Of a stretch of 64,000 nt of DNA, positions 1 through 64,000 are shown one piece after another. The DNA lies in contig NZ_CP075190.1 of assembly GCF_020510585.1 (NCBI RefSeq), forward strand, positions 3,904,001-3,968,000, read 5' to 3'. Numbering within the stretch: the first letter of the stretch is position 1; each line of letters starts with the position of its first letter. The notes below the pieces were generated by a model, which worked only from the letters and a program-made list of their open reading frames with translations, was not told where the DNA came from and made no database searches. Source of the stretch: Ferribacterium limneticum (lineage in GTDB: Bacteria > Pseudomonadota > Gammaproteobacteria > Burkholderiales > Rhodocyclaceae). The translations under genes were made by a program, and so were the position numbers.

Positions 1-761
1 CTGCCATTTCACCGGCGAGCAGCGAGTTTTCGCTGCACTTCCAGCCGCAGATCGAAACGGTCAGCGGTCGCGTCCTCGGCATCGAGGCCCTGCTGCGCTG
101 GAACAACGCGAAATTCGGTTCCGTCTCGCCGATGCGCTTCATCACCATCGCCGAAGAAACCGGCTTGATCCAGCCGCTTGGCGACTGGGTAATCTGGGAA
201 ACCTGCCGGCTGATCCGCGTCATGAAACAACGGGGTATCGCCGGCATCCGCGTTGCCATCAATATTTCGGCGCAGCAGTTGCGCCATGAAAACCTGCTGC
301 TCCTCGTCCGCGGCGCGCTGGCCTGCTACGACCTCGAACCCGAGGATATCGAGCTCGAAGTGACCGAGAGCACGGCGATGGAAAACCCGGAAATGACGCT
401 GTCCATCCTCGACCAGCTAGCGGCCATGGGCATCGTGCTGGCCATTGACGATTTCGGCACCGGCTACTCCTCGCTGGCTTACCTCAAGCACCTGCCAATC
501 AAGCGCCTCAAGCTCGACCGCTCCTTCGTCAAGGACATCGAGACCGACGTCAACGATGCGGCGATCTGTACCGCGACCATCGCGCTGGGCCACAGCCTGG
601 GTCTCGAACTGGTTGCCGAAGGCGTCGAAACCGAGGCCCAGCGGGACTTTCTCGCCGGACTGGGCTGCGATTTCCTGCAGGGTTACCTGTACAGCCGGCC
701 GATGCCTTTCGACGACACGGTGGCCTACCTCAAGGCCCACCTCGCCGCTCAGCGCCGCTAA
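1..761 (+). CDS. EAL-domain c-di-GMP phosphodiesterase, C-terminal part
   Basis: The gene starts before the window; the open frame runs from base 3. What is visible is an almost complete EAL domain that would hydrolyse cyclic di-GMP: the IEALLRW signature near base 80, an LEVTES metal-ligand segment, [13 protein letters not shown] and the KLDRSFV loop, then a [10 protein letters not shown] segment. All expected catalytic motifs are present, so I call it active. Upstream domains (PAS, REC or GGDEF) cannot be seen. Its stop codon overlaps, by two bases, the stop codon of the converging spermidine synthase-like gene. Confidence 0.9.
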   Translation, partial: AISPASSEFSLHFQPQIETVSGRVLGIEALLRWNNAKFGSVSPMRFITIAEETGLIQPLGDWVIWETCRLIRVMKQRGIAGIRVAINISAQQLRHENLLLLVRGALACYDLEPEDIELEVTESTAMENPEMTLSILDQLAAMGIVLAIDDFGTGYSSLAYLKHLPIKRLKLDRSFVKDIETDVNDAAICTATIALGHSLGLELVAEGVETEAQRDFLAGLGCDFLQGYLYSRPMPFDDTVAYLKAHLAAQRR

Positions 762-2257
762 CGGATGACCTTGCGCCACTCTTCTTCGAAGGTGCGCACC
801 AAAACCTGATTGTTCAACTGATTGACCTCGGCTGGCAGGCGCGCCATGTCGGCCGGGAATTCGAACAGGCCGGGCAGGATTTCCGATGTCAAAAATCGCG
901 TTTTTTTCCGGTCGACCGTGGGAATGGTGAATTCCTGCCGGCCGGCGATGATGTAGCCCCATTCGCCGAAGGACGGGACCAGCGCGTGATACGGCGCCGT
1001 CTTGAAGCCGACGCTTTCCAGCGTCGTCACGACGCACCAGAAGGATTGCCGGGCGTAGAGCGGCGAGGTGGACTGGACGACGATCAGGCCGCGCGCCGAC
1101 AGGCGTTTTTCGAGCAGGCGGTAGAAGGCCGAGGTATAGAGCTTGCCGAGCGCGTAATTGGCCGGATCGGGAAAATCGACGACGACAAAGTCGAAATACT
1201 CGCGGCTTTCCTCCAGCCATTGCAGCGCGTCGGCGTTGACTACCGTGACCTTGGGCGAACTCAGCGCGCCTTCGTTGAGCGCGACGAGAGCCGGGGTCTT
1301 GGCGAACAGATCGGTCATCGCCGGGTCGAGATCGACCAGCGTTACTGATTCGACGTTCGGATACTTGAGAATTTCACGCACGGCCAGGCCATCGCCGCCA
1401 CCGAGCACCAGCACCCGTTTCGCCCCCGGCAGGCTGGCCAGACCGGGGTGAACCAGCGCCTCGTGATAGCGGTATTCGTCATGCGAGGAAAACTGCAGGT
1501 TGTTGTTGATGAACAAGCGCAAATCGTCTCGCCAGCGGGTGACGACGAGGCGCTGGTAGGGCGTCGTTTCGGCGTGAATGATGTCGTCGGCGTAGAGGTG
1601 GGTTTCAGCGATGGTCGTCAGTTGCCCGGCCCCGGCGAACCCGGCGGCGAGCAGGCCAAAGACCGTCCAGCTTTGCACGGCAAGCCAACGCCGCGACGGC
1701 AGTTGATCGCGGAACAGATGCAGCGCCCAGAGCGCCACGGCGACGTTGAGCACGCCAAACAACAGCCCGGTACGCACCATGCCGATCTGCGGCGCCAGGA
1801 CGAGCGGAAAAAGGATGGAGACCGCCAGCGCGCCAAGATAATCGAAAGTGAGCACTTGCGACACGAGGTCCTTGAAGGCCAGTTCGCGCTTCAGGATGCG
1901 CATGACCAGCGGAATTTCCAACCCCACCAGGACGCCGACGCCGAACACCGCGAGATAGAGCACCAGCTTGAACGGCCCGCCCAGCCAGGTGAAAACGAGG
2001 AACAGCCCGATCGCCGAAAAGCCGCCGAGCAGCCCGACCATAAGTTCGATCTGGATGAAGCGCCCGATCAGATCGCGCGTGATGTATTTCGACAACCACG
2101 AGCCAGCGCCCATGGCGAACAGGTAGGTGCCGATCACCGTCGAGAACTGCGTCACCGAGTCGCCGAGCAGGTAGGACGACAGCGCGCCGGCGATCAGCTC
2201 GTAGGCCAGGCCACAGGAGGCAATGACGAAAACGGAGAAAAGGAGCGCATGCCGCAT
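758..2257 (-). CDS. Membrane-anchored spermidine synthase-like aminopropyltransferase
   Basis: A 499-residue protein. About the first 210 residues form seven or eight hydrophobic segments (start MRHALLFSVFVIASCGLAYE). The rest is a spermidine-synthase fold with the nucleotide-binding motif VLGGGDGLAVRE near residue 280 and the catalytic-loop segment VVVDFPDPAN near 360. Soluble SpeE is about 290 residues, so this is the long membrane-fused family often seen in Proteobacteria near DUF350/DUF4178 genes; such a cluster lies at 35.9-39.4 kb here. I start at 2257 because the longer frame upstream is charged, low-complexity and runs into the opposite promoter. A dispersed repeat copy (891-922) lies inside its C-terminal coding region. 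The polyamine made is not inferable. Confidence 0.85.
   Translation of the reverse strand: MRHALLFSVFVIASCGLAYELIAGALSSYLLGDSVTQFSTVIGTYLFAMGAGSWLSKYITRDLIGRFIQIELMVGLLGGFSAIGLFLVFTWLGGPFKLVLYLAVFGVGVLVGLEIPLVMRILKRELAFKDLVSQVLTFDYLGALAVSILFPLVLAPQIGMVRTGLLFGVLNVAVALWALHLFRDQLPSRRWLAVQSWTVFGLLAAGFAGAGQLTTIAETHLYADDIIHAETTPYQRLVVTRWRDDLRLFINNNLQFSSHDEYRYHEALVHPGLASLPGAKRVLVLGGGDGLAVREILKYPNVESVTLVDLDPAMTDLFAKTPALVALNEGALSSPKVTVVNADALQWLEESREYFDFVVVDFPDPANYALGKLYTSAFYRLLEKRLSARGLIVVQSTSPLYARQSFWCVVTTLESVGFKTAPYHALVPSFGEWGYIIAGRQEFTIPTVDRKKTRFLTSEILPGLFEFPADMARLPAEVNQLNNQVLVRTFEEEWRKVIR
891..922 (+). repeat. Dispersed repeat copy A (in the spermidine synthase-like gene)
   Basis: The right half, TTTTTCCGGTCGACCGTGGG, matches the family consensus; the GGCC block is diverged. 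It is coding in the opposite strand (TVDRKKTRF). Confidence 0.6.
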
Positions 2258-2322
2258 GGGCAGCGATGCTACCGCGAAATCGCGGGAACGGCCCAGAACC
2301 GCAGTGGTCAGACCGGCATCGC

Positions 2323-2360
2323 CATTTCGTTTTTGGCCCTTTTTTCCGGTTGACCGTGAG
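2323..2360 (+). repeat. Dispersed repeat copy B (start of the yceI-like gene)
   Basis: Near full length: CATTTCGTTTTTGGCC, then nine bases ending TTTCC, then GGTTGACCGTGAG. The GTG of the repeat is the YceI start codon. Confidence 0.8.
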
Positions 2361-2913
2361 ACTCCTTCCCGCCCTGCTTTTCGCCGCTTGCCTGCCTCTG
2401 GCCGACGCCGCCGAATACACCATCGACCCGGCGCACACCTACGCCAGCTTCGAAATCGACCATCTCGGCTTTTCAACGCAGCGCGGCCAGTTCAATCGGA
2501 GCAGCGGCATCGTCGAGTTCGACGCTGAGGAAAAAACCGGCCGCATCGACATCAGCATCGAAACCGCCTCGCTCGACACCGGTTTTGAATTGCGCGACGA
2601 CGTCCTGCGCGGTGACGACTGGTTCAAGGCCAAGGACTTTCCTTACATATTCTTTCGCAGCCAGAAACTCATTTTCACCGAAGAAAAACTCAGCGCCGTC
2701 GACGGCGTCCTCGTCATGCTCGGTGAAATCCGGCCGATGCGCCTTGAGGTCAGCCGCTTCAAATGCGGCCTCAATCTGGCCAGCCGCAAGCGCGGCTGCG
2801 GTGCCGACGCCATCGGCGTGTTACGCCGCTCCGAATTCGGCCTGAGCAACGGCCTGCCCTTCATCGGCGACGAAGTCCGCCTGCGCGTCCAGGTCGAAGC
2901 CTATCAGCCCTGA
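2356..2913 (+). CDS. YceI-family periplasmic lipid-binding-like protein
   Basis: About 185 residues. A signal peptide (VRLLPALLFAACLPLADA, cleavage before AEY) is followed by a YceI-type beta-barrel: YTIDPAHTYASFEIDHLGFS, GRIDISIETASLDTG, DDWFKAKDFPYIFF and the C-terminal GDEVRLRVQVEAY. YceI proteins bind isoprenoid-like lipids in the periplasm. The GTG at 2356 places the signal peptide correctly; a TTG at 2350 is the alternative. Unusually, this start codon lies inside a dispersed repeat copy (2323-2360), so the repeat supplies the translation start. The gene is divergent from the spermidine synthase-like gene. Confidence 0.85.
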   Translation: MRLLPALLFAACLPLADAAEYTIDPAHTYASFEIDHLGFSTQRGQFNRSSGIVEFDAEEKTGRIDISIETASLDTGFELRDDVLRGDDWFKAKDFPYIFFRSQKLIFTEEKLSAVDGVLVMLGEIRPMRLEVSRFKCGLNLASRKRGCGADAIGVLRRSEFGLSNGLPFIGDEVRLRVQVEAYQP

Positions 2914-3015
2914 ATTTCCTTTCCGCCGGGGCGCCCGCCACTGCACTAAAGTCATGTGCTAATCCCCTGTTTCTGCGAAAATAGCACCCCCCTTTTGCTG
3001 TTCCCGGACACCCCA

Positions 3016-4125
3016 ATGCCACCCCATCCCGCCATCGCCAGCACCGCCGAGATCGTCGCCGAACTCAAGGCCGGTCGCATGGTCATTCTGGTCGATGAAG
3101 AAGACCGCGAAAACGAGGGCGACCTCGTCATGGCCGCCGAACACATCACGCCCGAGGCGATCAATTTCATGGCCAGATTCGGCCGCGGCCTGATCTGCCT
3201 GACGCTGACTGAAGCCCGCTGCAAGAAGCTCGGCCTCGCCCAGATGGCGACCAACAACAAGACCCAGTACGGGACCGCCTTCACCGTCTCCATCGAGGCC
3301 GCCGAAGGCGTCACCACCGGCATCTCGGCCGCCGACCGGGCGCGCACCATCCAGGTAGCCGTCGCCAAGAACACGACCATCGACGACATCGTCCAGCCCG
3401 GCCACGTCTTCCCGATCACCGCCCGCGAAGGCGGCGTCCTGGTCCGCGCCGGCCACACCGAAGCCGGCTGCGACCTGGCCGGCATGGCCGGTCTCGAACC
3501 GTCCTCGGTGATCTGCGAAATCATGAACGACGACGGCACCATGGCCCGCCTGCCCGAGCTCATGGAATTCGCCAAGGAGCATGGCCTGAAGATCGGCACC
3601 ATCGCCGACCTCATCCACTACCGCGCCGCCTCCGAAACCCTGGTCAAGCGCGTCACGAGCAAGACGATCAGTACCGCCCACGGCGATTTCACCATGCATG
3701 CCTATGTCGATCAGGCGAGCGGCGCCACTCATCTGGCGCTGGTCAAGGGCAGCATCCCGGCCGGCGATGAAACGCTGGTCCGCGTGCATGAACCGCTCTC
3801 CGTGCTCGATTTCCTCGACCCGGCCAGCAAGCGCCAGTCCTTCTCGATCGAGCAGGCCCAGGCAGCCATGGCCAAGTTCGGCCACGGCGTCATCGTCCTC
3901 ATGCACCGCCCGGAAGACGGCGAAGCCATCCTTTCCCGCCTGACCGGCACCGCCCCGAGCGGCCCGGTCAAATGGGACCCGCGCACCTACGGCATCGGCG
4001 CCCAGATCCTGCGCGATGTCGGCGTTTCCAAGATGCGCCTGCTCTCCAGCCCGCGCAAAATGCCCTCCATGACCGGCTTTGGCCTCGAAGTCACCGGTTT
4101 CGTCACGACACCAGCGGAGCTATAA
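3016..4125 (+). CDS. ribBX: 3,4-dihydroxy-2-butanone-4-phosphate synthase with degenerate GTP cyclohydrolase II domain (RibBX type)
   Basis: About 369 residues. The N-terminal 200 residues are DHBP synthase, which makes the four-carbon riboflavin precursor from ribulose 5-phosphate; the DEEDRENEGDLV metal-site motif and GHTEAGCDLA are present. The C-terminal half resembles GTP cyclohydrolase II, but the usual zinc-ligand cysteines after the RVHxE-like segment are absent (LVRVHEPLSVLDFLDP instead). It therefore matches the hybrid RibBX variant described in Proteobacteria rather than a bifunctional RibBA. The start at 3016 is the first methionine aligning with the family. First gene of a tight operon with ribH, nusB, thiL and pgpA. 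Confidence 0.92.
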   Translation: MPPHPAIASTAEIVAELKAGRMVILVDEEDRENEGDLVMAAEHITPEAINFMARFGRGLICLTLTEARCKKLGLAQMATNNKTQYGTAFTVSIEAAEGVTTGISAADRARTIQVAVAKNTTIDDIVQPGHVFPITAREGGVLVRAGHTEAGCDLAGMAGLEPSSVICEIMNDDGTMARLPELMEFAKEHGLKIGTIADLIHYRAASETLVKRVTSKTISTAHGDFTMHAYVDQASGATHLALVKGSIPAGDETLVRVHEPLSVLDFLDPASKRQSFSIEQAQAAMAKFGHGVIVLMHRPEDGEAILSRLTGTAPSGPVKWDPRTYGIGAQILRDVGVSKMRLLSSPRKMPSMTGFGLEVTGFVTTPAEL

Positions 4126-4128
4126 ACG

Positions 4129-4602
4129 ATGTCCCGTTTCGACAACATCTTTGAATACGACAATAACCTCGACGGCACCGGCCTCAAGGTTGGTATCGTC
4201 ATGAGCCGCTTCAACCTGCCGGTCTGCGAAGCCCTGCTCTCGTCCTGCGTCACCGAACTCAAGCGCCTCGGCGTCGCCGATGCCGACATGACCATCGCCA
4301 ACGTTCCCGGCGCGCTGGAAATCCCGCTCGTCCTGCAGAGCATGGCGCAAAGCGGCAGCTTCGACGCGCTGGTCGCACTGGGCGCCGTCATCCGTGGCGA
4401 CACCTATCATTTCGAAGTCGTTTCCAACGATTCCTGCCGCGCCATCATGGAAGTCCAGCTCGACACCGGCGTCCCCATCGCCAACGGCATCCTGACCTGC
4501 GACACCGACGAACAGGCCGAAATCCGCACCCAGCCGAAGGGCAGCGACTGCGCCCAGGCTGCCGTCGAAATGGCCAACCTCCAGAAAGCCCTGCTCCAAT
4601 GA
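4129..4602 (+). CDS. ribH: 6,7-dimethyl-8-ribityllumazine synthase
   Basis: 157 residues, normal for the family. It condenses the DHBP synthase product with the ribitylaminopyrimidine to give lumazine, the penultimate step of riboflavin synthesis. Visible signatures are [17 protein letters not shown] at the N-terminus, [13 protein letters not shown], the [18 protein letters not shown] active-site block with its histidine, and [13 protein letters not shown]. It starts three bases after the ribBX stop and overlaps nusB by four bases (ATGA), which indicates translational coupling. Confidence 0.96.
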
Positions 4603-5087
4603 CCACTTTTCTCAGCGACAGCGAACATCCCCACGACGTCAAGGCCCCGCCCAAGTCGGCCCGCCGTCGCTCCCGCGAATTCATCCTGCAAGGCCTTTAC
4701 CAGTGGCGCGTCGGCGGTGCCGACGAAGCCGCCATCGAAGCCTACGCCCCGGAAATGGAAGGCTTCGCCAAGGCTGACCGTGAATTCTTCGTCGGCACGC
4801 TGCGCGGCGTCATCGGCCAGCGCGAGACGCTGGTATCGCAAGTCACGGCGCACCTTGACCGGCCGTTCAGCGAACTCTCGCCGATTGAAGCCTGCGTCCT
4901 GATGATGGGTGCCTTCGAGATGAACAACCATCCCGAAACCCCCTATCGTGTCATCATCAACGAGGCCATCGAACTGGCCAAATCCTTCGGCGGCACCGAT
5001 GGCCACAAGTACGTCAATGGCGTGCTCGACAAGATCGCCGCCGTCGTTCGCGCCGACGAGGTTGCCGCACGCAAGCAGAGTAAATAA
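4599..5087 (+). CDS. nusB: Transcription antitermination factor NusB
   Basis: 162 residues. An N-terminal extension of about 20 residues precedes the NusB helical domain: [51 protein letters not shown] and the C-terminal [20 protein letters not shown] with [11 protein letters not shown]. NusB with NusE binds boxA RNA in rRNA antitermination. The ribH-nusB-thiL order is common in Betaproteobacteria. The ATGA overlap with ribH fixes the start. Confidence 0.95.
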
Positions 5088-5091
5088 GGCC

Positions 5092-6069
5092 ATGCCGGGC
5101 GAGTTCGACCTGATCAGCAAGTATTTCGCCCGGCCTACCCCGTCGGCCGTCCTCGGCCCCGGCGACGACTGCGCGCTGGTCCAGCCGACACCCGGCAAGC
5201 AGCTGGCGGTGACCACCGATATGCTAGTCGCCGGCACGCATTTCCTGCCCGACACCGATCCCAAGAACCTCGGCTGGAAAGCGTTGGCCGTCAATATCTC
5301 GGACCTCGCCGCGATGGGCGCCCAGCCGCGCTGGGTGACGCTGGCCGGCGCGCTGCCAGCGGTCGACGAGCCATGGATCGCCGCCTTCGCTGAAGGCTTC
5401 TTCGCCTGCGCCGCTGAATATGGCGTCGATGTCATCGGCGGCGACACCACCAAAGGCCCGCTCAACGTCTGCGTCACGGCCATCGGCGAAGTCGAACCGG
5501 GCCGCGCCCTGCGCCGTGACGGCGCCAAGCCCGGCGACCAGATCTGGGTTTCCGGCCGTCCCGGCCTGGCCAGCCTCGGCCTCGCTCACCTTCAAAACAA
5601 GGTCAAACTGCCCGAGCCGTGGCCCCGCCTGTGTGTCGGCGCCCTTGAAAAGCCCCGCCCGCGCGTCGCCCTCGGCCTTGCGCTGAACGGCATTGCCTCT
5701 TCCGCCATCGATGTTTCCGACGGCATGCTCGCCGACCTCGGCCATATCGCCGAACGCTCGGGCTGCGCCGCCGCCGTCAAGCTGGTCCAGCTACCGCATC
5801 TACCCAAGGGCGAAAGCTACGACGCCGACCTCCGGCGCATCGCGCTCGAATGCCAGCTGACCGGCGGCGACGACTACGAGCTGTGCTTCACCGCACCGGG
5901 CACGCAAAGCCTGGCTATCGCCAAAATTGCCGCGCAACTCGAACTGCCGCTGTGGTGCATCGGCGAGATGGTGACAGGCCCAACCGGCGACGTTACCGTT
6001 TTCGACCCTGACGGCAAGCCCGTCGACTTCGGCCGCAAGGGATACGACCACTTTGGCCAAGCGACCTGA
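5092..6069 (+). CDS. thiL: Thiamine-monophosphate kinase
   Basis: 325 residues, usual for ThiL, which phosphorylates TMP to the active cofactor TPP. Motifs: MPGEFDLISKYFARP at the start, GPGDDCALV, KALAVNISDLAAMGAQPRW, YGVDVIGGDTTKGP, SAIDVSDGMLADLGHI and LTGGDDYELCFTA. The start at 5092 lies four bases after the nusB stop. Its 3' end overlaps pgpA by 17 bases. Confidence 0.95.
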   Translation: MPGEFDLISKYFARPTPSAVLGPGDDCALVQPTPGKQLAVTTDMLVAGTHFLPDTDPKNLGWKALAVNISDLAAMGAQPRWVTLAGALPAVDEPWIAAFAEGFFACAAEYGVDVIGGDTTKGPLNVCVTAIGEVEPGRALRRDGAKPGDQIWVSGRPGLASLGLAHLQNKVKLPEPWPRLCVGALEKPRPRVALGLALNGIASSAIDVSDGMLADLGHIAERSGCAAAVKLVQLPHLPKGESYDADLRRIALECQLTGGDDYELCFTAPGTQSLAIAKIAAQLELPLWCIGEMVTGPTGDVTVFDPDGKPVDFGRKGYDHFGQAT

Positions 6070-6538
6070 TCTCAACTTCCTGATTGCCCACCCGGCGCAT
6101 TTCTTCGCGCTGGGCTGCGGCAGCGGCCTGGCCCCGAAGGCGCCGGGCACCTTCGGGACGCTGTTCGCGTGGGCGATGTTCGCGCTGTTCCATCACCACT
6201 TTTCTGATTTTGGCCTTTTTTTCCTGTTGACCGTGGCCTACCTCGGCGGCATCTGGTTCATCGACGTCACCGGCCGTGGCCTCGGCGATCCCGACCACGG
6301 CAGCATCGTCTGGGACGAGATCGTGCCCTTCTGGCTCATCCTCATGATGACGCCAGCCACTTTCCTCTGGCAACTGGCCGCCTTCGCGCTTTTCCGCTTT
6401 TTCGACATCACCAAGCCGCAGCCGGCCCGCTATTTTGACGAGCATGTCAAAAACGGCTTCGGCGTCATGGCCGACGATCTTGTCGCGGCCGGCTACACTT
6501 TGCTCTGTCTCGCCCTGCTCAAGATCGTTTTCGCCTGA
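6053..6538 (+). CDS. pgpA: Phosphatidylglycerophosphatase A
   Basis: 161 residues starting at a TTG. PgpA dephosphorylates phosphatidylglycerol phosphate in the inner membrane. Family signatures: HFFALGCGSGLAPKAPGTFG, FIDVTGRGLGDPDHGSIVWD with the acidic active site, and ALFRFFDITKPQPARYFD near the C-terminus, plus several hydrophobic helices. It overlaps the end of thiL, as usual for this pair. A dispersed repeat copy at 6199-6236 is translated in frame as part of a hydrophobic stretch (FSDFGLFFLLTVA). Confidence 0.93.
   Translation: MAKRPDLNFLIAHPAHFFALGCGSGLAPKAPGTFGTLFAWAMFALFHHHFSDFGLFFLLTVAYLGGIWFIDVTGRGLGDPDHGSIVWDEIVPFWLILMMTPATFLWQLAAFALFRFFDITKPQPARYFDEHVKNGFGVMADDLVAAGYTLLCLALLKIVFA
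6199..6236 (+). repeat. Dispersed repeat copy C (inside pgpA)
   Basis: GATTTTGGCC, nine bases, then TGTTGACCGTGG. One change in the CCGG core. Translated in frame within pgpA. Confidence 0.75.
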
Positions 6539-6594
6539 CACGGCAACACCGCACTGGCATAGAATAGCCGGCATAACCTGCTCGGAGATTCGCC

Positions 6595-6873
6595 ATGAGT
6601 CACAAGCATGCCCACCTGATGCGCAGCATCTTCCAGGACCCGCCATCGGGCAACATCCACTGGCGCGAGATCGAATCGCTGCTCCACCACCTCGGTGCCG
6701 AGATCGAGCCGGCGCATGGCGCCCGCTACAAGATCACGCTCAACAAGGTCGAAGCCTTCCTCCATCACCCGCACAACAGCAGCACCTGCAGCCGGACGGA
6801 CATCAAGTCGATTCGCGAGATGCTCAGCCATGCCGGGGTGACTTTGTCCGCCTATGAGGCGGGAGACGTTTGA
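6595..6873 (+). CDS. HicA-family small protein without an adjacent antitoxin
   Basis: 92 residues. The HWREIESLLHHLGAEIEPAHGARYKI core and DIKSIREMLSHAGV tail match the HicA double-stranded RNA-binding-like fold used by mRNA-interferase toxins. The usual catalytic histidine context (GSHxxF) is altered to GARYKI with a later AFLHHPHNSS, so activity is doubtful. No HicB-like antitoxin lies on either side: pgpA is upstream and a histidine kinase follows 10 bases later. A good SD (GGAG) precedes the ATG. Probably a domesticated chromosomal family rather than an active toxin pair. Confidence 0.7.
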   Translation: MSHKHAHLMRSIFQDPPSGNIHWREIESLLHHLGAEIEPAHGARYKITLNKVEAFLHHPHNSSTCSRTDIKSIREMLSHAGVTLSAYEAGDV

Positions 6874-6883
6874 GCCATTCCCG

Positions 6884-10147
<3,264 letters not shown>

Positions 10148-10241
10148 AATTATTTCTCCAGTACACGCGCAATGCCTTGTCTGAGAGCGCTTGGCGGGGG
10201 AGACTAGCGTTCGTGAATGAAATGCAAGGGGAGCGGGAAGC

Positions 10242-13163
10242 ATGACAGATCAGGACAACAAGACCCAGGGTCCCAGCAAACCCATTGTGCTTATTGTCGA
10301 CGACGTGCCGGACAACCTCGCCGCCATTTCGGAAATGATCAGCAATCTTGGCGTTGACGTCCGGGTCGCCAACAGTGGCCTGGTCGCCCTTCGCTACGCC
10401 AGGCTGCCCCCCCACCCGGACCTCATTCTGCTCGATGTCATGATGCCCGAGATGGATGGCCATGACGTGCTCCGTGCACTGCGCGCGGATGCCGAAACCC
10501 GCGATATTCCGGTGATATTCGTTACTGCCCTCGACGACCCGGAAAACGAGGAGCGCGGCATCGAGGAAGGCGCCGTCGATTACATCACCAAACCGATCAA
10601 TCCAGCCGTCCTCGGCATACGCGTCAAGGCCCAGCTTGAACTGAAACGGGCCCGCGACATCGTTGCCGGGCAAAAGGCATGGCTTGAGCAGGAAGTTGCC
10701 CGGCGCGTCGCCGAAAACGTTCAGCTCGATACCCGGCTGCAGATCGCCCTGGCCACCTCCGGTTTCGGCATCTGGGAGCACGATCACGAACGCGGCAGCA
10801 ATCACTGGAGTCCCAGCCTGTCACAAATTCTCGGCTTGGCAGAAGGGCCGACAACAATCGCTGCCAGTCTTGAATTGATCCACCCGGAAGACCGCAACGC
10901 GATAGAGCAGGGCATGGTGGCATCCCCCAGCCAAGGCGACGAAATCCATATCGAAGAATTGCGCATGCGCCATGCCGATGGTCACTGGGTATGGATGGAG
11001 GCGCGGGGGCGGATACTGCGCCGCGATGCCCAAGGGAAAGCGGCGCTGGTCCTCGGAACCATGGCCGACATCAGCCGACGCAAGATGGCTGATGCTGAAC
11101 ATCGCCTGTCATCGGTTGTCTTTACCGGGATCAGCGATGGCGTCTGCATCACCGATGCCAACGGCGATATTCTGCTCACCAACCAGGCTTTTTCAAAGGT
11201 GACCGGTTACAGCAGCAGCGAAGCACTCGGCAAGAATCCCCGCATCCTCCGTTCCGGGACACATGGCGCTGAGTTTTATCGCGACATGTGGGATTCCATC
11301 AATCGGTACGGCAGTTGGCAGGGTGAGATCACCAACCGGCGCAAGGATGGCGAACTGGTGACCGAATGGTTGAACATTTCAGCCGTGCGCGATCAAAGCG
11401 GGCGACTGGCCAATTACGTCGGCGTATTCAGCGACCTCTCGGAGCGCCATGCCGCGGCCGAACGCATTCAATATCTGTCCAGCTTCGACCCGCTGACCAA
11501 CCTGCCCAACCGCAGCCTGTTTGCCGACCGCCTCGGACAGGCCCTGATCAGCGCTCACCGCTTCAATCGGGAGACGGCAGTTATCCTGCTCGACGTCGAC
11601 CGTTTCCGTTTCATCAACGACACGCTCGGCCCACCCGTTGGCGACGCGATACTGATCGAGGTGGCACGCCGCCTCAATCTGCAGGTACGCGAGGGCGATA
11701 CCATCGGCCGCCGCTCCGGCAACGAATTCGGCTTCGTGATGGCCAATCTGAGTCACGAACGAGACACCATCGCGCTCGCCCAGCGCATGCTGGACGCTAT
11801 CGCCGTTCCGTTCGAGATCGGTGAGCACAGCATCGCCATTACCGCCTGCATCGGCGTTGCCGTCGCCCCCCGCAACGGCAACGATGTCGATACCCTGATG
11901 AAGTGCGCCGATGCCGCCCTGCTGCGCACCAAAAAGAGCGGACAAAATACATTCCGTTTCTATTCACCGGAAATGGATGCCGATGCCGCCCGCCGACTCG
12001 GGCTTGAGGCTGCCTTGCGCCAAGCCCTGCAACGCAATGAACTGACCGTTTACTACCAGCCACAGATCAGCCTCGACAGCGGCAACATGATAGGCATGGA
12101 AGCCCTGCTGCGCTGGAACAATCCGGCGTTTGGTTCAATCTCCCCGGCCGAGTTCATACCGATCGCCGAAGAAACCGGGCTTATCCTGCCGATCGGCGAA
12201 TGGGTGTTGCGCACCGCCTGCCTGCAAACCCGGCAGTGGCTAGACCTTGGCTTGGCCAGCCTGCGTATTGCGGTCAATCTCTCAGCACGCCAGTTTCGCC
12301 AGGCCAACCTGCCTGGCCTAGTCAGCCAGTGCCTGGCCGAAAGCGGGCTACCAGCCGGTGCGCTGGAACTGGAGATTACCGAGAGTGCACTGATCGACGA
12401 TATCGACGAAGCCATCGCCCAGTGCCGAAGCCTCAAGGCACTTGGCGTCAAAATTTCGCTCGATGATTTCGGCACCGGCTATTCGTCGCTGGCGTATATC
12501 TCGCGCCTCCCATTCGACAAGATCAAGATCGACCAGAGCTTTGTCCGCGACATAACCGAAAACCCGGTCAACGCGGCGATTGCTTCGGCAGCCATCGTCA
12601 TGGCGCGCAGCCTCAACCTGAGCGTACTGGCCGAGGGCGTTGAAACCGAAGCGCAAGCCAGTTTTCTGCGTAGCCGACGCTGCGACTCGATGCAGGGCTA
12701 TCTGTTCAGCAGACCGCTGCCGGCGGCGGAGTTCGAGCAACTGCTGGCCGGCAAAAAGCGCCTGCAACTCGCCAACACGCCACCGGAAAAGGCGCATACG
12801 CTTCTCATTGTCGACGATGAACCGAATATTCTGATGTCGCTGTCGCGCCTGCTGCGCCGCGAAGGCTTCAACATCCTGACCGCCAACTCACCCGCCGAGG
12901 CTTTCGAGCATCTGGCCAAGCATCCGGTACAGGTCATCCTCTCCGACCAGCGCATGCCCGACATGTCGGGAACCGAGTTCTTTGCCCGCGTTCGCCAACT
13001 CTATCCCGACACTATCCGCATCGTACTGACCGGCTATACCGATATCGAATCGGTGACGGGCGCAATCAATCGCGGTGCCATCTACAAATTCCTGACCAAG
13101 CCCTGGGATGACGACATGCTGCGCGAACAGATCCGCGAAGCGTTCCGGATAGCCAAGGGGTGA
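10242..13163 (+). CDS. REC-PAS-PAS-GGDEF(degenerate)-EAL-REC cyclic-di-GMP phosphodiesterase
   Basis: 973 residues. An N-terminal receiver ([17 protein letters not shown]), two PAS domains, and a GGDEF-like domain whose signature reads SGNEF, so cyclase activity is unlikely. An intact EAL domain follows ([34 protein letters not shown]). A second receiver of the RpfG type ([26 protein letters not shown]) closes the protein. It therefore probably degrades c-di-GMP under control of two phosphorylatable receivers, a rare REC-at-both-ends layout. A GGGAGCGGG ribosome site precedes the ATG. The 94-base upstream gap is the largest in the operon and could hold an internal promoter. Confidence 0.93.
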
Positions 13164-13165
13164 GC

Positions 13166-15862
13166 ATGAGCCTTAGCCCGCGAGCCGCTTTTCTCTGGCG
13201 CTTCATGCCGGTGGCTGTTGTGATCATCGTTGGCACATTGCTCCACGGCTATGGCGACGGAATACTTGAGAAATGGATCGTGGCAGGAGCCATGCTCCTT
13301 TTCGCGGCGATCGGCATCCTCGTCTGGTTACGTATACGAATGCGCGAAATGGAGCATGAGACAAGATTCCATGCCATTTTTGACTACGCCATGGTCGGCA
13401 TCGCCACGATCTCACCAGAAAAGACCTGGCTTTCGGTCAACCCGTCGCTGTGTCGCATTTTGGGCTACGGGGCCGAAGAATTGATGCAAAGGACATGGTC
13501 TGAACTGACTCATCCGGATGACGCAAAGATGGACGTCAAGAAATTTGATTCAGTCCTGCGCGGTGAATCCGATGGCTACGCGATGGAAAAACGCTTTATC
13601 GGCAAGGATGGCTCCGTTGTTCACACGGCCATCTCGGCACGCGCGATACGCAAGGCAGACGGGAAGGTTGATTTTTTTGTCGCCATCATCGAGGACATCA
13701 GCAACTGGGTACTGGCCGAAACCGAGTGGAGCGCCTCGGTCAAAACACTGCAGCGTTTTATCGACCACCTGCCCGGCAGCGCTTACGTCAAGACAGCCGA
13801 TTCACGCATCCTGCTCGCCAACAAGGGATTTCAGGATCAGTTCGGGATCAATCCGGAAGAAATACTGGGCCATCACTCAATCGAGGCCTTTCCTGGCGAA
13901 TTCGGCAAAAAAGTCGTCGCAGACGATGCGCGCGTTCTAGCCACTGGCATCACCGAGCGAATCGAAGATGAATGGAATGGACGGGTCTTTGAAAGCACCA
14001 AGTTCATCATTCCCCGCGACGATGGCAGCGCAGACCTGGGGGGCATCACTATCGACGTCACCGAGCGCCGATTGACCGAACTCAAACTTTCCCAGCAGGC
14101 CCGTTGTTCCGCTGTCTTGTTGGCGTTGCCGAAAAAAGCCGAGGAGCTTTCCGAAAAAGCGTTCATGCAATATGCGCTGGAGTGCGCCGAAGAGCTTACG
14201 CAGAGCGCGATTGGCTTCATGCACCTGGTCAATGACGACGGTGTGACCATCGAGCTGGTTGCCTGGTCGAGCAGCACGCTAAAAAATTACTGCACGGCCG
14301 CCTTCGCCAGTCATTACCCCATTTCAGAAGCCGGCATCTGGGCCGATGCAGCACGTAACAAAAAACCCATCGTCATCAATGACTACGCCAACGCCGAAAA
14401 CAAACACGGACTTCCCCCCGGTCACTCAGCACTGATCCGTCTGCTCAGCATTCCAGTCATGGATGAAGGCGAGGTCCGCATGATGACGGGCGTCGGCAAC
14501 AAAGCGGGCGATTACACGGATTTCGACGTCGAAACCGTGCAGTTGATCGGCAGCGAGACCTGGCGCATCGTGCGCCGGCGGCGTTCCGAAAACGCGCTGC
14601 GCCTTGCCACACAGGTGGTGAATGCGAGTCCGGTGGTTTGCTTCCGCGCTCGCAGCACGGAAGGCTGGCCATTAGTCTTTATTTCGGACAATGTCCGGCA
14701 ATGGGGCTACACACCCAAACAACTTATCGCGGGGCAGCCCACCGTATTTGATGTCGTCCATCCCGATGACCTGCCACGGATGCTTGGCGAAACAAACCGC
14801 TACGCCGCTGACGGGGTACCACGCTTTGCACAGGAATACCGCTTGGTCACAGCCGAAGGTCAGGTTGTCTGGGTGCTTGGTCGCACCACCATTCGCCTCG
14901 ACGCCGAGGGCAATCCCGAGTTTTTCGACAGTGTGCTGACTGACATTACAGAACGCAAAGCCCAGCAGTCCTTGATGGACGATGCCCTCGCCCAGCAGAA
15001 AAAACTCAACAAACGCCTTGAAGAAGCCAACAATCAGTTGATGCAATCGGAAAAAATGGCATCCATCGGACAACTGGCGGCCGGTGTTGCCCATGAACTG
15101 AACAACCCGATCGGCTTTGTCCATTCCAATCTGGGCACGCTGGATGGCTACGTGCACGACCTGATGGCCATCATCGCTGCCTATGAAAGCCTGTTCTGCA
15201 AGCCGGGCGAAACCAACCCGCACGCAGATGAAATCAGGCGACTGCTCGAACAGCACGATTTCGCCTTCCTCAAGGAAGACATTTTCAGTCTTCTCGCCGA
15301 GTCGAAGGATGGACTTGGCCGGGTCCGCAAGATCGTGCAGGACCTCAAGAACTTCTCACGCGTCGGCGAGCATGAGTGGCAGGAAGCGGACTTGCACCAG
15401 GGTATCGATTCGACCCTGAACATTGTCTGGAACGAACTGAAGTACAAGGCCAAAGTGGTCAAGGAATACGGCGATATACCCCATGTGTTCTGCCTCATTT
15501 CGCAACTCAATCAGGTTTTCATGAACCTGCTGGTCAATGCCGGCCACGCTATTGAAAGGCAGGGCACAATCACCATTCGTACCACCCGTCACGGTGACGA
15601 CAAGGTTTGCCTCGAAATCAGCGATACTGGCAAGGGAATCGCGCCGGAGCACATCAACCGGATTTTCGAGCCGTTCTTTACGACCAAGCCGGTTGGCCAG
15701 GGGACGGGGCTCGGGCTTTCGCTGTCCTACGGGATTGTCAAACGGCACGGCGGCCAAATCGAAGTTGAAAGCATCAAGGGGCAGGGCACCACTTTCCGTC
15801 TGTTGCTGCCCATCAATCCAAAGCAGAACACTGAGATAAAAGTTTCGGAGACTTCATCATGA
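13166..15862 (+). CDS. PAS/GAF sensor histidine kinase
   Basis: About 898 residues. Two N-terminal membrane helices (around 8-28 and 38-56), two PAS domains, a GAF-like domain (ELTQSAIGFMHLVNDD, KPIVINDYANAENKHG), a third PAS, a coiled coil, then a NtrB-like kinase core (GQLAAGVAHELNNPIGFVHS, DTGKGI, KPVGQGTGLGLSLSYGIVK). There is no fused receiver. The preceding stop is at 13161-13163; I prefer the ATG at 13166 because AAGGGG lies at a good distance, but an overlapping GTG at 13160 is possible. Its core is close to that of the hemerythrin kinase at the operon end, suggesting duplication. Confidence 0.92.
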   Translation: MSLSPRAAFLWRFMPVAVVIIVGTLLHGYGDGILEKWIVAGAMLLFAAIGILVWLRIRMREMEHETRFHAIFDYAMVGIATISPEKTWLSVNPSLCRILGYGAEELMQRTWSELTHPDDAKMDVKKFDSVLRGESDGYAMEKRFIGKDGSVVHTAISARAIRKADGKVDFFVAIIEDISNWVLAETEWSASVKTLQRFIDHLPGSAYVKTADSRILLANKGFQDQFGINPEEILGHHSIEAFPGEFGKKVVADDARVLATGITERIEDEWNGRVFESTKFIIPRDDGSADLGGITIDVTERRLTELKLSQQARCSAVLLALPKKAEELSEKAFMQYALECAEELTQSAIGFMHLVNDDGVTIELVAWSSSTLKNYCTAAFASHYPISEAGIWADAARNKKPIVINDYANAENKHGLPPGHSALIRLLSIPVMDEGEVRMMTGVGNKAGDYTDFDVETVQLIGSETWRIVRRRRSENALRLATQVVNASPVVCFRARSTEGWPLVFISDNVRQWGYTPKQLIAGQPTVFDVVHPDDLPRMLGETNRYAADGVPRFAQEYRLVTAEGQVVWVLGRTTIRLDAEGNPEFFDSVLTDITERKAQQSLMDDALAQQKKLNKRLEEANNQLMQSEKMASIGQLAAGVAHELNNPIGFVHSNLGTLDGYVHDLMAIIAAYESLFCKPGETNPHADEIRRLLEQHDFAFLKEDIFSLLAESKDGLGRVRKIVQDLKNFSRVGEHEWQEADLHQGIDSTLNIVWNELKYKAKVVKEYGDIPHVFCLISQLNQVFMNLLVNAGHAIERQGTITIRTTRHGDDKVCLEISDTGKGIAPEHINRIFEPFFTTKPVGQGTGLGLSLSYGIVKRHGGQIEVESIKGQGTTFRLLLPINPKQNTEIKVSETSS

Positions 15863-17175
15863 GCGAGGCGATCGCCCCTCCCACCCTGCTCTTCGTCGAT
15901 GACGAGCCGGGCATTCTTTCCGCGCTGCGCCGCCTGTTCCGGCCGCACGGCTACCGTATTTTCATTGCCGAAGGCGGTGCCGCCGGGTTGGAAGTACTCG
16001 AGAAAGAACAAATCGACCTGGTCATTTCCGACATGCGCATGCCGGAAATGGACGGTGCCACCTTCCTCAAGGAGGTCCGCGGTCGCTGGCCCAATGTGAT
16101 GCGCATCCTGCTCACGGGCTACGCTGACATCACATCGACCGTCGCCGCGATCAATCAGGGCGAGATCTATCGTTACATTTCGAAGCCCTGGGACGACAAC
16201 GAGATCGTCAGCATCGTCGCCGAGGCCATCGAACACCAGAACCTGAAGCGTGAAAACCTGCGCCTCACCTCACTGACCCAGGCACAGAACGACCAGCTAA
16301 AAGAGCTCAACGCCAGCCTTGAGCAAAAGGTCGCCGAGCGCACCGCCGAGTTGAGCCAGGCGCTGACTTTTGTCGAGCAAACTCACAGCGAACTGAAAAA
16401 GGCGTTTCTGACCAGCGTCCAGGTATTTGCCGGCTTGATCGAACTGCGGGGCGGCCCGGCCGGCAGCCAGATTTCCGGCCATGGCCGGCGGGTGGCGGAA
16501 CATGCGCGCAGCGTCGCCCAGCGGCTCAAACTGCCCGATACCGAGGTCCAGAACATCATGCTGGCCGGCCTGCTGCACGATATCGGCAAGCTCGGCCTGC
16601 CCGACGAATTGTTGGGCAAGCCCTTCAACACGCTAACGGCCGAACAACGGGCGCTGGTCATGAAGCATCCGGTCGTAGGCCAGAACATCCTGATGGGCAT
16701 AGACAAGTTCAAGGAGGCGGCCATTCTTGTCCGCCATCACCATGAATGCTACGACGGCAACGGCTTCCCTGACCATCTGGCCGGGATCGCCATTCCGCAG
16801 GGTAGCCGCATCCTGCAAGCCGTCAACGAATATGACTCGCTGATTATCGGTACCCTGGTCCAGCGCCCCCTGAAGCCCGTCGAGGCACTCAATTTCCTGA
16901 TCGAAAATCGCGGTAAGCGCTACGATCCGGCGGTCGTTGACGCTTTCGCGACCCTGCTTGGCGAAACCGTCAAGAGCGGCTTCACGGAAACGCCCCTGCG
17001 CACCATGCACCTCAAGACCGGCATGCTGCTGAGCCGGGATCTCATGCACCGTGATGGCTATCTGCTGCTGGCCAAGGGCACTGCGCTGACGGCAGAAATC
17101 ATCGGACAGCTGGTCAGAATGGAAAAGTCGGAACAGCAAACTCTGACCCTCTATATTCGCCAGGAGGAAAAATGA
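15859..17175 (+). CDS. Response regulator with HD-GYP-type phosphodiesterase domain
   Basis: 438 residues. The receiver at about 10-125 (LVISDMRMPEMDGATF, YISKPWDDN) is followed by a coiled coil and an HD-GYP-like domain: LAGLLHDIGKLGLPDELL, MKHPVVGQNIL and RHHHECYDGNGFPDHLAG. The GYP motif reads GFP, a conservative change; the HD dyad is intact. It resembles RpfG, which cleaves c-di-GMP, with about 90 extra C-terminal residues. The ATGA overlap with the preceding kinase suggests the two are a cognate pair. Confidence 0.92.
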   Translation: MSEAIAPPTLLFVDDEPGILSALRRLFRPHGYRIFIAEGGAAGLEVLEKEQIDLVISDMRMPEMDGATFLKEVRGRWPNVMRILLTGYADITSTVAAINQGEIYRYISKPWDDNEIVSIVAEAIEHQNLKRENLRLTSLTQAQNDQLKELNASLEQKVAERTAELSQALTFVEQTHSELKKAFLTSVQVFAGLIELRGGPAGSQISGHGRRVAEHARSVAQRLKLPDTEVQNIMLAGLLHDIGKLGLPDELLGKPFNTLTAEQRALVMKHPVVGQNILMGIDKFKEAAILVRHHHECYDGNGFPDHLAGIAIPQGSRILQAVNEYDSLIIGTLVQRPLKPVEALNFLIENRGKRYDPAVVDAFATLLGETVKSGFTETPLRTMHLKTGMLLSRDLMHRDGYLLLAKGTALTAEIIGQLVRMEKSEQQTLTLYIRQEEK

Positions 17176-17738
17176 GCCGCATCCTGATCGTCGACGACGA
17201 GGAGTCCATCCTCAAGTCCCTCAAGCGCGTCCTGCGCCTGGCGCCGTGCACCTATGGCGCGAAGAGCTACACCCTAGAAATTTTCGATTTCAATTCGCCG
17301 ATGGCCGCGCTGGAGGCTGCACGGAACGATGAGTTCGACCTGTTCATGAGCGACTACCGGATGCCGGGCATGGATGGCATCGAGTTCCTCAAGGCGGCCA
17401 AGGCCATCCAGCCCGACGCTGCCCGCCTGATCCTTTCCGGCTACGCCGATCTCAACGCCCTGGTTCGCGCGGTCAATGAAGTCGGCATCGACCGTTTCAT
17501 CGGCAAGCCATGGAACGACTACGACCTGATGTCGGCCATCGGTCAGGCATTGGCCCACCGCGACCTGATGCTGGAAAACCGCCAGCTGGCCAACCTGGTC
17601 CGCCTCGAAATGGGTGACATCACGCCAGAGCAAATTGAAGCCGAACGACTGGAGCGCATCGAACCTGGCATCACCGAAGTCAACTGGGGACCGGACGGCT
17701 CAGTTGTTCTCGATCCCGAGTTTCAACGCAAAGGCTGA
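17172..17738 (+). CDS. Stand-alone receiver-domain response regulator
   Basis: 188 residues. A single receiver (ILIVDDEESILKSLKRVL, DLFMSDYRMPGMDGIEFL, LSGYADLNALV, FIGKPWNDYDLM) of the same RpfG-like subfamily as the other receivers in this operon, followed by a helical tail of about 60 residues without a recognised output domain. It overlaps the HD-GYP gene by ATGA and ends seven bases before the MglA-like GTPase gene. It may act by protein binding, for example on the GTPase; that is inference from position only. Confidence 0.9.
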   Translation: MSRILIVDDEESILKSLKRVLRLAPCTYGAKSYTLEIFDFNSPMAALEAARNDEFDLFMSDYRMPGMDGIEFLKAAKAIQPDAARLILSGYADLNALVRAVNEVGIDRFIGKPWNDYDLMSAIGQALAHRDLMLENRQLANLVRLEMGDITPEQIEAERLERIEPGITEVNWGPDGSVVLDPEFQRKG

Positions 17739-17745
17739 TTGCACC

Positions 17746-18393
17746 ATGCCGGAAAGCGATGCCCAGCACCTGACTTTCAAACTGGTCTATTACGGCCCGG
17801 CGCAGAGCGGCAAGACGACCAACCTGCTGCGCCTGCACGACCTGCTGGCCCCGGAGCTGAAGGGCGAGGTCATGACCATGGAGACCAAGGACGACCGCAC
17901 GCTTTTCTTCGACCTCCTCCCGCTCGGGTTTCGGGCACCATCCGGACTGCTGATCAAATTCCGGCTGTTTACCGTGCCTGGTCAGGTTGCCCATGACGGG
18001 ACGCGCAAGGCCGTGCTGTCGCGCGCCGATGGCGTGGTTTTCGTCGCCGATGCCGACCGCGCCCAGGAGACCAACAACGGCGAATCGTTCCAGAGCCTGG
18101 CCGCCAACTGCGCCCGTGTCGGGCTTGATTTTGACCACCTGCCGATGGTCGTCCAGTTCAACAAGTGCGATCTGCCGAATGCCGTTCCCGAGGCGGAAAT
18201 CCGCGAACGCTGGTCGGCCGCGCCCTGGCCGCTGGTCTTTGCCGTCGCCCTGACCGGTCAAGGCGTCGAAACGACCTTTGAACTGCTCGTTCGCACGGTC
18301 TACCGGAATTTTGGCCCGAAATTGAAATTGCAGACCGAGCACGGCCTCAGCGAAGACGCTTTCGTCGCCGGCGCTCAGGGGAAAAACACGTGA
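17746..18393 (+). CDS. MglA-like small GTPase
   Basis: 215 residues. P-loop GPAQSGKTTNLLRLHD, DDRTLFFDLLPLG, TVPGQVAHDGTRKAVL in the switch region, ADGVVFVADADR and the guanine-specificity motif NKCDLPN. This matches the bacterial MglA family (YYGP start, TLFFDFLPL and TVPGQ are its hallmarks), which controls polarity and type IV pilus or gliding motility. No roadblock/MglB gene is adjacent. The position between a receiver protein and a kinase, and just before a REC-PilB fusion, points to motility or secretion polarity. Near its 3' end (18294-18331) is a weak match to the dispersed repeat. Confidence 0.9.
   Translation: MPESDAQHLTFKLVYYGPAQSGKTTNLLRLHDLLAPELKGEVMTMETKDDRTLFFDLLPLGFRAPSGLLIKFRLFTVPGQVAHDGTRKAVLSRADGVVFVADADRAQETNNGESFQSLAANCARVGLDFDHLPMVVQFNKCDLPNAVPEAEIRERWSAAPWPLVFAVALTGQGVETTFELLVRTVYRNFGPKLKLQTEHGLSEDAFVAGAQGKNT
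18294..18331 (-). repeat. Weak candidate copy H of the dispersed repeat (in the MglA-like gene)
   Basis: The plus strand reads CACGGTCTACCGGAATTTTG, then GCCCGAAATTGAAATTGC, similar in order to copy F but with short length differences. It lies in coding sequence and could be chance. Confidence 0.35.
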
Positions 18394-19592
18394 CCCTGAG
18401 CTTCGACCGCGAGTGGCAACTCGACGAACTGCTCAATGCCGCCACCCATGAACGACTCGGCGCAGCTCTCAGCGACCTGCTCGGGGGCGATTTCGCCATT
18501 ACCGACGATGCCGGGAAAACGCTTTGGGGCCTTCCCTCGCCCGAGGCTCGCCGCGAACCGCTGATCCTCGAACTCGAACCGGTCGGCTACCTGCTCAGCC
18601 GCACCGCTTCAGCTGCCGCCCTGAGCGCCTCCCGCAATCTCATGTTGATTCTGCTGCGCGCCCAGGTGCGTTTCAAAATGGCCTCGACGCTGCATCTCGA
18701 ATCCGTCGCAGAGGACTTCGAGTCGCTCAAGCGCGAACACGCCCGCCTCAGCGAATCCGAAGCCCGTTACAAGACGCTTTCGGCCGAGCTGGAAGCCCGC
18801 GTCAAGAAACAGGTCGGCGAACTCGAGGAACGCCAGCAAATGCTCTACGAGGCCGAAAAGCTCGCCTCGGTCGGGCAACTGGCCGCTGGCATGGCGCACG
18901 AGATCAACAACCCGCTCAGCTTCGTGCGCAGCAATCTGTCCACCTTTGAGAAGTACGTCGGCAAATTTGCCGAACTCAAATCGCACCCGGGTTCGGCCGC
19001 CGAGGGCTGGCAAGCGCTTGATCTCGACTTCATTCTCGAAGACAGCATTGACCTGCTCCATGACAGCGCCAAGGGCATGGAGCGAATTGCCCGCATCGTG
19101 GCCGATTTGAAGGCGTTCTCGAACGTCGACCGGGCCAGCGAAGAATACGCGGACCTCAACAACTGCCTGCGCGAGGCGGCCAGCATGGTTGAGACGCAGA
19201 TGCCGGCCGGCATCAATTTCCGTTTCGACCTGCTCCCCCTGCCCAGCATCGTCTGCCTGCCGGGACATATCAACCAGCTCTTTTTCAATGTCATCCGCAA
19301 TGCCGTGCTGGCGATCAAGGACTCCGGCCGGCCGGGCGAGGTCAAGATATCCTCGGAAGCGGACGACGAGGGCATCGTCGTCCGCATCCACGATACCGGT
19401 GTCGGCATGACCAAGGAACAGATTGAACACGCCTTCGAGCCGTTCTATACGACACGCCCGGTTGGTTCCGGTGTCGGACTGGGGCTGGCGACAGCGCGCA
19501 ACGTCATCCAGGCCCATAGTGGCCGCATCAGCCTCGACAGCCAGCCCGATATCGGCACCACCGTAACCATGTTCTTTTCGACGCCGTCATGA
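18390..19592 (+). CDS. Cytosolic sensor histidine kinase
   Basis: 400 residues starting at GTG, with a 4-base overlap with the GTPase gene. The N-terminal 100 residues are an unassigned domain (LDELLNAATHERLGAALSDL, DFAITDDAGKTLWGL). A coiled coil follows (SEARYKTLSAELEARVKKQV), then a NtrB-like core: GQLAAGMAHEINNPLSFVRS, HDTGVGMTKEQ and GSGVGLGLATARNVIQ. No membrane helix. Translational coupling to the GTPase suggests that kinase and GTPase are made in fixed ratio and may interact. Confidence 0.9.
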   Translation: MTLSFDREWQLDELLNAATHERLGAALSDLLGGDFAITDDAGKTLWGLPSPEARREPLILELEPVGYLLSRTASAAALSASRNLMLILLRAQVRFKMASTLHLESVAEDFESLKREHARLSESEARYKTLSAELEARVKKQVGELEERQQMLYEAEKLASVGQLAAGMAHEINNPLSFVRSNLSTFEKYVGKFAELKSHPGSAAEGWQALDLDFILEDSIDLLHDSAKGMERIARIVADLKAFSNVDRASEEYADLNNCLREAASMVETQMPAGINFRFDLLPLPSIVCLPGHINQLFFNVIRNAVLAIKDSGRPGEVKISSEADDEGIVVRIHDTGVGMTKEQIEHAFEPFYTTRPVGSGVGLGLATARNVIQAHSGRISLDSQPDIGTTVTMFFSTPS

Positions 19593-21829
19593 CCGACTAT
19601 TCATCACTGTTCACCGGCAAGACCGCGGCACCACAGGCACCAGCAACGCACCTGACGCCACCGCGCTACCGCCTGCTCTTCGTCGATGATGAGCCGGGCA
19701 TCGTCAAGGCACTCAGCCGCGTTTTTCATCAGGAAAACTACGAAGTCATCACCGCCTGGAGCGCCAAGGAAGGGCTGGAAAAATTCGCCAGCGGGACTAT
19801 CCATCTGGTCATCAGCGATTTCATGATGCCCGGCATGAATGGCGCGCAGTTCCTGCAGGAAGTCAAAAAACGCTCGCCAGACACCATCCGCATCATGCTC
19901 ACCGGCCATGCCAACACTGATGCCGTGATGGGCGCGATCAACGAAGGCGCAGTCTACAAATTCATCCTCAAGCCCTGGAATGACGACGATCTGCGCATCA
20001 CGGTGGCTCTGGCCCTCGAACAGTTCGACCTGATCAGCCGCAACAAGAGCCTGCGTGCCGAAAACGAACAGAAGACCAAGGAAATCTCGGCCCTCTCGCG
20101 CCTCGCCGCCACCCATCGCAGCCGGCTCGGCATCATGCTGCACAAGAAGAACCTGCTGACCGACGCCCAGTTGCAGGAACTGACGATGCAACAGGAACGG
20201 CGCAAGGAGCCCTTGATCACGCTGCTGCTCGAAAACGACTGGGTGCCGGAACGACGTATCCGCGAGCTGCTCAAGACCGACATGATGATCGAGGAAGTCC
20301 AGCTACCGGAATTCCAGGTCGATGCCGCGCTGACCGATCTGATTCCGCGCAGCTTCTGCCTGCGGCAGTGCGTCGTGCCGCTCAAGCTCGACGGTCGCCG
20401 CCTGTTGCTGGCCATGGCCGATCCGCTGGATGAAGGCCTGATCGACGAAGTTCGCTTCACGGCCGGCCTCGACATCAATGCAGTCACGGCCGACATCGCG
20501 GCAATCCGCAAGAAGGTGGATGAAATCTACGGCGGCGGCGAAGTCGACTTCAAGGAACTGGAAACGCTGGTCAGTTCGCCTGACCCGTACGAAGGCATCG
20601 AGATCGTCATCGAGGATGACGACGCCACCAAACTCGAAGACCTTTTGCGCGACACAGAGGCGCCACCAGCCATCCGGCTGGCCAACGCGATCATTCTTGA
20701 AGCGATCCGCCTGGGCGCTTCAGATATCCACATCCAACCGCGCACCAAGAGTGTGGTCGTGCGCTACCGGATCGATGGCGTGCTCTCGGACAAGATTCAT
20801 ATTCCGCACCATCTGCATCAGTCGCTCGTCTCGCGCCTGAAAATCATGTCGGAACTCGACATTTCCGAACGGCGTCGCCCGCAGGATGGTCGTATCACCG
20901 TCAAGACGCCGATGCGCATGGTCGATCTGCGGATTTCCACGCTGCCGACGATCAATGGCGAAAAAATCGTCATGCGCATCCTCGACCGGAACTCGACAGT
21001 CCACAGCATCGAGAAACTAGGGTTTTCAAGCAGCGACCTACGCCGCGTCACCGACATGGTGGCCAAGCCGCAGGGCATCATCTTGGCCACCGGCCCGACC
21101 GGGAGCGGCAAGACGACGACACTCTATTCGCTGCTCCAGCACGACGCGACGCCCGACAAGAACTACGTCACCATCGAGGACCCGGTCGAGTACTACCTCG
21201 ACATGGCCGGCCAGGTATTGATTCGCGAAAAGATCGGCCTGACCTTTCCGGCCGTTCTGCGCGCCCTGCTCCGGCAGGATCCGGACGTCATCCTGCTCGG
21301 TGAAATCCGCGACTTCGACACCGCCGAAGTCGCCTTCCACGCGGCGCTGACCGGGCACCTGGTCTATTCGACCCTGCATACCAACTCGGCCGTCGCCACC
21401 ATTGCCCGACTGTTCGATCTCGGCCTCAAACCCTATGTTGTCGCCACCGCCCTTGAAGGCATCATCGCCCAGCGCCTGGTACGCAGCGTCTGTCCCGACT
21501 GCAGCCAGCCGGCAGCGCCAGATCCGGCCGTCATCTCCCGTCTGGGCAGCGCCTTTGCCAATATCGGCGAAATCCGCCGCGGCCAGGGCTGCACTACCTG
21601 CCATGGCAGCGGCTACAAGGGTCGCCTCGGCATCTACGAAATTCTGACCCTTGATGACCAGTTGCGGGACTGCATAGGCAGCGGCGCCAGTGTTCTGGAA
21701 ATCAGCCGTCAGGCCCGGCAAAGAGGGCTGCGCAGCATCATCCATCACGCCGCTGAGCGGGTACAGGCTGGTGCTACCACCCCGGATGAAATTCTGCGAG
21801 TACTCGGCCCGGTGACAGGAGAAGTTTGA
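19589..21829 (+). CDS. Receiver domain fused to PilB/GspE-type secretion ATPase
   Basis: 746 residues, about 180 longer than ordinary PilB. Residues about 29-145 are a receiver (LVISDFMMPGMNGAQFL, FILKPWNDDDL). Then comes an MshEN-like N-domain (LLEKND-like: LLLENDWVPERRIRELL), and from about 350 a type II/IV secretion ATPase: Walker A GPTGSGKTTTLYSLL, LLGEIRDFDTAEVAFHAALTGH, and the zinc tetracysteine (CPDC ... CTTC). Such ATPases power pilus extension or type II secretion. A covalent receiver would place the motor under direct phosphorelay control. No pilin, PilC or PilT gene is nearby, so its partner platform must be encoded elsewhere. Confidence 0.92.
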   Translation: MTDYSSLFTGKTAAPQAPATHLTPPRYRLLFVDDEPGIVKALSRVFHQENYEVITAWSAKEGLEKFASGTIHLVISDFMMPGMNGAQFLQEVKKRSPDTIRIMLTGHANTDAVMGAINEGAVYKFILKPWNDDDLRITVALALEQFDLISRNKSLRAENEQKTKEISALSRLAATHRSRLGIMLHKKNLLTDAQLQELTMQQERRKEPLITLLLENDWVPERRIRELLKTDMMIEEVQLPEFQVDAALTDLIPRSFCLRQCVVPLKLDGRRLLLAMADPLDEGLIDEVRFTAGLDINAVTADIAAIRKKVDEIYGGGEVDFKELETLVSSPDPYEGIEIVIEDDDATKLEDLLRDTEAPPAIRLANAIILEAIRLGASDIHIQPRTKSVVVRYRIDGVLSDKIHIPHHLHQSLVSRLKIMSELDISERRRPQDGRITVKTPMRMVDLRISTLPTINGEKIVMRILDRNSTVHSIEKLGFSSSDLRRVTDMVAKPQGIILATGPTGSGKTTTLYSLLQHDATPDKNYVTIEDPVEYYLDMAGQVLIREKIGLTFPAVLRALLRQDPDVILLGEIRDFDTAEVAFHAALTGHLVYSTLHTNSAVATIARLFDLGLKPYVVATALEGIIAQRLVRSVCPDCSQPAAPDPAVISRLGSAFANIGEIRRGQGCTTCHGSGYKGRLGIYEILTLDDQLRDCIGSGASVLEISRQARQRGLRSIIHHAAERVQAGATTPDEILRVLGPVTGEV

Positions 21830-21831
21830 GG

Positions 21832-23862
21832 ATGGATATTTTTGTCTGGAATGAGAGCTTCGTTACCGGCCAGCCAGTAGTCGATGCCGAGCACCAAGGC
21901 CTGGTGAACCTGATCAACTTGATCATCGAGCACCAGTCCACGTCGACGCCGCCAGAAGAAATCGACAAGGTGCTGGTGCAACTGATTCAGTACGCGGTAA
22001 CGCATTTCCAGCATGAAGAAGAGTTGATGGCCAGTACCGGCTGCGACCCGCGCTTCATCGAAATCCACCGCAACGTGCACGCCGATTTCGGGCAACAGGT
22101 GGTCAAGATGCGCGCCATGCCCAGCGACAACCAGGAATTCCTGCTGCGTTTTCTGAGCAGCTGGCTGGCCCATCACATTCTCGGCATGGACCAGTCAATG
22201 GCCCGCCAGATCCGGAAAATCCGGGCCGGCATGGCGCCGGAAAAAGCTTTCGAAGAGGAAAAAAGCATGGTCGCCGACCCGGCGACGACCAGCCTGCTCA
22301 GCGGCATGAATGCGATGTTCCGGATGATCGCGGCGCGCAACGACGAACTCGAAAAGGCCAACACAACCCTGGAAGCCCAAGTCGTGGCGCGCACACAGGC
22401 CTTGACGCAGACCAACGAGCAACTGCTGGTCGAGCAGAGGAGTCTGAAGCTGGCCATGCAGCAGGTCGAATTGACCCAGAAAAAGCTGCTCGAATCGGAA
22501 CACAAGCGAGCCGAGGCGACCAAGCGCAACATGCAGCAATTGCTCGCCCAGATTATCGATGGCGATCCGGTACCGACCTTTGTCATTGACGCCAAACATC
22601 AAATCACCCACTGGAACCAGGCCTGCGCGATGATCAGCGGGCTGCCAGCGGCCGACATGGTCGGCACAACAGAGCAGTGGAAGGCTTTTTATCCGGAAAC
22701 TCGCCCGGTGATGGCCGACCTGATCATCGATGGCAGTCTTGAGGAGCAGTTCGACACCTACTACCACGGCCATTTTCGGCGCTCGGCGAATATCAGCGGC
22801 GCCTTCGAGGGTGAGGCTTTCTTCCCCCATATGGGCGAGCAGGGGCGTTGGCTGTTCTTTACCGCAGCGCCGCTGTGCGATGCAGACGGGCAACGCATCG
22901 GTGCCATCGAAACCCTGCAGGACGTGACCGAACGCCACCGTGCCGAGGACGACCTGCGGCAGTACCAGAATCACCTGGAAGAAATCGTGGCCGAGCGCAC
23001 CTCGCAACTCGGCGAGGCCAATGTCAAGCTGGAGAGCGACCGCCAGGAACTGGAACTGCTACTGACCAAGGTTGAAGAAGCACAACAACAACTGCTGCAA
23101 TCCGAGAAGATGGCCGCCATCGGCCAACTCGCGGCAGGCGTCGCCCATGAGATCAACAATCCGGTCGGCTTCGTCAATTCCAACCTGGGCACCCTGAAGA
23201 CCTATGTTTCCCTGTTGCTCAACGTCATCAAAGCCTACGAAGGTGGCGCCCCCGACGATATTTCAGCGGCTCGCCAGAAAGCGGACCTCGACTTTCTGCG
23301 CGAAGACCTGCCGTCACTGGTCGCCGAATCGCAGGAAGGCCTCAGCCGCGTCACCAAGATCGTCCAGGACCTCAAGGACTTCTCCCACGTCGACCAGGCC
23401 GGACACCAATGCGCCGACCTCAATGCCGCGATGGAAAGCACCTTGAACGTGGTCTGGAACGAGCTGAAATACAAAGCCGAAGTCGTCCGCGAGCTGGGGG
23501 ATATTCCGCCAGTCGAATGCGTCCCCGCCCAGATCAACCAGGTATTCATGAACCTGCTGGTCAATGCCGCCCAGGCCATTGAGCAACAGGGCAAGATTTT
23601 CGTCCGCTCGGGAACCGAGAACCAGCAGGTCTGGTTTGAGATCGAGGACACCGGACAGGGAATGAGCGAAGAGATACGAAACCGCATTTTCGAGCCCTTC
23701 TTCACGACCAAACCCGTAGGCAAGGGGACCGGGCTGGGCTTGTCGATTTCTTACGACATCATCGTCAAAAAGCACGGTGGAAGCCTGGATGTACGCAGCA
23801 CCCCCGGCCAGGGAACTTGCTTCCGAATTAGCCTGCCCCTTGAAGGTCAGGCGGTTTCTTGA
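21832..23862 (+). CDS. Hemerythrin-PAS sensor histidine kinase
   Basis: About 676 residues. The N-terminal 130 residues are a bacteriohemerythrin: WNESFVTGQPVVDAEHQGL, HFQHEEELM, HRNVHADF and WLAHHILGMD give the expected histidine/carboxylate di-iron ligands, so oxygen or redox sensing is likely. A long coiled coil, one PAS domain, another coiled coil and a NtrB-like kinase core follow (GQLAAGVAHEINNPVGFVNS, DTGQGMSEE, GKGTGLGLSISYDI). I choose the ATG at 21832 (AGGAGA nine bases upstream) over a TTG at 21826 overlapping the previous stop. Last gene of the operon; no receiver is attached. Confidence 0.92.
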   Translation: MDIFVWNESFVTGQPVVDAEHQGLVNLINLIIEHQSTSTPPEEIDKVLVQLIQYAVTHFQHEEELMASTGCDPRFIEIHRNVHADFGQQVVKMRAMPSDNQEFLLRFLSSWLAHHILGMDQSMARQIRKIRAGMAPEKAFEEEKSMVADPATTSLLSGMNAMFRMIAARNDELEKANTTLEAQVVARTQALTQTNEQLLVEQRSLKLAMQQVELTQKKLLESEHKRAEATKRNMQQLLAQIIDGDPVPTFVIDAKHQITHWNQACAMISGLPAADMVGTTEQWKAFYPETRPVMADLIIDGSLEEQFDTYYHGHFRRSANISGAFEGEAFFPHMGEQGRWLFFTAAPLCDADGQRIGAIETLQDVTERHRAEDDLRQYQNHLEEIVAERTSQLGEANVKLESDRQELELLLTKVEEAQQQLLQSEKMAAIGQLAAGVAHEINNPVGFVNSNLGTLKTYVSLLLNVIKAYEGGAPDDISAARQKADLDFLREDLPSLVAESQEGLSRVTKIVQDLKDFSHVDQAGHQCADLNAAMESTLNVVWNELKYKAEVVRELGDIPPVECVPAQINQVFMNLLVNAAQAIEQQGKIFVRSGTENQQVWFEIEDTGQGMSEEIRNRIFEPFFTTKPVGKGTGLGLSISYDIIVKKHGGSLDVRSTPGQGTCFRISLPLEGQAVS

Positions 23863-23888
23863 TTTTCGTACAAGGATCAGTCCAGCAT

Positions 23889-23912
23889 GAAAAAGGCCAC
23901 TCGGAAGTGGCC
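23889..23912 (-). terminator. Rho-independent terminator, probably the original tRNA-Arg terminator
   Basis: On the minus strand a 7-bp stem GGCCACT/AGTGGCC with a 4-base loop is followed directly by TTTTT. It sits ten bases outside the left att repeat (23922-23950), which is a duplicated tRNA-Arg 3' end, so before integration it lay just downstream of tRNA-Arg. On the plus strand the hairpin is followed by TAAATCATT, a poor T-run, so it is at best a weak terminator for the signalling operon. Confidence 0.75.
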
Positions 23913-23921
23913 TAAATCATT

Positions 23922-23950
23922 GAATATTGGTGCGCCCGACTGAATTCGAA
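23922..23950. repeat. attL-like direct repeat (duplicated tRNA-Arg 3' end)
   Basis: These 29 bases are identical to 32155-32183. They begin GAATATTGGTGCGCCCGACT and end TTCGAA. The repeat corresponds to the 3' part of tRNA-Arg (T-arm and acceptor) plus a few downstream bases. Flanking bases differ on both sides, which defines the ends of the 8.2-kb element. Confidence 0.92.
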
Positions 23951-24006
23951 AGACAGCAGAAATTTCTCTGTAAAATCAATGTCATACAATTCCGAACTGT
24001 AGCCCT

Positions 24007-24026
24007 TGTGTAACAGTGCTGTGTAA
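24007..24026 (+). promoter_or_regulatory. Left pair of putative integrase arm-type sites
   Basis: TGTGTAA occurs at 24007-24013 and 24020-24026, a 13-base repeat distance. The same pair, in the same orientation, with the same 13-base spacing and 18 of 20 identical bases, is found at 32076-32095 at the other end. Each pair lies about 56-59 bases inside its att repeat. This symmetry is what arm-binding sites of a tyrosine integrase look like. Confidence 0.65.
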
Positions 24027-24303
24027 GCACCATCAATGCGGAATCAGTATAGCAGCGCGGAATACCACAGCGAAAATTTGTCCGAGCTCCACCCTTCTCG
24101 TCTCCCTTCGAGATTTCCCCCGTGGGGGGTCGCTTGCCTGCCATGGTGATGTTAAGTATGATCGGCTCAAAGCTGCCGCACGTCAGCTTGCCCACCCACA
24201 ATGGCGGAGCTGTATCAGCAGCGTGTTAGTTTCACCGAGTCTGGCTGCCTTTCCAAAGTCTGCCGTATGTCTCGATGTGTGGGTGCATCGGTGGTCATCG
24301 GCG

Positions 24304-25053
24304 ATGTCTATTGGAACCCATCAAATGCCCAACTCGTTTTCACCTAGCCGTATCGAACGGCTCAAGCGCGAAGCAAAACAGCTTCGTCAGAACTCCCCCA
24401 TCACTCATAGTGAAGCGCTCGACAGTATCGCCAAGGATAATGGCTACGGGAACTGGTCGCTGCTAATGCGACACGTTGAAGCCCCTAGCACCACGCCTGC
24501 CATGCGCGAGCAGGAAACACCAATACCGTCCGAGTTCATATTTTCCCGGACCAGCGATGAAATGCGGACAGCTCTGAGGGTGATCCCATTCAAGCGCTAT
24601 GGCCCGAGACCAGACGAAGCCGCACGTAAAGAGGTTGCTGACATTTGTCTAGCGTTTGTTTCTGCAGCAAATGCAGTTGATTTTGCTATTGGCTACATTG
24701 AATGCTTACTGACAGTCCCACGATTTAGCATCAGGTCTGGAGCGAAGGTTTATCACGAGATGCGCCGCTGGCTGCCGTATCAAGTACAACCTATCGACGA
24801 CGGCCACTGCATATTGCTCAATCGCCACTACAAACCAATCGGAATAACGAGCAGCGAGTGGGTCGATTACAACGACTTCCAGCATCTCCATCTTCAATTG
24901 GACATCCATCAACTGGAAAAGCTCGCCCATACAGGGAGCGGTCAGGGTTATCTGTTCAATGATGGATGTACGCCGTGGCACGGTCGCAGCGAAGCGAAGG
25001 CATACCTAGAGAGACTGCGTACCTTGAAAGCCATACTGGGCGCTAACAAGTAG
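24304..25053 (+). CDS. Unknown protein with small N-terminal helical motif
   Basis: About 249 residues; I do not recognise a function. Near the N-terminus is RLKREAKQLRQNSPITHSEA followed by LDSIAKDNGYGNWSLL, a short helical segment found at the start of several plasmid- and island-borne proteins (glyoxalase-superfamily-related annotations). The rest has no motif I can name. The start is uncertain: ATG 24304 or ATG 24325, neither with a strong SD. The frame is open further upstream to 24016, but that would run through the arm-type sites. It is the first gene inside the left end of the island. Confidence 0.5.
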   Translation: MSIGTHQMPNSFSPSRIERLKREAKQLRQNSPITHSEALDSIAKDNGYGNWSLLMRHVEAPSTTPAMREQETPIPSEFIFSRTSDEMRTALRVIPFKRYGPRPDEAARKEVADICLAFVSAANAVDFAIGYIECLLTVPRFSIRSGAKVYHEMRRWLPYQVQPIDDGHCILLNRHYKPIGITSSEWVDYNDFQHLHLQLDIHQLEKLAHTGSGQGYLFNDGCTPWHGRSEAKAYLERLRTLKAILGANK

Positions 25054-25148
25054 CCTTCGACGCCTTTTATTGAATCCAAGGGCGGGTGCGCTCCGGCGTG
25101 TCAGGCTGGGGCGTACCCTAACTGGATGTCAGGCAGGACATCCACAAA

Positions 25149-25217
25149 TGTCCGGATAGGGTCTATATTGGCATTTATTGACAACACAGGTCCAATATCT
25201 TAGAGTCTATCCTGACA
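25149..25217. promoter_or_regulatory. res-like inverted repeat overlapping the resolvase promoter
   Basis: TGTCCGGATAGGGTCT (25149-25164) is repeated inverted at 25202-25217 (AGAGTCTATCCTGACA) with 13 of 16 matches. An inner ATATTGG/CCAATAT pair extends the symmetry. A promoter lies inside: TTGACA at 25178-25183, a 17-base spacer, TAGAGT at 25201-25206. The recombinase start codon is 20 bases downstream. This suggests the recombinase binds here and represses itself. Confidence 0.6.
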
Positions 25218-25236
25218 ACTTCAGGAGCAACCCAGC

Positions 25237-25836
25237 ATGACCGCCACCGCAGCCAGCACTCAGCACAAAGGCCAGAAGATTGGCTATGTCCGCGTATCCA
25301 CTCTCGACCAGAACACCGAGCGCCAGCTTGAAGGGATGGCACTGGACAAGGTATTCACGGATAAGGCCAGCGGGAAGGACACCGACCGCCCCCAGCTACA
25401 GGCAGCCCTTGAGTATGTCCGGGAGGGCGACACTTTGGTTTGCCATTCGATGGACCGGCTAGCCCGCAACCTGGACGACTTGAGGCGCGTTGTCGGTAGC
25501 CTCACAGGCAAGGGAATCGCCGTGCAGTTCGTGAAGGAGTCGATGACCTTTACGGGGGCGGACTCGGCTATGTCCCGGCTCATGCTGTCGATCATGGGTG
25601 CCTTTGCGGAGTTCGAGCGGAGCCTGATAAAGGAACGCCAGCGAGAGGGCATAGCCATAGCCAAGGAAAAGGGCGTTTATAAAGGACGGAAACCGAAGAT
25701 GACTCCGGAGCAAGTTGAGGCGTTAAAGGATCAGGACAGGGTGCGGGGTGGAAAGAATCGCACAGGGTTGGCCAAGGAGCATGGCATCAGCAGGGAAACG
25801 CTATATCAGTACCTTGATCTTAAGAAAATGACCTGA
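25237..25836 (+). CDS. Serine recombinase (resolvase/invertase family)
   Basis: 199 residues. The catalytic N-domain has IGYVRVSTLDQNTERQLEG with the nucleophilic serine, DKASGKDTDRPQL, HSMDRLARNLDDL with the two arginines, and GAFAEFERSLIKERQREG. The C-terminus is a helix-turn-helix (GLAKEHGISRETLYQYL). Length and layout are those of Tn3/Gin-type small serine recombinases. A res-like inverted repeat lies directly upstream. Within the island it could resolve multimers or mark an older transposon. Confidence 0.93.
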   Translation: MTATAASTQHKGQKIGYVRVSTLDQNTERQLEGMALDKVFTDKASGKDTDRPQLQAALEYVREGDTLVCHSMDRLARNLDDLRRVVGSLTGKGIAVQFVKESMTFTGADSAMSRLMLSIMGAFAEFERSLIKERQREGIAIAKEKGVYKGRKPKMTPEQVEALKDQDRVRGGKNRTGLAKEHGISRETLYQYLDLKKMT

Positions 25837-25982
25837 GTGGCTGCAACGTGCCCTTTGCAGACCAAGACTGATGGTGAATGCAGACGTTCAACCTTTGCGG
25901 TGAACCTCCAATTGCAGCAGTGTTGGCTTTTTCCTCCTGCCAGCCTTAGGCCAAAGTTGCACTTTTATGCCTCGGCGCAATC

Positions 25983-27047
25983 TCACTTGTCGGGGAACGT
26001 TAGAGCCCTCCGTTCGAAAAGGAGGTCTAGTAGCTCCCGCACTTCATCCATGAGGAGGGATTGCTTTTGGCTACGGATGCTCAAATAAGCTGCGCCACGA
26101 TGGACATTGCGTACACTAAAAGTCATTAAGCGCCCAATGCTGAAGGACAAACTATTGAATTCTAGGTCCCTGTCACCGCCGAGACGAATTCCTGCCCCGA
26201 ATAGTCGGCCAGTTAACTTGTGGTGCTGTTCTACTGCATCGACTAATTCAATGAATTCAAGCCGAATGGAGATGCCGATCATCCCCGTGGGATGTACCGC
26301 CTGCACTAACCTCTCGATCAATGGAAACGCAGTATCTACGACGGCAGGGTCGAGTTCTAGGTGAATCTCATCGGGCCCATCGCCTTGCCTTGCCTTCAAT
26401 ACCATCCCTTGAGCCCGGATGGATTTCTCACTTTGCGTGTGCTCGACCTTTTCGGTGGCTAATAGCTCGGCAATTGTCAGAAGTGCCTGGCTAGGATCAA
26501 CTCCGCCGAGGTCTGCCTTACCGATACTAATGACAATTTGTTCAATTGCGGCTGCGTGTGGGCCTAGTGTGCTGTTCGATGGCACTCCAGTTGAGTTAGC
26601 AATTAGCCGAAAGTCATCAAACGAGAATGTCTCCGCATGAGAGTGCGAGAAAACCTCATTTGCGACCGCGATGATATTGTTGAACCCCGCCTCAGATTTC
26701 ACGTTGAAGCCTTGTAGGAGGCTGAGCGGCGCGCCGACTGTTGAAAGGTCAACTCCAAGGCCAACAGGGACAACTTGTACTCCCTTGGAGTAAGCATGGC
26801 CAGTTTCAAAGTACATCCAGTTTGACCGAAGGGAGTTCGAAGTAACAAACGCAAGCATCAGCTTTGCCTGATTCAAGGCCTGTTCCACGCTATGTACCCA
26901 GTTTCTTCCAAACGGGATACTCTGCCCGTCACTCGACAGAAACACTTCAATGCTGCCGCCTGTTTTCGCAATAAACAGATCCTTTAACTTGACAAGTGCA
27001 TGTCTGTCTTGTGAAGAATGGCTGAAGAATATTGTGGGCTTCTGCAT
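25983..27047 (-). CDS. TIR-domain protein (putative NADase immune protein)
   Basis: 354 residues. The N-terminal 140 residues are a TIR domain: PTIFFSHSSQDRHALVKLKD, an FLSSDGQSIPFG BB-loop-like region, and SNWMYFETGHAYSKG, where the W-xxx-E arrangement supplies the glutamate used by TIR NADases. The C-terminal 200 residues are unassigned (LDPAVVDTAFPLIERLVQAV). Third gene of a minus-strand cassette after the ThsB-like and RipA-like genes, separated by a 109-base gap that holds a TTTGG/TTTGGC-type short repeat. It probably acts in abortive antiphage defence as effector or second signal enzyme; that role is inferred. Confidence 0.85.
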   Translation of the reverse strand: MQKPTIFFSHSSQDRHALVKLKDLFIAKTGGSIEVFLSSDGQSIPFGRNWVHSVEQALNQAKLMLAFVTSNSLRSNWMYFETGHAYSKGVQVVPVGLGVDLSTVGAPLSLLQGFNVKSEAGFNNIIAVANEVFSHSHAETFSFDDFRLIANSTGVPSNSTLGPHAAAIEQIVISIGKADLGGVDPSQALLTIAELLATEKVEHTQSEKSIRAQGMVLKARQGDGPDEIHLELDPAVVDTAFPLIERLVQAVHPTGMIGISIRLEFIELVDAVEQHHKLTGRLFGAGIRLGGDRDLEFNSLSFSIGRLMTFSVRNVHRGAAYLSIRSQKQSLLMDEVRELLDLLFERRALTFPDK

Positions 27048-27156
27048 GGTGAAGTTCTCTGATAGCTATCGGCAAGAATGTTTGGTTTGGTTTGGCTTGG
27101 CTTGGCTGCACTCGTGCCACCAACTACGAACAACCAGGCCACGGGGACAAACGTAA

Positions 27157-27672
27157 TTAAGTTAACCAACACCAAGGAAAAGTGCGAATGAACACAATCG
27201 CATGCAAAGCCATAAAAACATATGGCACTCCCTGCTCAATGTGGCTAATAGGGCGATATAGCTTCGGATTTGTGCCTCGATCCATTGCATTCCATTCAGC
27301 TTCGTAGGGGCTGATCGGCAACCGCTTCTCTATCTTGTGAATGACTGCGAATTTGGCCGTGTTCAAATTTCGGTAAGAAGTAATTAATGTTTCCCATAGA
27401 ACCGACAACGCTATACCGCCCAATGAGAGCATCCACATGTACTCGCCTGTATCCTTCGCTGACAGATAGCCGACAAACGCGAGGATGGCAGAATTGACAC
27501 TAAGGAAATATGAATTAGCCGACGCACGGCGACTACTAATCCGGTCGGCCATTTCCACATAAAGTTTGTACTGGTCCAGAAGATGGGAGTACCACTTGTC
27601 GTTATGCGGATAGGTCTGACCATCGGCGATTTCATTGAAAAGGCCATCCTTATCAACCTCAGGTCCCGACAT
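27157..27672 (-). CDS. Small two-helix membrane protein, RipA-like/SLATT-like
   Basis: 171 residues. The N-terminal helix LLDQYKLYVEMADRISSRRA is followed by two membrane segments (YFLSVNSAILAFVGYL; WMLSLGGIALSVLWETLI), a SYRNLNTAKFAVIHKIEKRL segment and a C-terminal hydrophobic helix. This matches the RipA-type membrane family often found beside TIR genes; I also considered the SLATT effector fold. The start codon directly abuts the stop of the upstream ThsB-like gene (TAAATG), so the two are translationally coupled. The likely role is a membrane-damaging effector or adaptor activated by the TIR signal. Confidence 0.75.
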   Translation of the reverse strand: MSGPEVDKDGLFNEIADGQTYPHNDKWYSHLLDQYKLYVEMADRISSRRASANSYFLSVNSAILAFVGYLSAKDTGEYMWMLSLGGIALSVLWETLITSYRNLNTAKFAVIHKIEKRLPISPYEAEWNAMDRGTNPKLYRPISHIEQGVPYVFMALHAIVFIRTFPWCWLT

Positions 27673-28062
27673 TTAACGGCCTCCACCAATAAGAATTTTC
27701 AGGTTGGGCCATGTCCAGTTGTATATCTTGTCTCCGGGGGTCGCAGTGCTTGGCTTAGTCATGCCGCCGTCCGAGTATGCAGCGAGAAGAAAATAAGCTT
27801 TACCAAGTTCCTTCGCCATTGCTAATTCCTGCGCGGCACCGATAGCAGATGTCATGTTTCGGCCGCAAAGGACGCAAACAATATCGACGCAGGCAAGCTT
27901 CGCCCTTATCTTCGTCTTCCAGTCGCCGTTAATGTGTTCCTTTGACGACCAGTCCGCAAGTTCGAATGGGGAATCGGGAAGTTTTGACTGGCCAACTAAT
28001 AAATGCTTCTGGCCTTGATCATGATCGAAGTCAAAGCTGATGAAAACACGCTTCTTACCCAT
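27673..28062 (-). CDS. ThsB-like TIR (DUF1863/MTH538 family) protein
   Basis: 129 residues. KRVFISFDFDHDQGQKHLLV, DSPFELADWSSKE, VDIVCVLCGRNMTSAIGAAQEL and GKAYFLLAAYSD match the DUF1863 TIR-like family that includes ThsB, the Thoeris protein that senses phage and makes a nucleotide signal. The glutamate expected at the active site is present in the AAQEL segment. A GGAGAG ribosome site lies just upstream. The adjoining partner is a membrane protein rather than the SIR2-SLOG ThsA of type I Thoeris. Confidence 0.85.
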   Translation of the reverse strand: MGKKRVFISFDFDHDQGQKHLLVGQSKLPDSPFELADWSSKEHINGDWKTKIRAKLACVDIVCVLCGRNMTSAIGAAQELAMAKELGKAYFLLAAYSDGGMTKPSTATPGDKIYNWTWPNLKILIGGGR

Positions 28063-28797
28063 TTTTATCTCTCCGGTTGATCATCAAATTGGCAAATGCT
28101 GCCATAGGCCACGTCCATTCCATATGTCATGCATTATGTACCAGATATATTTGACGACCACGAACGACTGTTATGGGGGCCAATCTTCACTGGCCTCAAC
28201 TGGCCGAACTGCGACGGTCACCCAATACCAGTCCCCTACCGGCCACCTGTCCATGCTCTTCGGGCGTACTGAGCGTGGATTTGTTCTGGAGTCGGGAGCT
28301 GGCACAAACCCGAGCGGTAAGGCTGTCGAGGTGTGGTGGAACCCCGGCTGCGGGAGCCTAAACGTAGCTGCATTCGGACTGCATCTGATTATTGCAGGTG
28401 GCGAGAGGGCTACACCGGCAAGCGCAGTGGCCTGAAACAATCCCAAAGAGAGTACCCGGAATGGCCGCTATTTGTGGTCATTTTCTTTTACACCGTTAGC
28501 AGCTTCAGAACACCCTCCAGAACGCAGAGGGCAGCCGTTTGCAGGACTTTTGTTGGCACCCGAATGGGTGTATGCCAATCAGCATAAAACACGCTCAAAC
28601 AGCGGCGCAATGGCGAACCTGCGCAGATTGCCGTAAACACTTGTTCTACAAGGCTTTTACTGCAAATCGATGGGCAAACCCCAGCTATAGCATAGAGAGC
28701 GCGCGCGAGCGTTCGCCTATGTGTTCTTTTGTGGCGTTTTTTCAGCTGATGCAGGAATTGGCGCCATTTATATCAACCAACTTAAAGGAAGAAGAAG
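28063..28797. other. Long region without a convincing gene (island)
   Basis: This 735-base gap holds the divergent upstream regions of the TIR cassette and the RNase H-like gene. A GC-rich block at 28171-28446 is open on both strands (for example a 91-codon minus frame and a plus frame ending TPASAVA), but no start is well supported. I rate it as a possible small unknown gene or remnant of a phage-satellite type sequence. The stretch 28680-28720 contains a CG-alternating GCGCGCGCGAGCG segment. No terminator or tRNA is visible. Confidence 0.4.
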
Positions 28798-28830
28798 ATG
28801 AAGCACGAAGCACGACGAGGCGCCCGATGA
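28798..28830 (+). CDS. Ten-codon leader peptide upstream of the RNase H-like gene
   Basis: A strong ribosome site (AAGGAAG) precedes an ATG that encodes only MKHEARRGAR. Its TGA stop overlaps the ATG of the RNase H-like gene as ATGA. The RNase H-like gene has no good ribosome site of its own, so translation probably re-initiates from this leader. The peptide is very basic; no recognised function. Confidence 0.5.
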   Translation: MKHEARRGAR

Positions 28831-29255
28831 GTGCCACCGAAGATAACCCGGTAGTCATCTACACGGGTGCAACCTGCAAAGGCAATCCCGGCGGCGGTGG
28901 CTGGGGTGTAGTCCTCTCACGTAATGGGCGCACCAAGGAACTATGCGGCGGGACCTTCTTCAGCACCAGCGGCGAGATGGCACTTACCGCGGCCGTTAAG
29001 GCCCTTGAGCGGCTAACCAAGCCACTGCCGGTACGCCTGCATACCGACTCCGCATTCATCGTTGATGGAATGACCCGGTATGTTGAAGGGTGGAAGTCCC
29101 AAGGATGGCGTAAGGCCGATGGAAAGCCGGTAGCCAATGCCGAACTATGGCAGCGGCTGGATGAGCTGGCGGCGGTACATCAGGTGGAGTGGGTCCGTGC
29201 AGGGCATGGCCAAGCAAAGAAACTGGCCTTACGTGGGCTCAAGCAACTCGCTTAA
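28827..29255 (+). CDS. RNase HI-like protein lacking catalytic acidic residues
   Basis: 142 residues. Clear RNase HI fold: TCKGNPGGGGWGVVLSRNGR, the KALERL helix, RLHTDSAFIVDGMTRYVEGW, GWRKADGKPVANAELWQRLD and VEWVRAGHG. Compared with E. coli RNase HI, the first aspartate (FTDGS) is glycine (YTGAT), the glutamate of RMEL is alanine (EMAL), and the C-terminal aspartate region is deleted; only the aspartate in HTDS remains. It is therefore probably an RNA/DNA-hybrid-binding protein without nuclease activity. It is coupled to a leader peptide and followed by a small protein and a ParB-like gene. Confidence 0.82.
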   Translation: MSATEDNPVVIYTGATCKGNPGGGGWGVVLSRNGRTKELCGGTFFSTSGEMALTAAVKALERLTKPLPVRLHTDSAFIVDGMTRYVEGWKSQGWRKADGKPVANAELWQRLDELAAVHQVEWVRAGHGQAKKLALRGLKQLA

Positions 29256-29326
29256 CAGCAGCAACAGGACTCCCGATAGCGGCCCTCGCAGGGAGTCCGA
29301 TAGGCAACCATTTACGAAAGCAGATC

Positions 29327-29545
29327 ATGATTCATCCCAACAGCAGCGAGCAGTTAGTATTTCGGCAAGTCGCTTTCCCGGTGTCCGCATTCGACTACCT
29401 GAAGGACTTTCAGCGGGACATCGAACGGCAGACCGGTCAGCGGCTCAACAACAATCAGGTATTGGCCCGCATCTTGGCCGAACATCGTCAATCAAATGTA
29501 GATAGTGAAGAACATGTCAGCACTCGAAGCCAAGTTAGAACTTGA
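29327..29545 (+). CDS. Small putative DNA-binding protein
   Basis: 72 residues. LVFRQVAFPVSAFDYLKDFQ and LNNNQVLARILAEHRQ look like a short strand followed by two helices, as in ribbon-helix-helix-type or plasmid partition accessory proteins. I do not recognise a named family. It overlaps the start of the ParB-like gene by about 40 bases in another frame, which suggests co-expression. Confidence 0.6.
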   Translation: MIHPNSSEQLVFRQVAFPVSAFDYLKDFQRDIERQTGQRLNNNQVLARILAEHRQSNVDSEEHVSTRSQVRT

Positions 29546-30341
29546 GAAGGCGATAGCCGCAGGCAGTCCGCCCCCTGCCGAGGCACCACGGAAGTTACTT
29601 GTCGGGTCCATCCAACAATTCCCCGAGGTTTTCCAGCCAAGGGGGCCTGCCGGGTACGCCTCGAATGCCCATGTGCGGGACCTTGCCAAAGCCCCGAAAG
29701 GAGGCCACGCACTAGATGCGATTACGGTCTTTTGGGTCGGCAGTGACTGGGCGGTCATTGACGGACATCACCGCTTGCAGGCGTACGGTGCCGCAGGTTG
29801 GCGGGATGAAGTCCCGGTCAAGGTATTTTCTGGGAGCCTTGATGAAGCGATGGGCTACGCGGGCAGGCTGAACTCGGGCGTGAAAATGCTCATGTCTAAC
29901 CCCGAGAAGAAGGCCCTTGCATGGCGGCTTTCAACTTGCACCAAGCTCTCAAAAGCGCGAATAGTGCGTGACTCCGGAATGTCCGATGGCTTCATGGCGG
30001 GCATGTTCCGCACCCGTACAAAGCTACTCAAGGAGAAGGGGATGTCGCTGACTGACATTGCCGGGCTGTCGTGGCATGAAGCACAGAAACGGGCAGCGGG
30101 GAGCACCACTGAGGCGGATACCATTGACCGGGATGCGTGGCTCGAAGAGAAAGCCCAAGTGATGGCCAATAACATCCTCAAGGCTCTCGGCAAGCAGGGC
30201 CAGCAGAAGCATGAAGTCCTTGCGCGCGCCCTTGAGATTTACGATAGCCGCCTTCCGGACTCGCTCCGGGAATTCTGGAACGACGAGCGGGGAGAGGTCG
30301 AGTTCATAGCCGAGCCCTCAGACCCCAATTCGGAATTCTAG
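29505..30341 (+). CDS. ParB/sulfiredoxin-fold nuclease-like protein
   Basis: 278 residues. The N-terminal half has the ParB-nuclease-like core (LLVGSIQQFPEVFQPRG, VFWVGSDWAVIDGHHRLQAY); the DGHHR motif binds nucleotide in this fold. The C-terminal half is helical (LSKARIVRDSGMSDGFMAGM), compatible with a DNA-binding HTH. Start ATG 29505, with a second ATG at 29514. No ParA partner is present. On this island it may serve maintenance or regulation rather than classical partition. Confidence 0.82.
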   Translation: MKNMSALEAKLELEKAIAAGSPPPAEAPRKLLVGSIQQFPEVFQPRGPAGYASNAHVRDLAKAPKGGHALDAITVFWVGSDWAVIDGHHRLQAYGAAGWRDEVPVKVFSGSLDEAMGYAGRLNSGVKMLMSNPEKKALAWRLSTCTKLSKARIVRDSGMSDGFMAGMFRTRTKLLKEKGMSLTDIAGLSWHEAQKRAAGSTTEADTIDRDAWLEEKAQVMANNILKALGKQGQQKHEVLARALEIYDSRLPDSLREFWNDERGEVEFIAEPSDPNSEF

Positions 30342-30456
30342 CGACAGCTTGTCGAGGACCCCGAAGACAACCACAAGGCGAAACTGTGGAACTCTTCGGG
30401 GTGCATCTCTAGATGGTGCAATTTGCACCCCACGTAATGTTCCGTGCGTCCGTCCG

Positions 30457-32058
30457 TCACCCCCTGTTTTTGTGGAGATGCGACAAGTCTAAGCCGTCGT
30501 AATGCAGCCTCTCCATGGCAGAAATGAGCGGCGACAATGGATAGAAAGCCCCGCCGTAGCCCTCACCTGAATTGGGAGTAGCTGACCCATGCCCAGTCAA
30601 GGCATCATGCACCTGAAGCTGTATATCTGAATCCCGGCAGGCATCCTTAAAACCATGCCGGAAGCTGTGGAAGACTTTGCGAGTGTCTTTTATCTTCACA
30701 ACGTCCCGCAGGTAGCGCCCGAACCATTGCGACCACGTAGCCGTAATATTGCCTTGCCGGGTTCTCTCCAGCAGTGGGAACAACTGGCCATCCCCGGACT
30801 CCTTCACAGACTTCCAGTAATCCAGCAATCCGCATTTCACCAGCACAGGATGAACAGGCACCCAGCGACGGCTGACCTCCGACTTCTGTGTCTGCTCATC
30901 ATCGGCATCCGTGGTGAAGTAGAAGACGTGAACACCACGTTCAAGCTGTATATCCGTGGTCATTAGCTGCCCGATTTCAGACAGACGGGCACCAGAAAAA
31001 AGAGAAATGAGCGGAAGCCAGAACGAAGCCTCTCCACGACCACCAATGGGACGCGCTCCTTGGGTGAAAACACGCGAAGCAAACAGATCCGAAAGGTCCT
31101 CCGCTGAAAACGGTAGGCGGGCCTTTTTGGTCACCTTCGGCATATGCACCTTAACGCCGGTCGTGGGATTCAGTGGCAGCTTGTCGTTTTCGACAGCCAC
31201 CGAGAACAAGCCCCGCAAGAGCCCGAGATACTTTCTAACCGTTGCCGGTGCTTTTCCCTTGGCTAGTTGATCATCCTTGAAGGAAACAACATCCGCTTTA
31301 GTCATCGCGGAGGCGAGAAGCCCCGGCTTCAGTTCGGCCAGCCACGTAATGACGGATTCCACCTCCATGATGGTGCGAGGCCTAGGGGCTTTCTGCGTTT
31401 GCCAGTACTCCCGCAACGCGGTGAAAGTCATACCCTTTCCGATCAATTCACCCCGGATGATGCCAGCCTGAACCATTGGCGTCTCCACCACAGCGCCTCC
31501 GTGGCGTAACTTCAGAGCCTCCAACGCTTTCCGGTAGGCGTCCTTCATGGCCATCATCAAGGGAACGAACGAGGGTGAATCCTTGGCGACTTTCAGACCG
31601 TAGCTCCCGGCGAAGTCCTCTTCCTCAAAGGTGTCACCCAAACGCGAGCGTCCGGCATCGAAAGCTTCAGCAGCAGCCACCACATCCAATGAGTGCGCCT
31701 TGTTCTCCCACTTCCGGTCAGACAATCCACCTTCAGCGGCGGCTTCCATACGGGCCCCGTCGTCCTCTTCAAGGATATGCGCGTAATACAGCGCGGCCAT
31801 GCGGTCGATTTCCTCGCGGGTCAGGTCTGTAGCTGAACCAACGCTCTGGATGGCTAGGATGTGGGCAAATTCTTGATCTAGCTGGAGAGTGCGCAGGCGA
31901 GCAAGGCGGAGTGCTTCGGCCTTCTCACGGGTCCGCAGGGAAACTACCAGTTCATCCTTGCCATAATGCTGGCGCAGGGCAGCCGGAACCCGCAAGCGGT
32001 GATAGTAGATTGGTCCTCGTTTAACGAGGTGCGTCTGGTCTTTCAAGTTGGTTCCCAT
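30457..32058 (-). CDS. Tyrosine recombinase/integrase of the tRNA-Arg island
   Basis: About 533 residues from the ATG at 32058 ([20 protein letters not shown]). The N-terminal DUF6538-type domain ([20 protein letters not shown]) is followed by a core-binding SAM-like region and the catalytic domain: [11 protein letters not shown] (arginine), [12 protein letters not shown] (HxxR) and LTGHGS followed by GEGYGG (terminal histidine and tyrosine region). The longer frame to 32145 would translate the arm-type sites and is unlikely. It reads away from the adjacent tRNA-Arg, as usual for tRNA-targeting islands. Confidence 0.92.
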
Positions 32059-32075
32059 CCCTGAATGATACCGGC

Positions 32076-32095
32076 TGTGTAACAGCACTGTGTAA
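32076..32095 (+). promoter_or_regulatory. Right pair of putative integrase arm-type sites
   Basis: TGTGTAA at 32076-32082 and 32089-32095, with the same spacing and orientation as the left pair at 24007-24026. It lies between the integrase start codon (32058) and the right att repeat (32155), so it could also serve integrase autoregulation. Confidence 0.65.
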
Positions 32096-32154
32096 CAGTT
32101 CAGAAAGCTGGAACCTTGAAAAGACGGGGATTGCCGCAATGGCAACCCTTTGGA

Positions 32155-32183
32155 GAATATTGGTGCGCCCGACTGAATTCGAA
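32155..32183. repeat. attR-like direct repeat inside tRNA-Arg
   Basis: This is identical over 29 bases to 23922-23950. It covers the CCA end, acceptor 3' strand and 3' half of the T-arm of tRNA-Arg(CCG), so integration left the tRNA intact at this end. Confidence 0.92.
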
Positions 32184-32237
32184 TCAGTGACCCCTGCCTT
32201 CGGAGGGCAGTACTCTATCCAGCTGAGCTACGGGCGC
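32161..32237 (-). tRNA. tRNA-Arg (anticodon CCG)
   Basis: The minus strand folds as a complete tRNA: acceptor GCGCCCG pairs with CGGGCGC, the D-arm has TAGCTCAGCTGGATAGAGTA, the anticodon stem CTGCC/GGCAG has loop CTCCGAA (anticodon CCG), and the T-loop is TTCGAAT. The CCA end is encoded. Length 77 bases. It is the integration site of the 8.2-kb island, whose right att repeat coincides with its 3' end. Confidence 0.95.
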
Positions 32238-32251
32238 CTTGGGAGGGGAGG

Positions 32252-32281
32252 ATTCTACCTCCAAGGGAAGCCTTGCGTCCA
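32252..32281 (-). promoter_or_regulatory. Probable tRNA-Arg promoter
   Basis: On the minus strand TGGACG (-35-like) is followed after 18 bases by TAGAAT (-10), then a short C-rich discriminator and the tRNA 14 bases later. This is a fair sigma-70 match. It is divergent from the HDOD gene. Confidence 0.5.
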
Positions 32282-32337
32282 TGCTGCGAACAGCATTAAG
32301 CTTTTATAAATCAACAATATTGCATAAATCGCCCCCA

Positions 32338-33201
32338 ATGACCCATAGCAACAACGAGTTGTCTCCTGAAGACCTGCAGAAGGTCATTGCCACCATCGAT
32401 ATCCCGACCTGCCCGGGCATGGTCAGCGATGCCATGGAAGAGGGGCAAAAAGACGAACCGGACCTGATTCGGCTCGCCGAGATCATCAGCAGCGATGCCG
32501 GCATGTCGGCGGCAGCCCTGAAGCTGGCCAACTCGCCACTTTTTGGCACCAGCAGTCCGGTTTCCAGCGTGCGCAAGGCCGTCGAGCGTCTCGGGACGAA
32601 GAATGTACTGTGCGTGGTGGTCGCCTCGGCGCTACGCGCCAGCGTCACCGGACTGCCGGCGGCGTGGATCGAGCAATTCTGGAAGCGGACAACGATGCTG
32701 GCTCTGGCATCGAGCCTGATTGCCCGCCGCCAGTACGGGATTTCGGCCGATGCCGCCTATACCTATGCGCTGTTTCACGATGCAGCAATACCGCTGTTGA
32801 TGCGCCGCTTTCCAAATTACGGCGAGGTTCTGGAAAAATGCCGTCGCGAAGGCATCATGCTGAATGTGGCAGAAGAACAGTATTACCCCTGTAGCCATCC
32901 CGTCGTCGGTTCATTGCTGGTCCGCAACTGGGGGCTGCCGGCGATTCTCGGCCAGGCCATCCGCTTTCATCACGAGAACGACGCCTACGACCTGCCGGAT
33001 CGGACCTTGCCCGGTGGCGCGCTTTCGCTGATAGCCGTGACTCAGGTCGCCGAGCACCTGCTCAGCGAAATTCTTGATGAGGACATCGAGGTCGGCAACG
33101 ATCTGTTCGCGCGGGCGCTGGACTTCCTTGGCATCTCGGGCGACGACCTCGATGATTTGCGGCAGCCCGTTGCCGCGGCGATTGAATCAGCCGCCAACTG
33201 A
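32338..33201 (+). CDS. HDOD-domain signalling protein
   Basis: 287 residues. The whole protein is an HDOD domain: IATIDIPTCPGMVSDAMEEG, LAEIISSDAGMSAAALKLAN, RKAVERLGTKNVLCVVVASA, YTYALFHDAAIPLL, and HPVVGSLLVRNWGLP with AIRFHH. HDOD proteins are non-catalytic HD relatives that act in signalling, chemotaxis and stress regulation. The start at 32338 follows an AT-rich stretch upstream. It ends two bases before the stop of the converging NlpC/P60 gene. Confidence 0.92.
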   Translation: MTHSNNELSPEDLQKVIATIDIPTCPGMVSDAMEEGQKDEPDLIRLAEIISSDAGMSAAALKLANSPLFGTSSPVSSVRKAVERLGTKNVLCVVVASALRASVTGLPAAWIEQFWKRTTMLALASSLIARRQYGISADAAYTYALFHDAAIPLLMRRFPNYGEVLEKCRREGIMLNVAEEQYYPCSHPVVGSLLVRNWGLPAILGQAIRFHHENDAYDLPDRTLPGGALSLIAVTQVAEHLLSEILDEDIEVGNDLFARALDFLGISGDDLDDLRQPVAAAIESAAN

Positions 33202-33203
33202 GT

Positions 33204-33704
33204 TCAGTCGAAGAGCGTTCTCGCGGCTTCAAAACGCGAGGCGTAATAGCCGTCGCTGAGGCGGTCGATGCGGACCTTCCCGTTGGTCGACGGGGCGTGG
33301 ATGAAGCGGGCATCGCCGATGAATATCCCGACATGCGAAAACGAACGGTTGAGCGTATTGAAGAAAACCAGATCGCCCGGTCGCAATTCGGCACGATTAA
33401 TCGCCCGGCCATTGCGGGCGATATCCGCGGCACTGCCCTGGACCTTCAGACCCGCCGCCCGGCCATAGATATAGCTGATCATGCCGCTGCAATCGAGTCC
33501 GGCTTCGGGGTTCTTGCCACCGAAGCGGTAGCCGGTATCGATCAGCCCCATGGCATAGAAAACCACTTCATTGCCCTTCTCGCTGACCGAGCGCGACGCT
33601 TGCGTTATAGTTTCCGCCGAGTCCGAGGAACGCGGTGCCGGGCCAGAGCAGGCAGCCAGCAACAAGGCTGACAGGAGGATTGGAATCAGGACGGGAATAC
33701 GCAT
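33204..33704 (-). CDS. NlpC/P60 peptidoglycan endopeptidase lipoprotein
   Basis: 166 residues. The signal peptide ends in a lipobox (LLLAACSG), so it is probably an outer-membrane lipoprotein. The NlpC/P60 domain has the catalytic cysteine in GLDCSGMISYIYG, a histidine in FSHVGIFIGD and a third polar residue in FIHAPSTNG. Such enzymes cleave the peptide stem of peptidoglycan. I start at 33704 (MRIPVLIPILLSALL), since upstream codons are not signal-peptide-like. Confidence 0.92.
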   Translation of the reverse strand: MRIPVLIPILLSALLLAACSGPAPRSSDSAETITQASRSVSEKGNEVVFYAMGLIDTGYRFGGKNPEAGLDCSGMISYIYGRAAGLKVQGSAADIARNGRAINRAELRPGDLVFFNTLNRSFSHVGIFIGDARFIHAPSTNGKVRIDRLSDGYYASRFEAARTLFD

Positions 33705-33767
33705 CAAGCCACAGTGCCTTCTTGGAACAATTTGCAACTTACCGTTTTTACAGGAATTTTCAAGACC

Positions 33768-35222
33768 ATGAATCTGCAAAATACCGATCTGCTACGGTCA
33801 ACCGGAAAAATTGGCCAAAATTGGAATGCTGCTGATGATGGTTCGACCTTCGCCGTGATCAACCCGGCAAGCGGCGAGCAGATCGGCGAAGTACCACTCT
33901 GCGGTGCGGCTGAAACCCGTCGGGCCATCGATGCCGCCAATGCTGCCTGGCCGGCCTGGCGTGCCCTGACCGCCCGCCGTCGTGCCCAGATTCTGCAGGG
34001 CTGGAACCGCCTGATCCTCGACAACGTCGACGACCTGGCGCAGATCATCACGGCCGAATGTGGCAAGCCACTGGCCGAAGCCAAGGGCGAAGTCATCTAC
34101 GGTGCCTCGTTCATCGAATGGTTTGCCGAAGAGGGTAAGCGCACCTACGGCGAGAGTATTCCCAGCCCGGCATCGAACACCCGCCTGATCGTCATCAAGC
34201 AGCCGATTGGCGTCTGCGCGGCGATCACGCCGTGGAATTTCCCGTTCGCCATGATTACCCGCAAGGTCGCGCCGGCCCTGGCCGCCGGTTGCCCGGTCGT
34301 CATCAAGCCGGCCGAAGCGACACCGCTCAGCGCCTTGGCGCTGGCTGTGCTGGCCGAACAGGCCGGTTTCCCGGCCGGCGTGTTGAACGTGGTGACCGGC
34401 AAACCGGCCGAAATCGGCGGCGAACTGTGCGCCAACCCCATCGTCCGCAAGCTGTCATTTACCGGCTCGACCGCGGTCGGTCGCCTGCTCATGGCGCAAT
34501 GCGCGCCGACCATCAAGAAACTGTCGCTCGAACTCGGCGGCAACGCGCCGTTCATCGTTTTCGACGACGCCGATGTCAATGCCGCGGTCGACGGCGCTCT
34601 GGCGGCAAAATACCGGAACACCGGGCAGACCTGCGTTTGCGCCAATCGCTTTCTCGTCCAGTCGGGCATCTACGAGGAATTCGCCACGAAATTCGCCGAG
34701 AAGGCGCGTGGCCTCAAGGTTGGCGACGGCACCGAAGCTGGCGTGGCGCAAGGCCCGCTGATCAACGCTGCCGGCCTGAGCAAGGTCGAGGCTCATGTCG
34801 CCGATGCGCTCAGCAAGGGCGCCCGCGTGCTGTGCGGTGGCGCCCGTCACGAACGCGGTGGCAACTTCTTCCAGCCGACCGTGCTGGCCGACGTGACAAC
34901 CGCCATGCAGGTCGCCCGCGAGGAAACCTTCGGCCCGGTCGCCCCACTTTTCAAGTTCGAGACCGAGGCCGAAGCCATCGCCATGGCCAACGACACCGAG
35001 TTTGGCCTGGCTGCCTATTTCTTCACGCGCGATGTCGGCCGTTGCTGGCGCGTCGGCGAGGCCCTCGAATACGGCATGGTCGGCATCAATACCGGGTTGA
35101 TTTCGAACGAGGTCGCCCCCTTCGGCGGCATCAAGCAATCCGGCCTCGGGCGCGAAGGCTCGAAATACGGCATTGAGGATTACCTCGAAATCAAATATCT
35201 CTGCTTCGACATCAACGGCTGA
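33768..35222 (+). CDS. gabD: NAD(P)-dependent succinate-semialdehyde dehydrogenase
   Basis: 484 residues. Aldehyde dehydrogenase motifs: PWNFPFAMITRKVAPALAAG, KPAEATPLSALAL, FTGSTAVGRLL, the catalytic glutamate in LELGGNAPF, the cysteine nucleophile in NTGQTCVCANR, and EETFGPVAP. Sequence and length agree with GabD, which oxidises succinate semialdehyde to succinate. The ATG at 33768 gives the usual N-terminus. Residues about 9-20 (RSTGKIGQNWNA) are encoded by a dispersed repeat copy (33792-33828), at the place where relatives carry a YIDGxW-like segment. Confidence 0.93.
   Translation: MNLQNTDLLRSTGKIGQNWNAADDGSTFAVINPASGEQIGEVPLCGAAETRRAIDAANAAWPAWRALTARRRAQILQGWNRLILDNVDDLAQIITAECGKPLAEAKGEVIYGASFIEWFAEEGKRTYGESIPSPASNTRLIVIKQPIGVCAAITPWNFPFAMITRKVAPALAAGCPVVIKPAEATPLSALALAVLAEQAGFPAGVLNVVTGKPAEIGGELCANPIVRKLSFTGSTAVGRLLMAQCAPTIKKLSLELGGNAPFIVFDDADVNAAVDGALAAKYRNTGQTCVCANRFLVQSGIYEEFATKFAEKARGLKVGDGTEAGVAQGPLINAAGLSKVEAHVADALSKGARVLCGGARHERGGNFFQPTVLADVTTAMQVAREETFGPVAPLFKFETEAEAIAMANDTEFGLAAYFFTRDVGRCWRVGEALEYGMVGINTGLISNEVAPFGGIKQSGLGREGSKYGIEDYLEIKYLCFDING
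33792..33828 (-). repeat. Dispersed repeat copy D (inside gabD)
   Basis: On the plus strand it reads CTACGGTCAACCGG, then AAAAATT, then GGCCAAAATTGGAATG, with the same GGCC-to-core spacing as copies B and F. It encodes part of the GabD N-terminus. Confidence 0.75.
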
Positions 35223-35224
35223 GC

Positions 35225-35896
35225 ATGGGCAAGATCGTCCTCATTTCACTGCTGGTTCTGGCTAGCGTGCTGCTCTGGCGCAACTGGAGCCGGCAGCGGC
35301 GCGGCGCGTATATCGCTGCCTATCCTTACCAGCGTTTTCTCGACAAGCGGCTGGCGGCGCGCCGACCGGAACTGAGTGCCGAGCAGCGCAACGAAGTTTT
35401 CGCGGCGCTCGACGATTACTTTCAGCTCTGCCGCAAGGCTGGCCGGCACATGGTCGCCATGCCGTCGCAGGCGGCGGACGACGCCTGGCACGAGTTCATC
35501 CTGTTCACGCGCCAGTACGACAAGTTCTGCCGCCACGCCTTCGGCCGCTTCCTGCACCACACGCCGGCCGAGGCGATGCGCACGCCGACGCAGGCAAGCG
35601 ACGGCCTCAAGCGCGCCTGGCGGCTGGCTTGCGCCCACGAGAAGATCAACCCGAAAAAGCCGGAGCGCCTGCCCCGCCTGTTTGCTCTGGACGCCGCACT
35701 CGGCATTGCCGGCGGCTTCGTCTATCAACTGGACTGTCTGGCGGCCAGCGGCGGCGCGGCGGGGTCCGGCTATTGCGCCAGCCACATCGGCTGCGGCGGT
35801 AGTAGCGGCGGATGCTCCGGTGACTCTGGAAGCGCCGACAGCGGAGGTGACGGTGGTGGAGGCTGTGGCGGTGGTTGCGGCGGAGGTGGGGACTAG
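35225..35896 (+). CDS. Membrane-anchored protein with Gly/Cys/Ser-rich tail
   Basis: 223 residues. An N-terminal membrane helix (IVLISLLVLASVLLW) is followed by a helical domain with DDAWHEFILFTRQYDKFC and RFLHHTPAEA (a family seen in glycine-rich domain proteins), then a hydrophobic GIAGGFVYQLDCLA stretch. The C-terminal 50 residues are almost only Gly, Ser, Cys and Asp. It starts two bases after gabD but is convergent with the DUF350/SPFH/DUF4178 cluster, to which it probably belongs functionally. Confidence 0.75.
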   Translation: MGKIVLISLLVLASVLLWRNWSRQRRGAYIAAYPYQRFLDKRLAARRPELSAEQRNEVFAALDDYFQLCRKAGRHMVAMPSQAADDAWHEFILFTRQYDKFCRHAFGRFLHHTPAEAMRTPTQASDGLKRAWRLACAHEKINPKKPERLPRLFALDAALGIAGGFVYQLDCLAASGGAAGSGYCASHIGCGGSSGGCSGDSGSADSGGDGGGGCGGGCGGGGD

Positions 35897-35900
35897 CCGA

Positions 35901-36044
35901 CTACTTGTGGTAAGTCCGGCTGCTGCCGGAGCCGCCATGACTCGAATTGGCCACGTTGTCGAACATGTTCCAGCCCTGCTGTTGGGCGTAGGCAAAGAAC
36001 AGCACGGCGAAGACACCGGTGGCGAGGGTGAGTTTGTCGAACAT
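35901..36044 (-). CDS. 47-residue membrane protein at the end of the DUF4178 operon
   Basis: This minus-strand frame starts with the ATG at 36044, overlapping the DUF4178 stop as ATGA. It encodes a short membrane helix (LTLATGVFAVLFFAYA) followed by QQQGWNMFDNVANSSHGGSG and a polar end. The overlap and the hydrophobic-then-Gly/Ser pattern argue that it is real. It is too short for many gene callers. Function unknown. Confidence 0.65.
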   Translation of the reverse strand: MFDKLTLATGVFAVLFFAYAQQQGWNMFDNVANSSHGGSGSSRTYHK

Positions 36045-37969
36045 CAGTCGTCTCCATCCGAATCATCACTGCTCACCGGCGCATGGTCGCTTTCGGCCCA
36101 GCGCCGCGCCTCGAAGGCGGCATGACGCATGGCGCTGAAAATCGGAAAGATGAGCAGGAAGATCATCACCAAGACGAAATTCGACCAGCCGGCGCCGGCT
36201 GTATGCACTTCGACACGGTCGCGCACGGCCATCGGTTTGTCTGGCGCCATGTCCGGATCGAGCGTCAGGTAGTAGGTACCGGCCGGAATATTCAGGAAGA
36301 CGATTTCGTCGCTCTGACTGCCCTCGGTCCACCGCCCGTCGTCATAACCGCTGTAGAACGACAACTCGCGGGCGGCTGGCCAGGCGGCGCCGGTCACCTT
36401 GTTGACCAGCATCATGTCGAGGCCGATCCAGTTGTTGTCGAGCGAGGTCTGGTTGTGCACGGCGATCTTGCGTGGCTTGCCCGTGATCTCGAATTCGCGG
36501 GTCTGCACCTCGTCGCCGCGCAAGGGTTCGAAGGTGAAATCCTGGCGCAGCAGCAATTTGCCGCTGGAAACGAAAATGAAGAAGGCCTGAACCAGAATGG
36601 CGGCCAGCGCCAGCTTCCAGAACAGCCCCCAAATCCGCCGATTCGTCTCGCTCCACGAATTCGGCTGGTTGGCGAAAACGCCTGTCGGCTCGGGCAAATC
36701 TGCTTTCAGCTTGAAAGCCTCGGCGATCACTTGAGGCTCGACGTAGTTGCCTTGCGACCAGGTCAGATCATTGCCCGTCGATTCACTCGACAAGATGAGC
36801 GGCGGCGCCACGTAATCGACGACGCGACTGGTTTCACCGCGCCGGACCCGCCACGTAAACTCGCCGCCCACCTGAACGACCTCCGCTGCCTGCGTGGTCG
36901 AGAAATGCTTGAAGGACTGCCCGCCAAAACGAACATTATCGACTTCAATGATTCCCCCAGCCGGCGGTTTGGACAGCACGTCGACGACATTCCAGTGACC
37001 GTTGTATTCGGTCAGCCAGCGATAGCTGCCATGCTCGCCGGCCAGCAGGTACTCGCTCCAGTTATAGGCCAGACCGTCGACCACACAGCGTTTGACGAGA
37101 AAGCCGATGACCTCGACCGGTTTGCCCTCGAGCCGCCCCTTGCTGCCCAGCGGCAGGCGTGCCGAATATTTCTCGTCACGCATGCCGAGCGACTTCGACA
37201 GAATCTTGTAGCTCTCGTCCGCGGCATCAACCACGGCGCCACAGGAAGCGCAGCCGACCGCGAGAATTTCCCGCGAGCGGGCCGCCATCGGCGAACCGCA
37301 GCTTGGGCAGCGGAAAACGCGGGCCTCGACCGCCTTGGTCGGAACGGCCATGCCGTCGCGCAGGTTGGCCATTTTCAGCGAACTGAACTCGACCGCCTCA
37401 CCAACAAACAACAGGGGTGGCGTTTCCGAATAATCCAGCGTGGCGAAACTGGCCTGATTTCTCAGGTCGACCGCAGCAACCGGATAGCCGGCCCCCACCT
37501 TGAACGGCAACTCGCCCTGGCCGGCCACGCACTCGGCGTTCTCAATATTGCTGACCGTCCACGTCTGGCTGGCCAGTACGAAGCGCTGGCCGATCTTGAG
37601 GTCATCAAATTGCGGCAGCGCCTCTGCGACGAACTGCGCGAAGGTGAGCACATACTCACCGCCAGCCTCGGACAGCCAGCCTGTCCGCATGTCGTCAAAC
37701 AACAGGTGCCACTCGTTCCAGATGCCCTGGCTGTACTTGATCTGGATGCGCCCGATCAGGGCGAAATGGACGCCTTTGTAGCTGCCTTCCGCCCCCAGTT
37801 GCAGCGGCGAACGGTCCTCGACCAGCGCCGCCATCTTGCCGATGTCTTCGAGATTCTGGTCGTGGCGAACCAGCGTGCTCTGGCAGTATTCGCAGACGGC
37901 AAAGACCGAGGACGCCGATTTGAAGACAACCGGCGCCCCGCAGGAAGGGCAGTGGGCAGTGACAGCCAC
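36044..37969 (-). CDS. DUF4178 membrane protein with two zinc ribbons
   Basis: 641 residues, GTG start. An N-terminal zinc ribbon (CPSC ... CEYC) and a second in the middle (CPSCGSP ... CASCG) each precede DUF4178 domains. A membrane helix near residue 450 (LALAAILVQAFFIFV) and another at the C-terminus (FVLVMIFLLIFPIF) bracket a probable periplasmic domain with a FDNNWIG-like beta region. DUF4178 genes cluster with DUF350, SPFH and spermidine synthase-like genes in a predicted membrane-stress or envelope-maintenance system. It lies 10 bases downstream of the SPFH gene. Confidence 0.85.
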   Translation of the reverse strand: MAVTAHCPSCGAPVVFKSASSVFAVCEYCQSTLVRHDQNLEDIGKMAALVEDRSPLQLGAEGSYKGVHFALIGRIQIKYSQGIWNEWHLLFDDMRTGWLSEAGGEYVLTFAQFVAEALPQFDDLKIGQRFVLASQTWTVSNIENAECVAGQGELPFKVGAGYPVAAVDLRNQASFATLDYSETPPLLFVGEAVEFSSLKMANLRDGMAVPTKAVEARVFRCPSCGSPMAARSREILAVGCASCGAVVDAADESYKILSKSLGMRDEKYSARLPLGSKGRLEGKPVEVIGFLVKRCVVDGLAYNWSEYLLAGEHGSYRWLTEYNGHWNVVDVLSKPPAGGIIEVDNVRFGGQSFKHFSTTQAAEVVQVGGEFTWRVRRGETSRVVDYVAPPLILSSESTGNDLTWSQGNYVEPQVIAEAFKLKADLPEPTGVFANQPNSWSETNRRIWGLFWKLALAAILVQAFFIFVSSGKLLLRQDFTFEPLRGDEVQTREFEITGKPRKIAVHNQTSLDNNWIGLDMMLVNKVTGAAWPAARELSFYSGYDDGRWTEGSQSDEIVFLNIPAGTYYLTLDPDMAPDKPMAVRDRVEVHTAGAGWSNFVLVMIFLLIFPIFSAMRHAAFEARRWAESDHAPVSSDDSDGDD

Positions 37970-37979
37970 GTTGCTACGG

Positions 37980-38999
37980 TCAACTCAGTTTTTTGAGCAA
38001 TTCCGCTTTTTTGGCGTCGAACTCGGCCTGGCTCAGGATGCCTTTTTCGACCAGCCCATGCAGCTTTTCCAGCGTTGCCACAACTTCGTCAGCCGAGACG
38101 GAAGCGGCGACCGGCGCTGCTGCGCCCGTACCCGGCTGTAGCGCTCCGGCCATGGCCTGCCCGACCACCTGGCCGAAACCGACCCCGGCCCCCAGGCCAA
38201 CGCCCATCGCCGCCAGGCCACCCTCGTTCTTCGCCGCATCGGGAATGCTGTTGGCGACCTGGTACTGCGTGTAGCGCTGCATATCGCCGATCATGTTCAT
38301 GCCGATTTTCTGGTCGAGAATCTTCTGCAGTTCCTCGGGCAGCGAGACGTTCTGGACGACCAGCGAATCGAGGGCCAGACCGTACTCGGCGAACATCGGC
38401 GCCGCCTTGGTGAACATCGCCTTGCCGAATTCGTCCTGATTGGCCGCCATGTCGATGAACGGCACGCCGGATTCGCCGAACAAATCGGTCAGGCCGGCGA
38501 CCAGGGTGTTGCGCAACTGGCCTTCGAGTTCCTCGCGGCCATAGGCATCGCGCGTACCGGAAATCTTCTGGTAGAAGGTCTTCGGGTCGGTCAGGTGATA
38601 CGAGTAGATGCCGAAGGCACGCAAGCGGACGACGCCGAATTCCTTGTCGCGTATGGTGATCGGGTTCGGCGTGCCCCACTTCTGGTCGATCTGGGTGCGT
38701 GTCGAGAAGAAATAAACATCGGACTTGAACGGGGATTCAAAGAGCTTGTCCCAGTTTTTCAGGTAGGTCAGGACCGGCAGGGTCTGCGTCGTCAGCTTGT
38801 ACATGCCGGGCGCAAAGACATCGGCGACAGTGCCTTCGTTGACGAACATTGCCACCTGCGAGTCGCGCACGGTCAGGCTGGCACCGTTCTGGATTTCCAT
38901 CTCGGCCATCGGGAAACGCCAGGCCAGAGTGCCGTCACCATCCTCGGTCCATTGCAGGATGTCGATAAACTGTTTCTTGATGAAGTCCATCAGAGCCAT
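37980..38999 (-). CDS. SPFH (band 7)/virion-core-like protein with SHOCT tail
   Basis: 339 residues. The SPFH core shows MALMDFIKKQFIDILQW, LTVRDSQVAMFVNEG, FSTRTQIDQKWGTPNPITIR and VRLRAFGIYSYHLTDP. The middle is Gly/Ala-rich (MGVGLGAGVGFGQVVGQAM), and the end is a SHOCT-like helical hairpin (LHGLVEKGILSQAEFDAKKA). SPFH proteins form membrane-associated scaffolds. AAGGAG precedes the ATG at 38999. Co-directional with the DUF350 and DUF4178 genes. Confidence 0.88.
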   Translation of the reverse strand: MALMDFIKKQFIDILQWTEDGDGTLAWRFPMAEMEIQNGASLTVRDSQVAMFVNEGTVADVFAPGMYKLTTQTLPVLTYLKNWDKLFESPFKSDVYFFSTRTQIDQKWGTPNPITIRDKEFGVVRLRAFGIYSYHLTDPKTFYQKISGTRDAYGREELEGQLRNTLVAGLTDLFGESGVPFIDMAANQDEFGKAMFTKAAPMFAEYGLALDSLVVQNVSLPEELQKILDQKIGMNMIGDMQRYTQYQVANSIPDAAKNEGGLAAMGVGLGAGVGFGQVVGQAMAGALQPGTGAAAPVAASVSADEVVATLEKLHGLVEKGILSQAEFDAKKAELLKKLS

Positions 39000-39018
39000 G
39001 AGTTTTCTCCTTGTATGG

Positions 39019-39420
39019 TCAGGCGATGCAGCCGGCGTTGAGAATGCCGATGCCGAGGGAAAGCGAAGCGAGGAATATCCCGGAGGCAACCTTGCCCTGC
39101 GGAATGTTCAGATTGATCTGCGGCAGCGCAAAGCGGGCAACGATGTAGGCCATGAGCTGGACGACACAGGCAACGACGCCCCAGCCGATCATGACGTAGA
39201 TGTTATGGCTGGCCGCCACCGACACCGCGATCGGCAAGGCATAGCCGATGATGGCCCCGCCCAGGCTGATCGCCGCCGCCGTATTGCCCTCGCGGATGAG
39301 GGCCAGCTCGCTGTAGGGCGTGACGAAGACATAGAGCACGAGAAAGACGGCAAGCAGCCCGACGGCTGTCGCGAAATAGCCGGCAAAGGCCGGCAGGCTG
39401 CTGATGACCGGATCGAACAT
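39019..39420 (-). CDS. DUF350 inner-membrane protein
   Basis: 133 residues with four predicted membrane helices (AGYFATAVGLLAVFLVLYVF, AISLGGAIIGYALPIAVS, YVMIGWGVVACVVQLMAY, GIFLASLSLGIGILNAGC). The second-helix pattern and polar residues match DUF350 (YjfL-like). First gene of the DUF350-SPFH-DUF4178 operon, 19 bases before the SPFH start. Confidence 0.88.
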   Translation of the reverse strand: MFDPVISSLPAFAGYFATAVGLLAVFLVLYVFVTPYSELALIREGNTAAAISLGGAIIGYALPIAVSVAASHNIYVMIGWGVVACVVQLMAYIVARFALPQINLNIPQGKVASGIFLASLSLGIGILNAGCIA

Positions 39421-39477
39421 GGAATCTCCCGGAGGAAGCGCAATGACAGCGGATTGTCACCGCTCGCCGGGGTTTGT

Positions 39478-40194
39478 TCAAGCGTCGAGCGCCAGGCGGA
39501 GCAAACCTTCCATCGGCAAGTTGGCTACCGAACGCCAGCGGATACCCAGATGCGGGGCCAGACTGGCTGCATTGCCGCCGGACAGCAGGCAGACCTTGTC
39601 GATATTGCCAAGTCGCTGCCAGGCGCGTTCGACGGCGCCGACCTGCGCCTCGATGCAGCCGGTGACGATGGCGTCGTCGGTGCAGCGCGGGTAGTCGGCA
39701 TGGCTGCCGTTGGCAAAGGGTAATGCTGCCGTGTCCACGGCCAGCGCGCGGCGCATCAGCTCGCCGCCGGGGAGGATCAGGCCGCCGAGGAAATTGCCGT
39801 CGGCGTCGAGCGTATCGACGGTCGTCGCCGTCCCGGCCATGACCACGATAGCCGCCGTCCGGCTCAGGCCACGGGCGCCGATCAGAGCACACCAGCGGTC
39901 GACGCCGAGTTGGGCCGGATTGCGATATTGGTTGGTCACGCCACAACGCGTCTCTTCCGAGCGGGCTTCAGAAAACACTGGTAGCCAAGGTGCCAGCTGC
40001 TCGCGAATTCGTCCGCCAGCCTCGGCGCCAGCAACATTGGCCAGCATTACCTTGGCCGGATGCGGCCAGTCGCCGACGAGTTGCCGCAACTGCTCGACCT
40101 CGGCATGGGCAACGGCGCCCTGGGCGAGCCATTGTTTGCCATCATGCACGCCCCATTTGATGCGGCTATTGCCGCTGTCGAGACAGACGATCAT
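39478..40194 (-). CDS. coaX: Type III pantothenate kinase
   Basis: 238 residues. CoaX phosphorylates pantothenate in the first step of coenzyme A synthesis. Signatures: CLDSGNSRIKWGVHDG at the N-terminus, GVDRWCALIGARGL, VVMAGTATTVDTLDADGNFL and GGLILPGGELM, with LLSGGNAASLAP near the end. The start overlaps the birA stop (ATGA), the normal birA-coaX arrangement in Betaproteobacteria. Confidence 0.94.
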   Translation of the reverse strand: MIVCLDSGNSRIKWGVHDGKQWLAQGAVAHAEVEQLRQLVGDWPHPAKVMLANVAGAEAGGRIREQLAPWLPVFSEARSEETRCGVTNQYRNPAQLGVDRWCALIGARGLSRTAAIVVMAGTATTVDTLDADGNFLGGLILPGGELMRRALAVDTAALPFANGSHADYPRCTDDAIVTGCIEAQVGAVERAWQRLGNIDKVCLLSGGNAASLAPHLGIRWRSVANLPMEGLLRLALDA

Positions 40195-40982
40195 GCGCGG
40201 CGCAGGCTGACGTCGCCGGAAAAAATGCGTTCGACCCCGGCCGCAGTTTCGAGCAGCAGGGCGCCATCGTCATCAACACCGAGACAGCGGCCGCGCCTTG
40301 GATCTTCACCGTCACCGAGGACTTGCACGGCCTGATCCTGCCAGGCGTGGTAGCTCTGCCATTTCATTTTTAGGCCAAAAAACCGGTTTACCGTGAAAGT
40401 GTCGAGGACAGCCGCCAACTGGCCGAGGATGGCGGCCAAGACATCGTGGCGATCAATTGCGTGCGAACAAGCCTGGCTCAAACCGGCCACCGGCTGCGGC
40501 AGATCGCCCGTTGGTGGCGCAAGATTGAGACCGATGCCGATAATCGCCTGCGTACCACGGCGGTCGGATGACAGCTCGATCAGGATGCCGGCCAGCTTGG
40601 CGAAATCGTCGCCGGAACGCAGCAGCACGTCGTTCGGCCATTTCAGGCAAACACCCTTGGCGCCCAGATTTTCCATGGCCTGAGCGAGACCGACGCCGAC
40701 GGCCAGCGACAAGCCACTCAGACCGGCCGCGTTACCGGGAAATCGCCAGAGCAAGGAAAAAGTCAGGCTGGATTCGGGAGATGACAGCCAACTCCGCCCG
40801 CGTCGCCCGCGCCCGGCGCTTTGCCGGTCGGCGACGACGACCGAGCCGGACGGCGCACCGCGCTCGGCCCGACGCATCAGTTCGCTGCTTGTCGAGTCGC
40901 ATTCGTCCAGCGCGTCGACATCAAAGCGGCCGGCCAAACCGGCCAGCCGCGTTTTAATCAAGACTGGATCGATCAGTGTCAT
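40191..40982 (-). CDS. birA: Biotin-[acetyl-CoA-carboxylase] ligase
   Basis: 263 residues, the short form without the N-terminal repressor HTH. Biotinylation motifs: DECDSTSSELMRR, DRQSAGRGRRGRSWLS (biotinyl-AMP loop), CLKWPNDVLL and GILIELS, followed by a C-terminal SH3-like domain (GRCLGVDDDGALLLET). A dispersed repeat copy at 40360-40396 falls in the linker region (VNRFFGLKMKWQ) just before the C-terminal domain. I start at 40982 because upstream codons look like non-coding shadow. Confidence 0.93.
   Translation of the reverse strand: MTLIDPVLIKTRLAGLAGRFDVDALDECDSTSSELMRRAERGAPSGSVVVADRQSAGRGRRGRSWLSSPESSLTFSLLWRFPGNAAGLSGLSLAVGVGLAQAMENLGAKGVCLKWPNDVLLRSGDDFAKLAGILIELSSDRRGTQAIIGIGLNLAPPTGDLPQPVAGLSQACSHAIDRHDVLAAILGQLAAVLDTFTVNRFFGLKMKWQSYHAWQDQAVQVLGDGEDPRRGRCLGVDDDGALLLETAAGVERIFSGDVSLRRA
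40360..40396 (+). repeat. Dispersed repeat copy E (inside birA)
   Basis: CATTTCATTTTTAGGCC, then eight bases with A replacing T, then GGTTTACCGTGA. The CATTTCATTTTT flank is identical to copy F. It encodes a birA inter-domain linker on the other strand. Confidence 0.75.
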
Positions 40983-40992
40983 GCCGCGGATT

Positions 40993-42420
40993 TTACTCCG
41001 CTGCGTGCTCCTTGCCTCCATCGATGCCGAGTTCGGCGATCTTGCGGGTGATCGTGTTGCGCCCAATGCCCAGCGCCTGCGCCGCCTCGATCCGCCGGCC
41101 GCCGGTATGGGCCAGCGCCCGGGAGATCAGGATGCGCTCAAAAACCTGCGACAGAACGCCGTGGATGTCCGGAATGCCACGCGCCAGCATGCGGTCGGCC
41201 TCGCCTTCCAGCGCGCTTTCCCAGTCGGTGGACAAAGACACCGGCGTCGCCTCGCGCAATTCGCCAGGCAGGTCACTGATATCGACCTGTTGCCCCGGTG
41301 CCATGACGGTCAGCCAGTGACAGAGGTTTTCCAGTTGGCGAACGTTGCCCTGAAAATCGAGGCCGCTCATGTATTTGAGGGCAGCTTCAGTCAGACGTTT
41401 GGTTTCGACACCCAGTTCCCGCGCACTCTTCTGCAGAAAATGGCGAGCCAGCAAGGGAATGTCTTCGCGCCGTTCACGCAGGGCCGGCAGACGGACGCGA
41501 ATGACATTGAGGCGATGGAACAAGTCTTCGCGAAACAGACCATCCTTGACCCGCGTGTCGAGGTTCTGGTGCGTCGCCGCAATGACCCGCACATTGGCCT
41601 TGATCGGCGAATGACCGCCGACGCGATAGAAATGCCCATCCGACAGGACGCGCAGCAGGCGGGTTTGCAGTTCGGCCGGCATGTCGCCGATTTCATCGAG
41701 AAACAGCGTACCGCTCTCGGCCTGCTCGAAGCGGCCACGCCGCTGGGCCTGGGCGCCGGTAAAGGCACCGCGCTCATGGCCGAACAGTTCCGACTCGAGC
41801 AAGTCCTTGGGAATCGCCGCCGTATTGATGGCAATGAACGGTTTGTCGGCCCGTGGGCTATGGCGATGCAGGGCGCGCGCTACGAGTTCCTTGCCGGAAC
41901 CGGACTCGCCGGTAATCAGCACCGTCGCATGCGACAAAGCCAGCCGGCCGATGGCGCGGAAGACTTCCTGCATGGCAGGCGCCTGGCCAAGAATCTCCGG
42001 GACCAGCCCCTCTTCCTCCGCCGCACCGCTTTGGTGCATCGATTCATCAATAGCGCGCCGGATCAGTTCGACCGCCTGATCGACGTCGAAGGGTTTCGGC
42101 AGGTATTCGAAGGCGCCGCCCTGGAAGGCGGCGACCGCACTTTCCAGATCGGAGTAGGCGGTCATGATGATGACCGGCACCGACGGGAAACGGGTTTTCA
42201 CCTCCTGCAACAGCTCCAGCCCCGATTGGCCGGGCATACGGATGTCGGACATCAGCACTTGCGGCGGTTCTATGCCTTGTTCGAGCTGCGAAATGGCCTC
42301 GCTGGCCGAGGCAAAACTCTTGAAAGGGATACCTTCGCGGGACAGGGTTTTTTCCAGCACCCAGCGAATGGAGCGATCGTCGTCTACGACCCAGACCGGT
42401 TTCATATTTTGTTGGCTCAT
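40993..42420 (-). CDS. glnG: Nitrogen regulator NtrC, sigma-54 activator
   Basis: 475 residues. Receiver (PVWVVDDDRSIRWVLEK, VLMSDIRMPGQSGLELL), AAA+ domain with GESGSGKELVARALH, the sigma-54-contact loop GAFTGA and the FLDEIGDMP Walker B, and a Fis-type HTH at the end (AAQALGIGRNTITRKIAELG). It activates glnA and other nitrogen genes when phosphorylated by NtrB. It is 34 bases downstream of ntrB on the same strand. Two NtrC-like sites are found upstream of glnA in this window. Confidence 0.96.
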   Translation of the reverse strand: MSQQNMKPVWVVDDDRSIRWVLEKTLSREGIPFKSFASASEAISQLEQGIEPPQVLMSDIRMPGQSGLELLQEVKTRFPSVPVIIMTAYSDLESAVAAFQGGAFEYLPKPFDVDQAVELIRRAIDESMHQSGAAEEEGLVPEILGQAPAMQEVFRAIGRLALSHATVLITGESGSGKELVARALHRHSPRADKPFIAINTAAIPKDLLESELFGHERGAFTGAQAQRRGRFEQAESGTLFLDEIGDMPAELQTRLLRVLSDGHFYRVGGHSPIKANVRVIAATHQNLDTRVKDGLFREDLFHRLNVIRVRLPALRERREDIPLLARHFLQKSARELGVETKRLTEAALKYMSGLDFQGNVRQLENLCHWLTVMAPGQQVDISDLPGELREATPVSLSTDWESALEGEADRMLARGIPDIHGVLSQVFERILISRALAHTGGRRIEAAQALGIGRNTITRKIAELGIDGGKEHAAE

Positions 42421-42454
42421 TATGTGTTCAGAATGGCCTTAACAGAAGCAAGAC

Positions 42455-43516
42455 TCAAGCCTGCTCAACCGGCAGATTGAGCGTGAAGACCGTGTGGCCG
42501 GGCCGGCTGACACAATTGATCGTGCCATGATGATGCTGGATGAAATTCTGGGCGATGGTCAGTCCCAAGCCGCTCCCCCCCTCGCGCCCGGAAACCAGCG
42601 GATAGAACATGCGTTCGCGGATTTCGTCGGAAATGCCCGGGCCATTGTCGATGACCTTGATTTCCATGGCCAGCCGATAGCGTTTCTTGGCCAGCGTCAC
42701 CTGCCGCAAGGAGCGCGTCCGGAGAACAATTTCCCCTTCGCCGCCCATGGCCTGCGCCGCATTGCGGGCAATGTTGAGGACCGCCTGGATCAACTGCTCG
42801 CGATCACCGACCAGTTCGGGCAGACTCGTATCGTAATCGCGACGAACGCTCAGCGACCCCGGGAACTCGGCAGTCAGCAGACTGCGCACCCGCTCGAGGA
42901 TTTCGTGAATATTGACCGTCGTCGGCAACATCGCCCGATGCGGGGTGAGCAAGCGCTGCATCAAATCCTGAAGGCGATCCGCCTCCTTGATGATGACCTG
43001 CGTGTATTCCTTGAGCGACGGATTGGCCAGTTCGTGTTCGAGCAACTGCGCAGCCCCCCGAATGCCGCCGAGCGGATTCTTGATTTCGTGGGCCAGATTG
43101 CGGATCAGCTCGCGACTGACCTGCTGCTGCTCGATCAGGCGCTCTTCACGCGTTGCTGCCAGATGGTGCTGGATCGGCTGCAGCTCGAGCAGCAGGCGAA
43201 CGCCCGGCGCGATATCCGGGCGTAGCGGCGTCACCGTGCAGTTGATGTTGAGCACCTCGCCATCGCTGCGTTTCAATTCGACATTCTGGCCGGTGTAGCC
43301 CCAGTTGTTGTTCAAGCCATTATCGAGCGCCGACTGCAAGCTCGCCGAGCAGGTGCAGACTGTCGTCAGGGTCTGGCCGATCACGGCACGGCTGCTCACG
43401 GCCAGCAGGTTTTCGCCCGCCGCATTGATATAGCGGATGGCCAGTGCGTCATCCAGCAGGAGCACCGCCGAAGCCAGCAGATCAAGGCCGGCAAAGGAAG
43501 AATGAGTAACGTTCAT
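42455..43516 (-). CDS. glnL: Nitrogen sensor kinase NtrB
   Basis: 353 residues. A PAS domain (LDLLASAVLLLDDALAIRYI) is followed by the NtrB phospho-acceptor motif RNLAHEIKNPLGGIRGAAQL and HATPase motifs (DNGPGISDEIRERMFYPLVS, GSGLGLTIAQNFIQHHHG). No membrane segment, as expected for the cytosolic PII-controlled kinase. Start at 43516 (MNVTHSSF); 43525 is an alternative. It is divergent from the RND adaptor gene. Confidence 0.95.
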   Translation of the reverse strand: MNVTHSSFAGLDLLASAVLLLDDALAIRYINAAGENLLAVSSRAVIGQTLTTVCTCSASLQSALDNGLNNNWGYTGQNVELKRSDGEVLNINCTVTPLRPDIAPGVRLLLELQPIQHHLAATREERLIEQQQVSRELIRNLAHEIKNPLGGIRGAAQLLEHELANPSLKEYTQVIIKEADRLQDLMQRLLTPHRAMLPTTVNIHEILERVRSLLTAEFPGSLSVRRDYDTSLPELVGDREQLIQAVLNIARNAAQAMGGEGEIVLRTRSLRQVTLAKKRYRLAMEIKVIDNGPGISDEIRERMFYPLVSGREGGSGLGLTIAQNFIQHHHGTINCVSRPGHTVFTLNLPVEQA

Positions 43517-43614
43517 GCCCGCCATTGTAGCGATTCGGCACCCCCTACTGATGATAACTTGCGTTACTGACCAATCGTTCATTATCATCCGGACACTGTC
43601 CACCGGACCCCAAT

Positions 43615-44703
43615 ATGATCAAGACCGCTCCTCGTGTTGCCGCCTTGCTGGTTACTGCAGCTACCGTTCTCGCCAGCTGTCAGGCTGGCGATGCCACGCC
43701 ACCGGCGCCCCGCGCCGTGCTGGTCCAGGCCGCTGCCAGTGCGCCGCTGACCGGCAGCGTCTATACCGGCGAAATCCGCGCCCGACATGAAGTCGATCTG
43801 GCTTTCCGCGTCGGCGGCAAGATTGCCGCCCGCCTGGTCGACGCCGGCGCCGAAATCAAGGCCGGTCAGCCGCTGGCCCGCCTCGATCCGGCCGATCTCG
43901 AACTGGCCGCCGCTGCCGCCCGCGCTCAATTAGCAGGCGCCGAAAGCGAGCACACCACGGCTCGCGCCGAACGCGAACGCTACGCCGGCCTGATTGCCAA
44001 AAAATTCGTCAGCCAGGCCGCTTTCGACGCCAAGGACAATGCCTACAAGAGCGCCCAGGCCCGCCTTGAACAAGCCCGTGCGCAGAGCCGGATCAGCGGC
44101 AACCAGACCAGCTACGGCACCTTGAGCAGCGAGTTTCCAGCCATCGTCACGGCCGTTCTCGCCGATGCTGGCCAGGTCGTCAGCCCCGGCCAGGCCGTGA
44201 TGCGCGTCGCCCGCCCGGAGGAAAAGGAAGTCGCCATTGCCATTCCCGAAAGCCGTCTGGCTGAACTGAAAGCCGCTAAAAATCTGGCCATCAGCCTGTG
44301 GGCCGACCCGAAAATTATCTTGCGCGGCGAACTGCGCGAACTTTCGCCCGCCGCCGACCCGGCAACGCGCACCTACGCAGCGCGCATTCGCATCGACAAC
44401 CCACCGCCCGAGGTTCGTCTCGGCATGACGGCACGCGTCGCCCTTGATGACGCAATGGAAAGCTCGCTTCTCGTCCCCTTGAGCGCCGTGATTGATGTCG
44501 GGCAAGGTCCGCTGGTCCGCGTCGTCAGGGATGGCAAAGTTGCCACCCACCCGGTCAAGGTTGCCCGCTTCCGCGAAGATGGCGTCGAATTGAGCGGCGG
44601 ACTGGAGGCCGGCGAACTGGTCATCATCAGCGGCGCCGGCAAGCTGGTCGACGGTCAGGAAGTGCAAGCCAGGCCCGCCACGACCCCGGATCGGCAGCGC
44701 TAA
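43615..44703 (+). CDS. RND efflux periplasmic adaptor (membrane fusion lipoprotein)
   Basis: 362 residues. A lipobox signal (ATVLASCQAG) anchors it to the inner membrane. HlyD/AcrA-type domains are evident: YTGEIRARHEVDLAFRVGGK, the GAEIKAGQPLARLDPAD lipoyl part, a helical hairpin (AAARAQLAGAESEHTTARAE) and VSPGQAVMRVARPEE. It couples the following RND pump to an outer-membrane channel; no TolC gene is adjacent. Confidence 0.93.
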   Translation: MIKTAPRVAALLVTAATVLASCQAGDATPPAPRAVLVQAAASAPLTGSVYTGEIRARHEVDLAFRVGGKIAARLVDAGAEIKAGQPLARLDPADLELAAAAARAQLAGAESEHTTARAERERYAGLIAKKFVSQAAFDAKDNAYKSAQARLEQARAQSRISGNQTSYGTLSSEFPAIVTAVLADAGQVVSPGQAVMRVARPEEKEVAIAIPESRLAELKAAKNLAISLWADPKIILRGELRELSPAADPATRTYAARIRIDNPPPEVRLGMTARVALDDAMESSLLVPLSAVIDVGQGPLVRVVRDGKVATHPVKVARFREDGVELSGGLEAGELVIISGAGKLVDGQEVQARPATTPDRQR

Positions 44704-44706
44704 ATC

Positions 44707-47700
44707 GTGAGCCACCGCTTCAACCTGTCCGACTGGACGCTACACCACCGCACGCTGGTCGGCTACTTCCTGCTCGCCATCGCGCTGATGGGCGTTTTTG
44801 CCTACGGCAAACTCGGCCAGGCCGAAGATCCGCCCTTCACCTTCAAGATCATGGTGATCCGCAGCTTCTGGCCAGGTGCCACGGCGCGTCAGGTTGAGCA
44901 GCAACTGACCGACAAGATCGAGAAAAAACTGCAGGAAACGCCCTACATCGACCGCGTTTCCAGCTTCTCCCGGCCCGGCGAATCGACCGTGATGTTCTTC
45001 GCCAAGGACAACACGCCGCCGGCCACTGTGCCCGACGTGTTCTACCAGGTGCGCAAGAAAATCGGCGATATCCGCCACACCTTACCCACCGGCATTCAGG
45101 GACCTTTCTTCAACGACGAGTTCGGCGATGTTTTTGGCAATATTTACGCGTTGACCGCGGAAGGCTTCGATTATCCGCAACTGAAGGACCAGGCCGAGCG
45201 CATTCGCGATGAACTGCTGCGTGTACCGCAGGTTGGCAAGGTTGAAATCTTCGGCATCCAGGACGAAAAGATCTATGTCGAACTCTCCAACGCCAAGCTC
45301 GCCACGCTCGGCATCGACTTGGCAACCATTACCCTTGCGATGACTCAGCAGAATGCCGTAGCCGGCACCGGCTTCTTTGAGACTACCAGTGAGCGCATCC
45401 AGGTTCGGCCCGGCGGGGCTTTCAACAGCGTGCAGGCCGTCGCCGATACGCTGATCCGGGCGGGCGGCCGCAGTTTTCGGCTCGGCGATATCGCTGACAT
45501 CAAACGCGGGACCATCGACCCGCCCAGCACCAAAGTCCGCTTTGGCAGCAAGCCTGCCCTCGCCATTGGCGTCTCGATGGCCAAGGGTGGCGACATCATC
45601 GAGCTCGGCAAGGCCCTGAACACACGCATCGCCAAGCTGCAGGAAGCCTTGCCGGTAGGCGTCGACATTGGTGTAGCGACCAGCCAGCCGGAAGCCGTCG
45701 CCCGTTCGGTCAAGGCCTTCACGCAGGCGCTGGCCGAAGCCGTCATCGTCGTGTTGCTCGTCACCTTCATCAGCCTCGGCATCCGCACCGGCCTGGTCGT
45801 CGCCATCTCCATCCCGCTCGTGTTGGCAGCTACCTTTCTCGCCATGTATCTGTTCAACGTCGGCCTGCACAAGGTGTCGCTTGGCGCGCTGGTGCTGGCC
45901 CTCGGCCTGCTCGTCGACGACGCGATTATTTCCGTCGAGATGATGTGGGTGAAGATGGAGCAGGGCTGGGAACGCACCCGTGCCGCCTCCTTTGCCTACA
46001 CGAGCACGGCCGGACCGATGCTCTCGGGCACGCTGGTTACCGTCGCCGGCTTCATTCCGATTGCCTTGGCCAAGTCATCAACCGGCGAATATGCCTTCGC
46101 CTTCTTCCAGATCAACGCCGTCGCCCTGCTCATTTCGTGGCTGGCCGCCGTCATTGCCATTCCCTGGCTCGGCTACAAGCTGCTGCCCAACCCGCACGCA
46201 GTACACCAGAGCAGCCGCCTGGAAAAACGCCTGCCGCGCCTTGCCCGCCTGTTCGACAAGCTCGGCCTGAATGGCCCGGCCCACGCCGAAGACCATGACG
46301 TCTATGGCACGCCGTTCTATACCCGCTTTCGCCAACTGGTCAGCTGGTGCGTCGGACGACGCTGGCTGGTAATTGGCGTCACCATCATCCTTTTTGTGCT
46401 GTCCATCGTCGGCATGATCAAGGTTCAGAAGCAGTTCTTCCCGAACTCGACCCGCCTTGAACTCAATGTCGAACTGCGTCTGCCCGAGGGTGCATCGATA
46501 GCCGCCATAGACGCCGAGGCAAAGCGCCTTGAACAGTGGCTAGACAAGGATAAGGAGGAATTCAACCAGTTCGAGCATTACACGGCCTTTGTCGGGACCG
46601 GAGCGCCGCGCTACTACCTTGGCCTCGACCAGCAACTACCGGCCAGCAATGTCGGCCAACTAGTCATCGTCACGCGCGACGTCGAGGCCCGGGAAGCCGT
46701 CCGCGGTCGACTGATCAAGCTGTTCGAAAATGACAGTTTCGCCGCTCGCGGCAACATCGCCCGCATCGAAAATGGCCCGCCGGTAGGCTATCCGGTGCAA
46801 TACCGCATTTCCGGCGAAGACGTCGCCACGCTGCGCCAGGCAGCTGCCAAGGTCGCCACGATCATGCGCGAGAATCCGGAATTATCCAACGTTAACGTCG
46901 ACTGGAGCGAGTTGTCGAAGTCGGTCGAGATCGAAATCGATCAGGACAAGGCGCGCCTGCTCGGCGTTTCCAGCCAGGATATCGCCGCGCTACTCAACAT
47001 GTCGCTCAACGGCCATACGGTGACCAGCTACCGGGAAGGCGAAAAGAGCATCGATGTCGTACTGCGTGGCGACCGCGAAGAGCGTAGCCACCTGTCGTCA
47101 CTGGCTGATCTGTCGGTACCGACACGGGCCGGCAAGAGCGTTCCGCTGAGCCAGATCGGGCGCCTCAAACACAGCTTCGAGCCAGGACTGATCTGGCGCC
47201 GCGACCGCCTGCCGACGATCACGGTGCGCGGCAATCTCTACGGCAAGATTCAGCCGGCCACCGTCGTCGACCGCATCAAGCCCGAGATCAATGCCATCCA
47301 GGCCAGCCTGCCCGACGGCTATCACATCGCCACCGGCGGCTCGGTCGAGGAATCCTCAAAAGGCTCAGGATCGGTGATGGCCGGCATTCCTCTCTTCGTA
47401 TTGGCGGTGATCACGATCCTGATGATCCAGCTGCAGAGCGTTTCCCGCGTCATCATGGTGCTGCTCACGGCACCGCTCGGCATCATCGGCATTGCGCTGT
47501 TCCTGCTCGTCTTCCGGCAACCTTTCGGCTTCATGGCCCTGCTTGGCACCATTGCGCTGTTCGGGATGATCATGCGCAACTCGGTGATTCTCGTCGACCA
47601 GATTGAGCAGGACATGGCGGCCGGCAAACCGCGCCATGAAGCGATTGTCGAGTCGACGGTGCGCCGTTTCCGGCCCATCGTGCTGACTGCTGCAGCAGCG

Positions 47701-47889
47701 GTACTGGCGATGATTCCGCTATCGCGCAACGATTTCTTCGGGCCGATGGCCGTCGCCATCATGGGCGGCCTGATCGTCGCCACGGCGCTGACCCTGCTCT
47801 TCCTGCCGGCGCTTTATGCGGCCTGGTACAAGGTCAGGAGAGAGGATCCTAAAGACAGGATCAAGGATCGAGCTGTTAGCTGGAAGTAA
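44707..47889 (+). CDS. RND-family efflux permease
   Basis: 1060 residues, GTG start three bases after the adaptor. AcrB/MdtC-type features: LSDWTLHHRTLVGYFLLAIA first helix, GDVFGNIYALTAEGFDYPQL, VVLLVTFISLGIRTGLVVAI, and TM4 with LVLALGLLVDDAI, where the paired aspartates of proton-coupled RND pumps sit. Later come FGFMALLGTIALFGMIMRNS and RRFRPIVLTAAAAVLAMIPL. It is a proton-driven exporter of hydrophobic or toxic compounds; substrate unknown. The pair is inserted, in opposite orientation, between glnA-DUF4124 and ntrBC. Confidence 0.94.
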   Translation: MSHRFNLSDWTLHHRTLVGYFLLAIALMGVFAYGKLGQAEDPPFTFKIMVIRSFWPGATARQVEQQLTDKIEKKLQETPYIDRVSSFSRPGESTVMFFAKDNTPPATVPDVFYQVRKKIGDIRHTLPTGIQGPFFNDEFGDVFGNIYALTAEGFDYPQLKDQAERIRDELLRVPQVGKVEIFGIQDEKIYVELSNAKLATLGIDLATITLAMTQQNAVAGTGFFETTSERIQVRPGGAFNSVQAVADTLIRAGGRSFRLGDIADIKRGTIDPPSTKVRFGSKPALAIGVSMAKGGDIIELGKALNTRIAKLQEALPVGVDIGVATSQPEAVARSVKAFTQALAEAVIVVLLVTFISLGIRTGLVVAISIPLVLAATFLAMYLFNVGLHKVSLGALVLALGLLVDDAIISVEMMWVKMEQGWERTRAASFAYTSTAGPMLSGTLVTVAGFIPIALAKSSTGEYAFAFFQINAVALLISWLAAVIAIPWLGYKLLPNPHAVHQSSRLEKRLPRLARLFDKLGLNGPAHAEDHDVYGTPFYTRFRQLVSWCVGRRWLVIGVTIILFVLSIVGMIKVQKQFFPNSTRLELNVELRLPEGASIAAIDAEAKRLEQWLDKDKEEFNQFEHYTAFVGTGAPRYYLGLDQQLPASNVGQLVIVTRDVEAREAVRGRLIKLFENDSFAARGNIARIENGPPVGYPVQYRISGEDVATLRQAAAKVATIMRENPELSNVNVDWSELSKSVEIEIDQDKARLLGVSSQDIAALLNMSLNGHTVTSYREGEKSIDVVLRGDREERSHLSSLADLSVPTRAGKSVPLSQIGRLKHSFEPGLIWRRDRLPTITVRGNLYGKIQPATVVDRIKPEINAIQASLPDGYHIATGGSVEESSKGSGSVMAGIPLFVLAVITILMIQLQSVSRVIMVLLTAPLGIIGIALFLLVFRQPFGFMALLGTIALFGMIMRNSVILVDQIEQDMAAGKPRHEAIVESTVRRFRPIVLTAAAAVLAMIPLSRNDFFGPMAVAIMGGLIVATALTLLFLPALYAAWYKVRREDPKDRIKDRAVSWK

Positions 47890-47896
47890 AAGCAAA

Positions 47897-47912
47897 GGGC
47901 GCCTCGGCGCCC
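47897..47912 (-). terminator. Stem-loop between the converging RND and DUF4124 genes
   Basis: GGGCGCC and GGCGCCC form a compact GC hairpin. On the minus strand it is followed by TTTGCTTTT, so it best terminates the DUF4124/glnA side; on the plus strand the tail is TCAAAATT and weaker. Confidence 0.6.
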
Positions 47913-47951
47913 TCAAAATTCCCCTAATAGCCCGATTTTGATAACTGGTAG

Positions 47952-48395
47952 CTACCTGAGGTTACCCAGCTCCTTCTGAATCGCCTGGATATTACGCTCA
48001 TGTTGTCCGACGCGGTCGCGGTAGGGGGCAAGACGGTCGTTGCTCGAACCGGCGGCCTGCTGTTCAGACAAATCCTTGCGCGCCTGCTCCAGGTTGCGCT
48101 GCTCGCCAGCCAGCTCCTGTTCGAGGATGTGGCGACGATCGCCGTCGCGCGCCTTTTGGGTGTCTTCCTGTACGCGCGGGAAGCCTGCCGGTGAGGGATT
48201 GGCCGCCGCCGGCTTGGCCTTGGGTGGTGCCGGCATGGCATTTTCCTGACCGCTGGAAATCACCTTGCAATTCTTGTCGATCCGGGCACTGGCATAAGTC
48301 GTATTGCCATTGGCATCGACACATTTGTAAATCGCCTGGGCCGAAACCGAGAGCGGCAACAAAGCGATAAGCAGGGCAAGCGGACTGCGCATCAT
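47952..48395 (-). CDS. DUF4124 periplasmic protein
   Basis: About 147 residues. Signal peptide (SPLALLIALLPLSVSAQA) followed by the DUF4124 core (IYKCVDANGNTTYASARIDK) and a coiled-coil tail (LEQELAGEQRNLEQARKDLS). Several in-frame starts lie close together (48392-48413); the one at 48395 best fits the AGGA upstream. A DUF4124 gene between glnA and ntrBC is a standing feature of many Betaproteobacteria. Function unknown. Confidence 0.85.
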   Translation of the reverse strand: MMRSPLALLIALLPLSVSAQAIYKCVDANGNTTYASARIDKNCKVISSGQENAMPAPPKAKPAAANPSPAGFPRVQEDTQKARDGDRRHILEQELAGEQRNLEQARKDLSEQQAAGSSNDRLAPYRDRVGQHERNIQAIQKELGNLR

Positions 48396-48467
48396 CGTCA
48401 TCATTCCTGTCAATTTTTTGAGTGTACCGGACTTAACGGCCGAGCCTGGAAAAAGTAAACAAAAAAA

Positions 48468-48485
48468 GGGCGGGAAATCCCGCCC
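48468..48485. terminator. Strong bidirectional terminator after glnA
   Basis: An 8-bp GGGCGGGA/TCCCGCCC stem is flanked by an A-run on the left and a T-run on the right. On the minus strand it gives a hairpin followed by seven T residues, 20 bases beyond the glnA stop, a textbook intrinsic terminator. Confidence 0.92.
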
Positions 48486-48504
48486 TTTTTGCTTTTCCGG
48501 CTGA

Positions 48505-49920
48505 TTAGCAGGAGTAGTACAGATCGAACTCGACCGGGTGGGTCGTCATGCGAACCTTGTTCACTTCGTCCATCTTCAGGGCGATGTAGGCATCGATCCA
48601 GTCGTTGGAGAAGACACCGCCACGGGTCAGGAAGTCACGATCCTTGTCGAGCGCGGCCAGGGCTTCTTCGAGAGAGGCGCAGACGGTCGGGATCTTTGCA
48701 TCTTCTTCCGGCGGCAGGTCGTAGAGGTTCTTGTCAGCCGGATCGCCCGGGTGAATCTTGTTCTGGATACCATCCAGGCCGGCCATCAGCAGCGCGGCGA
48801 AGCACAGGTACGGATTGGCGATCGGATCCGGGAAGCGGGTCTCGATACGACGAGCCTTGGTCGAGGCAACGTACGGAATGCGGATGGAAGCAGAACGGTT
48901 CTTGGCCGAGTAAGCCAGCTTGACCGGGGCTTCGTAGTGCGGGACCAGACGCTTGTAGGAGTTGGTGCCCGGGTTGGTGATGGCGTTCAGGGCCTTAGCG
49001 TGCTTGATGATGCCGCCGATGTAGAACAGGGCGGTGTCAGACAGACCAGCGTAGCCGTCACCGGCGAACAGGTTCTTGCCGTCTTTCCAGATGGACTGGT
49101 GGACGTGCATGCCGGAACCGTTGTCGCCAACGATGGGCTTCGGCATGAAGGTGGCGGTCTTGCCGTACTGATGGGCAACGTTGTGCACCACGTACTTCAG
49201 GATCTGGGTCTGGTCGGCACGCTTGACCAGGGTGTTGAACACGGTACCAATTTCGCACTGACCGGCAGTGGCGACTTCGTGATGGTGAACTTCAACCGGG
49301 ACGCCCAGGGCTTCCAGAGTCAGCACCATGGCCGAACGGATGTCATGCAGGCTGTCGACCGGGGGAACCGGGAAGTAGCCTCCCTTGACGGTCGGACGAT
49401 GGCCGGTGGAGCCATTGCCGTCGTTCTTCTCGCCCGAACCCCAAGCCGCTTCGGCGGAGTGGATTTTCAGGGAGCAGCCGGACATGTCGACAGACCAATC
49501 AACGCCGTCGAAAATGAAGAATTCCGGTTCCGGACCGAAGTAGGCGGTGTCGCCGATGCCGGAGGACTTCAGGTAGGCTTCAGCGCGCTTGGCGATGGAA
49601 CGCGGGTCGCGGTCGTAGCCACGGCCGTCGGCCGGGTCAACGACGTCGCAGGTCAGGACGACGGTGGTTTCGTCGAAGAACGGGTCGATGTAGGCGGTTG
49701 CCGGATCCGGGTTCAGTTGCATGTCGGAAGCTTGAATGCCCTTCCAGCCGGCGATGGAGGAACCGTCGAAAGCGTGACCGTTCTCGAACTTGTCTTCGCT
49801 GAAGGCGGAAACCGGCACAGTCACGTGCTGCTCCTTGCCACGGGTATCGGTGAAGCGGAAATCGACGAACTTGGCGTCGTTTTCCTTGATCATCTTGATG
49901 ACGTCTTGCGGGGTTGCCAT
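48505..49920 (-). CDS. glnA: Glutamine synthetase type I
   Basis: 471 residues. GS-I motifs: [33 protein letters not shown], the [14 protein letters not shown] glutamate/metal block, [16 protein letters not shown] (ATP site) and [11 protein letters not shown]. The tyrosine of NLYDLPPEE is the adenylylation site, so it is controlled by GlnE as well as by transcription. A sigma-54 promoter and two NtrC sites lie upstream, and a strong terminator downstream. It makes glutamine from glutamate and ammonia. Confidence 0.97.
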
Positions 49921-49993
49921 ATGCCTTAATCTCCTAAGAAAACAAGTTGCCGGGCGATCCGGCGACAATCAAAAATTCGCAACTCGGAACATT

Positions 49994-50009
49994 AGCAGAA
50001 AGCATGCCA
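49994..50009 (-). promoter_or_regulatory. Sigma-54 promoter of glnA
   Basis: On the minus strand TGGCATGCTTTCTGCT has the invariant GG and GC exactly ten bases apart and fits the -24/-12 consensus. Transcription would start near 49982, giving a leader of about 60 bases before the glnA ATG. Confidence 0.8.
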
Positions 50010-50072
50010 AAGCTCGGCGAGTAATCTTTGTATTTTGCCACAACGGGATGCAGGGTTTAAGCAAAGAATTGA

Positions 50073-50089
50073 CGCACCGCGATTGTGCA
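50073..50089. promoter_or_regulatory. Putative NtrC binding site 1 (glnA)
   Basis: CGCACCGCGATTGTGCA is a near-palindrome resembling the NtrC consensus TGCACC-N5-GGTGCA. Its centre is about 99 bases upstream of the predicted start. Confidence 0.7.
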
Positions 50090-50103
50090 ACACACAAAAT
50101 TAA

Positions 50104-50120
50104 CACACTAATTTGGTGCA
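50104..50120. promoter_or_regulatory. Putative NtrC binding site 2 (glnA), overlapping the CDF gene end
   Basis: CACACTAATTTGGTGCA closely matches known enterobacterial NtrC sites. Its centre is 31 bases (three helical turns) from site 1. It includes the stop codon (50108-50110) of the upstream CDF transporter gene. Confidence 0.75.
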
Positions 50121-51280
50121 ACAAGGCAATTCAGGGATACGCGCCGAATCAAGGGGTGCAACTTCAGGCGATCGACCAGAAGATTCTCGGCCTGACGAAG
50201 CGCCTCGCCGTTTTGAAACAGGTCGTGGCTGAAAAAGATTTCGGCCTCCACTTGGCCTTTCAGGTAATGCAGGACGATTTTTTGCGGTTCGGGCAGACCG
50301 GCGAGCAGTGGCTGCAATTCGCCGAGCAAGGCATCGCGTGCCGGGAGGCGGGTCGCGTAGCTATCCGGATCCATGTCGTCTTCGGGATCGATGTGCACGA
50401 GCACGTCAAGCACCTCCGGATGTTCGCGCAGAACCCTGGCGCGCGCCGATTCGGCAATGCGATGCCCCTCGGAAACGCTGATCCGGGAATCGACCTGAAC
50501 ATGAGTGTCGACCAAGGCCTGATGCGCCATGCGCCGGGTCCGCAGCTGATGCAGATCACGCACGCCCGGCGTCGCCAGCAGCGTCTTCCGGATGGCTTCG
50601 ACCTGGACGTCGTCGAGGCCGGTATCGATCAGTTCCTTGATGGCTCCCCAGGCCAGACGGGCGCCCATGTGGAGGATCATGAAACCCATCAGCGCCGCCG
50701 CCAGCAGGTCGAGGAAGGACCAGCCCATCAGCGCGCCGCCGATGCCGACCACGACGACCAGCGCTGACGCCGCATCGGCCCGCGTGTGGAGAGCATTGCC
50801 AATCAACAATTGCGAACGCAGTTTTTCGGCAACGCGAATCAGGTAGCGATACAGGGCCTCCTTGGAAAGCACCGTGGCGACCGCCACCCAGAAGGCAGCG
50901 AGTTCGACGGTCGGCAAGGCCTCGATGTGCTGAAGACGCATGCCCGATTCCCAAAGGATGCCGCCGCCGATCAGAGTCAGCGAGGCTCCGAGCACCAGCG
51001 TCGCAGCGGTTTCGACGCGGGCGTGGCCGTAGGGATGGGCCCGGTCGGCCGGGTGGGCGCTCTGCCGGGTGGCGTAAATGACGAGAAAATCAGAGAGCAG
51101 GTCAGAGAACGAGTGCAATCCGTGGGCGACCAGCGACTGCGAATGGGCCAGCCAGCCGACGATCAGCTGGGCGACGGTCATCACCAGATTGACCGCGACG
51201 CTGACCCAGGTCGCCTTCTGCGCCGCAGCCGAACGCTCGGCCGGCGTAGCGGAGACGGCGAGGTGATGCTCAAGTCCCAT
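50108..51280 (-). CDS. Cation diffusion facilitator (CDF) transporter
   Basis: 390 residues. Six membrane helices with the metal-site motifs HGLHSFSDLLSDFLV in helix 2 and HTRADAASALVVVVG in helix 5 (HxxxD pairs), AHPYGHARVETAATL in the first loop, and a C-terminal regulatory domain (HQALVDTHVQVDSRISVSEG). It exports divalent metal ions such as zinc, iron or manganese against protons. It carries about 80 extra C-terminal residues compared with minimal CDFs. Its 3' end overlaps an NtrC site of glnA. Confidence 0.92.
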   Translation of the reverse strand: MGLEHHLAVSATPAERSAAAQKATWVSVAVNLVMTVAQLIVGWLAHSQSLVAHGLHSFSDLLSDFLVIYATRQSAHPADRAHPYGHARVETAATLVLGASLTLIGGGILWESGMRLQHIEALPTVELAAFWVAVATVLSKEALYRYLIRVAEKLRSQLLIGNALHTRADAASALVVVVGIGGALMGWSFLDLLAAALMGFMILHMGARLAWGAIKELIDTGLDDVQVEAIRKTLLATPGVRDLHQLRTRRMAHQALVDTHVQVDSRISVSEGHRIAESARARVLREHPEVLDVLVHIDPEDDMDPDSYATRLPARDALLGELQPLLAGLPEPQKIVLHYLKGQVEAEIFFSHDLFQNGEALRQAENLLVDRLKLHPLIRRVSLNCLVAPN

Positions 51281-51327
51281 GATGTCTGCCCTATACTATT
51301 AACGTGCAATTTTAACAGTTGGACATT

Positions 51328-51780
51328 ATGGGAAAGTTAACCGAAATACTCAGTCTGGCGCAGGCGCGTGGCAAAGCCCTTGGCCGCCCCTATCAGGGCG
51401 AACTGACGCCGCAAGAGGCGGGCGACTTGTTGCGCCTGGCGCCCGGCGCCAAAATTGTCGATGTCCGGACCCGGGCCGAATGGGACTGGGTTGGCCGGGT
51501 CGCCGGCGCCGTCGAGATCGAGTGGAATCAATATCCGGGCGGCGTGCGCAACCCGAACTTCATGGCCGAACTCAAGCGTCAGGTCGATCCCGAAGCGCTG
51601 GTCATGTTCCTCTGCCGCAGCGGCGTGCGCTCGGTCGCCGCGGCCGCCGCCGCCACCGAAGCCGGCTACAACAGTTGCTATAACATCCTCGAAGGCTTCG
51701 AGGGCGACAAGGATGCCAATGGGCACCGCAACACCATCGGTGGCTGGCGCAAGGCCGGAATGCCGTGGATTCAGGGATAA
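51328..51780 (+). CDS. Rhodanese-like protein
   Basis: 150 residues. A single rhodanese domain: AGDLLRLAPGAKIVDVRTRA, and the catalytic cysteine in VMFLCRSGVRSVAAA. It probably transfers sulfane sulfur. I start at the ATG 51328 (MGKLTEILSLA); an in-frame TTG at 51319 is the alternative. A dispersed repeat copy follows immediately after its stop (51782-51820). Confidence 0.9.
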   Translation: MGKLTEILSLAQARGKALGRPYQGELTPQEAGDLLRLAPGAKIVDVRTRAEWDWVGRVAGAVEIEWNQYPGGVRNPNFMAELKRQVDPEALVMFLCRSGVRSVAAAAAATEAGYNSCYNILEGFEGDKDANGHRNTIGGWRKAGMPWIQG

Positions 51781-51781
51781 T

Positions 51782-51820
51782 CCCACGGTCAACCGGAAAT
51801 AACGGCCAAAAATGAAATGG
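51782..51820 (-). repeat. Dispersed repeat copy F (between rhodanese and nadA)
   Basis: The best-preserved copy. On the plus strand it reads CCCACGGTCAACCGG, then AAATAAC, then GGCCAAAAATGAAATGG. It is intergenic, 20 bases before the nadA ATG. Confidence 0.85.
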
Positions 51821-51839
51821 CCCAAGATCAGAGTACAGC

Positions 51840-52937
51840 ATGCAAACAGCCACCATCGCCTTCGACCCCTTCAACCGCCTCTCCGACGAGGCCTGCCATG
51901 AACGCATCCGTATCGCCCGGGCCAAGCTCGGCAAGCGGGCCGTCATCCTCTGCCATCACTACCAGCGCGCCGACGTCTATCAGTACGCCGACCTGACCGG
52001 TGATTCGCTCAAGCTGTCGCGGCTGGCCTCGCAGACCGATTCGGAATTCGTCATTTTCTGCGGCGTGCACTTCATGGCCGAAGTCGCCGACATCATGACC
52101 GCCCCGCACCAGAAGGCCATCCTGCCCGACCTCGCGGCCGGCTGCTCGATGGCCGACATGGCCAACCTGGCCAAGGTCGAGCGTTGCTGGCGCGAATTGA
52201 ACAGCGTGCTGAACGCCGAAGAGGAAGTTACCCCGGTCACCTACATCAACTCGGCGGCCGATCTCAAAGCCTTCTGCGGCGAGCATGGCGGCATCGTGTG
52301 CACCTCGTCGAATGCCGGCACCATCGCCAAATGGGCCTTCGAACGGCGGCCGAAAGTGCTGTTCTTCCCCGACCAGCATCTCGGCCGGTGGACCGGCCAC
52401 AACATGGGCATCGCGATGGACGAAATGGTCGTCTGGGACCCCGACCTCGAACTCGGTGGCCTGACGCCGGCCCAGATCAAGAAGGCCAAGATCCTGCTCT
52501 GGAAGGGCCACTGCTCGGTGCACCAGATGTTCCAGAAATCGCACATCGACGCCTTCCGCGCCAAATACCCGGAAGGCAAGGTCATCGCCCACCCGGAATG
52601 CAATTTCGAAGTCTGCGCCGCCTCGGATTACGTCGGCTCGACCGAACACATCGTCAAAACCATCAAGGAAGCGCCGGAAGGCACGCGCTGGCTGGTCGGC
52701 ACCGAACTGAACCTGGTCGACCGTCTGGCCAAAGAGGTTTTGCCGCAGAACAAGATCGTCCAGTTCATGGCCACCACCGTCTGCATGTGCTCGACCATGC
52801 AGCGCATCGACCCACAACACTTGGCCTGGACACTCGAAAACCTGGTCGACGGCAAGGTGGTCAACCAGATTTCCGTACCGGCCCACGAAGCAACGCTGGC
52901 CAAGCTGGCCCTCGACCGCATGCTGGCGATTTCCTGA
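51840..52937 (+). CDS. nadA: Quinolinate synthase A
   Basis: 365 residues. NadA condenses iminoaspartate with dihydroxyacetone phosphate to quinolinate, using a 4Fe-4S cluster. Motifs: AVILCHHYQRADVYQYADLT, FCGVHFMAEVADIM, AAGCSMADMANL with one cluster cysteine, HPECNFEVC with the second and CMCSTM with the third. NadB and NadC are not in the window. Followed after seven bases by an EEP-family gene. Confidence 0.95.
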   Translation: MQTATIAFDPFNRLSDEACHERIRIARAKLGKRAVILCHHYQRADVYQYADLTGDSLKLSRLASQTDSEFVIFCGVHFMAEVADIMTAPHQKAILPDLAAGCSMADMANLAKVERCWRELNSVLNAEEEVTPVTYINSAADLKAFCGEHGGIVCTSSNAGTIAKWAFERRPKVLFFPDQHLGRWTGHNMGIAMDEMVVWDPDLELGGLTPAQIKKAKILLWKGHCSVHQMFQKSHIDAFRAKYPEGKVIAHPECNFEVCAASDYVGSTEHIVKTIKEAPEGTRWLVGTELNLVDRLAKEVLPQNKIVQFMATTVCMCSTMQRIDPQHLAWTLENLVDGKVVNQISVPAHEATLAKLALDRMLAIS

Positions 52938-52944
52938 CACCGCC

Positions 52945-53703
52945 ATGACCCAGCCCGCGCTGCATGTCACGACCTACAACATCCACAAGGGCTTTTCGCA
53001 ATTCAACCGGCGGATGATGGTGCATGAGCTGCGCGAGCGCCTGCGTCATCTCAACCCGGACATCGTGTTTTTGCAGGAGGTGCAGGGGCTGCACCTCGGC
53101 CATGCCGAAACGCATGACGACTGGCCCGATTCGCCGCAGCACGAATTCCTCGCCGAAGACGTCTGGGCGTCCTCCGCTTATGGCCGCAACATGGCCTACG
53201 ATCATGGCCACCATGGCAACGCCATCCTCTCGCGTTTCCCCATCCTGCATACGCACAACCAGAACGTCACCCACCTGCGTTTCGAAAAGCGCGGCATGCT
53301 GCATTGCCGGATCGAACTGCCGGGCGGTCAGACGGTGCATTGCGTCTGCGTGCACCTGTCGCTGTTTGGTTATTCGCGGCGCAAGCAGATGGCGGCGCTG
53401 GCCGATTACCTCGATCACCTGGCCGAACCCGACGCCCCGCTCATCGTCGCCGGCGATTTCAACGACTGGCGCAACCGGGTCGGCGAAGACCTGACTCGGC
53501 GTCTCGGCCTGCGCGAAGTCTTCTGCGGACCCAGCGGCATACCGGCCTGCAGCTTCCCCGCCGCCATGCCGATGTTCCGCCTCGACCGCATCTACGTGCG
53601 CGGCTTCGATGTGATCAGCACCGAAGTCCATCACGGCAAGCCGTGGTCAGCCATTTCCGATCACGCCGCGCTGTCGGCTCACCTGACCAGGCATGGCCGC
53701 TGA
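52945..53703 (+). CDS. Endonuclease/exonuclease/phosphatase family protein
   Basis: 252 residues. EEP-fold motifs: TTYNIHKGFSQFNRR, NPDIVFLQEVQGL with the metal-binding glutamate, VCVHLSLFGYSRRKQM, PLIVAGDFNDWRNRVGE and the closing SDHAALSAHL. Members without a DNA-specific domain act as phospholipid-head or nucleic-acid phosphodiesterases. It overlaps the cardiolipin synthase gene by 11 bases, a common ybhP-clsB pairing, which favours a lipid role. Confidence 0.9.
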   Translation: MTQPALHVTTYNIHKGFSQFNRRMMVHELRERLRHLNPDIVFLQEVQGLHLGHAETHDDWPDSPQHEFLAEDVWASSAYGRNMAYDHGHHGNAILSRFPILHTHNQNVTHLRFEKRGMLHCRIELPGGQTVHCVCVHLSLFGYSRRKQMAALADYLDHLAEPDAPLIVAGDFNDWRNRVGEDLTRRLGLREVFCGPSGIPACSFPAAMPMFRLDRIYVRGFDVISTEVHHGKPWSAISDHAALSAHLTRHGR

Positions 53704-54886
53704 GTTTGTGCCGGGCAACCGGCTGACTCTGCTCAACTCGGGCGACGACTATTTCCCGGCGCTGCTCGCCGCCATCGACGCCGCCGAAGTCGAGATCTAC
53801 CTAGAAAGCTACATCTTCGCCAATGACGAGGTCGGCCAGGCGGTGGCCAGCGCCCTGTGCCGGGCGGCCGATCGCGGCGTCCAGGTCAATGTCACGGTTG
53901 ACGGCTTCGGGGCGCGCAATTTCAAATTTGACTATTTTTCCCGGTTGACCGCAGCAGGCGTGCGCGCCATGTTTTACCGGCCCGAGATCGGCCGCTACCA
54001 CTTCAAGCGCCACCGGCTGCGTCGCCTGCATCGCAAGCTGGTCGTCATCGATGCCCGTACTGCCTTCGTCGGCGGCATCAATATCATCGACGACAACAAT
54101 GCACCGTTCGACATGCGCCCGCACTACGACTACGCCGTGCGCGTCGAAGGGCCGGTCCTCCACCAGGTGCACCACGCCGCGCGGCGCATGTGGGAAACCG
54201 TGTCATGGGTCAACTTCAAGCGGCGCTTCCGCCTCGCTCCGGTCGCCGCGCCGGTCTGCGAACTCGCCGGCAATCAGACGGCGGCCTTCCTGATCCGCGA
54301 CAACATCCGCCACCGCAACGACATCTTGCACGCCTATGTCGACGCCATCGACAACGCCAAGCACGACATCCTGATTGCCAACGCCTACTTCCTGCCCGGC
54401 ATCCGCTTCGGCCGGGCGCTCTACGGCGCGGCCCAGCGTGGCGTGCGCATCACCGTGCTGCTCCAGGGCAAGAGCGATCACCAGCTATTTCGCTACGCCA
54501 CCCAGACGCTGTACGCCACGGCCCTGGCGGCGGGCATTCGTATCTTCGAATACGAAAAGAGTTTCATGCACGCCAAGGTCGCCGTCATCGATGGCCAGTG
54601 GGCCACCGTCGGCTCATCGAACATCGACCCGTTCAGCCTGCTCATGGCCAAGGAAGCCAATCTCGTCGTGCGCGATGCCGGCTTTGCCGGCGAACTCGAA
54701 GCCAGCCTGAAGAGCGCCATGGCCAGCGGCGCCCGCGAACTGCTCGCCGAAGAACTGTCCCGCCAGCCCATCCACTCCCGCTTTCTGCGCTGGCTGGCCT
54801 ACGGGCTGGTCCGCGCCATGGTCGGCATTGCCGGCTACAGCCAGCGCCACTGGCAGAGCGAAGAAACTACGCCAGAGGAACGATGA
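53693..54886 (+). CDS. clsB: Cardiolipin synthase B
   Basis: 397 residues. Two phospholipase D HKD motifs are present: HRKLVVIDARTAFVGGINII and HAKVAVIDGQWATVGSSNID. It lacks the two N-terminal membrane helices of ClsA, as expected for ClsB. It joins two phosphatidylglycerol molecules, or PG and PE, into cardiolipin. A dispersed repeat copy (53918-53953) is translated in frame (FKFDYFSRLTAAG). Converges on gluQ with a 20-base overlap. Confidence 0.93.
   Translation: MAAEFVPGNRLTLLNSGDDYFPALLAAIDAAEVEIYLESYIFANDEVGQAVASALCRAADRGVQVNVTVDGFGARNFKFDYFSRLTAAGVRAMFYRPEIGRYHFKRHRLRRLHRKLVVIDARTAFVGGINIIDDNNAPFDMRPHYDYAVRVEGPVLHQVHHAARRMWETVSWVNFKRRFRLAPVAAPVCELAGNQTAAFLIRDNIRHRNDILHAYVDAIDNAKHDILIANAYFLPGIRFGRALYGAAQRGVRITVLLQGKSDHQLFRYATQTLYATALAAGIRIFEYEKSFMHAKVAVIDGQWATVGSSNIDPFSLLMAKEANLVVRDAGFAGELEASLKSAMASGARELLAEELSRQPIHSRFLRWLAYGLVRAMVGIAGYSQRHWQSEETTPEER
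53918..53953 (+). repeat. Dispersed repeat copy G (inside clsB)
   Basis: CAATTTCAAATTTGACT, then ATTTTTCCC, then GGTTGACCGCA. The core GGTTGACCG and the spacing are kept; the GGCC block is altered. In frame in clsB. Confidence 0.65.
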
Positions 54887-55775
54887 TCGCCGGTTGCCGG
54901 GGAATGGCCTCGAACGACCAGTTCTTCAGTGCCCAGGCCCAGACCTCGGCGACCGTCGCCTGTGCCAGTTCGGCCGGCGCCGCCTGACCGAGAAAATCCA
55001 AGGCCCGAACCAGCTCGGCCGCCGCGATATCGCTCGCCAAAGGCCGAGCCAGCGTCTGCTTCGACAGCTTTTCACCGGCCGCATTGGCCGCCACCGGCAG
55101 ATGGGCGTAGCTCGGCGTGGCAAAGCCCAGACAGCGTTGCAGCCAGATCTGGCGCGGTGTCGAGGCGAGCAGATCGGCACCGCGCACGACTTGCGAAATT
55201 TGCTGAAAATCGTCGTCTACCGTGACCGCCAGCTGATAGGCGAACAAACCGTCGGCCCGGCGCAGCACGAAGTCGCCGACATCGCTTTCGAGATGCTGGG
55301 CGACGCGTCCCTGCAGGCGATCAGCGAAGGCGATTTCCTCATCATTGACGCGCAGCCGCCAGGCCCGCGCCTCCCGCCCGGCTGGCAAGCCGGTGCGGCA
55401 AGTGCCGGGATAAGCCAGCCCGCCATCAATCGCCGGGCGCGTCGCCGAATCGGCGATCTCCTTGCGCGAACAGGCGCAGCCGTAGGCCAGACCGGCACCC
55501 TGCAATTGCGCCAGCGCCGCTGCGTAGGCATCGAACCGGTTGCTCTGATACAACACCGGCCCGTCCCATTCAAAGCCGAAAACCTCCAGCGTGTTCAGGA
55601 TGGCATCTGCCGCCCCCGCCACGTTGCGCGGCGTATCGACATCCTCCATGCGCACCAGCCATACGCCGCCCTGCGTGCGTGCATCGAGGTAGCTGCCAAC
55701 GGCGGCAACCAGGGAACCGAAGTGCAGGGGACCAGTGGGCGATGGGGCGAAACGGCCGCGGTAGGCGTTGGTGGA
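54867..55775 (-). CDS. gluQ: Glutamyl-Q tRNA(Asp) synthetase
   Basis: 302 residues from GTG 55775 (STNAYRGRFAPSPTGPLHFG), the usual position; an in-frame ATG at 55829 would add 18 residues. It is a truncated GluRS without the anticodon-binding domain. It has the HIGH-like GPLHFGSLVAAVGSYLDAR, a zinc site (GCACSRKE) and KLSKQT (KMSKS-like). It attaches glutamate to queuosine in tRNA-Asp. Convergent with clsB. Confidence 0.92.
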   Translation of the reverse strand, partial: STNAYRGRFAPSPTGPLHFGSLVAAVGSYLDARTQGGVWLVRMEDVDTPRNVAGAADAILNTLEVFGFEWDGPVLYQSNRFDAYAAALAQLQGAGLAYGCACSRKEIADSATRPAIDGGLAYPGTCRTGLPAGREARAWRLRVNDEEIAFADRLQGRVAQHLESDVGDFVLRRADGLFAYQLAVTVDDDFQQISQVVRGADLLASTPRQIWLQRCLGFATPSYAHLPVAANAAGEKLSKQTLARPLASDIAAAELVRALDFLGQAAPAELAQATVAEVWAWALKNWSFEAIPRQPAIIVPLA

Positions 55776-55939
55776 CACGATATTGAGCGATGGCAGGAGC
55801 GAATCCGGTTCGCGACTATACCAAGCCATCGGTCCGGAACTGAAGCGCCCGGATTTTCTGAAGGGAATCTTCGGGCCGCCCTGCTTGTCCGAAAGAGGAC
55901 CGTCCGGTAAAAGCAAACAATCGATTCACCAAGGCCCCC

Positions 55940-57646
55940 ATGGACCACAACATCCCCCTGATCACCACACTGGCGGCCGGCTTCGGTATCGCCCTGATCC
56001 TCGGCTTTGCCGCCGAGCGCATGAAACTGCCCGCGCTGGTCGGCTACCTCGCCGCCGGCATCCTGATCGGCCCGGCCACACCGGGCTTCGTTGCCGACAT
56101 GCACATCGCCGCCCAGTTGTCCGAAATCGGCGTCATGCTGCTCATGTTCGGCGTTGGCTTGCATTTTTCGCTGGGCGACCTGATGGCCGTCAAGCGCATC
56201 GCCGTGCCTGGGGCCGTCGTCCAGATGGCCTGCGCCACCCTGCTCGGCATGGCCGTGGCCTGGGGTTGGGGCTGGGAGTGGGGGCACGGCCTGCTGTTCG
56301 GTCTTTCGCTGTCCTGCGCCAGTACCGTCGTGCTGCTCAAGGCGCTCGAAGCCAGAGGCGTTCTCGACAGCATGAACGGCCGGATCGCGGTCGGCTGGCT
56401 GGTCGTCGAAGACCTGGCCACGGTTCTCGTCCTCGTTCTCCTGCCGCCGCTGGCCGGCATTCTCGGCGGCGAGGCGCAGTCTGCCGGCGGCAATCCGGAA
56501 GTCTGGCTGGCGATTGCCAAGACGTTGCTTCAGGTCTGCGCCTTCATCGGCCTCATGATGCTCGTCGGCCGCAAGCTCATCCCGTGGCTGCTCTGGCACA
56601 TTGCCGCCACCGGCTCGCGTGAGCTGTTCACGCTGTCCGTCGTCGCCGCGGCCATCGGCATCGCCTACGGCGCAGCCGAGCTGTTCAGCGTGTCGTTCGC
56701 GCTGGGCGCTTTCTTCGCCGGCATGGTCATGCGCGAGTCGGAGTTCAGTCATCGGGCGGCCGAAGAATCCCTGCCCCTGCGCGACGCTTTCTCCGTGCTG
56801 TTCTTCGTTTCGGTCGGCATGCTTTTCCAGCCGTCGATTCTGGTCGACAAGCCTTGGCAGGTCTTGGGCGTCGTCGCCATCATCATGCTCGGCAAAACAT
56901 TGGCCGCAATGGCGCTGGTCCTTGCCCTGCGCTACCCGCTAAATACAGCCCTGACCGTCGCCGCCAGCCTCGCCCAGATCGGCGAGTTTTCCTTCATTCT
57001 GGCCGGGCTCGGCCAGTCCCTGGGCCTGATGACGAGCGAAGGGATGAGCCTGATCCTGGCCGGCGCATTGATCTCGATTGCCCTCAACCCGCTGATGTTC
57101 TCGGCCATCGAACCGCTGCGGAGATGGGCGCTAGGCAGGTCAGCAAAGGCTCGAGAGCTCGAGCAACGCGGCGATCCGTTTGCCGAACTGCCGATGAGTA
57201 CCGAGCGCAAGTTTCTCGAAAAGCAGGTCGTCCTGGTCGGTTACGGCCGGGTCGGGCGGCGGATTGCCGAGGCGCTGGATCGCCAGGGGATTCCTTACGT
57301 GGTCGCCGAGCAAAACCGGGAACTGGTCGAGAGCCTGCGCGACAAGGGTATCGCCGCCGTCTCCGGAGACGCCAGCGAGCCTTCGGTACTGATTCAGGCC
57401 CATATCTCCGACGCGGCCATGCTGGTCATCGCCAGCCCCGACCCGATCAACGTTCGCCAGATGGTCGACACAGCACGGACCCTCAACCCGGACATCGAAA
57501 TCGTCCTGCGCACCCACAGCGAGGCCGAGTCGGAGATGCTGCGCAAGGACAAGCTGGGCACCGTTTTTCATGGCGAAGAGGAATTGGCCAAAGGCATGAC
57601 TGGCCATGTGCTGGCGCGTTTTACCCGGCAGCTTGAGCCGGCTTGA
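55940..57646 (+). CDS. KefB/YbaL-like cation:proton antiporter with RCK domain
   Basis: 568 residues. About twelve membrane helices (LVGYLAAGILIGPATPG, LMFGVGLHFSLGDLM, SLAQIGEFSFILAGLGQSLG) form a CPA2 antiporter. The C-terminal part is a TrkA-N Rossmann domain (VVLVGYGRVGRRIAEALDRQ, IASPDPINVRQMVDTA). It probably exchanges K+ or Na+ for protons under nucleotide or glutathione control. Last core gene before the right-hand accessory region. Confidence 0.92.
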   Translation: MDHNIPLITTLAAGFGIALILGFAAERMKLPALVGYLAAGILIGPATPGFVADMHIAAQLSEIGVMLLMFGVGLHFSLGDLMAVKRIAVPGAVVQMACATLLGMAVAWGWGWEWGHGLLFGLSLSCASTVVLLKALEARGVLDSMNGRIAVGWLVVEDLATVLVLVLLPPLAGILGGEAQSAGGNPEVWLAIAKTLLQVCAFIGLMMLVGRKLIPWLLWHIAATGSRELFTLSVVAAAIGIAYGAAELFSVSFALGAFFAGMVMRESEFSHRAAEESLPLRDAFSVLFFVSVGMLFQPSILVDKPWQVLGVVAIIMLGKTLAAMALVLALRYPLNTALTVAASLAQIGEFSFILAGLGQSLGLMTSEGMSLILAGALISIALNPLMFSAIEPLRRWALGRSAKARELEQRGDPFAELPMSTERKFLEKQVVLVGYGRVGRRIAEALDRQGIPYVVAEQNRELVESLRDKGIAAVSGDASEPSVLIQAHISDAAMLVIASPDPINVRQMVDTARTLNPDIEIVLRTHSEAESEMLRKDKLGTVFHGEEELAKGMTGHVLARFTRQLEPA

Positions 57647-58068
57647 TTTGTCTCCATTACGCCGCTGTTCTGAGCAATTAGTGTCGAAAACTACCATCGT
57701 GGATTAAGGTGGGTTTCAAGACTACTGATCCTGAAGGCTAAATTGTTAATGTCGAAAACTCAACGCCTCGACCGGTAGCAAAACCCCATCGCCCCAACAA
57801 TTAAAGTCGAAAACCCGATTTGATCGCCGTAATTGCACACCGGTAAAAAAATCGCTGTTGTTCCGCCTCCGGTTATTCGACGGTGTGAATCGCCCGGCCC
57901 CATTAGATACTCCTGATCCTTAAACCTAAGGTCAAGCAGTCCCATTTGCAAGATCTGCCGTTGATCTTGCATTACCAGCCCCTTTGTATTTCAGATCTTG
58001 CACTTCAGCATCCGATTTAACGAGCAGCGCCTAAAAGGCAATTTCAACGCTGCAAAAGGAGAATCGGC
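57647..58068. other. Intergenic region with three TGTCGAAAAC-type repeats
   Basis: This 422-base AT-richer stretch has no convincing gene. Three direct copies of an 11-base motif occur: TGTCGAAAACT at 57682-57692, TGTCGAAAACT at 57750-57760 and AGTCGAAAACC at 57805-57815, each preceded by an ATTA-like tract. A CAAGATCTGCCGTTGATCTTGC inverted segment lies near 57950-57970. The pattern resembles a transposon end with multiple transposase sites. Confidence 0.6.
57682..57815 (+). repeat. Three-copy direct repeat, possible Tn7/Tni-type transposon end
   Basis: Copies start at 57682, 57750 and 57805 (distances 68 and 55). The outermost copy begins with TGTCG, which resembles the terminal bases of many TniA/TnsB-type elements. 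The other end and any target duplication are outside the window, so the assignment is tentative. Confidence 0.45.
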
Positions 58069-58680
58069 ATGTCTGAACCATATGAGTGCAATTGGGCTAA
58101 AACGCAGGCTTATTCCTTCATCAAAGCGATGCGCTTGGCATCCTTGGCGCACCACAACCAAGTACGCCTAGATGGAACCCCTGCGCTATGGCATCCAATC
58201 GATGTCGTACATCTGCTTCAGCTGCATGGCATTAGAAACGTGTCCATTCTCTGTGCGGGCTTATTGCACGACGCACTAGAAGACAACCCGAGTCGACGCG
58301 AAGAACTTCGTCACAACATACTGCATGAATTAGGCAAGCCGGTACATGACTGGGTGGTCATGCTTTCCGATTCACAAGAATTGGTGACGAGTGAAGCACG
58401 CAAAGCCGCGCAACTCCGAAAAATGCACTCCGCACCAGCGGAAGTCCGAATAATCAAGCTCGCAGACCGACTAGCTAATTTACTAAGCGGACCAGCGCCC
58501 GCCTGGAGCGCTGCCAAATGCACGGCCTATGTCCGCCATTCAAGGGATTTGCTGCAGGTGGCGCAGACGCCGCATGCCGAATTACAGCGATCAATTCATA
58601 GGGTGTTACGTGAGCACCCTTGGAAAGCGTTCGACGCAACCTGCAAGACGAACGATCCAGCAGCAGATCGCGAGGCCTGA
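58069..58680 (+). CDS. HD-domain hydrolase related to SpoT/MESH1 alarmone hydrolases
   Basis: 203 residues. RLASLAHHNQVRLDGTPALW followed by HPIDVV, then CAGLLHDALEDNPSR (HD dyad) and VRIIKLADRLANL match the (p)ppGpp hydrolase domain of RelA/SpoT; no synthetase or TGS/ACT domain is attached. It may degrade alarmones or related nucleotides. AAAGGAG precedes the start. It opens the right-hand accessory operon. The link to the downstream protease and PBP genes is by strand and position only (about 90 bases to the next gene). Confidence 0.8.
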   Translation: MSEPYECNWAKTQAYSFIKAMRLASLAHHNQVRLDGTPALWHPIDVVHLLQLHGIRNVSILCAGLLHDALEDNPSRREELRHNILHELGKPVHDWVVMLSDSQELVTSEARKAAQLRKMHSAPAEVRIIKLADRLANLLSGPAPAWSAAKCTAYVRHSRDLLQVAQTPHAELQRSIHRVLREHPWKAFDATCKTNDPAADREA

Positions 58681-58770
58681 TCGCCAAATTTTTTCCCGAC
58701 AGTCACAGGAATCCTGATCGGGTCGCACTGCGAGATAACGAACCAATCAAGCGATGACAAGGAGATCAAC

Positions 58771-59019
58771 ATGACACGAAAACCAAGCAAGAAAGCCCCG
58801 ATATCTGTCACCCCAGGAATTGATTGGCATGACGAAAAGCAACCCACTGCTCGCAACAAGAAGAAAAACAAGCCAACGCCAACACAGCGCTTGGCGACCA
58901 TGAGCGATTTGACTGCTTACCTCGCAAAAGCCGACGAGCCAGCGACGCTTGCCGACATTGAATTGCTGCAAACGGTGGCACGGGCGCAAGACATCGATAT
59001 CGCCTCCCTGGAGATCTGA
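58771..59019 (+). CDS. Small unknown, Lys-rich N-terminus
   Basis: 82 residues, unrecognised. The first 40 residues are basic and probably disordered (ARNKKKNKPTPTQRL). The rest is a predicted helix pair (MSDLTAYLAKADEPATLADI, LQTVARAQDIDI). An AAGGAGA site precedes the ATG. It ends two bases before the AAA/protease gene, so it may be a substrate adaptor or subunit of that protein. Confidence 0.65.
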   Translation: MTRKPSKKAPISVTPGIDWHDEKQPTARNKKKNKPTPTQRLATMSDLTAYLAKADEPATLADIELLQTVARAQDIDIASLEI

Positions 59020-59021
59020 AA

Positions 59022-61916
59022 ATGAGCCAGCAAATAACTGATCGCAACAAGACCCTGCCCAACCCCTTGGCCGACCCCGCATGGGCGCCTGTGGTGGACG
59101 TTATTCGCAAATGCGTGTTTCGGCGCGACCGCGAGGCTACCCACATCACACTGGAAGATTTCCGGGAATCGTTGCGTTACCTCGAGATTCGTTCCGAGGC
59201 AAAAAAATTCCTGACCAAGGAGTTGGGCGAACTTCCCCCAGCTGCCAATGAAGCGGAAATCCGGAGCCTGCTTAGCATTGACAATAGCGGACAACAACGA
59301 CTGCGCTTCGAGGATAACCCTGGTGCCTTGTTCAAGAAGGCACTCCAACGCTACGAATATTTCTTGTCTCTGGCCCCGCTTTCCAGCCAAGGCCAATTGC
59401 AACATGTATTCCGAACGCTGTTGGCCGCTGGGAAGAAAATCCCTGGTCAGGGATTGGCAGCACAGGATGCCGCGCAGCAGTTGGCCATTGCCTTAACGGA
59501 CAAAAATCGAGCGTTACCGGTATCGCTATTCCTTCATGGGCCGCACGGCTGCGGCTGCCGGGAAATGAGTTCAGCGATCGCGCAAGCCATGGCGGGACTT
59601 GGTTATGCCCCCCTTGAACTAGACCTTTCCCAATATCGAAATGAGGGAGAAGAAGCCAGCATTCGGGGATCAAAGCCCTATTGGTCGGGCTCCCGAGCGG
59701 GGGATGCGACGGGGTTCATTCACCAGCATCCGAAAGCAGTCGTCGTCGTCCACAATGCCGACCGTAGCCTGCCCAGGGTTCTCGAAGCCTTCATGCAGCC
59801 GCTCACGACGGGCAAGTGGGTTGACCAATTCGGACTTGAAGACTCCGACGAAGGCCCACCGCGAGGAAGCAGCAAGCGTTCCCCCACCACGGTCGATTGC
59901 AGGCAAGCCGTGTTCGTTTTCAATGCCAGCAGCGAAGGTAGCCAGTGGTACCAGAATCCTGACTACCAAAAATTTCTCGACGCGCATGGCCACGACTTGC
60001 TGCTCGAGGCCATGCGCGACGCGACACAGGAATTTCGGGGGGAGACCTTGCCTGTTTTCCATGGACCGCTCCTCGACACAATCGGGAAATCCTTCGTTCG
60101 CCTGCCCCCTGTTTCCTGGGTCGATTTACGTGCAGCAGCCAAGGACGGATTGCAGCAAGCCAGCCGCAAGATTGGCCGACGCTTTGGCTGTCAGCTCTCA
60201 GTAAAAAATGCGCGTGCAATCGCCGACCTTCACTTGTTGCGGACTGCGCCAACGCAAGGGGTTAGCGCCTGCAACGCGAAATCCTTTGAGGAAGGTTTAT
60301 TTGCCGACGTCGCAAGCTGGCGCATCAACAACGAAACCGATGCATCCGCCAAACTGGATATTTCCCCGGAGGCCATCGACCAGCTGGAAAAGATCCTCGA
60401 CGCGTTGGGAAACGATCCTGTAGCAACACTCAAACGCAAGACGCAAAGCGTTCTGTACGCCGTCTCGATTGAAGAAGATGAGGTCAACGGAGTACGTTTC
60501 ATCGTGCGTGATGTCAGGTTGCAAAAGACCCCTCGGTTGAAGGACTTTACCGGCGAAATCCACCTTGAAGCGAGCGTTCCCGATGTCCGGTTTGCCGATG
60601 TAGCCGGACACACCGAGGCCAAAGACTTCTTCCGCGAAATGATCGGCTATTTGCGTCGCCCAGCGCTGGTTTCCGCAATCGGTATCGATCTCCCGAAAGG
60701 TGCGCTTCTCTACGGCGAGCCAGGCACCGGGAAAACCAAGCTCGCCCAGGCGTTTGCCGGGGAAGCAGGCCTGCCCTTCATCGCGGTGACCGGAGCAGAC
60801 CTCCTTTACCCGCAACGGATTTCCGAGCTCTATCGAATCGCCCGGAGCGTTGCCCCGTGTGTCATTTTCATCGATGAAGTCGATGTCATCGGCAAGCGTG
60901 GCCAGAACGGCGCTGCACACGACACGGCGATAAACACCTTATTGACCAGCATCCAGGGGTTCGCTCAGGGACAGGAAATCTTCCATATTCTGGCCACCAA
61001 TCGCCCGCACTCGCTGGATGAGGCCGTGGTGCGCCCGGGCCGTATTGACCGCAAATTCTATTGCGGCGCACTGGATCGCGAGGCGCGAGCCGGCATGATG
61101 AAGCGCCTGACCAAGGTTGCGAAGCTTGCGCCGAAGGCAATCGATCGCCTGCTACCACTAACCTACGGCATGACCGGCGCGGACTTCGAGCAAATCGTGC
61201 GCGCCGCGGGACTGCGCCGCCTGCGTCTGGAGTCGGATCGCGCCTTGAGTGTTGAAGAAGTCATCGATGAGATCAACACGCAGAAGTTTGGCGAGAAGCG
61301 GCGCGGCCTCAAATTCGATGCCAACACCCGCCGCCGCATCGCCCTGCACGAAATCGGCCACGCCGTCCTGCTGTCTATCCGCCAGCCCGACTTGCCTCTC
61401 GAAGTAGTCACCATCACGCCGCGGCGTAATGCGGCTGGTTTTGTGTCGGTGAATGCCGAGAATTTTGAACTGGCTGAAGAAACGCCCAACGCGGTACGTA
61501 ACTTCCTCGCCTGCCGTCTGGCCGGGCGCGCCGCCGAAATGATCGCGTACGGCGATGAAGGCCGCTCCTCCGGCGCAACATCCGATCTCAGCGTTGCCAC
61601 CCGCGCAGCCTACCGCGCCGTCGCCTACAGCGGACTAGACGCGGAGATGCCCGTAGGATCGATTCTCGGCTTCAGCGAGTTCGGCGAAAACATCCCAGCC
61701 CCCCTCGTACATAAGGCCTGGGAAAGAACACAGATCTGGTTGCAGGAAGCCGAAAAGGAAGCCATCCAGGTGCTGCAGGAACACTGGCCATTGGTCTGTT
61801 TCCTCACCGACATGCTGCTTGAGAAGGAGCACATCAGCGGCGAAGAGTTTACCGAACTGGTTGCCGGCTTTCACGCCGAGCAAACACCCACGATCCAATC
61901 GGGAGAACAATCATGA
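59022..61916 (+). CDS. Fusion of an inactive ClpB-type AAA module with an FtsH-type AAA and M41 metalloprotease
   Basis: 964 residues, with no membrane helix. Residues about 160-440 align with the second AAA module of ClpA/ClpB (ELDLSQYRNEG, SLFLHGPHGCGCREM, HPKAVVVVHNADRS), but the Walker A lysine is cysteine and the Walker B DE is HN, so it cannot hydrolyse ATP normally. From about 525 an FtsH AAA follows with intact GEPGTGKTKLA, CVIFIDEVDVIG and RPGRIDRKF, then the M41 protease with HEIGHA near 775 and the third zinc ligand in SGATSDLSVAT near 855. A soluble ATP-dependent protease with a built-in ClpB-like pseudo-ring is very unusual. Confidence 0.85.
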   Translation: MSQQITDRNKTLPNPLADPAWAPVVDVIRKCVFRRDREATHITLEDFRESLRYLEIRSEAKKFLTKELGELPPAANEAEIRSLLSIDNSGQQRLRFEDNPGALFKKALQRYEYFLSLAPLSSQGQLQHVFRTLLAAGKKIPGQGLAAQDAAQQLAIALTDKNRALPVSLFLHGPHGCGCREMSSAIAQAMAGLGYAPLELDLSQYRNEGEEASIRGSKPYWSGSRAGDATGFIHQHPKAVVVVHNADRSLPRVLEAFMQPLTTGKWVDQFGLEDSDEGPPRGSSKRSPTTVDCRQAVFVFNASSEGSQWYQNPDYQKFLDAHGHDLLLEAMRDATQEFRGETLPVFHGPLLDTIGKSFVRLPPVSWVDLRAAAKDGLQQASRKIGRRFGCQLSVKNARAIADLHLLRTAPTQGVSACNAKSFEEGLFADVASWRINNETDASAKLDISPEAIDQLEKILDALGNDPVATLKRKTQSVLYAVSIEEDEVNGVRFIVRDVRLQKTPRLKDFTGEIHLEASVPDVRFADVAGHTEAKDFFREMIGYLRRPALVSAIGIDLPKGALLYGEPGTGKTKLAQAFAGEAGLPFIAVTGADLLYPQRISELYRIARSVAPCVIFIDEVDVIGKRGQNGAAHDTAINTLLTSIQGFAQGQEIFHILATNRPHSLDEAVVRPGRIDRKFYCGALDREARAGMMKRLTKVAKLAPKAIDRLLPLTYGMTGADFEQIVRAAGLRRLRLESDRALSVEEVIDEINTQKFGEKRRGLKFDANTRRRIALHEIGHAVLLSIRQPDLPLEVVTITPRRNAAGFVSVNAENFELAEETPNAVRNFLACRLAGRAAEMIAYGDEGRSSGATSDLSVATRAAYRAVAYSGLDAEMPVGSILGFSEFGENIPAPLVHKAWERTQIWLQEAEKEAIQVLQEHWPLVCFLTDMLLEKEHISGEEFTELVAGFHAEQTPTIQSGEQS

Positions 61917-62455
61917 GCATTAGAAAACCTTGGTTCCTTTGCGGCGCAGACTTCCCGGATATCTTTATCGACGATTTCGTCGAAAAGGCCGTAATCCCGC
62001 CGGTTTTTGTCAGCGATTTCGACACGAAAAAATTCAGTCGAATGGTATTGGGGGCCTTGTCGCTCAGTCTGGAAGAGAAAACCCGGATTTTTGACTCCCT
62101 CCCCACGCTGTCGCTTTTCCAATGCGATGAACTGGAAAAGGTCTTTACTGACGAAACCAGCTCATTCACCAATCTACCCGACGAGTTTCCAATCGTGCTG
62201 CGCCTTTCTGCTGCCAGCGTCATCGGCGCCTATGCATTGGCGCTGCATCGTGGTGCCGGCACCGCCGATGTAGCCGAGGAAACCGCCATGATTCAAGCCA
62301 TGGGGAGCGCAAAACGAAAGTCCAGCAAACGCCTGCAGGGATTTCTCAAAACCATGCCCAGACACCAACCCGTCGTGGATTACGTCTACGGCGAAACGCA
62401 GCTCCGCCATTCCGGTGCACCGGAAATTCCCGAGTTTCTACGCCAAGGGATTTGA
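61913..62455 (+). CDS. Unknown protein between the protease and the SEDS-PBP fusion
   Basis: 180 residues, unrecognised. Mixed helical sequence (FSRMVLGALSLSLEEKTRIF, LRLSAASVIGAYALALHRGA) with no signal peptide. The start overlaps the protease stop (ATGA) and the end is two bases before the next gene, so it is tightly coupled to both. It could be an adaptor or substrate-delivery factor; that is only inference. Confidence 0.75.
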   Translation: MSIRKPWFLCGADFPDIFIDDFVEKAVIPPVFVSDFDTKKFSRMVLGALSLSLEEKTRIFDSLPTLSLFQCDELEKVFTDETSSFTNLPDEFPIVLRLSAASVIGAYALALHRGAGTADVAEETAMIQAMGSAKRKSSKRLQGFLKTMPRHQPVVDYVYGETQLRHSGAPEIPEFLRQGI

Positions 62456-62457
62456 CC

Positions 62458-64000
62458 ATGACTACCTCAACCTTCAAATGGATGGCATCCTTGGCTATCG
62501 CCGCAGGCATCACCCTGACAAACCTGTGGATACTCAATCACTTGGTTGGTCACGGACGCCATGGCCTGTTGATCGCCCAAGCCTGGTCAGGCGTCGTAAT
62601 TATTCTGGGACTCTGCTACGCAGCGGGACAGTTCCCGAAGCTGCAGGACAACCGCCAGACAACAGCAACCGACCGCCAAACCTGGCTTAAGGCCGCCATC
62701 TGGACATTTGTCTGTTCCGGTTTTCCCTGGCTTACCCTCCCCGCCGGCGGTGCCCTCGGCCTTTTTGCGGCCGCCTGCTTTATTGTGCTGATCTGGCGCA
62801 CACCCGATGGTGACTCGACCGATAGATTCTGGCGTAGCGCCCTACTTGCCGGACTACTGGGTTTTACTGCGCTGCTTGCCTCGCTTCTCCAAGGTAGCCC
62901 GTATCGCCTGGCCCGCCTGATGGCTGATTTCAGCGGCCCACTCGACCTCCTGGGGCGTCATTACGACCATGGCTTGGTTTTGCGCACGTTGTTTGGCGTG
63001 CACCTGCTGGGCGAAGCCAGCAACACGCTACCGGAGCGGATCAATAACCTGATGCTGCTCCGTATTTCCCACTGGCAAGGCGCCCTACCCGCTGCACTGG
63101 TTGCCAGCGCCGTGCTCATGCTTTGGCAACAAATCCATGCCTGGCTAATACGCATCGCCCCTGGGATACATCTCTCGCCAGGTATGAAACGCTTGGGCCT
63201 GGCACTCGTTGCTCTCCACGGTATCTCAGCCCTAGGGAACGTACTCTGGAATTTTGGCCTGACGCGCCAATCCTTCGGGCTGGTGCTACCGCCCCTGACG
63301 ACAAATGCCGCCTGGTGGCTATTGTCGGCATGCCTGACCGGGATCATGTTCCTTGCCTACCGGCAAAACGCTCAGGCGCACGAAATGCAGCCGATCAGCA
63401 CCCATCGAGTCTGGCAAACGGCCGGCGCACTCACCGGTTTCGCTGCGCTTGTGAGCTTTGGTCTGCTGCTCGCCATCGATAGCGCCAAGGATGTTTACGC
63501 CGCCAACCGTGCGCCAGAGGCAAAGCAGATCGTTCGGCGCGGCATCACAGACCGCAACGGCACACCCATTGCCACCTCGACACCAGCGTTCGACCTGTGG
63601 CTCATCCCCAAACAATTCTGGGGAACCTCACCCGCCAACCCTGGGCCATCAACGGCGTCTGCGGAGCCCAACGATCAGCAACGACGTACCCAACTGCTCG
63701 GCGCAATGGCGGAGTGGCCACAGTTACGCACCATCGTTGAAGGCCGGATAAACGGCTATGGCAAATCTGACGAGCAGCAAAAAATCCTCGCCTGGGCCAT
63801 CAAGCCCGAGGTGGCAGAAAAAATTTCCGCTACCGGTTTAAGTGGTCTGAAACTGACCCAACGTCCAGCCAGACATTACCCGCAAGGCGGGCTTTTTGCC
63901 CATCCCTTGGGCTTTGTCTCACTCGCCGCCCCTACCCATGGGCAGGATGGGCTCGAGCTGGCAGAAAACCTGATGCTTCTTCATATGGTAACCAAAAGCG
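62458..64000 (+). CDS. SEDS-like polymerase fused to a class B PBP dimerisation domain (3' end beyond the window)
   Basis: The frame is open from ATG 62458 to the window end, 514 codons. About nine or ten hydrophobic segments come first. The later ones resemble FtsW/RodA (HGISALGNVLWNFGLTRQSF, LVLPPLTTNAAWWLLSACL). The loop expected to hold the catalytic aspartate reads LPERINNLML, with asparagine in its place. After a further membrane helix near residue 330 comes a class B PBP start: RRGITDRNGTPIATSTPAF, then RHYPQGGLFAHPLGF and GQDGLELAENLML. A transpeptidase domain is expected outside the window. One-polypeptide SEDS-PBP fusions are rare. Confidence 0.78.
   Translation, partial: MTTSTFKWMASLAIAAGITLTNLWILNHLVGHGRHGLLIAQAWSGVVIILGLCYAAGQFPKLQDNRQTTATDRQTWLKAAIWTFVCSGFPWLTLPAGGALGLFAAACFIVLIWRTPDGDSTDRFWRSALLAGLLGFTALLASLLQGSPYRLARLMADFSGPLDLLGRHYDHGLVLRTLFGVHLLGEASNTLPERINNLMLLRISHWQGALPAALVASAVLMLWQQIHAWLIRIAPGIHLSPGMKRLGLALVALHGISALGNVLWNFGLTRQSFGLVLPPLTTNAAWWLLSACLTGIMFLAYRQNAQAHEMQPISTHRVWQTAGALTGFAALVSFGLLLAIDSAKDVYAANRAPEAKQIVRRGITDRNGTPIATSTPAFDLWLIPKQFWGTSPANPGPSTASAEPNDQQRRTQLLGAMAEWPQLRTIVEGRINGYGKSDEQQKILAWAIKPEVAEKISATGLSGLKLTQRPARHYPQGGLFAHPLGFVSLAAPTHGQDGLELAENLMLLHMVTKS

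Follow-up and report, generated by a model that had tools for sequence, protein, structure and literature searches.

In the window analysed here, a stretch of 64,000 nucleotides of the Ferribacterium limneticum genome, we found a gene for a 964-residue soluble protease in which a dead Clp D2-type AAA module is joined to an FtsH-type AAA module and an M41 zinc protease (Table 1), an architecture that is well supported, as is the pattern of lost and kept motifs. Its operon is the left-end cargo of a 41,907-bp segment that is very probably a Tn7-like transposon. The best explanation, which we hold tentatively and at slightly less than an even chance, is a soluble zinc protease of the AAA+ kind whose dead ring holds the substrate and whose FtsH ring drives the chain to the zinc site. 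AAA+ proteases are already known, as are tandem AAA proteins whose first ring is inactive (Pex1/Pex6); new here are the pairing of the rings, the soluble form and possibly a separation of grip from motor.

Table 1. Features of the protease locus, in window coordinates unless another contig is named.
Feature	Position	Strand	Basis or remark
5-bp target-site duplication GCCGC	left 57661..57665; right G000:4003573-4003577	.	perfect, both flanks
Left end of the 41,907-bp Tn7-like element	57666..57815	.	TGTTC terminus, three TTA(A/G)(T/A)GTCGAAAAC repeats
SpoT/RelA-type HD domain protein (HD_4), 203 aa	58069..58680	+	Pfam/NCBIfam
82-aa ORF, no family match	58771..59019	+	AAGGAG upstream; stop 2 bp before protease start
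964-aa soluble protease, pseudo-Clp/ClpB D2 + FtsH AAA + M41	59022..61916	+	ORF calling, Pfam/NCBIfam, predicted structure
Helical N-domain, residues 1-118	59022..59375	+	no Pfam hit with E up to 1
Dead Clp D2-type AAA module, residues 119-500	59376..60521	+	C179/R180, H244/N245, T353; aromatic Y220-W221 at pore-loop position
FtsH-type AAA, residues 515-760	60564..61301	+	catalytic motifs present; FVG of pore loop 1 deleted
M41 zinc protease, residues 761-964	61302..61913	+	H776 E777 H780 D855
180-aa protein	61913..62455	+	4-bp overlap with protease gene
Class-B penicillin-binding protein, 876 aa	62452..64000, on to 65082 beyond the window (L023:3083)	+	

Domain architecture of the protease

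The protease frame opens with ATG, 8 bases downstream of a GGAG. Two Pfam families score above their cut-offs, AAA at residues 562-681 (114 bits) and Peptidase_M41 at residues 766-946 (73.9 bits, cut-off 29.9), and an AAA_2 match at residues 168-273 falls below its cut-off (E 0.005). Of the five relatives scanned, P0029, P0045 and P0089 exceed the AAA_2 cut-off, and P0031 and P0068 do not reach it. Seven NCBIfam Clp-type models (ClpV, ClpK, two for ClpB, two for ClpA, and ClpG) match within residues 127-271 with E-values of 7e-8 to 6e-4, all of them scoring far below their curated cut-offs, and these are the sole type of model to match the N half among the matches listed (25 of 32 families). 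Profile-profile comparison placed the N module in the Clp/ClpB D2 class at 98.2%. The structure prediction of the N half was confident when built with 17 diverse family members, and this prediction and its structure matches gave a D2 AAA fold with a C-terminal small domain; the full-length model, for which 9 close sequences were used, was of poor quality, with a pLDDT of 55, and the N half was not judged by it. The original prediction, which read the N-terminal AAA module as a ClpA/ClpB D2 type that has lost the Walker A lysine and the Walker B acidic residues, is thus borne out, since the predicted structure has the ClpB D2 fold and the sites in question hold C179, followed by R180, and H244-N245. 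The Arg finger position is T353. We also considered residues 1-118 as half of a Clp_N repeat and rejected this; no family match supported it.

The lack of a membrane anchor, claimed at the outset, also held: no transmembrane segment is predicted, the highest 19-residue hydropathy being 1.36. The N-terminal transmembrane helices typical of FtsH are absent, and in their place the models predict the helical domain and the AAA fold.

The catalytic residues of the C half are fully conserved in the family, that is, in the window protease and 16 relatives. In all 17 proteins the M41 residues H776, E777, H780 and D855 are invariant, as are K571, D618, E619, N660 (the sensor-1 Asn), R671 and R674 of the FtsH ring; R677 is substituted in three. 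The original prediction that the FtsH half keeps every motif was nevertheless wrong, because pore loop 1 (FVG) is missing. Alignment to the host's own FtsH places a 6-residue deletion in the live ring exactly at the MFVGVG segment, and the spacing from Walker A to Walker B is 49 in the window protease and all 16 relatives. As a control we used 103 other M41 proteins bearing HExxH, namely the 104 non-family proteins listed minus P0033, which has no HExxH; the spacing was 55 in 102 of these, and one was unscorable. Thus, the six-residue loss occurs in 17/17 family members versus 0/102 other M41 proteins scored. An FVG-like loop pattern fits 71 of the 103, and 31 have the right length but are off pattern. 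According to PMC9020784, FVG is the substrate-binding motif of FtsH. The deletion need not mean a lost grip: L595, at what is left of the loop, is the same in 17/17, and for this reason the live ring may, on this sequence evidence, still hold substrate.

In the N modules, the Walker A lysine, the Walker B Asp-Glu and the Arg finger are gone in 16 of 17 and retained in P0089. Judging from these residues, the dead ring should be incapable of ATP hydrolysis. In the alignment, the counterpart of the GAPPGYVG pore-loop tyrosine is W221, with an uncertainty of one residue that would allow Y220 instead; the W221 position is W in 16 of the 17 modules and Y in one, and W is conserved in all 16 dead rings. 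This conservation may be structural.

The C half resembles FtsH, m-AAA and i-AAA proteases in being a classical AAA module with Walker A/B and SRH followed by an M41 domain with HExxH and the Asp. In contrast to FtsH, the family protease has no membrane anchor and an additional pseudo-Clp module, its FVG loop is deleted, and the TIGR01241 equivalog model gives 265.3 bits against a cut-off of 600. Because anchor, FVG loop and equivalog score all fail, we file the family as a sister of FtsH and not as FtsH itself, although it should work like FtsH. Compared with the D2 rings of the HSP100 proteins ClpB, ClpC and Skd3, the N module lacks the Walker A lysine, the Walker B Asp-Glu and the Arg finger, and the chain has no D1 ring and no M-domain and carries a fused M41 protease instead of partnering with ClpP. 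The N module is a ClpB D2 fold but not a ClpB ATPase.

Relatives, phylogeny and occurrence

A search with residues 1-560 found eight full-length relatives of 961-968 aa that are 61-93% identical over this part (7985 candidates scored), together with P0009, a distantly related Clp-like protein. A second search, with residues 515-964, added P0029, P0031, P0032, P0045, P0068, P0069, P0070 and P0089, which are 31-49% identical overall; as 120 of its 7632 matches were listed, the resulting family of at least 16 relatives is a lower bound. The original prediction knew of no characterised protease with this domain order, and the relatives agree with it: two of the 16 carry names, 'AAA family ATPase' (P0068, Vibrio metschnikovii) and 'cell division protease FtsH', and none has a tested function. 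A literature search, with subscription papers and preprints mostly outside its scope, likewise found no description of the architecture.

In both trees the family forms its own clade, apart from FtsH. The dead rings make up a single clade, and P0089, whose first ring is intact (GPPATGKT, DE, Arg finger, and TSN at sensor 1), branches first, on a long branch whose placement is flagged as unsure in both trees. P0089 has 914 aa and shares with the window protease the domain order, the 49-residue spacing and the clade; it differs by its intact first ring. Because P0089, with its first ring intact, is also without FVG, the tree would have the FVG loop lost before the first ring died, so that the two losses would not be a simple swap.

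M41 proteins among P0020-P0057 and P0072-P0131, several of them labelled Acidimicrobiales or Solirubrobacterales, have between two and four AAA modules with an intact Walker A motif, as counted by a scan blind to dead modules. Such multi-AAA M41 proteins (e.g. P0034-P0057 and P0072-P0131; some labelled Solirubrobacterales, Thermoleophilaceae or Acidimicrobiales) likewise have at least two AAA modules followed by M41, but differ from the family in these intact motifs and in a C-half spacing of 55, and those placed in the trees fall outside it. Proteins labelled as dinoflagellate (P0058, P0064-P0067, P0071 and P0092) have two M41 sites per chain.

We also searched overlapping sets of species-representative genomes, each including the window's own: 60 genomes of relatives, and 395, 399, 369 and 398 genomes at the levels of family, order, class and phylum. 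In each set, the full-length match was confined to the window's own genome. The remaining matches in the family set were partial (best E 3e-11), and the second match of the class set (G965/L071, E 6e-13) is by sequence an ordinary double-AAA Clp protein and not a member. Scans of genome contigs and viral contigs gave no confirmed family locus; L044 was rejected as one because it matches residues 479-694 only, at 23%, and L045 (Methylobacterium) has a 93-residue match at 25%. No site covering 80% of the protease was found in plasmid and phage records, where the C half matches FtsH at 33-35% identity (20 plasmid-record matches listed). At L025, L026 and similar loci we observed open frames, about 590-740 aa long, that carry a GPTG.GKTE motif of the Clp D2 type (11 of 19 loci examined); frames of this type match the pseudo-ring slightly better (E down to 3e-11) than does the host's ClpB-like gene (1.4e-8).

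The operon and the Tn7-like element

The operon reads, in order, the 82-aa ORF, the protease, the 180-aa protein, the class-B penicillin-binding protein (4-bp overlap), a 128-aa ORF and an FGE-type protein. The 180-aa companion accompanies at least four of the eight closest relatives, as judged by equal longest contigs alone (52692, 14538, 13938 and 139325), and one of its own relatives is labelled Azonexus sp. The stand-alone HD protein upstream of the protease operon is possibly a small alarmone hydrolase. In the penicillin-binding protein, the N-terminal part is long and hydrophobic, and the serine motif reads GSLLTP at what we take to be the site of the SxxK motif, so that, from the sequence, the catalytic lysine may be missing. 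By eye the N-terminal part seemed SEDS-like, an idea we dropped when the PDB gave no match. No sigma-70-type promoter was found in 57600-62600 (0 versus 2.1 expected by chance), and an Rfam scan of 57500-64000 gave no family at threshold.

The element begins 19 bp past the stop (57646) of an antiporter gene with PF00999 and PF02254, presumably kefB. Its right end, at G000:4003572, has three similar repeats in inverted orientation. The ends of the element are TGTTC and GAACA, and the repeated sites, three at either end, share GTCG(A/C)AAAC. Among its genes, Pfam identified tnsA (PF08722), a TnsC-like AAA_22 gene (TniB just under the cut-off) and two tniQ/tnsD genes (PF06527 twice). None of these had an NCBIfam match, and the ORF at the TnsB position (L070 5232-7538) matched neither Pfam nor NCBIfam. 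It is on the ends, the repeats, the GCCGC duplication and the tnsA, TnsC-like and tniQ genes that we base the assignment to the Tn7-like transposons. The G+C content is 52-60% across 58000-63999 and 60-66% across 50000-56999.

Homology to six loci of the same genus ends at 57621-57663. In three of these (L056, L059 and L060), a sigma-70-family gene, which we assume to be rpoH, follows the kefB-type gene directly (the family was tested in L059), whereas in the host the two genes are about 42 kb apart. The other three (L057, L058 and L061) have other inserted DNA after the kefB-type gene. This junction is an insertion hotspot. L061 contains a TniQ gene (13797-14939) and, some 10.8 kb in, two GTCGAAAAC sites. 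A literature search found no paper linking Tn7-like elements with kefB. G000 also contains a repeat, about 40-50 bp long, in dispersed copies, with 39 of 40 short matches falling at query bases 869-939, just past the sigma-factor gene (40 of 414 candidates scored).

Possible mechanism and biological role

By analogy with FtsH and ClpB, the protease would form a hexamer of stacked rings, in which the helical N-domains, the pseudo-ATPase Clp ring, the live FtsH AAA ring and the M41 chamber follow one another. A polypeptide would enter via the N-domain and the pseudo-ring, be held there by the aromatic residue at the ClpB D2 pore-loop tyrosine position, and be pulled by the FtsH ring, whose movement ATP would power, into the M41 chamber. 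Candidate adaptors are the N-domain and the two small operon products, of 180 and 82 aa. We infer the hexamer, the threading path and the adaptors from this analogy, and a client and a biological role are likewise presumed. That the dead ring might grip the substrate is proposed because its aromatic residue is conserved while the live ring has lost its loop.

We also considered, in line with the docking platform of the original prediction, that the dead ring may be a scaffold or docking platform, keeping the hexamer together and binding an adaptor, with a pore that has no grip on substrate. Both rings of Pex1/Pex6 are classical AAA rings, and the complex is not known to carry a protease; among dead first rings, its D1 ring comes closest as a precedent. 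As described in PMC10518020, a dead first ring is stacked there on a live second ring, and the channel of the catalytically dead D1 shows no substrate density, which would suit a scaffold; the same paper describes a heterohexamer in which D1 has not lost ATP binding and D2 retains its aromatic pore loops, whereas the dead ring of the family has no Walker A lysine. A dedicated partner is plausible, given that the 180-aa neighbour apparently accompanies four of the eight closest relatives. However, W221 is invariant in the 16 dead rings despite the drift of the catalytic residues, and with the usual gripping loop gone from the live ring, another part may have to grip. We regard a scaffold as rather unlikely. 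That the N module is a decaying, functionless relic on an otherwise ordinary FtsH-like protease, as the loss of its catalytic residues and the lower conservation of the N half (61% identity versus 74% for the AAA half in P0008) could suggest, is already disfavoured and highly improbable, given that 14 of the 15 dead relatives keep a size of 947-970 aa (P0045 alone is short, at 819 aa) and that dead modules whose identity drops to 32% still share 41 invariant positions, with the predicted fold intact.

The biological role is a separate axis. That the transposon carries the protease for conflict with phages or plasmids, rather than for housekeeping, is possible, if short of likely, and would fit either mechanism. 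The occurrence of the protease is very patchy, the SpoT-like HD gene lies beside it, and the same Tn7-like element holds a CARF6 gene (PADLOC model, E 9e-132). On the other hand, the PADLOC matches of the protease itself, mainly to IetA, span generic AAA parts, the nine neighbouring ORFs scanned gave no clear defence match (the HD gene had two weak ones, E 0.002-0.005), and the remaining cargo is metabolic or without assigned function, the cargo of Tn7-like elements being broad. An identity with IetAS is not supported: the NCBIfam IetA-type model, with a cut-off of 510 bits, reached 79.4, and its match lies on the generic AAA part of the FtsH half; no subtilisin-type IetS partner was found in the nine neighbouring and ten further ORFs scanned, which cover part of the element. 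Next to the CARF6 gene (L070:12753-13850) lie a PfkB-type gene and a 630-aa ORF that matches AAA weakly, and these three make up a candidate defence cassette within the element. Taken together, a machine in which the Clp pseudo-ring grips while the FtsH ring supplies power and proteolysis, and which Tn7-like transposons disseminate, perhaps in a conflict role, is a proposal that we put forward as doubtful.

Models of AAA+ unfoldases generally couple ATP hydrolysis to pore-loop grip within one ring. If our preferred explanation, in which the dead ring holds and the FtsH ring pulls, is true, this would be the first AAA+ protease with grip and power split between rings of different ancestry. An FtsH-type protease that has no membrane anchor also departs from the description of the FtsH family as membrane-anchored, as given in PMC9020784, and this one is carried by a transposon. 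Together with P0089, in which both rings are ATPases, the family would provide a mutational test bed for how a ring may pull without an aromatic loop of its own and how a dead ring may grip.
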